Assembly (NCBI GenBank): GCA_932294295.1
Contig: OW028585.1
Span: 13,982,771-14,046,770, forward strand
Length of the DNA stretch: 64,000 bases
From: Alitta virens
Taxonomy: Eukaryota; Annelida; Polychaeta; Phyllodocida; Nereididae
Direction of reading: 5' to 3'
Under the pieces are notes generated by a model. It searched no databases, was not told where the DNA came from, and was given only the letters and a program-made list of their open reading frames with translations. Shown here piece by piece: positions 1 to 64,000 of the stretch; positions within the stretch are counted from its first letter, which is position 1, and every line of letters starts with the position of its first letter. The position numbers were made by a program, and so were the translations under genes.

Positions 1-384
1 TGCATGGCAAAGAGTCCAATATAATATTTTTCTATATTTGATTAAAGTCCAATACAGCTTTTATAAATCCAATAAAATTCTACATTGAACCACTTTCCAT
101 CCACCATTTGTTATATTGAGACAGAAAAGCCCTGTAACAGTTTCTGATTGGACAGTCACATCAAAAAGGGATAAATATCATTATTTCTGTCCAATATATA
201 TTTATTTTGTCATTTTAGTATGTTTCACTTAGCATAGCCACCGAAACATCCACAATTATATTGATAATTAATGATTTATTGGTTTATTAATTAAAATATA
301 TTAAATGGGCAGCAACATCAGCTAAAATGTTTTTGCAGATGTCCTATGACAATACAAAACGAAAATATATTTACGGCATTTATT
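1..384. other. AT-rich non-coding stretch
   Basis: No open frame with protein-like composition, no tRNA box and no terminal inverted repeat was seen before the AGAGG array. Nothing recognisable. Confidence 0.5.
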
Positions 385-613
385 GAGAGGAGAGGAGAGG
401 AGAGGAGAGGAGAGGAGAGGAGAGGAGAGGAGAGGAGAGGAGAGGAGAGGAGAGGAGAGGAGAGGAGAGGAGAGGAGAGGAGAGGAGAGGAGAGGAGAGG
501 AGAGGAGAGGAGAGGAGAGGAGAGGAGAGGAGAGGAGAGGAGAGGAGAGGAGAGGAGAGGAGAGGAGAGGAGAGGAGAGGAGAGGAGAGGAGAGGAGAGG
601 AGAGGAGAGGAGA
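385..613. repeat. (AGAGG)n microsatellite
   Basis: About 45 uninterrupted copies of the pentamer AGAGG, with no visible substitutions. The open frames across it on both strands (poly ERRGE or SPLLS) exist only because a 5-bp repeat without stops is open in every frame; they are not genes. The lack of interruptions suggests recent expansion. Confidence 0.97.
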
Positions 614-1026
614 TAACATGCTGGGCTGACATCATCCTGACATCTTGTCGATGTTAAAAAGATAACAATTAAGTTAACATATATTTATCAAATGGTTAAA
701 TAATCTTCAGGAGAATTGTTCGATGTTTACCAATACAATCGGTTGCAGAGTAATTATATTTCATCATATATCTAGTTCAGTGATGTTACTTTCATACTAA
801 GGTTAAAAATATCGCCCATTACCATCAATTCATGGTTTTCTGCAAATCCACATTGTACATGGATAGAATAATACATGATAAGCATAATGTGTTTGAACCG
901 TTGGTGATTTTGTTATTGCATGTCAGACCATCATATTACCAGTACATGTAATACAGAAGGGGCGAAATTCTTTGGGATGCCCTTGGATCTTGCGAAAGAG
1001 ATATCACCTCAATCAAATATGAAATT
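614..1026. other. non-coding stretch
   Basis: AT-rich sequence without recognisable genes or repeats between the AGAGG array and a hairpin MITE. Confidence 0.45.
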
Positions 1027-1169
1027 ACTACATGGCCAAATGTGCCACATGCGTTTTCCATGAGAAGGATAAACGCATGGAAAATGCATGGGTTTTTAGC
1101 TAATCATAAAAAGGCAAAAACCATGCGTTTTCCAAGGAAAACGCACGTGGCACAATTGGCCATGTAGTA
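1027..1169. mobile_element. hairpin MITE (ACTACATGGCC ends), copy 1
   Basis: The two ends are inverted copies: the left begins ACTACATGGCCAAATGTGCC and the right ends in the reverse complement (GGCCATGTAGT). The interior is also largely self-complementary (CATGCGTTTTCC against GGAAAACGCA). At about 143 bp with no coding capacity it is a foldback MITE. A second copy lies at 58,685-58,839 inside the last intron of gene B. Confidence 0.8.
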
Positions 1170-1310
1170 CAAGAGGAACAACAAACATCCATCGATTTCA
1201 AGTCACAAGAAGATTTAGTCTGACTCTTTGAATGGTGCAAATTGTAACTACTATACTTCTATACATATATGTCAAACCATTATGCTTTCACAAAGTATTT
1301 ATATAAAAAG

Positions 1311-1494
1311 GGGTGAGGGCCTAGCTCATTGGTAGCGCACTGGGCTTCCAACCACTGGGTCCCGGGTTCGATTCCCGGTCAAGCCTAAGTTGGATGGCTG
1401 TTTCATCCATCATCTCATTGCCATATGGTCCTTGCCTGTCCAAATTACCCCATCAGGTGCAGAAGTACGTGACATAAAGCCTTGATCCACCCAT
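1311..1494 (+). mobile_element. tRNA-derived SINE, family 1
   Basis: The head is tRNA-like: an A-box segment (TAGCTCATTGGTAGCGC), an anticodon-arm-like segment and a B box (GGGTTCGATTCCC) starting in the GGGCCTAGCTC head. A conserved tRNA-unrelated body follows (TTGGATGGCTGTTTCATCC, then CAGGTGCAGAAGTACG and AAAGCC). At least six other copies of the body occur in the window on both strands, so this is a retroposon rather than a functional tRNA gene. Confidence 0.88.
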
Positions 1495-1615
1495 TTGTAT
1501 AAATATCAACCTATTATACTTCCGTAAAACATGCACCTTGAACATTCACCAATTATACTTCATAATGAGCTACAAAAATCAACGTATTATACTCCATTAC
1601 TCCGATACAACCCAA

Positions 1616-1684
<69 letters not shown>
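1616..1684. repeat. (TTA)n microsatellite
   Basis: About 22 perfect TTA trinucleotides. The overlapping open frame (poly-Leu) is an artefact of the repeat. Confidence 0.95.
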
Positions 1685-3119
1685 GTTTATTCCTACCTCA
1701 AATAGCTATCATTGGTTATAACTACTATACTTATACTTACACAGGCCGTTGATGTAAATGCTGCCTTCGGTCGTCGCCAGATAAAAACTATTTCGTCTCT
1801 TCTTTGGCTCGAAGGAGCCTGTTGGGATTGCAACAGCCCCTGTGGGAGTAGTCATGTTCATCCCCCCTCCTTGTAGTACCCCTCTAGCTTACTCCTTAAG
1901 GCCTTACTCCTAGAGGATCTACTCCTTTGTGTCCTACTCCCCAAGGAGTCATACTTAGGAAGTTAGCTGCCCCTGATGAGTAGAGATATGTGTAGCACCA
2001 CATATCAACATGTCTTCCAGAGCTGTTTGATGTTAGATCAGAACTGGTGGGCATTATGTGGAGATGACAGACAGACCACCTGTAAATATAAGAAGTGTCA
2101 GTGCATTAATTCGGGTATAGTGCAGTATAGCGGACCCAAATGTATGCCCATATTTGGCGTCCATTAAATATTTAAAAATATTAAAATATTTTTGCCAATT
2201 TGTTCGATCATAGAAGAGGAATAATATTTGTGTAGCACAGCAGGGGTTTAGGGGCGGTAGCCCCCGATAAAAGAAAAATAATAAACGATGTTTTGTCTTG
2301 AATGTGACGTCATTCATTGGATTCAGGGATATGATGTCATAGGCATGACAAAAAGGCTTGCTACATAAGGTCATAAATTTGGGTCCTCTTTTCTGTACTT
2401 TTCCTATTAATTCTGTATCGAACATATTTAGACTTGAATCACCATCACAAACGATAAATCACAGATATCCGTTTACATATTCGTTAAAAATTCAATAATG
2501 AAGCGAGTAGAGCAGTTAATTGAGCATTTAAGTTTATTGCTGCCACGAATATTTTATTTCCATTGCAAAGCTGCATACGATACAATTTGTATGCATTGGT
2601 ATGAGCCATTTTTATTTCAGTGCGTGTAATCGATATCGGCTGAATGCCGTTCGTGTTCGATTTACATCGGCCCAACATTGGATCAAGCAGGCAGACTATA
2701 TGGACTTTATTTGGCTATATTTGATGTCTCGATAACAAAATGCAGTAAAAGTAATTTAACGTGTTTAATTCGTTCAAATTTTAAAGCAAATTCAACCCGT
2801 GATTGGTGCTACCTGGTTGAAATGGCATCCACCAAGGCAAAAATTGCGCCCACTTTTATCAAATCATCTAAATTGGAAGCTACTGGATGTCTACATTGCC
2901 TTGGGTTCATATGTGCATTTATGATATGTAACTCATGTGTAAACTCAGAGGAATTGAAGTAAGTGTTAAATCTGCTAATGTGTTAATTCTATTTAAAAAA
3001 AGAAAAATTTGAAATATGGTGTCCTTAACTGGGGACAACACATGGCAACATTTCCCAAAATGGCCAGTTGTCCAATTTCCAGAACATAGAACAACTTTAT
3101 TTGTCCAATGTATTAACTA
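1685..3119. other. non-coding stretch, possible transposon debris
   Basis: No supported gene. A short G/C-rich segment near 2,245-2,275 (GGGGTTTAGGGGCGGTAGCC) looks like the conserved part of a dispersed repeat. An open frame at 2,678-2,959 followed by GTAAGT could be read as an exon, but no acceptor-bounded partner exon or known domain supports it. Confidence 0.4.
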
Positions 3120-3372
3120 CACTGGATCTGAAGCTTAGTCAGCTTATGATAGTGACCAGCTGCTACAGGCTTTTGTAGGATATTGTAATTGCCTCAGCAT
3201 AGACACCGAGTACAAGGCATATCCAATTTAACGTCTCATGCGATTGACATCCAGCGGCTCGGATGTAGCTCATGAAGAGTGCCTGGGCCAGGGATCAAAC
3301 CCAAGACCTTCGAAAGAGCTGGCCAATGTGGAACTGGCGAATGCCTTAACCGCTATTCCACCCGGCTGCTTT
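3120..3372 (-). mobile_element. tRNA-derived SINE, family 2
   Basis: Read on the minus strand it has a tRNA-like head (GGTTAAGGC near 3,349, and a B-box-like GGGTTTGATCCC near 3,295), then a body with CATGAGCTACATCC, a 'cgcatgagacgttaaattgg' type segment and TGTCTATGCTGAGGC. The same body recurs at 13.5, 15.4, 16.9, 23.6, 39.5 and 41.1 kb. Confidence 0.78.
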
Positions 3373-3689
3373 TAAAGTTACAAATCGCTCAGAACTTAAA
3401 TCCAGTAATTCTATAAAAGCCCTTCCTATTTTATATGACCTTTGAACTTCGGCTGTCTATCACTCTGACAAATTGGAGACAATTTAAGGGGAGGCTGCCG
3501 TTAATTTGGTAGGGCTGTTTATCACTTTGCGTTGTTTATCATTTTGCAGCCTTGTTCATCATTCTAATGATGTTGGCATTATCTTTTGCTCTGCCTGGAA
3601 CAGCTAGGTTTTGCCCAGAATTAAAGTAGAAATAACAATGGCTGTATGGACATGGCGTTATTCATACTGTTTAATGCATATCAATTGCT

Positions 3690-3796
3690 CAGATAGCATT
3701 CCAAATCGTATCAACGTTGGCGAGATGTCGGCAATGTTGTACCGACAGTGGCCGATATAGAAACGACACTGGCCCGATTTAGAATGCCATCTGGGT
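3690..3796. mobile_element. hairpin MITE (CAGATAGCATTCCAAATCG)
   Basis: Starts CAGATAGCATTCCAAATCG and ends with the inverted counterpart (CGATTTAGAATGCCATCTG). The interior is rich in ATGTCGGC and GGCCGATAT words that pair across the centre. One of at least five full-length copies in the window. Confidence 0.82.
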
Positions 3797-3814
3797 GAGT
3801 CTCGAAATCTTTTA

Positions 3815-4475
3815 TGTCCTTACAAAACTTGCACTGGGCTTCTCCTCTTTGGGGATAGCTCTAGGTTACTCAAATGCTTATGAGGTGTTTTAAAGTTTTG
3901 CCACATTTAGTAAGGGGTATAGACAATTGCTCAATGTCATATTTTTGATCTTGTAATGTCAGAAAATATCAGTGTCTGAATTATTGAGAGGGTGCATGCT
4001 GCAAGGCTTGTTCTGAGAAACACATATCACAGAAGCCAGATGGCAGAAAAGTTTACAAATAAGATATTTTCCAACAACTAAACCTCTGAAGCCACAGAAA
4101 ATATAATATTTGCAGAGAATCCTCATTCAGTGTTTTCTATACATGCATATATATATTATGGTATTGGATGATAAGAAGGTTGGTTTCAGTTTTGATCCAG
4201 CAAGGTCATAAAATTAAAACAGAGATATATAATGGTATTCCAGAGAGACCTTTTGAATCTACATCTAATCTGGAAAAAATCACATGATTGTCAGGGAGAT
4301 GGGCGAGTTAATAAGACAGAAAAGACAGAAAATTGATCAGAATTCAAAATGGCACTTTCCACCTCAAAGGTGTCGATGGCCTATTTAGGATTATTATTAA
4401 TTGTGTGTGTATGATTGCAGCTGCATGTGATCACTGTCAATTGAGGTAATAACAAAAGAGGTAGCAGTAGCCCTG
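3815..4475 (+). mobile_element. non-autonomous TIR element, partial copy
   Basis: Shares long similarity, in opposite orientation, with the element at 38,449-39,403. Matching segments include AACTTGCACTGGGCTTCTCC at the left and AGAGGTAGCAGT at the right. The outer terminal repeats seen in the 38.4-kb copy are not clear here. No reading frame is shared between the two copies, so it is probably non-coding. Confidence 0.75.
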
Positions 4476-4643
4476 TCCTCTTAGCAATCCTGATGTGAAT
4501 GACCCCTTGGTGGTTAACGCGTCATTAACCTCAACCTAAAACTACCATTTTACACATCCATATTTATAGATAATCTGATCTGACAGGATCTATCAGTTTC
4601 TTTGGAAATGCCCAGAAAGCTCACCATTGCAGTATATGTAAAG

Positions 4644-4745
4644 TGTGTGTGGGTGTGTGATTAGGGCTTTACGTCCTGTATTTCTGCACCTGATGGGCTA
4701 ATTAGGACAGGCAGGGACCATGGCAATGAAATGAGGGATGAAACA
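4644..4745 (-). mobile_element. tRNA-derived SINE, family 1, 5'-truncated
   Basis: Only the 3' body is present (AGGGCTTTACGTCCTG to GATGAAACAG on the plus strand). It is flanked by a perfect 15-bp target-site duplication, GCAGTATATGTAAAG, at 4,629-4,643 and 4,746-4,760, which defines the insertion exactly. Confidence 0.92.
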
Positions 4746-4760
4746 GCAGTATATGTAAAG

Positions 4761-5549
4761 CAACCTTTGTTTTTATGTAGCCTTTGTATTTCAACAAAAG
4801 GGCTTGCATGCTTATCTTATGATCAGCAAATTCAGTGCTGTGCTCAAAAATCCAAATTTGTATTGTAATTCATTTGTATTATGGGTTCTTAAAATAAATA
4901 ATAAAACGGTATCATGAAATAAGTCTACACTAGCTATAGCCTGGTGTCCTTAAATCATCATATATCATTAGAAGCTGTGATTTTAATGATGAACAATCAC
5001 TTTCTAGATGCTTATGCACAGCACTGTAACTGCATTTACAGATTAAGACACCACACAATATGAGTGATTATACACCCAACAGCTGTGAAAAGCATATAAG
5101 TGAAATATACAGATTCATTCCTTATTCTAGGGTGTTGCCAGTTTGTGATTATTATATGTCTCAGATCCTTCATCTCAGTTCCTATGCTGGGACAGATTAA
5201 AGACTCCACGGAACATGACATGAATACAAAATAGACAACCTAGCCTGTATTTAGTGTGTGTGGGGTTATCATTCATTTCTGTAATTCTTTGCATTTAGAT
5301 ATATTGTCATCTTCACTTGATGGATTTGTTTTCTCTTTATTATTTCTATATTTTTCATAATTCTGGTAACATGGTACACTATAGAGAAATTTAAAACAGA
5401 AATACAGAAGAAAGCTAATTAAAGTTTGTGTTATCTCATGATATTAAGTGTATTCAGTATAGATGAGCATCAGTCAGAGACAGATGTAATGATGTGATGA
5501 CAAGGTTTGGAGTCCACACCACGTTAGTTCACCCAATGAGTGGGTATGT
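4761..5549. other. non-coding stretch with SINE-2 fragment
   Basis: No gene seen. Positions 5,485-5,545 resemble the family-2 SINE body on the minus strand (TTTGGAGTCCACACCACG) and lead directly into a GATA array. Confidence 0.45.
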
Positions 5550-5868
5550 TGATAGCTAAATAGATTGATAGATAGACAGATAGATAAATAGTTAGAAAGA
5601 TAGATAGGTAGATAGATAGTCAGAAAGATAGATGGTCAGAAAGATAGATAGATAGATAGATAGATATATAGGTAGGTAGGTAGATAGATAGATATATAGA
5701 TAGGTAGGTCAGAAAGATAGATAGATAGATAGATAGGTAGATAGAAAGATAGTTGGTAAGATAGATAGATATATAGATAGATAGGGAGATAAATAGATAG
5801 ATAGATAGATGGATAGATAAATAGATAGATTGATTGATGGCTAGATAAGTTACTAGGTAGATAGATTG
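5550..5868. repeat. (GATA)n microsatellite, imperfect
   Basis: About 320 bp of GATA with GGTA, GAAA and GACA variants. The minus-strand open frame rich in Ile-Tyr-Leu-Ser is a by-product of the repeat. Confidence 0.95.
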
Positions 5869-6404
5869 AGAACTGTTTTCCATTGCCCTTCCAGCAAACC
5901 TAACTCTGTTGTCTGGGAATAAACAGTGTGGGTTTATTAAATCAAACTCCAGGGACAAAAACTAAAAAAAGAAAGTTTCATTTGAAAATGGAAAAGCTTT
6001 CCTGTGTTCCTGTTGAGTGGGAAACAATAATTGCATTTTTCAGGGACGTTAATCTGACATAAAGAGTTGGTTTTCCAGCTAATGAACTGGTTGATTACTT
6101 TGTCATTGGAAAAAGGCTGAAAAAGAAAAAAGAAAAAGACAGACAGTTTTGTCAGTTGAAAAACAGCACAAGATATCTTCCTACTCGATAATATAACATT
6201 GGATTACAAAACATTATGAATATCACTTGATACTAACACACTGTCTACAAAATGATAAATTTACTTTCATTTGGCATTTCATGCTTGAATGGAACTTACG
6301 TTTATTTGGGGATTTTAAAAGAAGATAATTACCTACATGATTTATATCATGAAGTTGGAATATTAAAGGCTACTATTATAGACAGAATGACATTTCACAA
6401 GGCA
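5869..6404. other. non-coding stretch between two tetranucleotide arrays
   Basis: AT-rich, no gene or repeat family recognised. Confidence 0.4.
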
Positions 6405-6715
6405 GATCTATCTATCTAACTATCTCTTTATCTCTCTCTATTTATCTATCTATCTATCTTTCTATCTATCTCTCTATCTATATATCTATCTATCTATCTA
6501 TCTACCTATCTAACTATCTCTCTGTCTATCTATCTATCTCTCTATCTATCTCTCTGTCTATCTATCTATCAATCCAGCTATCTATCTCTCTATCTATCTC
6601 TCTATATATCTATCTATATATCTATCTATCTATCTATATATCTATCTATCTATATATTTATCTATCTATCTATCGATCCATCCATCCATCTATCCATCTA
6701 TCCAACTATTTCCTA
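6405..6715. repeat. (ATCT)n microsatellite, imperfect
   Basis: About 310 bp of ATCT with CTCT, ATAT and ATCC variants. It is the complement of the 5.55-kb GATA array, so the two arrays form an inverted pair around 540 bp of unique sequence. Confidence 0.95.
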
Positions 6716-6719
6716 TCTC

Positions 6720-7010
6720 TGAAGGCCCCCGATTCGAAAACCAGTCCAGAAATGCTTTTTTGTAAATGATTTTGTTGGGTCCTAGATAGCATATGGCCAA
6801 TATTATCTGCTCACCTGCTGCAAGCCAATCAGTATGCTTCATTGTCATCCAGCATGTGTATATGTTGGATGGCTGGAGTGTATATTGGATGTTTGCAGTA
6901 TCAGCAGTGGTGGAGAATATAAGCAATGGTGAATGGTGTGTCGTCCAACATAGAGTTTTGTGGGATTTGGAAATCATTCCTTATCCCACAAAACTTTATG
7001 TTGGACTCTT
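6720..7010 (-). mobile_element. dispersed element related to the 9.9-10.4 kb element
   Basis: Its reverse complement matches the flanks of the 20-bp minisatellite at 10 kb: ATCCCACAAAACTCTATGTT with CACACCATTCACCATTGCTT here, against CACAAAACTCTGTTGGATGA with CACCATCCACCATTGCTT there. It also shares the GAAGCAT..TGATTGGCT..GCAGC end. Only one or two copies of the ATCCAACATAC motif are present here, so this is the unexpanded version. Confidence 0.7.
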
Positions 7011-7306
7011 AACAATCCACTATTGATATTAGACAGATTTTGTTGGCGTCAGGCTGACGTCGGACCAAGATCAGTCCAATGGGGGCAATAGCGGCCACAT
7101 AACGGCCCGATTTGGAATGAGTCCTTGCATGATAATTCATAAAGAAGACCTCACCCGTGGGATGAATGCTTAACATGCTGTGGATTCCAAATATTACTAT
7201 TTGATCTTCAATATCTCTGTGTGTGTGTGCAGTTGGTATTATAAGTGGATTAAACACAACATTGAGAGCATACAATATATAATGGTGATATTTCTGTCAA
7301 TTTGCA

Positions 7307-7478
7307 GGGGGATGAGAGCTTCTAACCACTGGGTCCTGGGTTCAATTCCCGGTCGAACCTAAGTTGGATGGCTGTTTTATCCTTCGTCTCACTGCCATGG
7401 TCCCTACCTGTCCCAATTAGCTCCAATAGGTGCAAAAATACAGGACGTAAAGCCCTAATCCACCCACCCACCCATCTA
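7307..7478 (+). mobile_element. tRNA-derived SINE, family 1
   Basis: The B box GGGTTCAATTCCCGG and the family-1 body are intact; the A-box end of the tRNA head is deleted or truncated. It is flanked by a 10-bp target-site duplication TCAATTTGCA (7,297-7,306 and 7,479-7,488). Confidence 0.9.
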
Positions 7479-7540
7479 TCAATTTGCATTGGTGATATTT
7501 GGTCTGCCCAGATATCATGTGAATCCCTTTATTACGTGTA

Positions 7541-7648
7541 TTTCAGTTCATGCATTTCAGTTCATGCATTTCAGTTCATGCATTTCAGTTCATGTATTTC
7601 AGTTCATGTATTTCAGTTCATGTATTTCAGTTCATGTATTTCAGTTCT
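7541..7648. repeat. 15-bp minisatellite
   Basis: About seven tandem copies of TTTCAGTTCATGTAT, changing from a GCAT to a GTAT version along the array. The open frame across it simply reflects the 15-bp (3n) unit. Confidence 0.93.
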
Positions 7649-7654
7649 TATATC

Positions 7655-7900
7655 CCAGACTCTCGTAAGCCGTACACATGAATTTGGCAGCAGTGCATTT
7701 CCAAGCGGATCAATCTATCCCTCAGTGAATCATTTTGCGCGGACGTTGTATTGCCTTTGAGAACATGGCTGTGCATGCAAACTATTCTACTGGGTAAAAC
7801 AACAAGATCTAGAGATCTAGAGATAGAACAACAGTGTTTCAGCATGCCATATGTTGCTCACATTGGGAAATACGCATGCTGAGAAATGCGAAATAGAACA
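7655..7900. repeat. dispersed repeat, inverted copy at 17.72-17.94 kb
   Basis: Contains TTTCCAAGCGGATCAATCTA, CCTCAGTGAATCATTTTG, GTATTGCCTTTGAG and CATATGTTGCTCACATTGGG, each found reverse-complemented at 17,720-17,945. No protein is recognisable; probably a mobile-element remnant. Confidence 0.75.
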
Positions 7901-8059
7901 TTTTCAAGCCTCAGACGTATTTTTTTAGCTTAATTGCTAAGCCTTATCAGTCTCTCCTGAGAACTTCAAGCCTCAGGACTCGACACCTCATTCAATTTTT
8001 TCATTTAATGAAACTATTTATATTTATGCTAAAATAGAAAAAGCAATATATCCTTCGGT

Positions 8060-8510
8060 TGTCAACGAAATGTTCATAAAAAATGAAGATATCCATGCCA
8101 GAAATGCTCGTTACAAATTGTCATTTAGAGTTCAATTTTATAGGTCCAATAAGTCACACACAAAAAAAGATATATACAGAGGAGTCATGTGCTTTAATTC
8201 TTTAAGTAAATTCGTTGATTATAATTGTACTTTTACAACATTGAATAAAAGACATATTCTTTTATTTAAGAACAATTTATAGAAACTGAAATTATTTAGA
8301 TTAAAATCGCTTATTTCAGGAGCCAATACAAGTAATTTTGTTTATACTATATTATCTTGTAAATGTATACTTTTATGGTTTTTTTTTTTTTGGCCAAATA
8401 CACCCAGGTGTCAGGCCATATTGTAACCATAATTATTTCTCTTTTCATTCTCTTTTCATTTTAATGGTCGTGCTGACGGTTACAATAAATACTTTAACTC
8501 GAACTTGAAT
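8060..8510 (+). mobile_element. LINE 3' end fragment
   Basis: A 70-codon frame (8,070-8,282) has the composition and motif layout of the extreme C-terminus of a non-LTR retrotransposon ORF2: an H/N-A-R-N motif, then Y-R-G-V-x-C-F-N-S-L, then a Lys-rich helix ending LFKNNL. AT-rich 3' flank with a T-run follows. Assignment rests on pattern only. Confidence 0.6.
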
Positions 8511-8787
8511 TCAAGTACAAAATATGACAAGCAAAAAAAAAGCATTATTATTTGTATCTTGAGTGTATGAAAGGCAAAAAACAATCATATTAAAAATATC
8601 CCATTGTAGTACACTAGTGTTTGAAGTTGATTTATATATCATACTGTTTTATGCTTGCATCTGTTACAAAACATTCACCTAAATAGTAACTGCTCAACTG
8701 ACTCAGATGGTCAAAACTGGAACTTACAAAATCTCTCATCTTATCTTATCTTTGTCACACCAAAGATTCATAGTACATTAAAATAAG

Positions 8788-8936
8788 AGAAAGTGGGTGG
8801 GTGGATTAGGGCTTTACGTCCTGTATTTCTGTACCTGATGGGCTAATTAGGACAGGCAGGGACCATGGCAATGAGATGAAGGATGAAACAGTCATCCAAC
8901 TTTGGCTCGACAGGGAATTGAACCCGGGACCCAGTG
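8788..8936 (-). mobile_element. tRNA-derived SINE, family 1
   Basis: The body plus B box (complement of TTGAACCCGGGACCCAG) lies between a perfect 13-bp target-site duplication ACATTAAAATAAG (8,775-8,787 and 8,937-8,949). The head is truncated just past the B box. Confidence 0.92.
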
Positions 8937-8949
8937 ACATTAAAATAAG

Positions 8950-9490
8950 CTGTGCTTACCTACACGTAAAAAGGCAATGTCAAGGACAAATTTGATGCTA
9001 GAAGTTTTAAATCATGAGATCACATGCATTGCTTTGTCCATATTTTGTAATAGACCCTCTTGTATGATAAAGTGGGCACTGGCAAATTGAAATTACATTC
9101 TTCCATTGTTTCTGACTGCATCCTTTGTTTTGTTTTAGCTGTAAAACCATTTCATGATGACTGGTAATTGGCAGGCAGGAAAGCTGCAAATATATATGGG
9201 AAGTTTGCACTGAACAATAATTTTCTTGCTCCCTGGGAAGGTGTTCCTGTGATAAGCTCTCATGCCATTTGGCCATTCAATACGTTAGCCCATATTATCA
9301 CCATTTCAAAGAATATATTGCCTTTTTGCCATTATGAGCATTGCCAGAGGACAGTTGTTTATTGTAGCCTAGTGGTTGTAAATGCATTGGCCAGTCAATA
9401 ACATGAGCATCTCCACTGCAGGTTCTGAGTTTGACTGTCAGCTTGGATATTCCTCATGAGCTTGAATGAGACAATGATATAAAGCCACAT
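8950..9490. other. non-coding stretch
   Basis: No gene or repeat family recognised. Confidence 0.4.
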
Positions 9491-9777
9491 TTAAGCTGCA
9501 TTTAGATTGAACTGTCTCCATGTACGTCAAGAATAGAAACAGTGCAGCTCTAATTAACCATCCACATTAGTCCGTCAAAGTATACGTTTCTAGTTTCTGT
9601 CGTACCCGCACACGTACCCGCACACGTATACGTAAACAGATTAATCTAAACGTGGCTTTACATTGAACCGTTTGCGTATTCGCTTGCGTATGCGTGTACG
9701 CCGATGAAAGAAATTGCTTCCATTTTTGACATGCATCTGTATGCACATGGTGATTGTTCAATGTAAATGCAGCTTAA
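9491..9777. mobile_element. MITE bounded by TTAA
   Basis: Ends are imperfect inverted copies: TTAAGCTGCATTTAGATTGA at the left, and its complement TTCAATGTAAATGCAGCTTAA-type end at the right. Both ends carry TTAA, compatible with a piggyBac-type target site. The interior holds ACACGTACCCGC and CGTATACG repeats. No coding capacity. Confidence 0.68.
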
Positions 9778-9889
9778 ATTGGGGTTTCCTGGGGTAAGCA
9801 AAAAACATTACAGAAACAGTAGATGGAGAGAACATGGAGTGTTTTTGGGATGAGGAAATATATATTTACCTCGGCCGATAACATTTTTC

Positions 9890-10375
9890 AAGAACCTCAC
9901 AAAACTCTGTTGGATGACACACCATCCACCATTGCTTGTAACCTCCACTCATTGTACAACATACTATGCAACCATCCAACATACTCTGCAGCTGTCCAAC
10001 ATACTCTGCAGCTGTCCAACATACACTGCAACTGTCCAACATACTCTGCAGCTGTCCAACATACACTGCAGCTGTCCAACATACACTGCAGCTGTCCAAC
10101 ATACACTGCAGCTGTCCAACATACTCTGCAGCTGTCCAACATACACTGCAGCTGTCCAACATACTCTGCAGCTGTTCAACATACACTGCAGCTGTCCAAC
10201 ATACTCTGCAGCTGTTCAACATACACTGCAGCGGTCCAACATACTCTGCAGCTGTCCAACATACTCTGCAGCTGTCCAACATACTCTGTGGCCATCCAAC
10301 ATGCACCCATGCATGATGCCATTGAAGCATTCTGATCGGCTCACTGCAGCTGGGTGGTGAGTATCAGCTGGGTCC
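9890..10375. mobile_element. dispersed element carrying an expanded minisatellite
   Basis: Its flanks (CACAAAACTCTGTTGGATGA at the left; CATTGAAGCATTCTGATCGG at the right) match the reverse complement of the element at 6.72-7.01 kb. The centre is replaced by the 20-bp tandem array. Confidence 0.7.
9959..10292. repeat. 20-bp minisatellite (PstI/PvuII-like unit)
   Basis: About 16 tandem copies of CTGCAGCTGTCCAACATACT with an ACT/ACACT alternation. Because 20 bp is not a multiple of 3, the array is open in several frames on both strands, giving four or more long but spurious frames. Confidence 0.95.
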
Positions 10376-10505
10376 CAGATAGCATTGCAAATCAGCCCAG
10401 CATCGTTTCCATGTTTCCATGTAGGCACACTCTCGTTGCAAGATCGCATTAACATCGCCAACATCGCGCCGATGTTGAAACGATTTGGAATGCTATTTGA
10501 GGTTG
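10374..10505. mobile_element. hairpin MITE (CAGATAGCATTCCAAATCG family)
   Basis: Left end CCCAGATAGCATTGCAAATC; right end CGATTTGGAATGCTATTTGA. The interior has ACATCGCGCCGATGTTGA. It abuts the minisatellite-bearing element. Confidence 0.8.
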
Positions 10506-10894
10506 CCTTGTGATAAAGCCACTGTTCAGTTGATACATCCGGTGGCTCTGCTGAAGATCCCATCCATGGAGTTAATTTCCAAAATTGTGTGGATTCCAAG
10601 CATCACTATCTCATTATAATAACATGAAACGTCATGTTCAGCTGTTAATTGTTCTTTTCTTAGACATAATGATGAGTGATAAAGACATTTTTTGATATGT
10701 TTTATGAGAAGTATGAACAATTAAATACTGGCTCGATGACTTAATTCTGATGTGGCGCGTTATCTCAGACAATGATGTAGTCGCAATTTGGAGGTACTGT
10801 GTTGAGGTTATATTCACTGGATTGTCAATGTCTCAATTCTATTTATATATATTAATTACATGAATAAATAAAACATTTCAAATAGGTACTATTG

Positions 10895-10978
10895 GTAAGT
10901 CCGGGAATCAAACCCGGGGTCTTCAGCAGATCTGGCCAATATAGCATTGATGCCTTTACCAGGAGGCCACCCAGCTGA
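10895..10978 (-). mobile_element. SINE family 2, tRNA-head fragment
   Basis: Minus-strand tRNA-like head only: CTGGGTGGCCTCCTGGTAAA at the 5' side and B-box-like GGGTTTGATTCCCGG. The body is missing. Confidence 0.65.
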
Positions 10979-13047
10979 ATTTGGAAGCAAATACTGACTG
11001 ATCGCAATTGTAAGGTCAAAGAAAGTAGCAGAAATAAATAAAGAAGAAATAGAGAAAAAAGGAAGGAAAGAAAAACCACTCCGAACCAGCATTAGTTCCA
11101 GTCCGCTTGTCCAGGAGGAGGACCTTCACAAACGTGCTTGAGACAGCAAAAAATACTTGAGGCAAGCACAGTTTGCTTTATTCAAGGGTCTCATACTTTA
11201 CCATTCAAGTGGACAGCTTGACCACAAGGAGTCCCAAGTAGCCTCTAGTGGACAGTGGTCATTATGGTCACCTGCTGTGTTCCCATAAGCTCTTTCTAGA
11301 TAGACAGACAGACAGGGGACTGTGTCACTTAATTCATGCATAAAATGAGTTCGTGATCTGAATGTCTGTCCTTTGGCTAGATGCAGTCAGCTTAGATCTA
11401 ATATCCACATTTGCATTGATATAAATAGACAATAGGCATAAGGTGGAATAGCGGAATGGCCATACACAGCAACAAAGGAGATTAGGACCTAGGAGATAAT
11501 AAGAAAGGAACAGAATGGAGAATATCAAACGGAATGAGAAATACATTTTTGGAATAGGATATACCATGGCATTTAAGGGCAGAGAATTAAATTAAATGTA
11601 TCACATGATACCATTTCCCTTCTGCGCAATGGTTATGAATGTGTTATGAAATTGTCTTCCCCATGATTTTAAATGTATCAATAATATCATGGATTTTAAG
11701 AGAATTCTCAAAAGTTTTATATTTTCATATTTAATCTTGCTTCTTTATTGCATATTGTCTAATTCATTTGTTATTATCTATCAATTACTGGAGATCAGAT
11801 TTTCTATGCTGATATTTTATCCAGGATGAATATATTTAAACTGAAATATAAGTACTTCATTGATTAGCTAATTGGAATACAGTATTTCAGCCACTAACTG
11901 TGAACACAGAATCTCTCAGATTGGCAGCCTGAATGTTAATGTGTTTCCCAGTGGATAGTGACCTATAGTGAACTTTCCAATCTACAATCCACAAAAACTG
12001 CAAACGCGAACCTCTCGCATGGACCATAGTTGCATTACAAACCACGAAAAGTAAAATAAGTTCAATTAGAATGTCATTGATTTCACCAAAGAGCGATTTC
12101 ACCAAAAAGTCGCGCTAAGGTGCGAGAGACGACCCTGGCTTACACCGCCATCATGTGCACCGCACTTGCTGCATGGCCTATGGCACTGGTATCGCAGTCT
12201 CCAACAATATAGTGCCTTTAAGAGTCTTGCCTTCTTCCTGGTAAGGCAAGTAACACTATGACGAAAGACCTCAAACCAAAGTTGCCAACACATGGCTGTA
12301 TGCAATCCACACTGTCTAATTCTCCTAGTTAGTTTCATCATTAAGGCCTGTCAAATTTAAACCTTGACAAAGCTATACAACTTCTGCTATACGATGCTAC
12401 CTGCCACTAAACAGAATTGTCTGGCTATAGCTGGCTACTCAAAGCTGGATCCAAAAGTACATATTTATGATATATTAGATCAACTTTCACCTTTACCATA
12501 GTTTATATTTTTCAGTGGCGGTGGGTGTAAGCCGACTATAAGCTAGAAGTAGACAGAAGCAGCTAGTTTTAGTCGGTAATATGTACAGCCAGGAATAGGT
12601 AGCTACAGCTGTATAGAGTCGACTGTATTTATGAAACTAACCGTACCTCTCCCCTAGTTTTCCCCTTAGCTCTTACAACACCTTACGCTCCCGTAATCCC
12701 GTATGATTTTCTAGCTCTCCCTATACCAGACTCTCCCTATATCTGCTGCGATTGGTCACCTTCCAGCATCAGATATGGCATCAGCCAATCAGAAATCCAA
12801 CAAAAGGTCAGATAACTAACACAGTCACGTGACATCATTGGCCGATACCAACTCTTTTGCCTTAGCGGAGGAGGGCATCAAATCCCAACCCTGGCCTAAA
12901 GTGCTGCCATCTTGATTGGCTCAACGAAGAGCCGAAGCATACTATAAGGTCGAATGAACGTCCCTGCAAACACAACCCTTAAAGTATTTGACATCATATT
13001 GACGTAGGCCCTATGTGGGTGACGTCAGATCAATATTGGACCAATAG
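10979..13047. other. non-coding stretch
   Basis: No gene supported. A 14-bp match to the 41.6-kb transposon end (CCCTGCAAACACAA) lies at about 12,963, followed by ATGTTGG/GACGTCGG-type dispersed repeat sequence from about 12,985. ATTGGTC and AGCCAATC near 12,750-12,790 are CCAAT-like, but no transcript is visible nearby. Confidence 0.4.
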
Positions 13048-13166
13048 CCAGAGACCATTCCAAATCGTTTCAACTTTGGCGTGATGTCGGCGATGTCAAA
13101 ACGATGTTATACTGATGGCAGCCGATATAGAAAAGATGCTGGGCCGATTTGAAATGCTATCTGGGT
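13048..13166. mobile_element. hairpin MITE (CAGATAGCATTCCAAATCG family)
   Basis: Left end CAGAGACCATTCCAAATCG; right end CGATTTGAAATGCTATCTGG. Central GATGTCGGCGATGTC and GCAGCCGATATAG. Confidence 0.8.
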
Positions 13167-13544
13167 TTGACATCATACTGACGTCGGCCCTATGTTGGAA
13201 ACGCCAGATCAATATTGGGCTAATATTGGGCCCACCTAGCGTGTTATCAGGAAAAGAATTCTCAAACAAATAGCACATGGCTTGTAATCAGTCATTGTGA
13301 AAATCTTTTCAAAACTTATAGCAAAACATGTTATCCAAAGTTACTTCAATATCCTATCATAATTTACATGGTGAAATTATTTTGACAATTGTTTTTGGTA
13401 ATATAATTAATATTTCTGCAGGATATTCATAATCCTCACTCCTCACTCTTAGACCATGACCACATATTTTGCAATATTGACACGAATCAATGTTTACAAT
13501 TCTTAGATATTTTGGCAATATTTTAAAGGGTTCAATCCAGGCAC

Positions 13545-13775
13545 CATTCATGAGCAACATCGTAGCTGGATTTCGTTCGGATGAGACATTAAATTGGCGG
13601 TCCCTTGTACTCAGTGTCTATGTTGAGACAAGTGAAATATCCCACCCATGGGGTAAATGTGTAGCATGGGTGGTCTCATCTCGTCAATCAACCCTCGTGA
13701 GAGGCAATAACTTCACTTAGAGGACTGCACTTTCCATATCAATCAATCAATCTATCAATCTATCTATCTATATAT
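13545..13775 (+). mobile_element. SINE family 2 body with ATCT-rich tail
   Basis: The 5' head is missing. The body runs from CATGAGCAACATCGTAGCTG through GATGAGACATTAAATTGGCG and TCTATGTTGAGACAAG, ending in CTGCACTTTCCATATCAATC and then (ATCA/ATCT)n. This tail joins a tetranucleotide tract, as in the 16.9- and 41-kb copies. Confidence 0.78.
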
Positions 13776-14944
13776 AAATAGAGAAAGTAAAATATTCCAA
13801 ATAAGTACAGTGGAAGAAATCAAATTGGAATCACGTTTTAACCTGAAAGGGGATAGACAGTATCTCCACAGAGAATAAGTCAAAAGAGATGTCACAGTAA
13901 AAAGCAATAGAAGAAAACACAGAAAGGGAACAAGACTAGAATGCTGAGAAAGGTGGAAAGGGCCTGATAAGCTGTTATGAGAAAGAATGAGACACTAAGG
14001 GTATAGAATAAAGAAGGATAAGGAAGAATAAAGAATAATAAAGAACAATACAGCAAAAGAAATATGATAGGCAAAAGATGGCTTTGGGAATAATATGATC
14101 AAAGAATATTAAGACGAAATATAGGCAAAGCATCTGGGCAAAACAATCTTCACAAAAGGACAAAAGTATGAATTTATGTATGAATGCCTATAAAGAATAC
14201 AATTTCTGACTATGCTTGGTGCAGTTTATAGCCAGAACACTGTTATTCAGTCACCAATGTTATCGTCAAATTTTTTTTTTAGATGGGACCCTGATAACAT
14301 GCTACCTATGCCCAATGTTGGCCTGATGTTGATCCGATGTTGGTACGACGTCGCCCACATCGGCCGACATCTAGCCGTTGTGACTATTGGTTGATATAAT
14401 GACTGACATAGAGTTTGATAGAATTTTAAGAGGTAGTCTCATAGTGACCAGATAACATAATACGTTGGTTTGCCATCGGCATGACGTTGACGGACGACGT
14501 TAAAATGACGTCGATTCGATCTCGCATGCTGGCTGGCCGGCCGATATTTCAACAAATTCATGGATATGTCTAGTCATATTGTTTTCATACAGAGTTTAAA
14601 TCATTCCCATCATCAGCCAGCTGCCAAATTTTATGAGCACTAAAAAACTCCAACTCATGATTGCCAATGATTTTTTTTTGTTTTTGTTTTTCTTCTTAGG
14701 CCCAAATAAGGCCCAAAGTGGCTCCTTAGTAGTCAAGTGCCACAACCGCTATTGATGTCAGGGACTACTTTCTGCCAAGGTAACCCAGCTATCCAAATCT
14801 TTTTCCTAAGAAAATCTTATCAAAACCAAATATCTGCCCACATTGTAAATAAAAATCAAAGGTATGTGAACCACACTCGTTTTGTAATATGAATAATTAA
14901 CTTATACTCCTTAAGGCATGTTTACTGATTTGTTTGATTGCTTG
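13776..14944. other. non-coding stretch with degenerate dispersed repeat
   Basis: A purine-rich stretch (13,860-14,160) and a degenerate ATGTTGGCCTGATGTTGATC segment at 14,285-14,400 related to the hairpin MITEs. No gene. Confidence 0.4.
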
Positions 14945-15112
14945 TTTTGTTTTAAGACCTTTATTACGCAAGCAAGGTCAGTTTGCACTCAGGAGGGAGT
15001 TAACTAAAATTTTCGTTGGTTATTTAAAACCTTTATCTTATTGTTTATTACGCAAAACAAGTGCAGTTTGCACTCAGGAGGGAGTTAGCTATCATTTTCG
15101 TTGGTTATTGCC
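14945..15112. repeat. tandem duplication of about 85 bp
   Basis: Two adjacent copies share CAGTTTGCACTCAGGAGGG, then AGTTA, then TTTTCGTTGGTTATT. The second has about 15 extra bases at its 5' end. Confidence 0.85.
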
Positions 15113-15349
15113 CACTCAGAACAATAGGAAAACCGTCTAAGTGGTGTATAAATATTTATATATCCATTGCATCTGAAATAAATATATATATGTAAGTATT
15201 TCTGTGGGTTGGTCCGGATAGTTAGGCTTACCACAGTATTGGTAACCATGGTAGCATTTTTGCAACAAACTCCCAAGTATTCCATTTTTAGGGTCAAAGG
15301 TCATGCCCTGGTCTAATTCATGTCACTGGAGTCATTACTATGATTACTC

Positions 15350-15600
15350 TCAATGTCTCAGTGACCAGCTGCCTAGGCAGATGTAATAATGAGAAGATAA
15401 AGCTTGGGGTCAATACCATGTTACACATTTCCTATGGGTGGGATATTTTACTTGCCTCAGCATAGCCACTGTGTACAAGGCCCCTCCAGCGTAACATCTC
15501 ATGCAATCGACATACAGCTGGGATGTAGCTCATGAAGTGTGCCTGAGCCTGGACTTGTTGCATTGACGTTGGCCTACAAACTTAGCCACTGGTGCTGTTA
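15350..15600 (-). mobile_element. tRNA-derived SINE, family 2
   Basis: Body with CTTGGGGTCAATACCATG, TGCCTCAGCATAGCCACTG and GGGATGTAGCTCATGAAG on the plus strand, i.e. the minus-strand element. The tRNA head is degenerate near 15,560-15,600. Confidence 0.72.
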
Positions 15601-15608
15601 AACCAATA

Positions 15609-15966
15609 TTTAAAGGTGCACTGTCTGTCAAATTTGCACATTAAAATAATTATATAAATCAATACTGCCTTCTTGTTTCATGATATTTTTCACCATTACA
15701 TACCCACTTTTGCACGACAATTTAGTTTTAATTTACAATAAATAATATAAATGTTAGTTTTTCATGCCATCAAAAACTCAATATGTAAACAAACCTAGTG
15801 ATGACGTTACAATACTAAAACGATGGTGATGATGTCATTTCCATTGTGTTTCCAATGTTTTGGTCTGGATTTTCTCTCAATGTATTTTTAAGTAATTAAT
15901 GTCTTATAATATCATTAATTCACACAAATTTAGTGTGCCTTGATTAATAAACAGTGCAACTTTAAC
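15609..15966. mobile_element. MITE (TTAAAGGTGCACTGT ends)
   Basis: The left end TTAAAGGTGCACTGT matches the inverted right end ACAGTGCAACTTTAA with one mismatch. The interior segment around 15,755-15,830 (TTTTCATGCCATCAAAAACT, then GTAAACAAACC and GTGATGACG) recurs at 25,926-25,990. About 358 bp, non-coding. Confidence 0.78.
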
Positions 15967-16589
15967 AAAAAAAAAATACAAATATGTCAAGCAGAGAGAC
16001 ACTAATATATACTTACAAAGTCTTTGGGGACATAATAGTATATCAGCTCCCAAACTTAGACTAATTCATCTGACACTAGTTCACAGATTTACATAAACAA
16101 AACGATTTAATATTGGTTCTGCAGTTTCAAAAGGGCCCTAGAGGGGGCGCTGAGGTACTGCCCTGCCATCTGGTGATTATGTAATGACCTCAGGGGCCAC
16201 GGGGATTTGAATGACGTAAGATGGTTAGGCAGGGCTAAATCACAAGGCAGTGAGGCTGCACGAGGTGGTTGAACTTGTAACAGACCTAAAGGAATTGTGT
16301 GTGTCTAAGGATGGAATCAGGTACTTGGGAAATGCAGAAAAGGATTGATAGAAACCATTGTTTTATGGTTTCACCCCCCTTTTTAAATTTAAAGCAAAAG
16401 GAATGACAGAAGCCATTATTTTGACATAAAAAGCTGTGGACAGATTTGAGTCAGCTCAATGCAGGGTACAGGGTCGGCTATCATTAACCCTTGCAAAAAA
16501 TAACGTTGTTTTAGAATGATTAATATGGTTGACCCACCCATAGGCAAAAGTTACCTGAAGCTACAAATTGTCGGTTGAAAGCTACTGTG
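15967..16589. other. non-coding stretch with a CTCF-like site
   Basis: No gene. CCCTAGAGGGGGCGCTGAGG at 16,137-16,156 resembles the CTCF core (CCNNNAGGGGGCGCT), differing at one position next to the G-run. Motif resemblance only. Confidence 0.3.
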
Positions 16590-16672
16590 GCTTATGTTCT
16601 TGGTTTTATTGACACCACCTACTGTAAATAAAATTTTATCTTATCTTATCTTATCTTATCTTATCTTACAAA
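16590..16672 (+). mobile_element. LINE 3' terminus with (TTATC)n tail
   Basis: GTTTTATTGACACCACCTAC then TGTAAATAAAATTTTA then six TCTTA units. The reverse complement of the same end is at 23,826-24,112. A short microsatellite tail is typical of CR1/L2-like elements. Confidence 0.72.
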
Positions 16673-16909
16673 TTGAGTCTGCTAGATACAGATATATTTC
16701 AGCCAATTTCATGGCTTTGCACTGTAGGTTTCGAATAACTGCCACAGCAAGTCATACCTTGCTGGAAGAAAGCTGCTTTGAAACTCAAAAGTTGCACAAA
16801 CCAACAACCACAACACAAAATGAAATCAGGGCCACTTAAGATGACTTTTTGGGACTGGAAAGAAAGCTTTGTTACAACAATTAAGGCTGCTGGGTAATAC
16901 ACTGGTGAG

Positions 16910-17100
16910 AAGCTGGGTGGTCTAGTGGGAAGATGCTTTACTGCTCCTCTCAAGGAGCTGAGAATGATCCCCAACCCAGGCACCCTTCATGAGAAATATC
17001 CCAGCAGGTAGAATATCCCACCCATGAGGTAAATGGACTCATCAACCGACTCTCACGAGTAGCACAAATTTGTCATAGAGGGCTGTACTAACCATATCAA
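16910..17100 (+). mobile_element. tRNA-derived SINE, family 2
   Basis: The head GGTGGTCTAGTGGGAAGATG is tRNA-like, followed by a body with a deletion. It ends in CTGTACTAACCATATCAATC leading straight into the 17.1-kb ATCT array. Confidence 0.75.
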
Positions 17101-17525
17101 TCAATCAATCTATCTATCTATTTATCTGTCTATCAATCTATCAATCTATCAATCTATTTATCTATCTATCTATCTACCTATCCATCCATCTATCTATCCA
17201 TTTATCAATCTATCTATCTTGAGCTAGAGCTATCTATCCATCTATCCATATATCTATCTATCTATCTATCTATATATCTATCTATCTGGCTATCTATCTA
17301 TCTATCCATCCATCTATCTTTCCATCTATCACTCTATCTATCTAGAGCTATCTATCTATCTATCTATATATATATCTATCTATCTATCTATCTATCACCT
17401 ATCCATCTATCTATCAATCCATCTGTCTATCCATCTATCTATCCATCTGTCCATCTATATATCTATCTATCTATCATCTATCCATCTATCCTTCTACCTA
17501 TCTATCTATCTACATCTATCTTATG
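17101..17525. repeat. (ATCT)n microsatellite, imperfect
   Basis: About 425 bp of ATCT/ATCC/ATCA variants, interrupted twice by a GAGCTA or AGAGCTA motif (about 17,220 and 17,343). This suggests internal duplication of a longer block. It starts at the 3' tail of a family-2 SINE. Confidence 0.95.
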
Positions 17526-17719
17526 AAACCTAATTATATTGGCCAACCAATTAACGCTGAACATATGATGAAGCGGCTTTCTTGTCGAAAGAAATCTTTC
17601 CAATTCAAGCGTTTATGAAATCTTGTGCACAATATAAAAGAGATTCCTTGAAATATTCATCGGTTGTCAAGGTTGACATTACCAAAGAGTGTTGTTTCTG
17701 TTCTTCGTGTTTGCGAGTG

Positions 17720-17945
17720 TACATAATTCCCAATGTGAGCAACATATGGCATGTTGAAACACTGTAATCCCATCTCAGGATTTTGATGTTTTACCCCGCT
17801 GATAGTTTGCATGCATAGCCATGTACTCAAAGGCAATACAGCGTCCGCACAAAATGATTCACTGAGGGATAGATTGATCCGCTTGGAAATGTACTGCTGC
17901 CAAGCGTAAGTCTACAATTTACGAGCGTCTGAGACATCTCAAACT
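17720..17945. repeat. inverted copy of the 7.66-7.90 kb dispersed repeat
   Basis: Reverse complement of 7,655-7,900: CCCAATGTGAGCAACATATG, CAAAGGCAATACAGCGTCCG, AAAATGATTCACTGAGGGAT and CGCTTGGAAATG. Flanks on both sides hold no recognised gene. Confidence 0.75.
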
Positions 17946-18156
17946 GAAATCATGAAATGAAGCAAATCCCCCACTGGGCAGGCTGACATATAGTAAAGTG
18001 TAGTGACATCGTTGTGGAATTTTTGTTTTTCGGGTTACATTCCATCGAACAATGGTTGCCACAGTGAATGTCAAATATAATTTATCAACGCATTAAACAA
18101 CCATTTTGATTGATATTTACACAGATTTATTTCTTTATTGAGCCCCCAAGACTGGG

Positions 18157-18296
18157 GAGGGTGGGTGATTAGGGCTTTACGTCCTGTATTCCTGCACCTG
18201 ATGGGCTAATTAGGTCAGGCATTGAACATGGAAATGAGATTAAGGATGAAACAGCCATCCAACTTAGGCTCAACCGGGAATTGAACCCGGGACCCA
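18157..18296 (-). mobile_element. tRNA-derived SINE, family 1
   Basis: Body plus B box. The flanking 12-bp target-site duplication is CCCAAGACTGGG (18,145-18,156 and 18,297-18,308). Confidence 0.92.
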
Positions 18297-18354
18297 CCCA
18301 AGACTGGGAAAATGGTAAAAAATATAACATATATGTACGTTATCTTAAAAACAT

Positions 18355-18511
18355 GACACCCAGATAGCATGACACCCAGATAGCATGACACCCAGATAGC
18401 ATTCCAAATCGGGATGTGCATCGTTTTTGTATCAGCCACCATTGGTACAACATCGTTTTGACATCACCGACATCGTGCCGACGTCGATACGATTTGGAAT
18501 GCTAACTGGGC
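18355..18511. mobile_element. hairpin MITE with triplicated left terminus
   Basis: The terminal word GACACCCAGATAGCAT occurs three times in tandem at the left end before the element continues (TCCAAATCGGGATGTGCATC). The right end is ACGATTTGGAATGCTAACTG. This is the only copy in the window with a repeated terminus. Confidence 0.8.
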
Positions 18512-18778
18512 ATGAAATATTTACCAGAAATAAATTTTACTTTGTTGTATTCTTGTATGCAATTGATATTGAAAGTTTGTACTCTTTCTGAAGCAGCCTA
18601 ATTAAATGCAGTGATGTACCAGAAAAGATTGGCAAAAACTGAGCATTGGAAAGATGGCAAGTTTATGTTGAGTTGATTAAGGTTTCGAGTTGTTTATTGG
18701 TCATAAATGTTGGGGTGCAGACCTGGGAATGTAATAAGTTTGCCATGGAGCTGATTGAAACTCTTCATGAAAATTATG

Positions 18779-19266
18779 TTCAAAATGCACGTATAATAAT
18801 AATAATAATAATATAATGATATAATTATGTATGCATTTACTTATAGTATGTTCAAAATGCACGTATAATAATAATAATAATAATATAATGATATAATTAT
18901 GTATGCATTTACTTATAGTATGTTCAAAATGCACGTATAATAATAATAATAATATAATGATACAATTATGTATGCATTTACTTATAGTATGTTCAAAATG
19001 CATGTATAATAATAATAATAATAGTATAATGATATAATTATGTATGCATTTACTTATAGTATGCTCAAAATGCACGTATAGTAATAATAATAATATAATG
19101 ATATAATTATGTATGCATTTACTTATAGTATGTTCAAAATGCACGTATAGTAATAATAATAGTATAATGATATAATTATGTATGCATTTACTTATAGTAT
19201 GTTCAAAATGCATGTATAGTAATAATAATAATATAATGATATAATTATGCATGCATTTACTTATAA
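18779..19266. repeat. 69/72-bp minisatellite
   Basis: Seven tandem units each containing TTCAAAATGCACGTATA, (ATA)n and TATGCATTTACTTATAGTAT. Unit length varies by one ATA triplet, at 69 or 72 bp. Both lengths are multiples of 3, so a 190-codon minus-strand frame stays open; it is a repeat artefact. Confidence 0.95.
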
Positions 19267-19282
19267 TACTCAAACATCATCC

Positions 19283-19390
19283 TTTATTGGATCAGCATTG
19301 ACCCAACATTGGAAATGTTGGTACAATGTTTTCCAGACTGCAGCCAAAATGGAAATGATGTTTTCCCAATTCAAAATACTATCTGGGCAT
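19283..19390. mobile_element. degenerate MITE-like repeat
   Basis: GACCCAACATTGGAAATGTTG to CAATTCAAAATACTATCTGG-type end. It resembles the hairpin MITE family but is diverged. Confidence 0.5.
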
Positions 19391-19734
19391 CAGTTTGTAT
19401 TATTCGAACGAAGGAGATGAACTCTGATGCTTCAGCTGTCCACAAATGTTCTCCAAATAACATACTACATCGGCTAGACATCCGCATAAAGTTGGCCGAC
19501 GATGGCAAATGTTGAAACGATGCCATCCCGATACAGTCTCCCATCTTGGTCAACATCAAGAAACTTTAGAACCATAAATGATGTGAAGCTATACATTTAT
19601 ACACAGCCACTGACATTTAATCATAAGTTATGCATTCAACATGCCCCATCAGCGGCTGATCAGCTTGAACTGACACCAGGCTGCTATCGTCAATCTATCT
19701 GGACTCTGACGTCATCTGTAAAGTTCTGTGCTAT

Positions 19735-19900
19735 TTTAAGTGGCCAAGTGGTTAAGGCATTTGCCATTGCCATCAAATTTGTGAATCAGATGCATGACGT
19801 GTACTGCGAGTCTATGCAGAGGCAGGTAAAGACCCCACCCATGGGTTAAATGTGCAACATGGTGTGGACTCCAAGCAGCCTTATCGTCTCATCATAACGT
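19735..19900 (+). mobile_element. SINE-like, related to family 2
   Basis: GTGGCCAAGTGGTTAAGGCA is a tRNA-like A box. The body has CCACCCATGGGTTAAATGTG and GTGTGGACTCCAAGC, as in family 2. Confidence 0.6.
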
Positions 19901-20214
19901 CTGCCCCTGGCAGCTGGACTTATATATGCTGATGGGGCTTCAAATCAGAATCATGAGACAATAAGATTAAGACAATACGATTTTTATCTGTTCTGTACAT
20001 AGACTATCTAGTTTTGTATACATGATGAATCTGTTTTTAACCTAAACGCATTTACTGGAAAACAGGACATTTACTGATTGATTCACCCTTATAAATATTA
20101 AATAAATAAAATCAATAAATAAAAAAACCTGGACGTAGTAACAATGAATGGATGTCCGGCTTCACTTCAAAGGATTACTTAAAGTTATCAAAAGTCCGGG
20201 TCCGCTCTATTTTC

Positions 20215-20440
20215 CAAAGGGTTATTATCTGAAGGGCATTATTCTAAAGGGCTACATTCCGAATTATTAAGGGCTATATTTAAAATTTTTAGAGCGCGTT
20301 ATTCCTACTTTTTTAGGTGCTCTATTCCGATTTCTTTGAGGGCTATATTCCGAATATATTGAGGGCTATATTTTGAATTTTATGCGCTATCTTCGGCAGG
20401 GCATTATTCCAAATATTATGGGATATATTTCAAATTTAAA
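20215..20440. repeat. degenerate tandem repeat, about 22 bp
   Basis: Eight to ten decayed units on the theme GAGGGCTATATTCCGAATA (variants GGGCATTATTC and GGGCTACATTCC). No coding potential. Confidence 0.7.
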
Positions 20441-20504
20441 GCCCAAATTTGAATTTAAATGGAGCATGGATAGCAATTGATAAAACAGGGAAATCATGAT
20501 ATAT

Positions 20505-21130
20505 GCACACACTCTGCTACCAAGTTTCTAGGGGTAGTTTTTGGTGATGCAATTTCTTGGAAAGAACATATTGAATACATCAAGAAGAACATTTCTAAAA
20601 TTGTAGCAATTATTGACTAAGTTACGTATCTTTTAACACTTAAATGGAAAATACAAGTATACACAAGAAATGTGTGTTGCCATTAGTTAAATAAATTGCA
20701 ATATTGTATGGGGCTTCTTTAACAATTATTAGACAGATTCTTGTAATGCAAAAGAAGGCATTCAAAATTGGCCTAAATTTGCCAAGATATAATTCTAGTG
20801 AAATAGTTTATGCAATTCTGGTTGTCACTGCGTAGATAATATAAACAAAACACACTGTATTTTCATGCTTAAATATGTAAATGATCTTTTACCTTAATAA
20901 TGATATTTATGAGTATAGTACAGGCAAATATTTAAAGGGCACTGCTGAAAACAGTTATACTGAGTAGTTTACCCTTGTAAAATATATTTGTAAATAAATA
21001 ATAAAAATAAAATCATAGTGATATCGCGTTACCAAGATCAAGAATTAATCTCTTGAAGAAATCTATTCATTGAGGTCCATTTTTATGGAATAGCCTCCTA
21101 ATAAATGTAAGGAATTAATTTCTTTAGATA
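20505..21130 (+). mobile_element. LINE ORF2 fragment, decayed
   Basis: Frames interrupted by stops still show the post-palm segment of a non-LTR reverse transcriptase (KFLGVVFGDAISWKEHIEYI at about 20,520-20,580) and a later QKKAFKIGLNLPRYNS-like segment. A C-terminal 'GPFLWNSL' analogue of the LWN motif lies near 21,075-21,100. Pseudogenised. Confidence 0.75.
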
Positions 21131-23086
21131 GCTTATAAGTAAATATTAAAAGACATACTTCTTACACGTGAGTAAATATTTTATTTTGATATTATTTGTA
21201 ATTTAGACTTTATTTAATTATTACGTTGTGGGAGTATAATTATAAGCTCTTAGGAGTTTACAGCTTTCGTTTAGTATACTTTGATTGTTTGCTTATGATA
21301 TTTCTGTATACCTATACGATCTGGTGAAAAAAAAAAAAAAAAAAAAAACGTCGAAAAGAACGTAAAACGTTCGAAAAGAACGTCACGGAGAACGTCCTAC
21401 GTCCTGCTGTGGCATGTGTCAATAGTAAAAATTTAAAACATCTTGAAATTTTAATGCGTTCATGTTGTATCATAAATGGCACAAAAAGAGACATTCTATA
21501 ATTTACAACTATAGATTTCAAAAGATGAAATATAACGACTAACCAATGCTTTATTCTAACTGATCAATAATTGATAGACCTGAAAAGCCATTTTATTATT
21601 TCTATTCAATCTTGACTTATACGTTCAAATTTTTGTATGAAAGTATTGATGAATTTCCAAATGACATTTTTGCATTATTTATAATGTATAAATGCCCTAG
21701 TTCTGTCTAAAGAATAACTAATTAAAATGGTGTCACTGAAGTCTATGTTTTCGATAAATATCATCCATGTTGTTTGCAATTAATAATTTATAACTGTCAA
21801 AGTTATGTGCCAATAGGCCATTGACACAAATATAATGTAACATGGAATAATAAAGTTTATACGTATGTTTAAGTATGATATATAGCATTTATTTAATAAA
21901 TGGTGGTATATAATTTGTAAAGGGAAATTTACATTGGAACTAAAAATAAATAAAAGAAAGTCAAATTTGTGTGGTATCATGTGATATCCAATGTTATAAA
22001 CATATCAATTATATCTTTAAAAAATAAATAAATAAATAAAATAAAACGCATGCATCCAATACTTGGCTATGTAGATAAAATGATACAAATATATAAAATA
22101 ATGATTTCTATATACATACCTTAAATGTGGATGTCTCCCTTAAGTGAGCTTTAAACATGACTAGCTGTTACATAATCCAGCAGTCGGTATGAACGGAACC
22201 ATTCACCAGAATAAAATGGTAAAAATGTGCTGTTATTCCAATTTTTTGTGGTTAGGTAAGTTCCTTCGAAAAGTTGCATAACATCAACAAGTGGTGCAAC
22301 GAGTCTATTGTTATTGTGGATTGTTTTGGCTGACGCAATCAATCACGTGATGATTGTTATGTCTGCAATCGTTGCAATTGTTATGCAATCGTCCTCGTGG
22401 CTGCTAAATTGTTGATATTGTAGGTGGCTGTTCATGCGCAGTCCATATCAATGATATCATGTTTTGTTTGTGAATTGGTAAGCATTAAAAGTCACAAACA
22501 AATGTCTATATACAACTCGAAGCAATTGGTATATCCTTACAATAGCATGCTATTCAGTGGCAATTGACAGCCATATCAGCATTTGGTGATACCAGCATAT
22601 TCCAATACTAATACATCACCCAGTAGCATCTTGATAGCGTGGTACTGACAACATCACTCATACTGATGCGGTTTCATTTGCAAGTTGATGCTGAAGACCT
22701 GCTACAGCAGCAGCTAGTGATGCCGCTAGCTGCATCAGCCAGGAGTTTTGAAGTGATTCTGAGGCAGGGCACAGTTTTTAGAGGGAACTGTAAGCCGGCC
22801 CAGGCCACAAGTTTTCCAAATACAGCAGTTTGACCAGTTGCCCAGTTGACCAGTCGAATTAAATGAATTGCTGCACTGCTGGAGTAAGGAGATTGGCCCC
22901 CTAGAGAGCAAACAGTCAAATCGGACTACATTGGCTTGAGATTTGATTGGAAAAATCAAAAAATATAAAAAAAGAAAGATGCAGTGAAAGCCACGATTAA
23001 GACAACCCCAATTATTCACTGGGTATTTTTTTTATCTGATATCTTATTTAATAGCTGAGGTGGTCTTAAAGTTAGATTATCTTAAG
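21131..23086. other. non-coding stretch
   Basis: AT-rich; A-run at about 21,325-21,348. No gene, SINE box or terminal repeat recognised. Confidence 0.4.
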
Positions 23087-23225
23087 AGATAGAGAGATAG
23101 AGATAGATTAATAGATAGATAAATAGATAGATAGATGGATCGACAGATAGATGGATCGACAGATTGACAGATAGATATATAGATAGATAGATAGATATAC
23201 AGATAGATAGTTGGATAGATAGATG

Positions 23226-23265
<40 letters not shown>

Positions 23266-23425
23266 TCAAAAGTGATAGATAATAGACAAATAGATAATAG
23301 ATAGATAGATGGTAAGATATATAGATAGATAGATAGGTAGATAGACAGAGAGATAGATAGAGAGATTGATATATGGATAGATAGATAGATATATATTATA
23401 GATAGATAGATAGATAGACAGATGA
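23087..23425. repeat. (GATA)n microsatellite, imperfect
   Basis: About 340 bp of GATA with a duplicated GGATCGACAGATAGAT block. The 123-codon minus-strand frame is a repeat artefact. Confidence 0.95.
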
Positions 23426-23582
23426 AAGAAAGAAATAAAGATAGAAAAAACATAAGAAGGTTTTGTAATAGTTATTCTATTGGATGCTCAATCGATTTTA
23501 TACAATTACACCTTTGGCAAACCTGTTCAAGCATGAGGCTCTCTCAACTCCCTCGTCAATATACATCTCAGCTGACAGATCA

Positions 23583-24200
23583 CATCACATGAGCTGGCTA
23601 AGTGGAGCAGTGGTTAGAGACCATATGTATATGACCAGCCGCTCGAGGAGGCAGACACAATGTTCAGATAATAAGGCTTGGAGTCCACACCATATTACAC
23701 ATTTACCCCAAGGAGGGGGTCTTTTACTTGCTTCAACATAGACACCGACAAGGCACATCAAATTTATCATCTCATGCGATCGAAATCCAGCTGGGATGTA
23801 GCTCATGAAGAGTGACCAGGCTGGGGATTAAGATAAGATAAGATAAGATAAGATAAAATTTATTTATAGTCGGAGGTGCAAGACAAAACAATAAAACATA
23901 AGCTATAAAGCTTTTAGCCGACTGGTAAAAATAACAATAACAATGAAAGAAGATATATATACAGATGATTAGAATGAGATTATGACTTAACTACTCGATG
24001 ATCATAAATTATTTTGCTGACAGATTATACATGATCCACAATTACACCTTTCTAAGGAATTACAACGTCTTAATAAATCTTTGAACTTAGCTAAATCATC
24101 TACTTGTTTTAGTTATATTGAACCCGGGGACCTTTAACAGAGCTAGCCAAAATGGAATTGGCAGAAACCTTAAATCCGTTAGACAACTTAGCTGCCCAGT
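23583..24200 (-). mobile_element. SINE family 2 split by a LINE 3' end
   Basis: The SINE body (23,583-23,826) and its tRNA head (24,113-24,200, with TTGAACCCGGGGACC and GAGCTAGCCAAAATGGAATT) are parts of one minus-strand element, cut by a LINE tail that starts in the word GGGGATTAAGATAAGATAAG. The order shows the LINE landed after the SINE. Confidence 0.72.
23826..24112 (-). mobile_element. LINE 3' end with (GATAA)n tail
   Basis: Five GATAA units, then AAATTTATTTATAGTCGGAG, the complement of the LINE terminus seen at 16.6 kb. It is inserted in a SINE. Confidence 0.72.
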
Positions 24201-24275
24201 ATCTCTATGCCTGGTTGCCATAGGGAATGGAACCTGGGACTTCTGATCGGACTTCGACCACCTTACTGGCGTCCC

Positions 24276-24369
24276 GGACAGCAATCCAAATCGTTTGACA
24301 TCGGCGCGATGTTGGCTATGTGAAAGCGATGTAGAAACGACGCTGGCCGATTTGGAATGCTATCTTGGT
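24276..24369. mobile_element. hairpin MITE (CAGATAGCATTCCAAATCG family)
   Basis: Left GGACAGCAATCCAAATCG; right CGATTTGGAATGCTATCTTG-type end. Short copy. Confidence 0.75.
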
Positions 24370-24769
24370 TGGCCATAGTGCAAGTTAGTCGAAGACAAGA
24401 ACTCACTCAGAATTTTTTTTTTTTAAAGACACTTGTCTTCAGGAGGGTACCTTTAGGACTATTTGGAAGTCGCTGTTGAAGGCTCCCCCTTGATGACATT
24501 GTACATCAATATTGCAACTTACAGTTTAAAAAAAGCCTCAAATGATTTATTATTTATTTATTTATTCAAATATATTTAAAAACAGGATAACAACATTCAG
24601 ACAAAGCTGTTTTTCAAGTTGATCCTGTTACAAAAAACACAAAACAATGATCATAAAAATATATAAATATATACATAAAAGACGTATAAAAATAAAAGCG
24701 TGTTATAAAAATCATAAAGCACCACTTAGGATAAATTGTTTACGTTTGAATTTGAACATATTTAAATTA

Positions 24770-25100
24770 CTATTTTAAATCTGCAGACAAAACATTCCAT
24801 AATCTACCAGCTGTGGATACAAAGTTTTTAGATTGCGACATATTTTCAAATGGTATAAATACATTCATACTGTCGAAAGACCTTGTATTACGTAAAGCAA
24901 TTTCACAATCCATTGTAATATTATTACAAATGTATAAATTGTCATTAATGGATATAGGCCTACGTGGTGGAAAGTAAGCTAAATTTGGAATGTTACACGC
25001 ATATGAATATTGTTCCTATTTTGTTTAATATGAAGAAAAACTTTGGTTACTTGTAAAACATTTCTTTTATGTGGTGCCACATGTTTAGCTGACAATACAA
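24770..25100 (-). mobile_element. LINE C-terminal fragment
   Basis: Minus-strand translation contains FPPRRPISINDNLYICNNI, then CEIALRNTRSFDSMNVFIPF, then STAGRLWNVLSADLK. This is the conserved S/R-x-W-N-x-L end of a non-LTR retrotransposon ORF2. It is not flanked by an intact reverse transcriptase. Confidence 0.7.
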
Positions 25101-25917
25101 TTTAAGACACCATAGCTAACAACTTCTGTCTATCTGTCGCGCCAGCTGTCTGTCGCAAAAACTGTCACAATATACATAAAACCAGATGGCGCCATTGTCT
25201 CTTGTACAATAAGCGCCATCTGCTGGTTCTGTTGCAAATTGTTGTGAAGTGCAAATACAATCAATCGAATTTCATTTGTTATTTTCACCTTATGGTACAC
25301 CGTCTATGTAAAAAGTCACCAACATAATTATAGCACTGAAAGCAATCTAAAAAAATATTGCCAGCTGCACTTAATTTTTATTAGCAAAACGTACCATTAG
25401 GGGATTCCCCAACTTGTGAAATCTATTATGCAACCATTTCGAATTTGCGGAAATGGCTTTTAAAGTCACAACTGCAGGCTCTGCTGTTAGACATCAGCTA
25501 CGTTTAGTCAAATATTTTGAGGACCAAGATATACTGGAATAAGAATAACAAAGAAATAAAACGCAACTATTAACAATTTTGTTACATCATATACTGGTCT
25601 TAATGGCGAGGTGGCAATAACTAAGGTAAGTCAATTGATACATTTTTTTGGTATTAATTGTCATTACGAAGGGCTCTTTGGTGAGGTTATGTGGGGTTTA
25701 TATGGTGAAGTTATTAATTGAGAAATTCAATATAATGAAGGGAAAACCATGTTGTTAGATTTTTTATCCTACCATTTGCATATTAAAGCTGGATTGTGAC
25801 TCAATATGACAGTGGCCAAAATCTATTAACTTCATTGTCTTCTTAATACTGATTACCTACCATCCAGAGCCTTGCTGGGTTCATTATCTCTCTATGAAAT
25901 AAATTAGCATCACCTAG
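25101..25917. other. non-coding stretch upstream of gene A
   Basis: Contains an inverted motif pair CCAGATGGCGCC / GCGCCATCTGCTGG (25,183-25,226). No exon recognised. Confidence 0.35.
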
Positions 25918-26021
25918 TATTTAATTTTTCATGCCACAAAAAATCCAATACGTAAACAAACCAAGTGATGACGTCACAATACTCAACAATGGATAATGAA
26001 ACCTTTGACATTGTATTTTAT
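25918..26021. mobile_element. fragment of the 15.6-kb MITE family
   Basis: TTTTCATGCCACAAAAAATC, GTAAACAAACCAAGTGATG and ACGTCACAATACTCAA match the interior of the MITE at 15.6 kb. Confidence 0.65.
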
Positions 26022-26036
26022 CTGGCCACTAGAGGG

Positions 26037-26228
26037 TGGGTGGGTGGGTGGGTGATTAGGGCTTTACGTCCTGTATTTCTGCACCAGTTGGGCTAATTAG
26101 GACAGACAGAGACCATGGCAATGAGACGAAGGATGAAACAGCCATCCAACTTAGGCTCGACTGGGAATCAAACCCGGGACCCAGCAGTTGGAAGCCCAGA
26201 GCGCTAACTCTGAGCTAGGCCCCCGCCC
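26037..26228 (-). mobile_element. tRNA-derived SINE, family 1, full length
   Basis: Complete tRNA head (complement of GGGGGCCTAGCTCAGAGTTA and GGGTTTGATTCCCAG) plus body. The flanking perfect 15-bp target-site duplication is CTGGCCACTAGAGGG (26,022-26,036 and 26,229-26,243). Confidence 0.94.
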
Positions 26229-26810
26229 CTGGCCACTAGAGGGGGACCATCCATTATTCATTCAGCTGACTGCATCTTTCATGAATAAATTATGGAAGTT
26301 TGCCATTTTCTTTACCTCAGCTATAACTTTTATAGCGTATTACGCCGCAGAATAGACTTATTACGGTATTTTGCCATGAAAATTTACAGTAGCACGCTGT
26401 ATACCAAATTTCCAGTATTTGCTGTAAAAACTGCAGTAAAATTGCCAAAAAACTATTGACACTCATTACAGTGTATCTTTGGAATAATTATTGTATGCCA
26501 TTTGTTATGTACACAAAGAAGCAGCAGAAATTACAATAGAGAAGTGCTCAGTGATTTTATCAATTAAAAAGTTGGAATTTGAGTTCTTGCACACATAGAT
26601 CTGTTCTTGTACTATGTATTAGTTAATGTGTAATTATTTAATTATTGTAAAGCCATGGAAAGGTCTCCAAGCTCTTGCAAATAAATGAAGTCTGAATCTG
26701 AGTCTGAATTCTATACCAAGTTAGTGTATCTTCGTCAAGATGATTTTCAGTGATCTATATATATAATATATTATATCTGACTGACTGCTTTTGCCTTTCA
26801 GACAATTAAA

Positions 26811-26852
26811 ATGATAATGAACATTTCACCGAATCGACTTCACTATCACTAA
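26811..26852 (+). promoter_or_regulatory. upstream ORF of gene A
   Basis: A 13-codon frame (start ATG ATA ATG, stop TAA) ends exactly 2 nt before the main ATG at 26,855. It lies just after a good 3' splice acceptor (TTTTGCCTTTCAG, ending 26,801), so it would be in the 5' UTR of a spliced mRNA. Gene B has a uORF of the same length and spacing (47,685-47,726) although the peptide differs. This suggests the position rather than the peptide is kept. Confidence 0.6.
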
Positions 26853-26854
26853 CC

Positions 26855-26873
26855 ATGGGAGGAAATAACAACA
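26855..26873 (+). CDS. gene A exon 1
   Basis: 19 coding bases (MGGNNN plus one base) followed by donor GTAAGTAC. The context CCATGG is favourable for initiation. Gene B has the same exon (MRGNNN) and donor. Confidence 0.75.
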
Positions 26874-29800
26874 GTAAGTACAGCTTATGGCATGTCAATG
26901 TTTGAATTGTTATTTTGGAAAAAAATCACTGGTAATGATATTATATAGAGGACAATGTTTTAAAGGTTACATTTTTTTACATAATATGAAGCCCAGTTAA
27001 TTCACATACAAACAAAGTTGTACATGCACAAAATTATAACTATATTGCAAGCAAACACGGCTCAATCTGAATTGAATAAAATGTTTTTTTTTTAATATTT
27101 CAATGCGTCCATGTCTTTATATCATACATCTTGAAGAATGTTTTAATTACTAGTCAAATAATATAATTGATGGTCATTATCAATGTACCTCTTAATCAAC
27201 TACACACAAAGTATATTATGTGTTTGTTTTTGCATCAACAATATGTATAACTATTTAAAAACAACATAAAAAAGTGTTATCACTGATCCATGTCCGTCTG
27301 GTGGGGTCACTGTAGTCACTGAGGCGTGGCTATATATTATACAGCATGTTATATATATATAACTAAATGGCGACATATGTGACTGACACGCCTGTTCAAT
27401 AAAAAGTGAAGTTAAAAGCTATTGCATTTATACAGCCTTTTAGTTTAGTTACTAAGTAGCATAGTAGTAATAAATCTGCACTGATGTCATGACAACAACC
27501 TATAAATGTTTAAGTGTTGAATATGCACATACATACATTATTTGTTAAGTGTCCAAGTGGTAAAGTAGTATGATACCGGTGCTAATGTCATGATGATAGA
27601 ACCTAAAGTGGCTGAGACTTCTGTTAAGAAAAGTGAAGATGTTAATGCAATTAGTGATGTGTATTAAAAAGGTCCGGTCCAGGGGTGAGAGGTCTGGTAC
27701 TAGAGATCGGACCAGTATGGAGGCCGTCCATCGATGTAACAGTTGTTTCACCAAATATAAAAACTGGTTCTTGTTTAACATAATCTGATATATGGAATTA
27801 TTTACTACACACGGGCAGGACAGACTAATAATTTAATTATTGCATTATTTATTTATCAGGAATGATTAATACTGAAACAAACCAAGATGACAAACATCTG
27901 GTGTATAATAAATTCCACATGCAATGCTTGGATTACCAGTCCAGGGTCATCGGACTGGTGCGGTTCCGGTATTTTTGTAGTGGTCCGGTTTTTTAGCGTT
28001 CTGGGGTTGAACCATGGCCCGGACCGATCTGAGGCGGTCCGGTTCACATCACTAAATGCAATGAATAAACGGCTGTTGTTTAGGGTTGTTATTTTTCACT
28101 CAGTGTCCAATCGCAGAGTAGTTATATTCCTGTACCGATGTCACTCATAGTGGTAATGTTGACAAAATTAATGAGTGTAAATCTGTCAGAAATGAAGTTA
28201 ATACATTGATCAGAAATGCAAAAAAAAATGTATTATGAATATTTGTATAATGAAGGAAAATGTAATGCAAAGAACTTGTAGGCTGAGTTATCAAGGTTGT
28301 CTGGTAAATCCACTAACAAAAATTATAATTAAAGTCCACTAACAGCTAAAGAGCAGAATGATTATTTTGCTAATGTTGGTATTGATACGGTCAAACATTA
28401 CCATTCTGTTATGCTATTCTCCTCAAAGGACCTGAAAGTATTTAAGTATTTATGGAGGACTGAGACAGTTGCACACTTGTTTAGTTATTTCTAACTCAGT
28501 GTCCCTTGGACTTGATTCCAAGCTAATTAAGGATTGAATTGCCATATCTCCAAGAGAGCAGCATGCAACCCCCTCATTAAATACTCCCGGGATCTGATTT
28601 TAGAAAGTTCACTCGTTGCTGCAGTACATATGTATCCAACTGCTCCAGGTTCTCCCGATTTTACCAGCACCAGGTCATTGCAAGTTGGTACACACACTCC
28701 CAGCATGTTCTTAAACGTAGAATTATACGCACTCCCAGCATGTTCTTAAACATAGAATTATACGCACTCCTAGCATGTTCTTAAACGTAGAATTATACGC
28801 ACTCCCAGCATGTTCTTAAACGTAGAATTATACGCACTCCCAGCATGTTCTTAAACGTAGAATTATATATTTTCTCTGAAGTTTTGAGGTCTATTGTATA
28901 CCAAGCTTCGCAGCTGTATAACACACCAGTGTCTCAGACCCATTTCTTCACTCTTTAATGAGCATCACTATTCCTGCATAAGAAGGACGTGAACTTGAAC
29001 ACATGGTTTATAAAATTCAAACTTTATATATATATATATATATATGTGTTGTGTGTGTGTGCTGCAGTGATCTGAATGTAGAGGTTTTTAATGTTCATCA
29101 TATACCTGGCCAAAGGACTGGGGTTTCCATCACTCAAAATACCCCCCTTCTGAATCTGCTACTGCTACAAGAATGTGCTTGTACTTGAACAAATTTACTT
29201 GTACTTTGACTTAAGTACTCAGATAAATAGCTGTACTTGTACTTGATATATTCTTTTGTACTTGACCCCAAGGCTGTACGGTACTTTTACATGAATTGTG
29301 ACTTAGTTTATTGACATGCTGATTCTGTCTGTGCAGTCTTTTAGACTCTGTGGTTTGTCTAAAATGTTTTTCTCTTGAGCAACAATCACAGTATCATCCA
29401 TCAAGAGTAATCCATGGACATTGCCTAGCCAACCATCAACATGGCTTAATGGGGTGCTGCTGCTCTTTGTACACAGATGTGTTCTTACTTGCTCAGCTAT
29501 AGGTGCCGCTAGATTGGGTGTTCCGAGGTAGTTGTAACTGTCAGTATGAGTAATTGTTATGCCTCCTAGCTTCACGTTTCCATCTGTAATACATATCAAT
29601 TGTAGTTTGACTGTCAAAATATCACAGTATCTTTCATCAAGAGTAATCCATGGAGAATGCCTTCAGAATCCATGAACTGATCACTTCCTATTTTCCCTTT
29701 AGCTACATTTCTACCATTACCACCATTATCAAGGTATTGCAGCAGTTTTTTTCACTTGGTCGTAAACCTTATGGTAATCTGTAAATGTCACATACAAAAC

Positions 29801-32800
29801 CCGCCGTTTTTTTCAGGTTGTTATTGGCCAATGAATACAAAGTTGTAAAGGAAAGCAATCTGAAAAATCGAGTAATTTAAGTTATCCAGGAGCAACTCCA
29901 TCAACATCACCTGCTTTATTGACTTTTAGTGATGGCAGAATTCAACATCTGTGGGTCGTGATTGTGAGTCAGGTGGCACAATTGTTTGCGGAAACTTTGA
30001 TGACGTAAGAGGTATCGATTTAGTAAGAATTAGGATGGCAAAATATTGAGGAAAGATAAAGTTGGTGTATCCCCTATAAAGCAGTTGTGACAAGACCATA
30101 TAATTAGCTTATGGCTGCTGCACTGCACTGTGTGAAAACCCTGAGCTACACCCAGCTGCACAGCTGGAGATCTGCCCTTCTCCCTGGATGTTTCATTCCT
30201 TGCTTTGTTCCTTTCCTTTTCATGTGCATCTTCCCATGCTTTATAACATGTTGACCATCTTTCTAAGAGTCTCTGCATTACAAACATCTGTATACCATAT
30301 CTTTGATCTTATATATTTTTACATACATGTATATACGTTCGTTTAAATTACCAATGTGTTAGATCATTTGTTATGGATAACGCCCCACAATTTTTATGTA
30401 TAGATATAACAAGATTAATTTTCACATTGAAAACTGTACATCATTATGTTGCTATTGTATTGTAACAAATCTTTATCATAGCTGGAACCTAGTTTTATTT
30501 ACTACTTTTCTATTATTCTTTAATTTTTATTGTATGTCATTTACATTGTATTTTCTGTTTACATTGTGACACATACGTCATGAATGACATGCAGCTGTCG
30601 AATTAAAGATATATATTTATAATTGATCAACGGAGGCTTGTTTGTACCACTAAACAAGTGTTTATTTCTTCTCGGTAAAAAATTGGTCATGTAGGCCTAG
30701 AATTGCATCACAGTCACGTGACTGGAATTCCCCAATTGAGCAGCAGCAGCAGTAGTAGCCCAGTTTGAATAAAGATATTTACAGGGCCAAAAATATGACA
30801 CATTAGCTGTTAGTATGGCCGTGTGTGTATGTTCGTAGATCACTGGTGACACATATAGTCCGCATGCACTAGTCAGACATCACCCATGTCGCACAGCATC
30901 ATGCCAGCTTTGGGCTGACCTGGCATGCTATAGTCTAGCTCTCTCTATCTAAAGGGGTGCTCACACTCTCACGTATAAGATCTACGAGTGACCACGTACA
31001 TCAAAGATGGGCTCACCCGTGCATCTGTTAATCACGCATAAATTACAACCTGTACACGTGGTGCAATAATAGATTTCCAGCGAACATCCTTCAAACACAC
31101 CTGAACGTCCATCAAACGCTCACCAAACTTCAGTTGCCAAGCATCCATGAGGCGTCCGTGTGCAATCGTAGCTCGCTCGTAAATTGCTCGCCGATCACTT
31201 GTAGAATGTTCATAGATCGCTCATGCAAGTGGTTCAAGAGTAAATAATAATATTAATAATAATCTGGATGGGTTACGGATGGGCTACGGATGGGCTATGA
31301 ATGGCTATGGATGAGCAAGGATGATCAAGGATGGGCAAGGATGAGCAAGGATGGGCAAGGATGGCCAAGGATGGCCAAGAACGTACGTAGAACATACGTA
31401 GAACGCTCGCCAAGTGAATCCAGAGCAAGATACGTAATTGATAAAAACAATTCACTTGTAGAACGTCTGCCATAGCTTTAAACATGTTAAAATTGTTTAC
31501 CCTCTCCATGTATGCTCATGAGTGGTCCAGCACGGATAGCAGCGTCCTATGAATAAGCGCGAGTATACGTAAAACGCTTGGCGTGTGAATCTCATAAGAC
31601 CAAGGATGAGCAAGAGTAACAAAATGTTTTCATATGTGGTCATATGTAGGTCGTATCCATGACAGTGTGAATGCCACTTCAGTCTTTTCCGCAGAGTATT
31701 CTCAGAGCGTTCAGGGCTGCCACAGTGTCATTGGTTATTTGATGCATTCTACTGATTCAGTATCTTTTCTGTTTATTTGAAGGTAAGCTTCAAAAAGATG
31801 AGACACATCGCGTATGGGAAGCTGCTTGCAGGTAAATACTTCAATTAGTTAATTATATACATACAAATATCATATATGTCATCTTTATCCATACGCTGTG
31901 GTATGTGTGTAAATATTTAAATGTTGATATTAAATCATTCATAAAAAGTGGGATGAATTTATACACATATTTTCATGTTTGATGAGAAACTATCGATTAT
32001 TTTGAAAAAAATAAATGAAAGTAAAATACAGGTATTAAAGCCAAAAACACTCACCGATGTATACATAAGAAAAAATTCCAAGAAATCTTATACCAATCTT
32101 ATCTTGGTCTGAATTATTTTGGTGTGACTGTCAGTGAAGTTTTTTTCTTGCCTTGATGAAACTTTGCCCACTTCAAAATCTGATGGTAATTTTCATTATA
32201 ATTTGTTTTCAGTATTGAGTTAATTTTCAAATATAAAACAACAGAAAGTACATTAAAAGCATATCACCCAAGGCATCACATTAATGGACCCTTTTCCCCT
32301 AAATTTTAATTATGGCAATCCTTTTCAAAAGACAATTTTTCTTTGAGGTAAAATTATGTTTGACTATATTTTTTTTTTTAGATAAAGCTTACAGCATTCG
32401 AGTTAATACACATCCTCAAACTTCACTATTTTCTCTAATTTAAATAGTGGCTCTGTATGAGCATTGTAACTTGAATTGCTGATCAGCCGTAGTTGTGAAA
32501 TAATTTCATTCCATATGCGTGCTCTCCGATATTTAGTAATTTTTTTGTCTTGTTCTGTTCTTACTTTGATTCCTCCTTACCTGCCTCCATGATTTTGATA
32601 AGATATTGCTGCTGACATTCTTTTACAATATTGAATTTACTATAGGTACATAGATATTGAGGACATCATTACTAATCTCACAACATCAAATGTCGAAGAA
32701 GAAAGTGAGAAAATACTTGCAATCCTTGCGGACGGAAAGATTGTATTTCCAAAAGGGCAACCGTCAATTTTCATGCGGTTGTTGAAAGATGCTGACACAT

Positions 32801-35800
32801 TTTTGGATTCCCCTAAGTTCATCTCAGTATTAAAGGTAGGATGGTTCTGAGCATGATCAAATTAAGGTTTTAAGAAAAATAGTAAACTGAATTTTATTTT
32901 TCCAATGAATTTTCTCTGAGAAGTCATTATTTATTTCCATGTAGTGCGAATGATGCTGGTACCTAGATATCGAGAATAAATTTTTGGATAAATTTTAATT
33001 TGTAATGTTGATCTCGGTCAATTGTTGTAAAATATTGCAAAACATAATGCTTATCTTTTATGGCATTTCACAGAAATGTTATTATTTCTTTTTTCCCAGG
33101 GATTGCTACCAGAGTACGAGAAAAGTGGACTCCCTGTATTTGAGCGACCATTTTCCATCTTAATCAATGACTTCAAGATACAGAATCACTTGCCAAAAGA
33201 CTATGAAAATCCTGGCAGCAGAACATCTTGGCTGGTAGATAGTCATATGTTGACATGTTATTCATAACAATTAAGCGGTTGAATCCCCCACTATAATCTA
33301 TGAAATTTTTTTAATCTATTTTTGACTATTTTGCTTGAAATTACAAACTTATTATACGAGTTTCTAACCTTACCCAATCTCTTCAAAACATGAAAAAAAA
33401 TCTGCATAAGAAATTAGCCATTATGCGCCTAAGTACTGTTGTGTTCATATGTTGTGTCATGTTCATAAGTTTAATGGATATTGCATTTTGTATTAAAATC
33501 TTGCCTTGGATTTTGAAATAGCATTATCTGAGACCATCTTAGTTTGCCCCAATACAGTTACCTTCGGGAAGGCGAACAACAAACAATCACCAAGTAACTA
33601 CTAATATCTTCACCACAGCAAAACAATTATGTTACATAAAAACCTTTCATTCTTTGGATTATGCATTTACTTACAGACCAGCAAATGGAGAGATCCAATT
33701 CTCCCTTTGGCTATAAGAGTTATACCAGATGTGAGCATGGCACTGCACCTAAGTCTAGAACACTGTTTGTCATACATTGGCAGGGTGACGTCTTTACTAC
33801 AGGTAGGGTTTCGCAGCATTCATGTAAAATTACAATTCTGAAGTTATAAAAAATGCATCGCTTGGTGGTTACTGTCCAGCTCCACTGAATTTCCTGAATT
33901 AGATTTTGCTAAAACCTGATTTTAGAGCAAAAATTGCATCTTGTTCGCTAACTGTAAATATTTCAATAGTTAAACTATATTTTGCTTTTCTTTTTATTTC
34001 AGATTTTAGCACCATTAGGTTCCAGATTGCAGAAGACAAGGTACCAGTTGCTGTTGTATCAGTTGTGCATAGATGAGCTTTGCAAAGTCATAGTGTTTTC
34101 ATAGTCATATCCATAGCAATGCCGACCTAGCCTCCAGTAGCCATTTACATTTGTTTCTTTTATGGGATAGGCTGCATCCTGTTAGAGTTGGATCACCAAT
34201 GTTTAACCTATCTTGGTCATTATTCTTGACCAATCATCAATATTTGCATGTATATTTTACCACCTAGCACCATTACTTTAGACAGCCAGTGACACAAGAA
34301 TAATTTCTTCAAATCCGCCTAAAACTATTTGTCAAGTTATTTTTGATTTGGTTTCTGTCATTGCCAGTTGTAGGGAACTGCTTTTTCTGTTGTGGATCAT
34401 ACATTTTATTGCGACCAAGATGTAATGGTGGCATGATGTGCTTGCTTTCTCCAGATTCCTGAATGATCTTGTGAAAGATTGGATACGCTTTTGGATTGGC
34501 TGGAGTTCACCATTTATCAATATTCTGAAAAGTCTCATACACCATGGGGCTGATCCTCTTCAGCGTTTGGATGATGATACTGAGTCTGCGCTTGTGTCTT
34601 TGATTAAAAAAGGATTCTCAATACTATTTACCAACCCCACTAGCAATGTTGCCTTTCTGAACCTTCTGGGATTGATGATGGAGTCTAGAAGAATGACTTG
34701 CCCAGCTGAAGATGGAAGTACAATATTACACATGGCTATTCAGTCTCTCCCATGTTACGGCTGTCGAAGTCCAAAAGGATTAGTAGGGCATGGTGATTGG
34801 ATGCTACACATTTATGAATCTCTGATTGCCACAGTTCTGGCTATTTATCCAGATTTACTTGACAAACAAAATGACACAAACCATTCTCCACTTCATACAT
34901 TCATACAGCGAACCTTGTCTCGTGATTCTCCCTTGACTAATAGATGTTGTCTGTGCCGTGTCCTTACTTTTGATACCCCTCAAATGCCACGTTTACTTGT
35001 TCCACCGAGATTTAACTCGCACAAGGAATACACTGTGATTCCCTTTGAACTAAGTGGACAAGAGAAGTTAACTCATCAACTTTTGAGTTTCATCAACAAG
35101 ATTGTCCCCACTTTAGCAACTGCTTCGAACTTGGACCTTCAGGATGAAAATGGTGCTACTGTGGTGCATGGGTTGTTGGAAGGCATTGAAATTTTCTCCT
35201 TCATGACTTTGATCTTTCTCAGGTAAATATAATTTTGGAATGTTTCATAATGCAGGGGATTATGCAGTAATGAGAAACATATTTTACCTATTCAATAACT
35301 GACATAGCCTAATGAAGTGAACATGTTATGACTTTTAACTTTTATAGGTTATAAAATAAAACTTAAATCTGTATTCTTATTACTGAGGCTAGCCAAAGTT
35401 AAATATTCTTGAAAATAAGGCTCTTGTGTGAATTTCCTGTAACAATGAAAAGCCTATAAGTGATTATTGGGTTGTTTTTTAACTTCGATAAAAAAATAAG
35501 GATGTTGTGCATAAGTCAATTGAACATATCATGGCCACATTCTCTCTCTCTTTCTCTCAGGTGTGAAGATACCCTGATTGAGGTGCTGAGCAAACTTCTG
35601 ACAAAGAAAAATGTCAATATGGTGGATAAGTACATGGGGACCCCATACAGCTGGATTCTTATGTGGAAAGAAACTGTAAATGATCCAGAGGAAGTTGTGC
35701 CATACTTTCAAGCAAAACCAGACGATGAAGTTGTTAATCAGAAATTCTCAAAACTACAAAGATTGTTCATCACAAACAATGCAAACACCAAACTTGCAAG

Positions 35801-38800
35801 AAAGGGATTGAAGGTGCTTAGGTAAGTCTACATTAATTTGGAATATCTGCCCTGAATGTCATGTCTGAGTTGATATTGATCACAATGAGTTGATTATGAC
35901 CAATTGAGTCACTTAGTCAAATGCTTAACATCACACTAACTGCGAATGATTTCAACAAGTTATCGAGCTAAATATGATAATAGAGGCTAATTTCTTGTGC
36001 ATGATTTTCACAAGTTATGTGAGAGACAGAAAATTTCCCAAACAGGTAGAAGTACAGAAGGGAGTAAGTTACACTATATATTAGTGTAATTAAATTAAAA
36101 AAGATATTCAGAGTGCGATGAAAAAAATTTATTTTTTATTCTTGAACGGTTCATAATGGTTGCTGGTTAGTTATTGCAAACTATGTCATTATCACAACTT
36201 CACAGGTAGAAACAACATAGATTCACACTAATAGAGAGTACCACATTAATTTCAGGGGAAAACAGTTATCAAGCGCTTTTGTGCACACTTTTACAGTGTT
36301 TAAAGAGGACATGCAAAAGCTGTTGAGGACAACAGAGGCTTTAATAAAAAAGGGAAAACCAGAGTGTTTCAACTGCCCATTTTTCAAGGAGCACGTCAAT
36401 TTATACTTTGAAGAACTTCTATTTTTCTATGATGCGGAATCTGTCAGACTTGCCATGCAAATTTTATATGCTTACATTGATGAATCAAACGCCCAGCACT
36501 TTTTGGATATATTTTCAAAAAAGGCAGAACCAGAAATGAAGAAGGATGATGTTCTGACAATAAATTACTTTGCCTACTTTGACACACTTTGCTTGTGTCT
36601 GGCGAAGGGTGCAGTTCCATCAAAGGATGTCATCAATAATGTGATGGCGCTTGCAGTAAAAGAATGCGAATCATCAGTTGCCATTCCAGCTGTATATGAA
36701 ACTGCAGAGAGGCTCATACAAGCTTACAGAAGGCATGGAAACACTGAAGTGATTGAGTGCCACTTGAATCCTTTGCAGAATCTGTACCTCATCAACAAAG
36801 GTCTGCGCCAAACTGCATACAAATTGATTCAATCTGCATATGACACATTGGAAAACTGTATGAAATCAGGCAGTGTCATCAATATCCTTCTCTTCTTAAG
36901 TAATGCTAACCACCCTAAGCGCCACATCATTAGATGCTTTCAACTAATTCAAGTGCTGATGGAAGATGAAAAAAAGAACCCCCATGCAGAAATTGCAGCT
37001 CAAAAGGTTGGCATAGTTCGTGTTTGCAAACCATTCAAAGATTTACTGGTCTCTTCAAATGAAAACTGGCTTCAAAGGAGTGCGTTGCACCTGGCTGTAA
37101 TATTTTGCAATAAGGAAGATGTTTTACAGAACATACCATCAGATATACTAGACAGCCAAGTCAATAAACCAGATTTACATGGCTGCACTCCTTTGCATTT
37201 GGCTTACCTGCATCAAAACGAAGCAGCGGTCACATTCTTGAAATCACATGGCGCAACAGAAGAGCTGGATTTCTTTGGAGTGAAGCCAGAATCTTTCAGT
37301 TTGCGAGGCAGTGCATCAACAGAAGCTGGTGAAAGATATCAGAAACATTGTGTGGGCATTCTAGATGCCAAAACAGGAGTCTACAATGCACTGAAACCTT
37401 TGTTAATTATGCCAACCAAAGAAAGGCAGGAAGTACCTAGAATCTTCAAAAGACTTTTTGAGGCACTTGTGGAAAGCTACCAGGGGGATGTACGAGTTAT
37501 TATTGCAGGGAGTCTACGGGAACGATTGAAAATTGGTCAACTGGATGAGGTAGATGTGCAGTTACGTTTCAAAAATGGTCCTCACCTTGAAGGTAAAGCT
37601 GCAAGTGCTGACATGCACAGGTTTCTAGTGAAAAGATTAGGCGAAATCAGTTGGGAAGGAATTCCCATTAGGCCAATTTCTGTTCAGCGCCCATGGAAAT
37701 TCATCTGTGAAAGCCCCGGGCCTTGCAATCAACTTATTATCTCTGTTGATGTTTTCCCATTCAGGACAAATACTGTCTTGCCAGGAAGTAAGAACTGCTA
37801 CCAAAGAAAACAGGAACGAATTCTGGAAAAAGCACAAGAACACCATGAATACAGCTTTTTGAAATGGAATGACTTTATGAATCAACGATACCTGTTCTTT
37901 AACACACCATTTCAGTATGAATGGGATGTCATGGATAGTCTCCCACCTGGCTGTAGACTTGGTATTCTGATAGCTAAATCATTACTGGAGGTTAGTTGAG
38001 ATTATTTGCTTAACTTGTAGTGGCCAAGAAGGTGAATTATTGGAACATTACATTTGACTACACTTTTTGTTCAAGATTTGCCATATAATTGTCAAACTAA
38101 GATTGCCAAAGATTAATGATTATGTAAAATTAAGATAAGAATGAACATTTTTTTCAAACATCAATTTGTCATTTGTACTGAATATTCTTCCTTAGGCTGT
38201 TCAACAAAAGAGACAAAACAGTGCATACATTTTTGTGAAGAAACCTATCACCTCGTACGATGTGAAGAACACATTGTTTTGGCTATTGTCCGGTCTGGAG
38301 GTAAGAATAATGAGTATCACCAAGTGACTTTTGACCCTATTTGGCATGAAGATTATTTTATTAGGCCTAAACCCCTGTTACAGGTTAGGGGGGTACCATA
38401 ATCCAATAAAAACATAGACAAGTGCTTATTACACAGGACATTGGTACTTACAAGGTGCGGCATAAAAACTTGCACCACCAGCAATTAACTGCTACCTCTT
38501 TTCTTATTACCTCGATTGACCGTGATCGCATGCAGCTGCAATCATACACAAGAAAGTAATAATAGTCCTAAATATCTTTATGAATATATTTTCTTGTTTC
38601 CTTAAGAATGATAGATAATATGGATCTAAATATAACGCATGCACACTTATCACACCTTCGGGTCATTTTCACCTCAGCCTTTGCAATACAAGCATTAGAT
38701 TATGTCACTGATCATACAGATGTTACAGACACCTGTCTTAACCTTTGCCCCCACAAATAGGGCAAATAGATTCATGTTTAATAAGACGGTAGGGCATTGA

Positions 38801-40087
38801 TACTTTCGAGGCGAAGAGTGCCATTTTGGGTTCCGGTAAACAGTGGTAAATTTTCTGTCTTTTCTGTCTAATTAACTGGCCCATCCTCCTGAACATCATG
38901 TGATTATTTCCAGATTACATAGAGATTCAAATAGTCCCTCTAGAATACCATTATATTTCTTTGTTTCAATTTCATGAGCTTGCTGGATCAAAACTGGAAC
39001 CAACCTCCTTATCATCGAAATACCATAATATACATACACACGAATAAAAAAAAATGAAGGAGGATTCTGTGCAAATATTGTATTTTCTGTGGCTTCAGAG
39101 GTGTAGTTACTAGGAAATATCTTATTTGTAAACTTTTCTGCAACTAGAGAACCATGCAAGCAGACAGAAATCTGACTTCTGTGGTATGTGTCACTCTGAA
39201 CAAGCCCTGCAGCATGCACCCTGTTAATAATTCAGACACTGATATTGTCTAACATTTTAAGATCAAAAATATCACAATGACCAATTGCTTATACCCATGA
39301 CTGAATGTGACAAAACGTTAAACGACCTCATAAGCATTTGAGTAACCTAGAGCTATCCGAAAAGAGGAGATGCCTAGTGCAAGGTTTTAGGCCGCACCCT
39401 GTAAATGTAGTTGTAGATGGATATACATATAAAATCTCTCTGACAGTACTAGCTGGACTGAAGAGAGAAGTCCAAAGCAATGATGAATTAGTGGTAAGAC
39501 ACTCGCCTCCTCTGAAGGATCCATGATTAATCCTAGGCCACGACACCCTCTATGAGCAACATCCCAGTTGGATGTTGTTCGGATTAGACATTTAATTTGC
39601 AGTTTTGGGAAGGCTTTAAATGCAGTTATCATGTAATACATTTTCACACTGTATCACACCCATTCATCAACTTATACTTTCACCTCTGGCCAGCCTGACT
39701 AGCCAACCAGAGGCTTGTTCATTTTCATTTGTTGGGTATTATCAATTTCATAATGCAACTTTTTTTCAGATTGGGGATGTGAGCTTCGAACGTGAAAATG
39801 CAAAGGAAATAGAGCGTTCGCTGGTTTCGGGCAAGTTGAAATACAACATAGACTATCTGAAATGGCTGGATGAAGAAGATTTGGAAAAGTATAAGGTCCA
39901 AGGACGATACTGGGCAGACCGTATCATTACGACAATTTTCAGTGTAGCAGTAAATCACCAAAAGATTCTTGCAAGTTATTTCAATTCTGAAAGGCCATTA
40001 AATCTGCTTTCCAGTTGCCAAATAACTGAGATTATGCAGATTTATGAAATTTTGAGAGAAATACTGAGACAAGAGGTTTTCTACTAA
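26855..40087 (+). CDS. gene A: ankyrin-repeat cGAS-like (Mab-21 family) nucleotidyltransferase
   Basis: Reconstructed coding exons: 26,855-26,873; 31,783-31,831; 32,646-32,835; 33,100-33,234; 33,677-33,802; 34,003-34,040; 34,455-35,222; 35,561-35,821; 36,256-37,990; 38,196-38,300; 39,770-40,087. All introns are GT-AG and all phases agree, giving about 1,247 residues. Residues 1-200 match no fold I recognise. Ankyrin-type repeats are seen at about 210-430 and again at 820-870 (DLHGCTPLHLA). The nucleotidyltransferase core has Gly947-Ser948, Glu960-x-Asp962 and Asp1027, the layout of cGAS (GS, ExD, distal D). A Mab-21-like C-terminal helical part follows (SYDVKNTLFWLL). By family knowledge it could make a cyclic dinucleotide upon ligand binding; the ligand is unknown and no cGAS zinc thumb was seen. 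Exon limits come from sequence and from conservation in gene B, without transcripts. Confidence 0.85.
27652..28054. mobile_element. hAT-type MITE in intron 1 of gene A
   Basis: 403 bp with inverted ends TAGTGATGTG / CACATCACTA and a perfect 8-bp target-site duplication AATGCAAT (27,644-27,651 and 28,055-28,062). Eight-base duplications are the hallmark of hAT transposases. GGTCCGG words recur near both ends. Gene B intron 1 has a matching unoccupied site (AATACAAT at about 48,874-48,881). Confidence 0.85.
28165..28590 (+). mobile_element. LINE ORF2 fragment in intron 1 of gene A
   Basis: Translation with frameshifts and stops shows the linker between endonuclease and reverse transcriptase of a CR1/L2-like element: RNAKK..YYEYLYNEGKCNAKNL, then ELSRLSGKS, then NDYFANVG, then SVPLDLIPSKLIKD-like. 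It is decayed. Confidence 0.72.
28695..28869. repeat. 35-bp minisatellite, five copies
   Basis: Units start CACTCCCAGCATGTTCTTAA and continue ACGTAGAATTATACG, with starts at 28,695, 28,730, 28,765, 28,800 and 28,835. Copies are nearly identical. Confidence 0.93.
29300..29660 (-). mobile_element. LINE reverse transcriptase fragment, rearranged
   Basis: The minus-strand frame contains HTDSYNYLGT (a segment normally after the catalytic palm) upstream of GLLLMDDTVIVAQ (the palm with a LxxDD-type motif), i.e. out of normal order. The word CATCAAGAGTAATCCATGGA occurs twice (about 29,397 and 29,635), so an internal duplication explains the disorder. Not a functional gene. Confidence 0.75.
29661..30950. 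other. intron 1 of gene A, unique part
   Basis: No exon recognised. 30,830-30,950 is similar to 49,110-49,240 in intron 1 of gene B (TTTGGGCTGACCTG, then TAGTCTAGC/TGGTCTAGC), which shows the duplication extended through the intron. Confidence 0.5.
30951..31679. mobile_element. 729-bp TIR element in intron 1 of gene A
   Basis: Ends AAAGGGGTGCTCACACTCTC and, inverted, AGTGTGAATGCCACTT form imperfect terminal repeats. Gene B is colinear on both sides (left flank to 49,240, right flank from 49,241) and lacks it, which fixes the ends. The inside has a (GGGCAAGGATGA)-type tandem tract at about 31,265-31,385. Confidence 0.8.
31783..31831 (+). CDS. gene A exon 2 (49-bp microexon)
   Basis: Encodes SKLQKDETHRVWEAACR across its junctions. 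It is bounded by TTGAAG at the 3' splice site and by GTAAAT. The exon itself starts GTAAGC, so the acceptor is immediately followed by a donor-like sequence. It is identical in size and layout in gene B (49,316-49,364). Confidence 0.8.
32646..32835 (+). CDS. gene A exon 3
   Basis: 190 bp, phase 2 to phase 0; encodes YIDIEDIITNLTTS onward to FISVLK. Acceptor TACTATAG, donor GTAGGA. The paralogous exon is 52,119-52,308. Confidence 0.85.
33100..33234 (+). CDS. gene A exon 4
   Basis: 135 bp, phase 0 at both ends; encodes GLLPEYEKSGLPVFERPFS onward to SRTSWL. Donor GTAGAT. Read-through past the donor gives ten more codons (VDSHMLTCYS) and a stop, in the same place in gene B. Confidence 0.85.
33521..33592 (+). 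pseudogene. decayed exon 5 of gene A
   Basis: Homologous to intact exon 5 of gene B (53,329-53,397). In A the acceptor CAG has become GAA (about 33,514-33,520), and 7 extra bases (AAACAAT) break the frame before the donor-like GTAACT. The B exon is 69 bp and phase 0-0, so skipping it in A keeps the frame. Confidence 0.7.
33677..33802 (+). CDS. gene A exon 6
   Basis: 126 bp, phase 0-0; encodes TSKWRDPILPLAIRVIPDVS onward to VTSLLQ. Acceptor CTTACAG, donor GTAGGG. Paralogue 53,483-53,608. Confidence 0.85.
34003..34040 (+). CDS. gene A exon 7 (38-bp microexon)
   Basis: Encodes ILAPLGSRLQKT plus two bases. Acceptor TTTTATTTCAG, donor GTACCA. Identical in gene B (53,815-53,852). Confidence 0.78.
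34455..35222 (+). CDS. gene A exon 8 (ankyrin-type repeats)
   Basis: 768 bp encoding residues 186-441. Ankyrin-like units are SPFINILKSLIHHGADPL, EDGSTILHMAIQ (about residue 272), NDTNHSPLHTFIQ (about 325) and DENGATVVHGLLEG (about 417). These show the G-x-T-x-L-H-x-A type core with variation, so exact repeat number is uncertain. Most of this exon is deleted in gene B. Confidence 0.88.
35561..35821 (+). CDS. gene A exon 9
   Basis: 261 bp, phase 2-2; encodes CEDTLIEVLSKLLTKKNVNM, then a MVDKYMGTPYSWILMW ankyrin-like unit, to LARKGLKVLR. Acceptor TTTCTCTCAG, donor GTAAGT. Nearly identical to gene B at the DNA level. Confidence 0.9.
36256..37990 (+). CDS. gene A exon 10 (ankyrin unit plus nucleotidyltransferase core)
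   Basis: 1,735 bp, residues 529-1107. The first half is helical, with an ankyrin unit DLHGCTPLHLAYLHQNEAA near residue 835. The catalytic core follows: IIAGSLRERLKIGQLDEVDV (residues 944-963) compares with the cGAS GS-x9+-ExD motif, and QLIISVDVFPF carries the third acidic residue, Asp1027. Donor GTTAGT after SLLE; the frame reads three more codons to a stop if unspliced. Confidence 0.92.
38196..38300 (+). CDS. gene A exon 11 (Mab-21 C-terminal helices)
   Basis: 105 bp, phase 0-0; encodes AVQQKRQNSAYIFVKKPITS then YDVKNTLFWLLSGLE. The S-Y-x-x-K-x-x-L-x-W pattern is typical of the C-terminal lobe of Mab-21/cGAS-family proteins. Acceptor TTCCTTAG, donor GTAAGA. Confidence 0.88.
38449..39403 (-). 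mobile_element. 955-bp non-autonomous TIR transposon in intron 11 of gene A
   Basis: Terminal inverted repeats of about 25 bp: left TACAAGGTGCGGCATAAAAA, right TTTTAGGCCGCACCCTGTA read inverted. A TA dinucleotide at each end could be the target duplication. A related copy lies at 3.8-4.5 kb in the other orientation. The minus-strand frame at 38,896-39,219 is not conserved in that copy, so it is not a transposase. Confidence 0.8.
39475..39620 (+). mobile_element. SINE family 2 fragment in intron 11 of gene A
   Basis: GAATTAGTGGTAAGACACTC is tRNA-like; the body has CTATGAGCAACATCCCAGTT and GGATTAGACATTTAATTTGC. Confidence 0.72.
39770..40087 (+). CDS. gene A exon 12 (terminal coding exon)
   Basis: 318 bp including stop TAA. 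Acceptor ACTTTTTTTCAG. Encodes IGDVSFERENAKEIERSLVS onward, with EEDLEKYKVQGRYWADRIIT and SEIMQIYEILRE-type helices, ending EVFY. It aligns along its length with gene B exon 12. Confidence 0.88.
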   Translation: MGDVSFERENAKEIERSLVSGKLKYNIDYLKWLDEEDLEKYKVQGRYWADRIITTIFSVAVNHQKILASYFNSERPLNLLSSCQITEIMQIYEILREILRQEVFY

Positions 40088-41049
40088 TGATTACCAGTGT
40101 CTAATAACATTATATTTTGTAAGAATGAACAATCACAAGTACCAATTCAGCAGTTACAACTCAGACAAGGGAATGCCATTTTGCAGTGATGGAAGGCCTG
40201 TGCAAGTAACCAAAGCAAGTTAGTGAGAGGACTGTCAAAATGTAATCTGTATTGGCAGTGTCTGACCCTCAGTTGGGCCAAATCGACAGGACAATGGTCA
40301 GACCGAATTGAATACACACTGTAACAGATGCCTAAAGGAGGTCAATAACTGAACCTGTTAAATTTTGTTATGGCGGCAAACAATACTTTTGTTATGGCAC
40401 TCATTGCTTTGTATTTCTGTGATCAAAACATAAACTGATCAACAATTCCTTGCTCCCCACCGGGACTCGACCTGAGGGTCACGTTCAAACTGCAGTGTTG
40501 GTAAGACAGCGTCCATATCGGGCCGAATGTTGGCCCGAAATTGGCCAGATGTTGGTCAGACATCACCCACTCAGGGCTGACAACTAACCAATGTCACATT
40601 CTATTGGTGAAAGAAAGACCACATGACAGATAGAATCAACAAATACACTGACAAAAAACATTTATATTGTAAAATTTTTTGATTTATACAGACAATGTAT
40701 ATATCAATCTTGGTTTTGAGATTGCATGCATATTGATTGTGAACGTTTCATCTAATAAACACCTATTTGAAATTAGAAGCAAACCGATGTTTATGTGTAT
40801 GTACTTTTTTGTGAAATTTGTTTTAAAGATATGGTATTCCAGCAACCAATACAGCAATGATTTTTTTATTTATCAACTTAATCTTGTTTATGAGGATTTA
40901 CTTGTATAATCTCTTGCCATAACAAACCAATGATACCATGCACATGTTATAAACATGTCGGCCAATATGTGGGCATCTATCTGCATCATTTATCAATATC
41001 CATATATAATAAGTGTTAGAAATAGGCCGCTAATAATTGCACAGTCTTA
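40088..41049. other. 3' flank of gene A
   Basis: Probable 3' UTR and intergenic sequence. A degenerate ATATCGGGCCGAATGTTGGC segment at 40,515-40,575 is dispersed-repeat material. AATAAA occurs at about 40,755. Unlike gene B, no satellite follows. Confidence 0.45.
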
Positions 41050-41575
41050 TTAAGAATCAGGGGCAGCTGGTTGGTCTAGTGGTAAGACGCTCACCTGCTC
41101 CTCTGAAGGACATGGGTTCAATCTCAGGCCCTTGCACCCTTTATGAGCAACATCTCAGCTTCATATCCTTTGGATGAGATGTTAAATTGGTGGCCCCTTG
41201 TACTGTTACGTAGCTAGCTCTTCTACGCTATCTGTTCACATGGTATAGCAAATGAAGTTGTTGCTCGCTTCTGTGATGAGGTCCGGGTGGATCTGTTGAC
41301 TGTCTGAAATCAGGCTGTGTCCCTTGAAGTGTCATGGAATAAGGGAACACCAGGACCAGTTTGAGTCTTTCGTCACATCACAACATCATACATACATAGG
41401 TGCATGACTACGATACAGTACTCAGTGTCTATGCTGAGGCAAGTAAAAGATCCCACTCTTGGGGTAAATGTGAAACATGTGGACTCCTCCTCTCCCCTAC
41501 ATGATCAATCAACCCTCGATTGCGGCAAGAACTTTCCTTAGAGGGCTGCACTTTCTATATCCATCTATCTATCTA
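41050..41575 (+). mobile_element. SINE family 2 with an internal insertion
   Basis: The head GGTTGGTCTAGTGGTAAGAC and B-box-like GGGTTCAATCTC are followed by the body, broken at about 41,215 by some 210 bp (GTTACGTAGCTAGC to CATGACTACGATAC). The body then resumes TACTCAGTGTCTATGCTGAG and ends in a short ATCT tail. Confidence 0.75.
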
Positions 41576-42831
41576 CCCTGCAAACACAAGCATATTGTGA
41601 CAATCTTATCACAAAATTTGTATAATATTGTTACAATATTGTAGATCACATTGTCGCAGTATGAAAATGTGGACCCTAGAAAAGTGTGCGACAACATTTT
41701 TATAATATTCCCAAAAACCCTTTTAAGCAATATTTTCCAAATATTAAGAACAAAGATTTTGACAATATTTTATAACATGATTAAAATTTAATATATAAAA
41801 TATAACAGCAACATGTCTAGAATAAGGAGAAAAAACCTTAATTTTCAAAAGAACATTCAACAAAACTTCTTTTAATACTGAATATATAAATGGCAATAGT
41901 TGGTGAGCATTCACAGTGATGCATCTCTCCACATCATGTCTTGTTGTCAGCCAGCATGATTAGGTCCACTTCTACATCAGTAAACATCCCTGGAAATTAT
42001 ACTTTAAAAAAATATATATTTGAATTGAAACTCAGCATAAGCTATATTATTTACATTCGCATGACATCAGTGACTGTGTTGTAGTCCATTTATGGTGTTG
42101 CAAATTCAATGACTTATCACTGACAACGCTACAAAAAAATAAGAAAAATACCAACCTATTTCGCAGATGTTCCTGGATTTTGTTGTTGAGACTTGAAAAC
42201 TCTCTCCATATCAAAATGGCTACCAGATGCATATAACCCCTAGATGGCGCTTAACATTTAAAGTAATATTTTCATAATGTCAATAAAAACATTGCAGCAA
42301 TGTTTTTAATGATATTTTTTGAAATACTGCACAGACATAATTACAACAGACATATTATCATTTACCTAATGTTGTGACAATATTATTTGAGCATAATGTA
42401 ACATTATGATAGTGTGGACCTAGAAATAGTTGCAGCAACATCATTAATCATATTATAACAAAACATAAGGGAAATAATGGCAGAGCACATTTTGATAAGG
42501 TGAATAAAATCCTTCTTGCAATGTGTTTAATAAATTTCTATTTTAAATATGGCACAGATATTTTTACAACATCCACATTATCAAAGTTAAATAATGTTGT
42601 GGCAATATTATTTGAGCATAATGTAACAACATGAAAGTGTGGACCCTAGAAATGCTTGTGGTAATATCATAAATCAGATCATAAAAAACATTATCAAAAT
42701 AGTTTAACCATATAAATTATATTATAGAATGTTGTCTCAACATTTACACAATCTATTTTGGAACATTTTTTGTCAAATATTGTCCCAATGAGTGAGTGCT
42801 AATATTATTCAAAGTTGTCGTGTTTGCAGGG
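41576..42831. mobile_element. 1,256-bp TIR element (CCCTGCAAACAC ends)
   Basis: Perfect 12-bp inverted ends CCCTGCAAACAC / GTGTTTGCAGGG with TA on both sides (41,574-41,575 and 42,832-42,833), as for Tc1/mariner-like target sites. GTGTGGACC(C)TAGAAA recurs at about 41,668, 42,412 and 42,638 after a CATAATGTAACA word, so the interior is built of diverged repeats. No transposase frame. Confidence 0.82.
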
Positions 42832-42833
42832 TA

Positions 42834-43323
42834 ATCACATAGAGACTTATTAAATGTATGACATTTTTATCATCGACAACTTTATAGGACATATTAATTA
42901 AATCTCATTGAAACCTCACAAGTAATTTCATATGATTGAAAAAAAAGAAAGCATTGGCATCTTAACTATACGAAAGTAAATCATGTAATACTTGCTCTCT
43001 AGGGCAAATTTTTTTCCCCGTGGATTTTAAATTTACTTGGAAGCAGTGTCGCAGATTCAACATGTTTTCCATGTAGATTCCACCAGATACTATCTTATCT
43101 TATCTTATTGTAGTGGAAGTTCAGAGTTAAACCATATACAATAATTTTAAGGTGACCCAAAAATAACAAGAATATCTTTTTCAAATAAAGAACAGATACC
43201 TGGTGTTTTTTGTAGAATAGGGAAATCCTGCCGAAACTGTTTTAACTTACGCTTTCGTAGTTTTGGGAGTACAGCTATAAATGACACATTATTAGAACCG
43301 CGTTAAAAAAGCGCATCTTACAA
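42834..43323. other. non-coding stretch
   Basis: No gene or named repeat; four TCTTA-like units near 43,091-43,108. Confidence 0.4.
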
Positions 43324-43562
43324 ATCAAATTTAGTGAAGATCTGACCAGTAGAAACCGAGCAAATTGATTATAGTACAAATTCAGGCCTGGCAAAAGTCC
43401 CCCTCCTTGCCTACGCTGCCTACGCTGCTGCATACATAGGCGTTTCAGACGATATGGTGGACACCTTGTACGACGCAAAAAAATCATGGATTTTGACAGG
43501 CTCAAATTTGTACTATAATCACACTTTTCTTCTATTGGTCGGATCTTCGTCAAATTTGGTTG
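43324..43562. repeat. long inverted repeat
   Basis: The left arm (43,324-43,395) and right arm (43,485-43,562) are complementary over roughly 65 bp, including GATTATAGTACAAATT and GAAGATCTGACCAGTAGAA against its diverged complement. The loop of about 90 bp contains a duplicated CCTACGCTG. It may be a foldback element. Confidence 0.75.
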
Positions 43563-46500
43563 ATAGTGTACAAATTACAGCTGTACACCCAAACATTTTT
43601 GCAGAATTTACCTATTATACGAAACCGATTGAATTTTTCTCACATCCTCTCATTTGAGGAGGTTTAATGAAAAAATAACAGTTTAAATCTCAGGCCTATC
43701 CAGTAAGTGCAAATGGTCACTTAAGACCATAAAAAAATATGCCATTCTATCAAAACTACATCACTAAACAAAGTGCTGCAATATCCTCACTTAGATCATA
43801 GAATAAGTACCAAGAAGTCCACTCACTAAACTTTACATTGTAAATGCTGCGCGGGAGTTTTTTAACGCCCCTGGTGGATCAAAAAATTCACTCTTAAATT
43901 TCCAGTAAAGCGCAGATTTTCCAAGTTCATGTGAACAAAACATCAAAATGTCATTTCCACATTTGTGCATTGTCATAATGGGCGAATGGACTAAATATTA
44001 CCATATTTACAAGGTCAACAAACACCAATATCTGAACGATACCATGTCCGTATCATGGCATATGACGTCATGATTGGTCAGTATGATGTCACTCAATAGT
44101 CGCCGACTGTTCTCTGTTTAAAACGTAATCAGCTCGGTTAACAATGCGCCTCCTTTTCCCTGTAGGCATAGCGAGTCCTGCTTACGAGAGTGCGGGTTCT
44201 TGATACTTATTCTTTGCTGAGATACCACATCAACGAGTTATATGTATTTTATGATCTGCTTCTCTGTCAATTTGCTGTTAACCAGCAGCCAGATTAGTCA
44301 TTTAAAGGCGCTTTCCTTTGGCTTTCAGATTATCTTCTTAACTGCTGTGACTTGCGCTTAACTTCAGCCAAATGCTCATTGAAAGTCACTCTTTGCCGGA
44401 TATTCGGTCACACATATTGAAAATTCTGGCCTGACTGAAAGAGTTTTTGTTGGACCGAATTATAAACGTGCGATATGTTACTTCATCAATAATTGCCAGC
44501 TACATAATTATGAAAATACCATTATGTTATCAGACGTATTGTCATCATGGGAAAAAAATGCATTTTTCCAAAAACACAAACATGAAATCACACACTACTA
44601 TGAGATGAAGAAATACTTGTGATCAACACATTTAATTACAATTACAAAAAATAATGTCACAAACTAACATCTGGTTCCTTTTCATGTTAATTTGAGCACT
44701 TCTTTTTCTTTACAAAGATAGATAGATTTTTATATATTGACAAAGAGCTGTAGGTCAGTTCTGACATCTTTCAGTCATAAATTGCAATTTTTTTCATGTC
44801 AACAATGGTGAAGGTGCAAGGGTTGATCTGCTCCATCCATGTCGTCTTCCTCCCTTCAATTGCAATTAACTTCGAGGGTGACCAGAACAAAAGGGTAAGT
44901 CAAAATTATAAAAAAATATGATAAGGCATGGGGCAAACAATTTCAGAGTTTTCAAGCAGCACACCATACATTTTGCAATGCCTCTAATGATCCCCCCTTC
45001 CTTTAAATAAAATTCAAGTTGTAACCCCCTCCTCCCCCCCCCCCACCTAGCTGTTTTGACCTAAATTTCTTATATAAGGAGGTCAACAAGGATTCATCAG
45101 ACGTTTCCTCTTTTATGCTATAATATTCCAGGAATATTCTTCTCTCAATTGTGTCAGCCAACTCCTGCAAATCTCTCTCTAATCATCCACAGAAATTCCA
45201 ACTTCTTCAGAACAGGTAAAGTTTTACATGACATACTAGAGTGACTCATGGTTGAGTTTTCTGGGTATTTTGGATTTTGTTCACCTGCAATTTTTAAGAT
45301 TTTTATCACACATCCTAGGGCAAAAAGAAGATTGGGATTTTCAATATTCTTCTTAATTTATCTTACAATGTTTTGCTTCTGTTTATGTCACTTCATAGTT
45401 TCTTGTTTAATTTTTATCTTAGTTACAAAGAGAACGAAATGGGGAAAGAAAGTGAAATGATGGAGGAAACAACCCCAGTATTTTCCCCAGTAACTGCTGA
45501 AGGGGTGCAAATGTGGATGTTGTCACAGCCATCATAGCCATCTTCATCATCACCATTATAATCATGATGATGATGAATAAGAAGTGAATGGGGTAGATGA
45601 TGTGCTGGGAGGAGTTGGGTGTTTGTTTGTATTTACTGCCTCCTTGCCAGGAGGAGGAATGGCAGGATGATCCAAACAAGACATCAGTGATCTTTGCTAT
45701 ACATCCATCTACCTGTTACCATTATAGTCAATTATAAATGTAATTCGGAAAAAAGTTGAAAAAAATGTATTATACATTTCTATGAGAAATAAATTGTAAA
45801 AAATTGAAATAAAAAGATGCTAAAATTATTAGTAAGTTTTACTATATTCTACTATATGTTTGTGTAGCTTTTGCTCAGAAGCTGCCCAGATTCTCTTTAG
45901 AATAGCCACCCCTGAACGATCGACAAGCTTGGGCAAGGGAGCCTTAATGGCCTTCTGAATTTTTTTTCAATAGATCAAGGCATGGTCTGTCCGAGGAGAC
46001 ATCACCGAGATATTTGCTCAAAAAGTACACTCATTATACATGATATGCAGTCTCCTTATGCACAGATGTTGATGATGAGGTATTTTTTGCAGATTTTATT
46101 TAGAAAAGAAACCAGATATATCACAGTATACAACATATATTAAGTACATTGTATACACAAATAATAGATTGAGAACTGAAAACTAGAAACAAATAGAGAA
46201 ATATTCGTCAGCCCACACAGCTGCAACACCTATTGATTAGTGTATGGAAATGTGTATACAGTTGTACCTGGTTATATATAACAAACTAGATTGGTCATTT
46301 TGAAATGCAACAAGTGTTTGTTAGTACACAATGATGTGGGTTTGGTTTAGAAGATATGTAAAATGTAATTTTCGACATAATGACTTGATTATAACTAGAC
46401 CTTAAAAGGTCACAATTAGGGTGATCAATATTAACTGGGACTGTATTTCATAAAAATGAGGACAACAACATATGAAGTTAAGTCACATTGAATATCACTG

Positions 46501-46964
46501 AAGTGTGGAGTAAATAGTGAAACATAAATAGGGGGATTCCCCCTTGGATTTGCATCTGATGTAACCAGCTGGTTTTTGGCAAAAGCAATTTCAGCATCCA
46601 TGCAGGCATTTCCAAGCAGAACGTGATGATATCGGATATTACATTAACTTGTAGGCCCTTATCTTATTACAAGGATATGTCTTGAAGACCAGTGCACAAT
46701 CCACAGCAAGGTTTGGTAATTTCAAGGTAAATTTTATCAATTTAGTCAATAACAGTGAAAGTTATCATTGATGGTAGATAAATAGTTTTCATTAAAGTAT
46801 GTTACTTGATGATAGTTACAAACTTGAGTTAGGTATTTTAGATATCTGCAAGGATTAAGAATGAATTCATATTAATCTGCATGTATAAACTAAGCTCTCT
46901 CTTATGTTACAATTAGATTTTGGGTTCTGTTTTTACAAACTTATGACATATTGACTGCTTCCAG
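43563..46964. other. intergenic stretch between genes A and B
   Basis: No supported gene. A C-run near 45,030, low-complexity GATGATGATG near 45,560 and AT-rich sequence elsewhere. Frames up to 92 codons show no domain, and no donor/acceptor chain. Confidence 0.45.
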
Positions 46965-47342
46965 AATCACATAGCTTTTCTTGACTGTGTTCAGGATCAC
47001 TAATTTCCATAGCTTTACCAGCAAGGGCCTAGCTCAGAAGTACTGCTCTGGGCTTCCAACTGCTGGGTCCCGGGTTCAATTCCCGATCGAGCCAAGTTGA
47101 ATGGCGGTTTCATCCTTCATCTCATTTCCATGGTCTCTGCCTTTCCTAATTAGGCCAACTGGTGCAGGAATACAGCAAAGTAAAGCCCTAATCACCCCAC
47201 CTCCATAGCTTTTCTTGACTGTGTTTTCAGAATCACAAATTTTTATAGCTTTTCTTGACTATGTCCAGAATGACTGATTTCCATAGCTTATTTTGACTGT
47301 GTCCAAAATCACTGATTCCTATGGTTTTTTCTTGACTGTGTT
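46965..47342. repeat. about 46-bp minisatellite, interrupted by a SINE
   Basis: Five diverged units of the type AGAATCACTGATTTCCATAG followed by CTTTTCTTGACTGTGTCC. A family-1 SINE sits inside (47,023-47,200), next to TCCATAGCTT on both sides. Confidence 0.85.
47023..47200 (+). mobile_element. tRNA-derived SINE, family 1
   Basis: Head AAGGGCCTAGCTCAGAAGTA, B box GGGTTCAATTCCCG, family body to AAAGCCCTAATCACCCC. TCCATAGCTT flanks it, either as target duplication or as adjacent minisatellite units. Confidence 0.88.
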
Positions 47343-47684
47343 AGTTATTATCATGCAATTTATAATTAATATTAAATGACTTACTTCTATTATTGACATG
47401 TCAATTCACATGACAATGATTCATCTGACTAACCTTTAATTGTCAGGTAAATGACTATAAGAGGTCAGTGAATGTAGAACTCAGAATTGATAATTACTGC
47501 AAAATATATGGAAGTATAATATGTGTACATTATAATGAAAGGAAAATATATGACACAAACAAATATTAACCTGTTACATACATGTTTATTAAGAAAAATC
47601 AAATTGTCCAAAGTCTTGTTTAAATGATTTTCAGTGTCCACTATAGCTGACTGACTGCATTAAGCAATATCATACAGCAATGAA

Positions 47685-47726
47685 ATGATAATGAAATTTT
47701 TACCAAATCTACTCAACGATTACTGA
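47685..47726 (+). promoter_or_regulatory. upstream ORF of gene B
   Basis: 13 codons (ATG ATA ATG AAA ... TGA), with stop 2 nt before the gene B ATG at 47,729. Same length and spacing as the gene A uORF, though the encoded peptide and stop codon differ. Confidence 0.55.
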
Positions 47727-49364
47727 CCATGAGAGGAAATAACAACAGTAAGTACAGCTTATAATATTAATTGTCAATGTTTGAATTGTTACTTTGGACA
47801 AATACTATATAAATAGTTGATGGTGAAGAAACCTACATATATGTCATTTTGCTGGCCGAAGCCAATGATCACTTGCTGAGGCCAATAAAACTGGATATTG
47901 GTCGACTCTCCATCCACCATTTGCTATATTCTACACCTAAATTTATAATTTAATTTAATTTTAATGTATAATTCTTTATTATTTTTATTTTTTATTGTTT
48001 TTGTGCCAATTTTAATTTCACATGACTAATATTTCCTACCAATATTTAATTTTTAGATGACCAATATTATCAGTGATCAATGTCCATCTTTTGGTCACCT
48101 GTTGTTGTTTGTAGTAATTCTTTTTAAATTATAGCAGAGTTTAGTGTTTGCTATAGTCACTGTGATTATACAGCATGTATTATATATATGCAATTTATAT
48201 CTTAGCCACAGCTAAATGGCAACATGTGTGACTGAAAAGCCTCTTAATAAACACAGTGAACTCTCTTCTTTACTCTCTTCTTATAAGGGAGGATGTTTGC
48301 CTTGAGTAAATATTATTATGATGTCTCAATATGAGCTTTGTCTCTCACTCGGCATTAATTGCATTGAGCTATGTCATCAACTGATGCAAAAATATTTTCC
48401 AAATTATTACCTACACCAGAATACTTCAGCATGTCATCATCCTCATATTTTTATTAAATGTTCTGTGAATACAAGGATTCAATACATCAAGTCATGCACA
48501 AATGATAAATAAAATAAACTTGACATATTATGGTAATGTATTTCTATACATATGCTGATATTTATCGTCTGTAATGTTCATTCAGCTAAATATATTTTTC
48601 CCATTATTTTGGGTGATTATTTTTTTTAACTCAGTGCCTTAGTTGCACAGTATTAACATACCTGCACTGCTGTTATGATGATAAAAAATCCTATCATTGC
48701 TAAAACGCCTGTTGAAAACATTGAAGTTGTAGATTGTTTTTTTTTTTTCGGCTTAGTTGTTTCTGTGCTAGATATCACACGTACACACAATGTGTTAGTA
48801 GTGAAGTAGTAGGATTCTGGTGCTGGTGTCATGATGAAACCATCTAACTTGACTGAGACCTTTTTTTGATGCTAATACAATTATAAATGGCAGTTCTTTT
48901 GGGTTTTTTAAATTTTTTTAAGATTAATTTCCAAGTTGAAGTGTAGTTATATGATTGCACTGATGTCATGATAAAACAAAGAGCATATCATTAAAAAAAC
49001 GTGGCCCCTATTGGAATTGTTAAATCATTCATAGTAGGACTGAGCGTAATAACCCTCATTATTTTGTTAAAAAAATGTTTAAAGTACTATTCACATGCGG
49101 TTTGGGTGTCAGGACCCCTTCTCTATTGGCCATGATAGCAAAACATATAGTCGTCATGCATTGGTCATCAGACATCACCGGAACAGCATCAGACTCACTT
49201 TGGGCTGACCTGTCATACTGTGGTCTAGCAATCTCTATCTCAGTCTTCTTCTCAGAGCCTCTCAGAGTGCCCATAGCAGCAATAATGATTCAGTTTGTTT
49301 TTTGTTTATTTGAAGGTAAGCTTCAAAAAGATGAGAAGCAACGCGTATGGGAAGCTGCTTGCAG

Positions 49365-50249
49365 GTAAATACTTCAAGTAGTTAATTCTATACAAATATA
49401 CTAGTACCATAATTAATATAATTAAATTAAATTAAATTAAATTCAAGGAATCTATATTATACTATTGACCTAATGAATGTTTGTGTCATGATCCATCGTC
49501 AAGCATTAACCGTCACTCCCCAAACCAGCAGTTCCTGCACCATAAGCATTTGTATATATCTGTGCTTTTACATCCATGTATATAACTGTGACTATGCCTT
49601 GTTGTATATACTCCTAATTCAAATTTTGTACTTATATTAACATTGTGATAGTGATCATCATTAACTGCCGTAATATATGTATTTAGGGTTACTGTATACA
49701 TGTGATATATATATATATTTAACCAATGTATGTAAACAAAACTTATTACCATGCTATTGTTCAGCAACTGGAACCATAGACGTGTAGATTTTCTATTGAT
49801 AATATACCTTTAACATTTATACCATGAATATATATATTGAATATAAGATTATTTTAATCTGTTATTTTTGACAAATGCATCATGTATGATATTACTAAGC
49901 ATACATAATTATACCAACAAGTGTACACACCCACCCAACAATGGCTAATTGGTCAGCTTAAATACAGTTATGACGCAGCACACTGACTGAGTAATAAATG
50001 ATAAGGAATTTACAAACTAGAAGTTAAACAATTTGAATTTTACTGTTCTAGAAGTAGTAAAACTAACAAAGTGGGTATAGAAACTGATATACCCTTGAAG
50101 ACTAGTTACTATAGGTGCATGATACCTGAGATTCATGGCCTCGTTGATATAGATAGTCTTGTATACATCGGATGACATCAGAATGTTCATTTTATCTTCC
50201 TCATCTAAGTACCTAAGAAGCGGATAGTTGCCACTTCTAAATAATCATT
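49365..50249. other. intron 2 of gene B, 5' part
   Basis: AT-rich, includes an AATTA-type simple tract near 49,420-49,443. No exon. Confidence 0.45.
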
Positions 50250-51380
50250 TAGCAGTGTATTACCAAAGTGCGAAAATGGATGCTGACAAACAAACTTAAA
50301 TTCAATCACAACAAGACAGAATTTATCATCATTGGCAGTAAACAACAACTAAGCGAATTGCAAATTGATGAAATCGAAGTCGGTGATTATCGGATTATGC
50401 CAGCCAAAACTTACCGCAGTCTAGAAGTCACATGTGATAAAAATCTCGAAATGAAAGATCATGTCAACAAAATCTGTCGAACATCTTACCTAGCGCTTTC
50501 GACCTTACCTTACAGACAATGCCCCAGAATCCCTTGTCCATGCATTTGTTACATCCCAGTTGGATTATTGTAATTGTCTTCTGTATGGCCCCCCCACCTG
50601 TGTCATCATGAAACTTCAGCATATGCAAAATACAGCTGCCCAATGCTTCTTGGACTGAGGAAATTTGATCGCATAACTCCAGCTCTTAAAGCATTTCACT
50701 GGCTTCCAGTCATCTCCCAGATCACATTTAAACTGTGCCTTCTTGCCTTTAAAGCATTGCATGGACAAGCTCCAAAATATTTATCAGACATCCTAACAAA
50801 GAGGTGCCGTGGCCTAGTGGTCAAGGTGCTCGCCAGCTAAGTGCAAGGTTATGGGGCTTGAGCCCCCACCATGGCATGGAGGAACTGAGCATATCCTCTG
50901 TAACTCTTTGCTCCACTCCACCCAGGTATAAATGGGTACTTGGCGACTGGCAGAGATGGCAATTGTGTGTGCTTGATCCATGAAGCGCCGTAATTGGCTG
51001 CATGCTGGGTGTATGCTCTCCAGTGAGTTGAGAAAGGCTCAAGCTTGAACAGGCCTGCCAAGGGTGTAATTGTCATAGTTGGTTGAGCTCATCCATGAAG
51101 ATAACAGACTCTAAACCCAATCATTTACATTTATCATTTATTTACTTTATTTACAATCCTAATAATCACACAAGATCAAATGTACAAAAATGTAACTCCT
51201 CAAATCAAACACATCACCTTTGGCAGATGCTTATTCCATGTAAGTGGCCCTGTCTTAGAATAGCCTACCGTATACAATAAGATCTTTAAAGGATAGCCAA
51301 CAATTCAAAAACTCTCTAAAGACTCACCTATTTCATTTATATTTTCAATAGACACTTCATAGAATGTAACCAGATATGAT
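50250..51380 (+). mobile_element. CR1/L2-like LINE 3' end in intron 2 of gene B, split by a SINE
   Basis: The first part (50,250-50,800) reads in two frames as KWMLTNKLKFNHNKTEFIII, then a DKNLEMKDHVNKICR thumb segment, then LVHAFVTSQLDYCNCLLYG, then RITPALKAFHWLPV and FKALHGQAPKYLSDIL. These are highly typical of non-LTR ORF2 C-termini. It resumes after the SINE at about 51,095 (TRSNVQKCNSSNQTHH and later KNSLKTHLF-like). Frameshifts and stops make it dead. Confidence 0.88.
50801..51094 (+). mobile_element. tRNA-derived SINE, family 3
   Basis: A-box-like GTGGCCTAGTGGTCAAGGTG and B-box-like GGGGCTTGAGCCCCC, then a body (AACTCTTTGCTCCACTCCAC to GGTGTAATTGTCATAG). It differs from families 1 and 2 and interrupts the LINE reading frame. 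Confidence 0.75.
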
Positions 51381-52118
51381 GCTATACCAAAATGTTTTTG
51401 TCATTGATAGTTACTTGAAAGAAGAGCGTAGATCTAATTGTAACATAGAATGGACAATACACATATTTAATCTTTAGTCATACACAGCGGTATATGTGAA
51501 ACTATTTGGAAATCTAAAATTTTTTTATTAGATCATTTTTAACAAGTGGGATGAATTTGTACATATATTTTTTATGTTTTATGAGAAATTTTTCATATTT
51601 TAAAACTAAATGAAATTATATCCAAATATTAAAGCCATAAACACACACCTACATATACGTAAGAATGATTCAACTAAATTGTGAGAGAGCCTGAATAATT
51701 TTGGTATGACTGTCAGTGGCACAAGTGTAGAATTAATTTGACGCCCTAAAAAAAAGAACAAGTAAATCCTCAACCGAGAGTCATGCACCAGAAGCATATT
51801 TTAGTAATTTGAACTTTTTGTAAGTTGTTTTTAAAATTCTTACCAGTTTCATCTTCTTTCAGTGCATTCCAAGTGGCATCTTGTTCCATACGTTGGCATA
51901 TGCACATCCTCAAGTTTAAGTATTTTTTGTAATTTGAATAGTGGCTCTGTATGAACATTGTAATTTGAATAGCTGATCAGCCGCAGTTGTGAAATAATTC
52001 CATTCCATATGCTCCCCAATATTATGTCTTGTTCTATGCTTACATTGATTACTTCTTATCCATGATTTTGATAAAATATTGTTTCCATCATTATTTCACA
52101 ATATTGAATTTACTCTAG

Positions 52119-52308
52119 GTACGTTAATATTGAGGACATCATTCATAATCTCACACCATCAAATGTCGAAAAATTAAGTGAGAAAATACTTGCAATCTTT
52201 GCGGATGGAGAGATTGTATTTCCAAAGGAGCCACCATCAATTTTCATGCGGTTGTTGAACGATGCTGAAACATTTCTGGATTCCTCTAATTACATCTTAG
52301 TATTAAAG
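52119..52308 (+). CDS. gene B exon 3
   Basis: Open, same phase as in gene A; encodes YVNIEDIIHNLTPSNVEKLS onward to YILVLK. Part of the truncated 5' half. Confidence 0.7.
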
Positions 52309-52433
52309 GTAGGAGTTGAGCATTATAAGATTAAAATTTCAAAACAAAATGATCTGAACATTTTTTTTTCAATGACATTTTCTCTGAGAATCTTATTCAT
52401 TTAGGTCATTATTTTGATATTTCTTTTTCCTAG

Positions 52434-52568
52434 GGATTGCTACCAGAGTACGAGAAAAGTGGACTCGCTATACTAGAGCAACCATTTTCCATCTTAATCA
52501 ATGACTTCAAGATACGGAATCACTTGCCAGAAGACTATGAATGTCCTGGCAACAGAAAATGTTTGATG
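52434..52568 (+). CDS. gene B exon 4
   Basis: Open, 135 bp; encodes GLLPEYEKSGLAILEQPFS onward to RKCLM, donor GTAGAT. Confidence 0.7.
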
Positions 52569-53328
52569 GTAGATAGTCGTATATTGACATGTTATTCATA
52601 ACAATTAAGAGGTTAAATCCTTTACTAAAAAACATGAAATTTTGTGAATCTATTTTGACATTGCTTGAAATGACAAACTTATAGGAGCTTCTGACCTTAG
52701 CCAATCTCTTCTTGACATGAAATACATATATACAATTTTTATTGACGGAAGATGTCAGAAAAGACATATATGTGTACAAGTACAAAAGATGAAAGAAATA
52801 AAAGCAATCAGAAAATAATCAAAAATAGGGAATACAACAAAGACTATAGTTACAGATGGTCCCAGCCACCAAATTAGAGTATTTACATAGAAGTTAACAT
52901 TAGTTTAGCTGTTAATCCACTCCTTATAAAATCCAATCAGAATCTTTCATACATACAGCTTGTATCATAAACACAGTTATATTTTACATATATAATACAT
53001 ATTAACATGTTCAACAAAATACATTCCTTATATAATGTGTACAATATAACTATTTACAGAATGATTTTATTTCAAAATAGAGCTAAATATATATTAATTA
53101 ATAGGAAGTATATATGTATATATTTACAGAGATTATCTGACTTCACTTCTAGAAAACAAAATCAAAAAGAGTTAATACACCTGCATAAGATATTAGCAGC
53201 CTAAGTACTGTTATGTCATACATTGTATCATGTTCAAACGTATAATAAGTCAGCTTAAAAATGACAGAACATTTAAGTAAAGTAATCGATGTCTTATTTT
53301 CTATGAAAATGTTGCCTTGGCTTTTCAG

Positions 53329-53397
53329 ATAGCATTATCTGACACCATCTTTGTTTGCCCCGATACCGTAACCTTCGGGAAGGCAAACAACCACCAA
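53329..53397 (+). CDS. gene B exon 5 (intact form of the exon lost in gene A)
   Basis: 69 bp, phase 0-0, between CTTTTCAG and GTAATT; encodes IALSDTIFVCPDTVTFGKAN plus NHQ. The good splice sites and open frame suggest it was a real exon of the ancestor. Confidence 0.65.
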
Positions 53398-53482
53398 GTA
53401 ATTACACATATATCTTCACCAAAGCACAACAATTATGTTACATTAACACCTTTTATTCTTTGGATAATGCATTTACTTACAG

Positions 53483-53852
53483 ACCCACAAATGGAGAGAT
53501 CCAATTCTCCCTTTGGCTATAAGAGTCATACCAGATGTGAGCATGGCACTGAGTGTGAGTTTAGATCACTGTTTGCTGTACCTTGGCAGGGTGGCATCTC
53601 TACTACAGGTAGGGTTTCACAACATTCTTGTAAAATTACAGTTCTGAAGTTGAAAATAATGCATCGCTTGGTGGTTACTGTCCAGCTCTACTGAATTTCA
53701 TTATCATGAATTAAATTTAGCTCAATTTGATTTAAGAGCAAAAATTGCATCTTGTTCACAAACTCCAAAAGATTTCAATAGTTAAACTATAATTTGCTTT
53801 TCTTTTTATTTCAGATTTTAGCACCATTAGGTTCCAGATTGCAGAAGACAAG
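53483..53852 (+). CDS. gene B exons 6 and 7
   Basis: Exon 6 is 53,483-53,608 (THKWRDPILPLAIRVIPDVS to VASLLQ) and exon 7 is 53,815-53,852 (ILAPLGSRLQKT), with the same sites and phases as gene A. Confidence 0.7.
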
Positions 53853-54218
53853 GTACCAGTTGCTGTTGTATCAGTTGTGCATAGATGTGCCTTGCAAAGT
53901 CATAGACTCAGTGTTTTCATAGTCATATTAATAACAATGCCCACCTAGCCTCCAGTAGCCATTTACGTTTGTTTCTTTTACGGGATAGGCTGCATACTGT
54001 TTGAGTTGGATCACCAATGTTTAACCTATCTGAGTGATTATTCTTGAATTATCATCAATATTTGCATATTTTACCGTCTGGCACCATTAGTTTAGACAGC
54101 AAGTGACAAAAGAGTAATTTCTTCAAATCCGCTTAAAAGTATTTGTCAATATATTTTTGATTTGGTGTAAGTGATGTTGCTGAATGTAACAATGATATGA
54201 TATGGTCGTTTTCTGCAG

Positions 54219-54402
54219 ATTCCTGAATGATCTGGTTAAAGATTGGATTATCTTTTGGATCGGCTGGAGTTCACCATTTATAAATATTCTTAAAAGTCTC
54301 ATGCAACATGGGGCTAATCCACTTCAGCGTATGGATGATGGTACGGAGCCTGCTCTGTCATCTTTAATTAAAAAGGGATTCTCAATACTATTTTATACCT
54401 AA
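54219..54402 (+). pseudogene. gene B exon 8, truncated
   Basis: Aligns with the first ~180 bp of gene A exon 8 up to GFSILF, then reads YT and TAA. The rest of the exon (all the clearer ankyrin units) and its donor are missing. The sequence after the stop aligns with the late part of gene A intron 8, so one deletion removed exon plus intron sequence. Confidence 0.8.
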
Positions 54403-54595
54403 TTAAGTAAAATGTTATTAATTATAATTTAAAAATTATAAAATAAATTTAAATATGTCTCCTGGCCAAGATTAAAAATTCCTAAAAATAATACTCTTTT
54501 ATGAATTAAAATAAAGATGTAGGTGTGCATAGTTTATTTAAACCTAACATGGCCACATTTGTCAAGCTTTTTTCTGTCTTACTCTTCCTCTCAAG

Positions 54596-54855
54596 TGTGA
54601 AGATACCTTGATTGAGGTCCTGAGCAAACTTCTGACAAAGAAAAATGTCAATATGGTGGATAAGTATATGGTTACCCCATACAGCTGGATTCTTATGTGG
54701 AAAGAAACTGTAAACGATCCAGAGGAAGTTGTGCCATACTTTCAAGCAAAACCAGACGATGAAGTTGTTAATCAGAAATTCTCAAAACTACAAAGATTGT
54801 TCATCACAAACAATGCAAACACCAAACTTGCAAGAAAGGGATTGAAAGTGCTTAG
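54596..54855 (+). pseudogene. gene B exon 9 with shifted acceptor
   Basis: Almost identical to gene A exon 9, but the acceptor CTCTCAG|GTGTG is CTCTCAAGTGTG here. The only nearby AG is one base further in, which puts the exon out of phase with exon 8. Confidence 0.75.
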
Positions 54856-55574
54856 GTAAGTCGTCGGTATCTATCTTCATCTTATCATAATTTTTTTTAA
54901 AGATACCAGTCATCGGAACATAACAGATGATTATAGTAGTTTATCAGAGCAGAATGATTTGTAAGCCCTACTTATCTTTTACTGTCTTAATTAAAAAAAA
55001 AAAAAAAAACACAGACTGTTTGTATCTGAAGCTGATTTACAGAATCTTTTATTTTTTTGTGGGGGAATGGTGGGATTTACATGTATAGTTCTGTCTCGTG
55101 GCAAGTTGATGGTTACATGTGCATGGTTTTTTTTCACAACTTCAAGTATACAGTAGGATCCAAAATCATATATATGGTTAACCAGCATACCAACAGTTAA
55201 TTTCAATTTTTACATATGTTCACTTCAACAAAAAAATCACATTCTTTACATTCCATTAGCAATTCTAAATGATTCAGCAACTCTTATTCACTGGACTTGG
55301 ATGATTTTAATCACAATTTCATTTAATATGATATCTTGGTGAAGTGAATGACTAAAAGTAAATTTTTGGGCCTCTCAGTGTAAACATTGTACAATAATTA
55401 AGTGATGTTATTGCACTGATTTCAGAGGAAGACAATTATCTAGTGCTTTTGTGCACACCTATAAATGGTTTGAAGATTACCTGCAAAAACTGTTAAGGAA
55501 GACAGAAGATCTAGTGAAAAAACTGTCCGTTCTTCAAGAGTCACGTTGAATGGTATTTTGAGGAACATCTGCAT

Positions 55575-58500
55575 GTGCATGGCTCAGAATCCAGAAAACT
55601 TGCTACACAAATTCTAAATGCTTACATTGATGTATCAAATGCCCAGGAGTTTTTTGATATATTTTCAAAAAAGGCAGAAACAACAGTGATGAAGGATAAT
55701 CTGACAATAAATTACTTTGCCTTTTTTGACGCACTTTGCTTGTGTCTGGCTAAGGGTGCAGTTCCATCAAAGGATGTCATCAATAATGTGATTGCGCTTG
55801 CAGTAAAAGAATGCGAATCATCAGTTGCCATTCCAGCTGTATATGAAACTGCAGAGAGGCTCATACAAGCTTACAGAAGGCATGGAAACACTGAAGTGAT
55901 TGAGTGCCACTTAAATCCTTTGCAGAATCTTTACCTCATCAGCAGAAGTCTGCGCCAAACTGCATACAAATTGATTCAATCTGCATATGACACATTGGAA
56001 AACTGTATGAAATCAGGTAGTGTCATCAACATCCTTCTCTTCTTAAGTGCTACATACCAACCTAAGCGCAACATCATTAGATGCTTTCAACTAATTCAAG
56101 TGCTGATGGAAGATGAAAAAAAGAACCCCCATGCAGAAATTGCAGCTCAAAAGGTTGGCAGAGTTCATGTTTGCAAACCGTTCAAAGATTTACTGGTCTC
56201 TTCAAATGAAAACTGGCTTCAAAGGAGTGTGTTGCACCTGGCTGTAATATTTTGCAATAAGGAAGATGTTTTACAGAACATACCATCAGAAATACTACAC
56301 AGCCAAGTCAATAAACTCGATTTACATGGCTGCACTCCTTTGCATTTGGCTTTCTTGCATCATAACGAAGCAGCAGCGGCGTTCTTGAAATTGAATGGTG
56401 CAACGGAAGAGCTAGATTTCTTTGGAGTAAAGCCAGAATCTCTCAAATGGCAAGCCAGTGCACAAAAATCACTGGATGAAGCTTATCAGAAACTCTGTGT
56501 GAGCATTTTGGATACCAAATCAATGGTTTTGAATGCAATGAAACCCTTGTTGGTAATGCCAGCAAGAGAAAGGGAGGAAATACCTAATGTGTTTAAACGA
56601 CTTTTTGAGTTACTTGTTGAAGGTTATTCAGCGCAGATTCACGTTAACATTGCAGGGAGTCTCAGGGAGCGATTGAAAGTTGGACAACTAAATGAGGTTG
56701 ATGTGCAATTGCAGTTCAAAGATGGTTCTTCCCTTGAACATGAAGCGGCAAGTGCTGACATGCACAGATTTCTTGTGAAAAGATTGAGGAAAATAAGCTG
56801 GGAAGGACTTTCTATTAGGCCAATTTCTGTTCAGCGTCCATGGAAATTCATCTGGGAGAGCGCAGGTCCTTGCAACCAACTTGTAATATCAGTTGATGTT
56901 TTCCCATTTAGGGATAAAAGAGACAGCGGAACTGCCAGTAGAGAATTATACCAAGCAAAACAAATGCTAATTCTGGGCCAAGCACATGTACACCCTTGCC
57001 AAGAATTTCTGAAGTGGAATGACTTTTTGAGTCAACGATACCTGTTCAATTCTACACCGTTTCAGTATGAATGGGACGTTTTGGATAGTCTCCCGCCTGG
57101 CTGTAGACTTGGAATACTGATCGCAAAAACATTACTAGAGGTTGGTGATGACTTCTTGTTTGACAAATTGGCATCTATGCTACTTTTAAATGCAATGTTA
57201 TGTCTCGTAAATATCTGGGCATAGGTAAAGGAACTCTCTTGAAGACAAAAATCATACTCTCGAAGACTAACCTTCTGAGATTTGATTGCTATAGCCAATG
57301 TGATGATAGTTGTTTTCAATAATATGATTAAACAAGATTATCTCAGCCACAGAACCAAATGACCCCTCACATTCTTGTTGCATGTAAACACAGTTTTCCT
57401 CAACAAATAATTGGCCAATAAGTAATTCTCAAGATTGCGCACTGACAATTATTGTTGTCCTGATTAATCCGTTTTGGGTTAACATTGGGATTAAATGCAT
57501 GTTTGCTTTTAAACGCTTTTACGGTCCAACAAAAGTAAAACACTTTTTCAAAGTACAACTATGACTTGAAAAAGGCATTGGTGTCTCCTTCGATTTACAG
57601 GTCTATCCACTGGGGCAAAGCTGCATGGGTAACTGAAGTTACCCAATTAATAACATGGCTGAACACCTTTTAATAACCCCTTTTCACATTATAAGATAGC
57701 AACACTTCTCACTTTATTAGTTTCTATTGATATAACCATCTAACCACATTTGGAAGCTGGGTACAGCAGATTAGGTAAAATAAATATGGATTATGTTGTT
57801 TAAAAAAAAAGGTAAATGCAGCATTCCAGAGCACTTTTCTTGGTGAGGTGCTCGGTTGGAATGCTTTGTTAATACATTTTATAAAATTAGCAAATTTTTT
57901 CTAAGTTACTCGTGCACCTTTACCCCAGTAAGATCATTAAAAAAAATTGCGTTTACATGCATGTTGCCACAACTGTACAAATGAGCTGCCCATTTACTTG
58001 TGCAAAGATTACTAAGTAGAGGAACAGTTTTGTTCAGCTCGAGGTCAAATTCTTTAATACTATGTACTTTTTTAGGCTGTCGAACAGAAGAGGCAAAACA
58101 GTTCCTATATTTTGGTGAAGAAACCTATCACCTCGTACAATGTAAAGAACACATTGTTTTGGATCTTGTCCAGTCAAGAGGTAAGATTATTCAAATATAC
58201 TAGGTTTGGATCCTTCCATCATCCACCAGACAATTTGTTGAATCATTCTCATCATCCTTCCTCGACATGCCCATCCAAAAGTGCCTTCGTCTCAGCCTAA
58301 TTTCTTTAGCTTGTGCGTGGTGAAGCTCTCGCAGCCGTCTCTTTTCAAACTTGAGATATGTAACAATCACACATTATGCTCTATTTTAATGAAAAAACAA
58401 CAAACAATTTAAGTTGTTTTTAACTTGTGACAATGTTTTAAACTTATTTTCGAAATAGGGGTTTACTTTTCTGCTAATTACACTGGGTAATACGGTCGCT

Positions 58501-59208
58501 TCGAGAAAGCAAACACAGCTCTCAGAGCAGACTATTTAAGTACATGGCACCACCTCACTATAAGGACAAGTAAAACACCATACTATTGTGACCACCTCAC
58601 TATTAAGTCCCTTCCTATTAAGATGACCTCACTAAATAATATAGCAGAAGACGCGTTAACTGTGCAACTGATAATGACAATATATACATGGCCAAATGTG
58701 CCATATGCATTTTCCATGAGAAGGATAAACGCATGGAAAACACATGGTTTTTAGCTCATTACAATTAGGAAAACCATGTGTTTTCCATGTATTTATCCAA
58801 ACGCATGGAAAACGCACGTAGCACAATTGGCCATGTAGTATCACTACTGTTGAGTCCATGCAATACACATGAACTAACTTCTTTCAGGTTGAGAACATAA
58901 GCTTCAAACGTGAAAATGCAAGTGAAATGGAGCATTTACTTGTTGAGAGAAAGCTGCTGTACAATCCGAATACACCTAACTGGATGGATGAAGACGATTT
59001 GGAACAATATAAGGAGCAAGGAAGATACTGGGCAAATCGGATTCTTTCTTTAATTTTTGAAATTGCTGTGGAACGAAAACAGATTCTGGCCAGCTATTTT
59101 AATTCCCAAAAGCCAATATTAGACCTTTCCAATAGTCCAATTGAAGAAATCATTCAAATGGTTGAAATTGTGCTTAAATGTCTCGGACCTGAAGTTTTTA
59201 CAGTATAA
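55575..59208 (+). CDS. gene B 3' reading frame: cGAS-like nucleotidyltransferase half
   Basis: Open from ATG 55,575 through exon 10 (to 57,140), exon 11 (58,076-58,180) and exon 12 (58,888-59,208), about 663 residues with consistent phases. It keeps one ankyrin unit (DLHGCTPLHLAFLHHNEAA), the GS motif (IAGSLRERLKVGQLNEVDV; Gly361, Ser362, Glu374, Asp376 of this frame) and QLVISVDVFPF with the third Asp. Whether it is expressed from an internal start, or is a recently dead exon that has not yet decayed, cannot be told from sequence. Upstream 55,426-55,549 is the frameshifted start of the exon. Confidence 0.6.
57141..58075. other. intron 10 of gene B
   Basis: 935 bp between donor GTTGGT and acceptor TTTTTTAG. 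Much longer than intron 10 of gene A (205 bp). No repeat family recognised inside. Confidence 0.5.
58685..58839. mobile_element. hairpin MITE (ACTACATGGCC ends), copy 2
   Basis: TACATGGCCAAATGTGCCAT at the left and GGCCATGTAGTA at the right, with internal ACGCATGGAAAACAC hairpin. It sits in the last intron of gene B; absent from gene A. Confidence 0.8.
58888..59208 (+). CDS. gene B exon 12 (terminal coding exon, satellite founder)
   Basis: 321 bp with stop TAA. Encodes VENISFKRENASEMEHLLVE onward, EDDLEQYKEQGRYWANRIL and SNSPIEEIIQMVEIVLK, ending EVFTV. The last ~90 bp are the first copy of the downstream satellite monomer. Confidence 0.75.
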   Translation, partial: VENISFKRENASEMEHLLVERKLLYNPNTPNWMDEDDLEQYKEQGRYWANRILSLIFEIAVERKQILASYFNSQKPILDLSNSPIEEIIQMVEIVLKCLGPEVFTV

Positions 59209-62200
59209 CATTTTGAACCGACGACCATGTACATCAAAATCAAACATCCAGTCGATTGAATCTTTATTATAGAAACACATTAATTAATTCCTGAGTGCCT
59301 TTATTAGACCTTTCCAATAGTCCAATTGAAGAAATCATTCAAATGGTTGAAATTGTGCTTAAATGTCTCGGACCTGAAGTTTTTAGAGTATAACATTTTG
59401 AACCGACGACCATGTACATCAAAATCAAACATCCAGTCAATTGAATATTTATTATATAAACACATTGATTAATGCCTTTATTCGACCTTTCCAATAGTCA
59501 AATTGAAGAAATCATTCAAATGGTTGAAATTGTGCTTAAATGTCTCGGACCTGAAGTTTTTACAGTATAACATTTTGAACCGACGACCATGTACATCAAA
59601 ATCAAACATCCAGTCGATTGAATCTTTATTATAGAAACACATTAATTAATTCCTGAGTGCCTTTATTAGACCTTTCCAATAGTCCAATTGAAGAAATCAT
59701 TCAAATGGTTGAAATTGTGCTTAAATGTCTCGGACCTGAAGTTTTTACAGTATAACATTTTGAACCGACGACCATGTACATAAAAATCAAACATCCAGTC
59801 GATTGAATCTTTATTATAGAAACACATTAATTAATTCCTGAGTGCCTTTATTAGACCTTTCCAATAGTCCAGTTGAAGAAATCATTCAAATGGTTGAAAT
59901 TGTGTTTGAATGTCTCAGACCCGAAGTTTTTACAGTATAACATTTTGAACCGACGACCATGTACATCAAAATCAAACATCCAGTCGATTGAATCTTTATT
60001 ATAGAAACACATTAATTAATTCCTGAGTGCCTTTATTAGACCTTTCCAATAGTCCAATTGAAGAAATCATTCAAATGGTTGAAATTGTGCTTAAATGTCT
60101 CGGACCTGAAGTTTTTACAGTATAACATTTTGAACCGAGGACCATGTACATCAAAATCAAACATCCAGTCGATTGAATCTTTATTATATAAACACATTGA
60201 TTAATGCCTTTATTCGACCTTTCCAATAGTCCAATTGAAGAAATCATTCAAATGGTTGAAATTGTGTTTGAATGTCTCAGACCCGAAGTTTTTACAGTAT
60301 AACATTTTGAACCGACGACCATGTACATCAAAATCAAACATCCAGTCGATTGAATCTTTATTATAGAAACACATTAATTAATTCCTGAGTGCCTTTATTA
60401 GACCTTTCCAATAGTCCAATTGAAGAAATCATTCAAATGGTTGAAAATGTGTTTGAATGTCTCAGACCCGAAGTTTTTACAGTATAACATTTTGAACGGA
60501 CGACCATGTACATCAAAATCAAACATCCAGTCGATTGAATCTTTATTATAGAAACACATTAATTAATTCCTGAGTGCCTTTATTAGACCTTTCCAATAGT
60601 CCAATTGAAGAAATCATTCAAATGGTTGAAATTGTGCTTAAATGTCTCGGACCTGAAGTTTTTACAGTATAACATTTTGAACCGACGACCATGTACATCA
60701 AAATCAAACATCCAGTCGATTGAATCTTTATTATAGAAACACATTAATTAATTCCTGAGTGCCTTTATTAGACCTTTCCAATAGTCCAATTGAAGAAATC
60801 ATTCAAATGGTTGAAATTGTGCTTAAATGTCTCGGACCTGAAGTTTTTAGAGTATAACATTTTGAACCGACGACCATGTACATCAAAATCAAACATCCAG
60901 TCAATTGAATATTTATTATATAAACACATTGATTAATGCCTTTATTCGACCTTTCCAATAGTCAAATTGAAGAAATCATTCAAATGGTTGAAATTGTGCT
61001 TAAATGTCTCGGACCTGAAGTTTTTACAGTATAACATTTTGAACCGACGACCATGTACATCAAAATCAAACATCCAGTCGATTGAATCTTTATTATAGAA
61101 ACACATTAATTAATTCCTGAGTGCCTTTATTAGACCTTTCCAATAGTCCAATTGAAGAAATCATTCAAATGGTTGAAATTGTGCTTAAATGTCTCGGACC
61201 TGAAGTTTTTACAGTATAACATTTTGAACCGACGACCATGTACATAAAAATCAAACATCCAGTCGATTGAATCTTTATTATAGAAACACATTAATTAATT
61301 CCTGAGTGCCTTTATTAGACCTTTCCAATAGTCCAGTTGAAGAAATCATTCAAATGGTTGAAATTGTGTTTGAATGTCTCAGACCCGAAGTTTTTACAGT
61401 ATAACATTTTGAACCGACGACCATGTACATCAAAATCAAACATCCAGTCGATTGAATCTTTATTATAGAAACACATTAATTAATTCCTGAGTGCCTTTAT
61501 TAGACCTTTCCAATAGTCCAATTGAAGAAATCATTCAAATGGTTGAAATTGTGCTTAAATGTCTCGGACCTGAAGTTTTTACAGTATAACATTTTGAACC
61601 GAGGACCATGTACATCAAAATCAAACATCCAGTCGATTGAATCTTTATTATATAAACACATTGATTAATGCCTTTATTCGACCTTTCCAATAGTCCAATT
61701 GAAGAAATCATTCAAATGGTTGAAATTGTGTTTGAATGTCTCAGACCCGAAGTTTTTACAGTATAACATTTTGAACCGACGACCATGTACATCAAAATCA
61801 AACATCCAGTCGATTGAATCTTTATTATAGAAACACATTAATTAATTCCTGAGTGCCTTTATTAGACCTTTCCAATAGTCCAATTGAAGAAATCATTCAA
61901 ATGGTTGAAAATGTGTTTGAATGTCTCAGACCCGAAGTTTTTACAGTATAACATTTTGAACGGACGACCATGTACATCAAAATCAAACATCCAGTCGATT
62001 GAATCTTTATTATAGAAACACATTAATTAATTCCTGAGTGCCTTTATTAGACCTTTCCAATAGTCCAATTGAAGAAATCATTCAAATGGTTGAAATTGTG
62101 CTTAAATGTCTCGGACCTGAAGTTTTTACAGTATAACATTTTGAACCGACGACCATGTACATCAAAATCAAACATCCAGTCGATTGAATCTTTATTATAG

Positions 62201-64000
62201 AAACACATTAATTAATTCCTGAGTGCCTTTATTAGACCTTTCCAATAGTCCAATTGAAGAAATCATTCAAATGGTTGAAATTGTGCTTAAATGTCTCGGA
62301 CCTGAAGTTTTTAGAGTATAACATTTTGAACCGACGACCATGTACATCAAAATCAAACATCCAGTCAATTGAATATTTATTATATAAACACATTGATTAA
62401 TGCCTTTATTCGACCTTTCCAATAGTCAAATTGAAGAAATCATTCAAATGGTTGAAATTGTGCTTAAATGTCTCGGACCTGAAGTTTTTACAGTATAACA
62501 TTTTGAACCGACGACCATGTACATCAAAATCAAACATCCAGTCGATTGAATCTTTATTATAGAAACACATTAATTAATTCCTGAGTGCCTTTATTAGACC
62601 TTTCCAATAGTCCAATTGAAGAAATCATTCAAATGGTTGAAATTGTGCTTAAATGTCTCGGACCTGAAGTTTTTACAGTATAACATTTTGAACCGACGAC
62701 CATGTACATCAAAATCAAACATCCAGTCGATTGAATCTTTATTATAGAAACACATTAATTAATTCCTGAGTGCCTTTATTAGACCTTTCCAATAGTCCAA
62801 TTGAAGAAATCATTCAAATGGTTGAAAATGTGTTTGAATGTCTCAGACCCGAAGTTTTTACAGTATAACATTTTGAACGGACGACCATGTACATCAAAAT
62901 CAAACATCCAGTCGATTGAATCTTTATTATAGAAACACATTAATTAATTCCTGAGTGCCTTTATTAGACCTTTCCAATAGTCCAATTGAAGAAATCATTC
63001 AAATGGTTGAAATTGTGCTTAAATGTCTCGGACCTGAAGTTTTTACAGTATAACATTTTGAACCGACGACCATGTACATCAAAATCAAACATCCAGTCGA
63101 TTGAATCTTTATTATATAAACACATTGATTAATGCCTTTATTCGACCTTTCCAATAGTCCAGTTGAAGAAATCATTCAAATGGTTGAAATTGTGTTTGAA
63201 TGTCTCAGACCCGAAGTTTTTACAGTATAACATTTTGAACCGACGACCATGTACATCAAAATCAAACATCCAGTCGATTGAATCTTTATTATAGAAACAC
63301 ATTAATTAATTCCTGAGTGCCTTTATTAGACCTTTCCAATAGTCCAATTGAAGAAATCATTCAAATGGTTGAAATTGTGCTTAAATGTCTCGGACCTGAA
63401 GTTTTTACAGTATAACATTTTGAACCGACGACCATGTACATCAAAATCAAACATCCAGTCGATTGAATCTTTATTATATAAACACATTGATTAATGCCTT
63501 TATTCGACCTTTCCAATAGTCCAATTGAAGAAATCATTCAAATGGTTGAAATTGTGTTTGAATGTCTCAGACCCGAAGTTTTTACAGTATAACATTTTGA
63601 ACGGACGACCATGTACATCAAAATCAAACATCCAGTCGATTGAATCTTTATTATAGAAACACATTAATTAATTCCTGAGTGCCTTTATTAGACCTTTCCA
63701 ACAGTCCAATTGAAGAAATCATTCAAATGGTTGAAATTGTGCTTAAATGTCTCGGACCTGAAGTTTTTACAGTATAACATTTTGAACCGACGACCATGTA
63801 CATCAAAATCAAACATCCAGTCGATTGAATCTTTATTATAGAAACACATTAATTAATTCCTGAGTGCCTTTATTAGACCTTTCCAATAGTCCAATTGAAG
63901 AAATCATTCAAATGGTTGAAATTGTGCTTAAATGTCTCGGACCTGAAGTTTTTAGAGTATAACATTTTGAACCGACGACCATGTACATCAAAATCAAACA
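59117..64000 (+). repeat. satellite array derived from the 3' end of gene B
   Basis: 27 monomers (the last cut by the window edge) starting at AGACCTTTCC positions 59,121, 59,306, 59,483, 59,668 and so on. Spacing is 185 or 177 bp; the short type lacks AATTCCTGAG-type sequence and has ATTGATTAATGCC. Each carries about the last 27 codons of gene B, the stop, and about 95 bp of 3' flank. No splice acceptor is included. The monomers are grouped in a 1,464-bp higher-order unit. Confidence 0.97.

Follow-up and report, generated by a model that had tools for sequence, protein, structure and literature searches.

Organization of the locus

The window, a 64-kb stretch of the Alitta virens genome (C13:13982771-14046770), contains on its forward strand a large gene (gene 1), a damaged tandem copy of this gene (gene 2), and a 185-bp satellite (Table 1). 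When GT-AG junctions were sought around the exon boundaries given in the initial annotation, the search yielded, for gene 1, an 11-exon chain at positions 26855-40087 (+) that encodes 1247 amino acids, reproducing both the exon chain and the protein length stated there. Although the chain itself stood, its description as the one consistent reading does not strictly hold, because three splice readings were left after this small search, differing at exons 5 and 6 only. The residues G947/S948, E960, D962, and D1027, as well as the segment SYDVKNTLFWLL, are all located where they had been placed previously, with S1127 sitting within SYDVKN. The exon blocks are supported by the tandem copy, and exons 10 and 11 are supported as coding because of their low dN/dS against it (Table 1). 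In the window, no Rfam match was obtained at gathering threshold, and comparison of ten other open reading frames (ORFs) with Pfam yielded two weak matches, neither of which (E 0.012 and 0.063) reached the cut-off.

Table 1. Coordinates of gene 1 exons, gene 2, and the satellite in the window
Feature	Coordinates	Strand	Support and remarks
Gene 1 exon 1 (MGGNNN)	26855..26873	+	GT donor; tandem-copy counterpart 47729-47747
Gene 1 exon 2	31783..31831	+	GT-AG; conserved in gene 2
Gene 1 exon 3	32646..32835	+	GT-AG; dN/dS against gene 2 0.98
Gene 1 exon 4	33100..33234	+	GT-AG; conserved in gene 2
Gene 1 exon 5	33677..33802	+	Other junctions possible; gene 2 aligns in the chosen frame
Gene 1 exon 6	34003..34040	+	GT-AG search and gene 2; another acceptor possible
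Gene 1 exon 7, weakly ankyrin-like	34455..35222	+	Pfam ankyrin E 0.06, under cut-off
Gene 1 exon 8	35561..35821	+	84 of 85 aligned residues identical in gene 2; dN/dS 0.04
Gene 1 exon 9: N-terminal stretch, ankyrin 798-862, nucleotidyltransferase core (G947/S948, E960, D962, D1027)	36256..37990	+	Single open frame
Gene 1 exon 10: Mab-21-type SYDVKNTLFW segment	38196..38300	+	dN/dS 0.17; counterpart in 22 of 50 family flanks, gene 2 included
Gene 1 exon 11: C-terminal end and stop	39770..40087	+	dN/dS 0.28 against gene 2
Gene 2, damaged tandem copy of gene 1	47729..59208	+	tblastn and blastn; exon order as in gene 1
185-bp satellite	59117..64000	+	TRF, 26.7 copies; unit begins inside the final exon of gene 2

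Exon 1 gives the gene 1 protein the start MGGNNNS, which we take to resemble an N-myristoylation site. The corresponding exon of gene 2 reads MRGNNN, so that membrane anchoring of the gene 1 product is only an idea.

The damaged tandem copy

Gene 2 keeps the catalytic residues, and its core is identical to that of gene 1 in 156 of 228 aligned columns. Its exon 7 is truncated, aligning over about 58 codons only, its exon 9 carries a frame-breaking deletion of about 20 nt near position 55521, and its match in the search of the A. virens genome contains one TGA and one TAG. Judged against this copy by the Nei-Gojobori method, the catalytic region of gene 1 is constrained, with dN/dS of 0.33 over the core (residues 880-1107) and 0.19 over the motif segment (residues 945-1000); the ankyrin segment (residues 786-880) likewise gave 0.33.

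The two genes differ very unevenly along their length. Exon 8 and the central part of exon 9 are 93-99% identical and introns 5-6 88-93%, compared with 72-81% for the core, 42-60% for the intron preceding exon 9, and about 37-49% for the last two introns, in an alignment that mispairs exon 10. In residues 650-786, about 5 of 88 silent sites differ, versus 64 of 146 in residues 880-1107 (Fisher p = 5e-11). Gene 1 and gene 2 appear to be old paralogues whose front parts underwent recent homogenisation in patches. The mosaic of identity between positions 33461-40100 and 53271-59215 suggests gene conversion of these front-part patches. The 185-bp satellite repeats the 3' coding end of gene 2, together with the sequence that follows it, up to the window edge.

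A large family in the A. virens genome

When the genome (671,116,069 bases in 23 contigs) was searched with the exon 9 protein, at least 92 matches were obtained at E ≤ 1e-3, corresponding to at least 75 places once matches within 5 kb were joined; because 75 of 205 first-look candidates were scored, this family count is a lower bound. Fifty-five of the 75 places were taken for ORF analysis, and an ORF of at least 440 aa matching the family was found at 51 of them. Aligned family cores are 30-40% identical to that of gene 1, the exception being gene 2 (68%). Stops are present in eight of the 92 matches and, together with the damage to the neighbouring gene 2 and a dN/dS of about 1 in exon 3, lend some weight to the idea that the gene 1 locus is itself a decaying copy producing no expressed receptor; we consider this highly improbable, given that no lesion was found over the 11 exons of gene 1 and that long matching ORFs persist at nearly all of the loci analyzed.

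Within 4 Mb of a contig end, a zone that makes up at most 27% of the genome, lie 42 of the 75 family places (binomial p = 2e-7, a value that ignores the clustering of related copies). This enrichment is seen, for example, on contigs C4, C12, C1, and C9. A FastTree tree of the family, drawn without support values, separates, among the members listed, long-branched members including gene 1 and gene 2 from one young group of closely related members.

In 44 of the 50 members besides gene 1, the point at which the exon 9 alignment ends is followed by GT. Exon 10 was recognised in 22 of the 50 flanks; no exon 10 was found in the available flanks of the remaining 28, nor in about 5.5 kb downstream of L010 and L012. 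Copies bearing SY served as seeds in the search for exon 10, which also required an SY-like pattern, so that presence of SY in the copies found is partly by construction; the position of K1131 is occupied by K in 21 of the 22 copies and by N in L003. Lack of a recognisable exon 10 in the available flank characterises 25 of the 27 members with G or C before the GS of the core motif (L008, L010-L014, L017, L019, L024, L026, L028, L031, L033, L035, L038-L043, L045, L049, L051, L052, and L054), most of which fall in the young group of the tree. In these members, the C-terminal lobe may be missing or may be encoded at a greater distance.

Ankyrin unit and active site

Residues 798-862 of gene 1 pass the Pfam cut-offs for Ank_2 (27.6 versus 27.3), Ank (25.3 versus 21.1), and Ank_3 (23.0 versus 22.3), and no other stretch of gene 1 lies above the Pfam ankyrin cut-offs. 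The ankyrin-type units described in the initial annotation are thus borne out here but not upstream, where a hand-made profile gave 0.1 bits to the candidate at residues 209-220 and 0.7 bits to that at 272-282. Gene 1 is modest in its ankyrin content: of the two units at 798-862, within the about 900 residues that precede the catalytic core, one is good and the other weak. The proposed joining of ankyrin repeats to this core holds: these units and the core motif share the single open frame of exon 9, and therefore splicing cannot separate them. In the family, a hand-made profile detected one ankyrin unit in 36 of the 51 ORFs.

The core of gene 1 has the spacing GS-X11-EVDV-X62-VDV, which conforms, distances included, to the cGLR motif described in section 5 of PMC9980059 (GS, 8-20 residues, [DE]h[DE]h, 50-90 residues, h[DE]h). 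The motif published in that section also has Q or T right before GS (h[QT]GS); gene 1 departs from it, reading IAGS with Ala at this position, and across the 51 family ORFs the residue is G in 23, A in 18, T in 5, C in 4, and V in 1. The loose pattern GS-[DE]h[DE]h-h[DE]h turned up in 63 of 2000 shuffles of the gene 1 protein, and the strict one with [QT], which gene 1 lacks, in 3 of 2000. The loose motif alone is not rare, and it is conservation in relatives that lifts it above chance, because it is common to gene 1, the tandem copy, and the homologue P0001, and because GS, E, D, and D are all kept in 47 of the 51 ORFs (the exceptions being L016, L017, L031, and L041). Position by position, G and S are retained in all 51 ORFs, E in 50, D962 in 49, and D1027 in 50 (one gap).

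In an alignment with human cGAS, G212/S213, E225, and D227 correspond to G947/S948, E960, and D962 of gene 1, and K414, S435/Y436, and K439 to K1103, S1127/Y1128, and K1131; D319, which lies between the aligned segments, was assigned to D1027 by motif order and spacing. Ser435 of cGAS is tied to substrate binding in the review PMC8085147. All nine active-site columns are invariant in 17 selected rows joining exons 9 and 10. The active-site set recognised initially is accordingly retained in the map to human cGAS, in the family ORFs, and in the joined rows. The basic charge of the catalytic part of gene 1 (pI 8.89) was discarded as evidence of nucleic-acid sensing, the value for Mab21L1 being 8.94.

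Relationship to cGAS and Mab-21 proteins

Kinship with the cGAS/Mab-21 nucleotidyltransferases, previously proposed from the letters of the sequence, was corroborated by paralogue-profile searches of the Protein Data Bank (PDB) and by two collinear matching segments. With the 50 exon 9 cores as a profile against all PDB sequences, each of the top five matches was a cGAS or Mab-21-domain protein, as were 15 of the 17 matches at E ≤ 10 (best E 0.019). A joined profile of exons 9 and 10, comprising 17 of 23 available paralogue rows hand-picked by the analyst, gave 40 matches at E ≤ 10, of which 39 were cGAS, cGLR, or Mab-21 chains, led by an engineered cGAS (E 5.5e-5) and followed by 4jlx (4.9e-4; labelled 'Uncharacterized protein', with 588.8 bits to human cGAS), 7lt2 (5.9e-4), and cGAS 4ley (7.8e-4); the best chain combined a match to the core with a weak second stretch at SYHVKTAIF. 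The two segments that match cGAS-family sequences collinearly lie in the core and toward the C terminus, and, under two gap settings, column shuffles reached the score of the core segment in 0 and 1 of 500 cases and that of the C-terminal segment in 0 and 0 of 500. Homology over both the nucleotidyltransferase core and the C-terminal helical bundle, one of the criteria used in PMC9980059, is found through the two collinear segments and the PDB profile search.

Several of the remaining comparisons count against the relationship. Single-sequence searches of Pfam, PADLOC, and the PDB identified no nucleotidyltransferase family, and the same was true of P0001 alone. A two-row profile found no cGAS in the PDB, and neither did a three-row profile, which placed a bacterial CD-NTase at E 0.73 beneath an unrelated match at 0.5. 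A search for homologous proteins with gene 1 gave nothing at E ≤ 0.01; with the two- and three-row alignments at E ≤ 1, P0001 (260 aa) was the sole match, and pattern scans of viral and prokaryote contigs revealed no relative. Comparison by hhalign with a cGAS-family profile returned a probability of only 2-17% (E 0.022 to 0.0014), and a cGAS-family hidden Markov model scored 3.2 bits on the gene 1 domain, a value that shuffled sequences attained in 2 of 500 and in 0 of 500 cases. In the cGAS-family comparison, the single-sequence core scored 31.5, versus 27.5 for a piece from the N-terminal part of gene 1. PMC10732462 defines the cGLR superfamily by clade and by Pfam Mab-21 (PF03281), and gene 1 departs from the second of these: Pfam Mab-21 matched neither gene 1 (E ≤ 10), nor the two genes of the window with the C terminus included, nor any of the 50 cores (E ≤ 1). 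The vertebrate cGAS zinc-ribbon Cys/His set is missing, residues 1028-1130 of gene 1 containing only C1043, H1058, H1059, and C1095. The Ala before GS and the 28 members without a recognised exon 10 likewise speak against the relationship.

The AF2 models are of low confidence (mean pLDDT 47 and 37), that of exon 9 being too poor to use, and the matches listed for the fold model are, besides SpoT, nucleotidyltransferase-fold proteins. These fold matches do not tell cGAS from other nucleotidyltransferases: DNA polymerase lambda, TUT7, TdT, and mtPAP are among the top ones, with Z within 1 of cGAS, as would be seen if gene 1 encoded another polymerase-beta-type nucleotidyltransferase, for example a terminal-transferase-like one, with a merely superficial likeness to cGAS. 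Such an assignment is very unlikely, because the profile searches at E ≤ 10 returned cGAS, cGLR, and Mab-21 proteins but no terminal transferase or DNA polymerase, and because cGAS-family sequences are matched by the CR...K.LLE...SY.VK segment toward the C terminus.

Kinship could also be accommodated by a Mab-21-like protein that has kept the fold while serving as a noncatalytic scaffold or nucleotide-binding switch, in the manner of MiD51, which is not known to have synthase activity. We regard this as rather unlikely, in view of the joint retention of GS, E, D, and D in most family ORFs despite the low identity of their cores and of the low dN/dS around the motif.

Proposed function

The computations establish the domain order, the kinship with cGAS, the retention of the active-site residues, the constraint on the catalytic region relative to the tandem copy, and the expansion of the family. 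Gene 1 probably encodes a divergent nucleotidyltransferase of the cGAS/Mab-21 lineage, with an N-terminal region ending in ankyrin repeats, that acts as a ligand-gated synthase of a nucleotide messenger. The encoded protein would most likely serve innate immunity as a synthase of nucleotide second messengers that is gated by a stimulus. We infer that synthesis would be gated by a ligand in the following way: the enzyme would stay inactive until a ligand linked to pathogens or damage is bound by its N-terminal part or its catalytic domain, and, once activated, would join nucleoside triphosphates into a cyclic or linear di- or oligonucleotide, which would signal via STING or another receptor. 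The many copies in the family would diversify what is sensed.

A further reading, possible but held tentatively, is that the at least 75 loci form a branch of ankyrin-coupled cGAS-like synthases unseen by Mab-21 models, in which the change before GS could alter the choice of substrate or product and which duplicates rapidly near contig ends in the manner of an arms race between host and pathogen. If the family is active, one animal would possess dozens of candidate second-messenger enzymes, undercounted by Pfam-based surveys, and the ankyrin-bearing front end would offer a way to probe the activation of cGAS-like enzymes with unknown ligands, the activators of which are raised as an open question in PMC9980059.

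Comparison with known systems

The initial annotation had read gene 1 as a multi-domain cGLR, and the kinship, the active-site set, and the ankyrin linkage in one exon agree with this reading, whereas the by-letter tests ([QT]GS and PF03281) do not; gene 1 is best described as a cGAS/Mab-21 relative that would work like a cGLR without being, by the letter, a formal one. Its architecture, which had not been recognised as that of a characterised receptor, is not new, because ankyrin-fused cGLRs, for example in Stylophora pistillata, have been published (PMC9980059), and both ankyrin fusion and lineage-specific expansion are known, because they are reported there. No study dedicated to an ankyrin-cGLR fusion was found in the literature searched; one may be among the 140 enzymes screened in PMC9980059. 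The active site and its spacing, the Mab-21-type C-terminal segment, the ankyrin fusion, and the lineage-specific expansion are common to the gene 1 family and animal cGLRs, including those of S. pistillata. Unlike animal cGLRs, gene 1 has no Pfam Mab-21 match, has Ala before GS (G, A, T, C, or V in the family), and carries a long stretch of about 900 residues ahead of the core. What is unusual is the size and divergence of the branch, in which G or A mostly takes the place of the Q or T of canonical [QT]GS.

The catalytic triad of human and mouse cGAS, along with the positions of K414, S435, Y436, and K439, can be mapped to gene 1, which, unlike these proteins, is without the zinc-ribbon Cys/His set and has an ankyrin-bearing N terminus, the likeness being limited to short segments. 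A Crassostrea protein that combines HEPN, immunoglobulin, and DED-TRADD-N domains with a Mab-21-like cGAS domain (PMC8195603) is, like gene 1, a large multi-domain protein with a cGAS-type domain from an expanded family, but its partner domains differ, and the passage of that paper describing it does not state an ankyrin-cGAS linkage. MiD51 and Mab21L1 share the fold class of gene 1, according to the low-confidence model, as well as the superfamily as set out in PMC10732462. At the core motif, the Mab21L1 sequence compared is without GS, whereas gene 1 has it.
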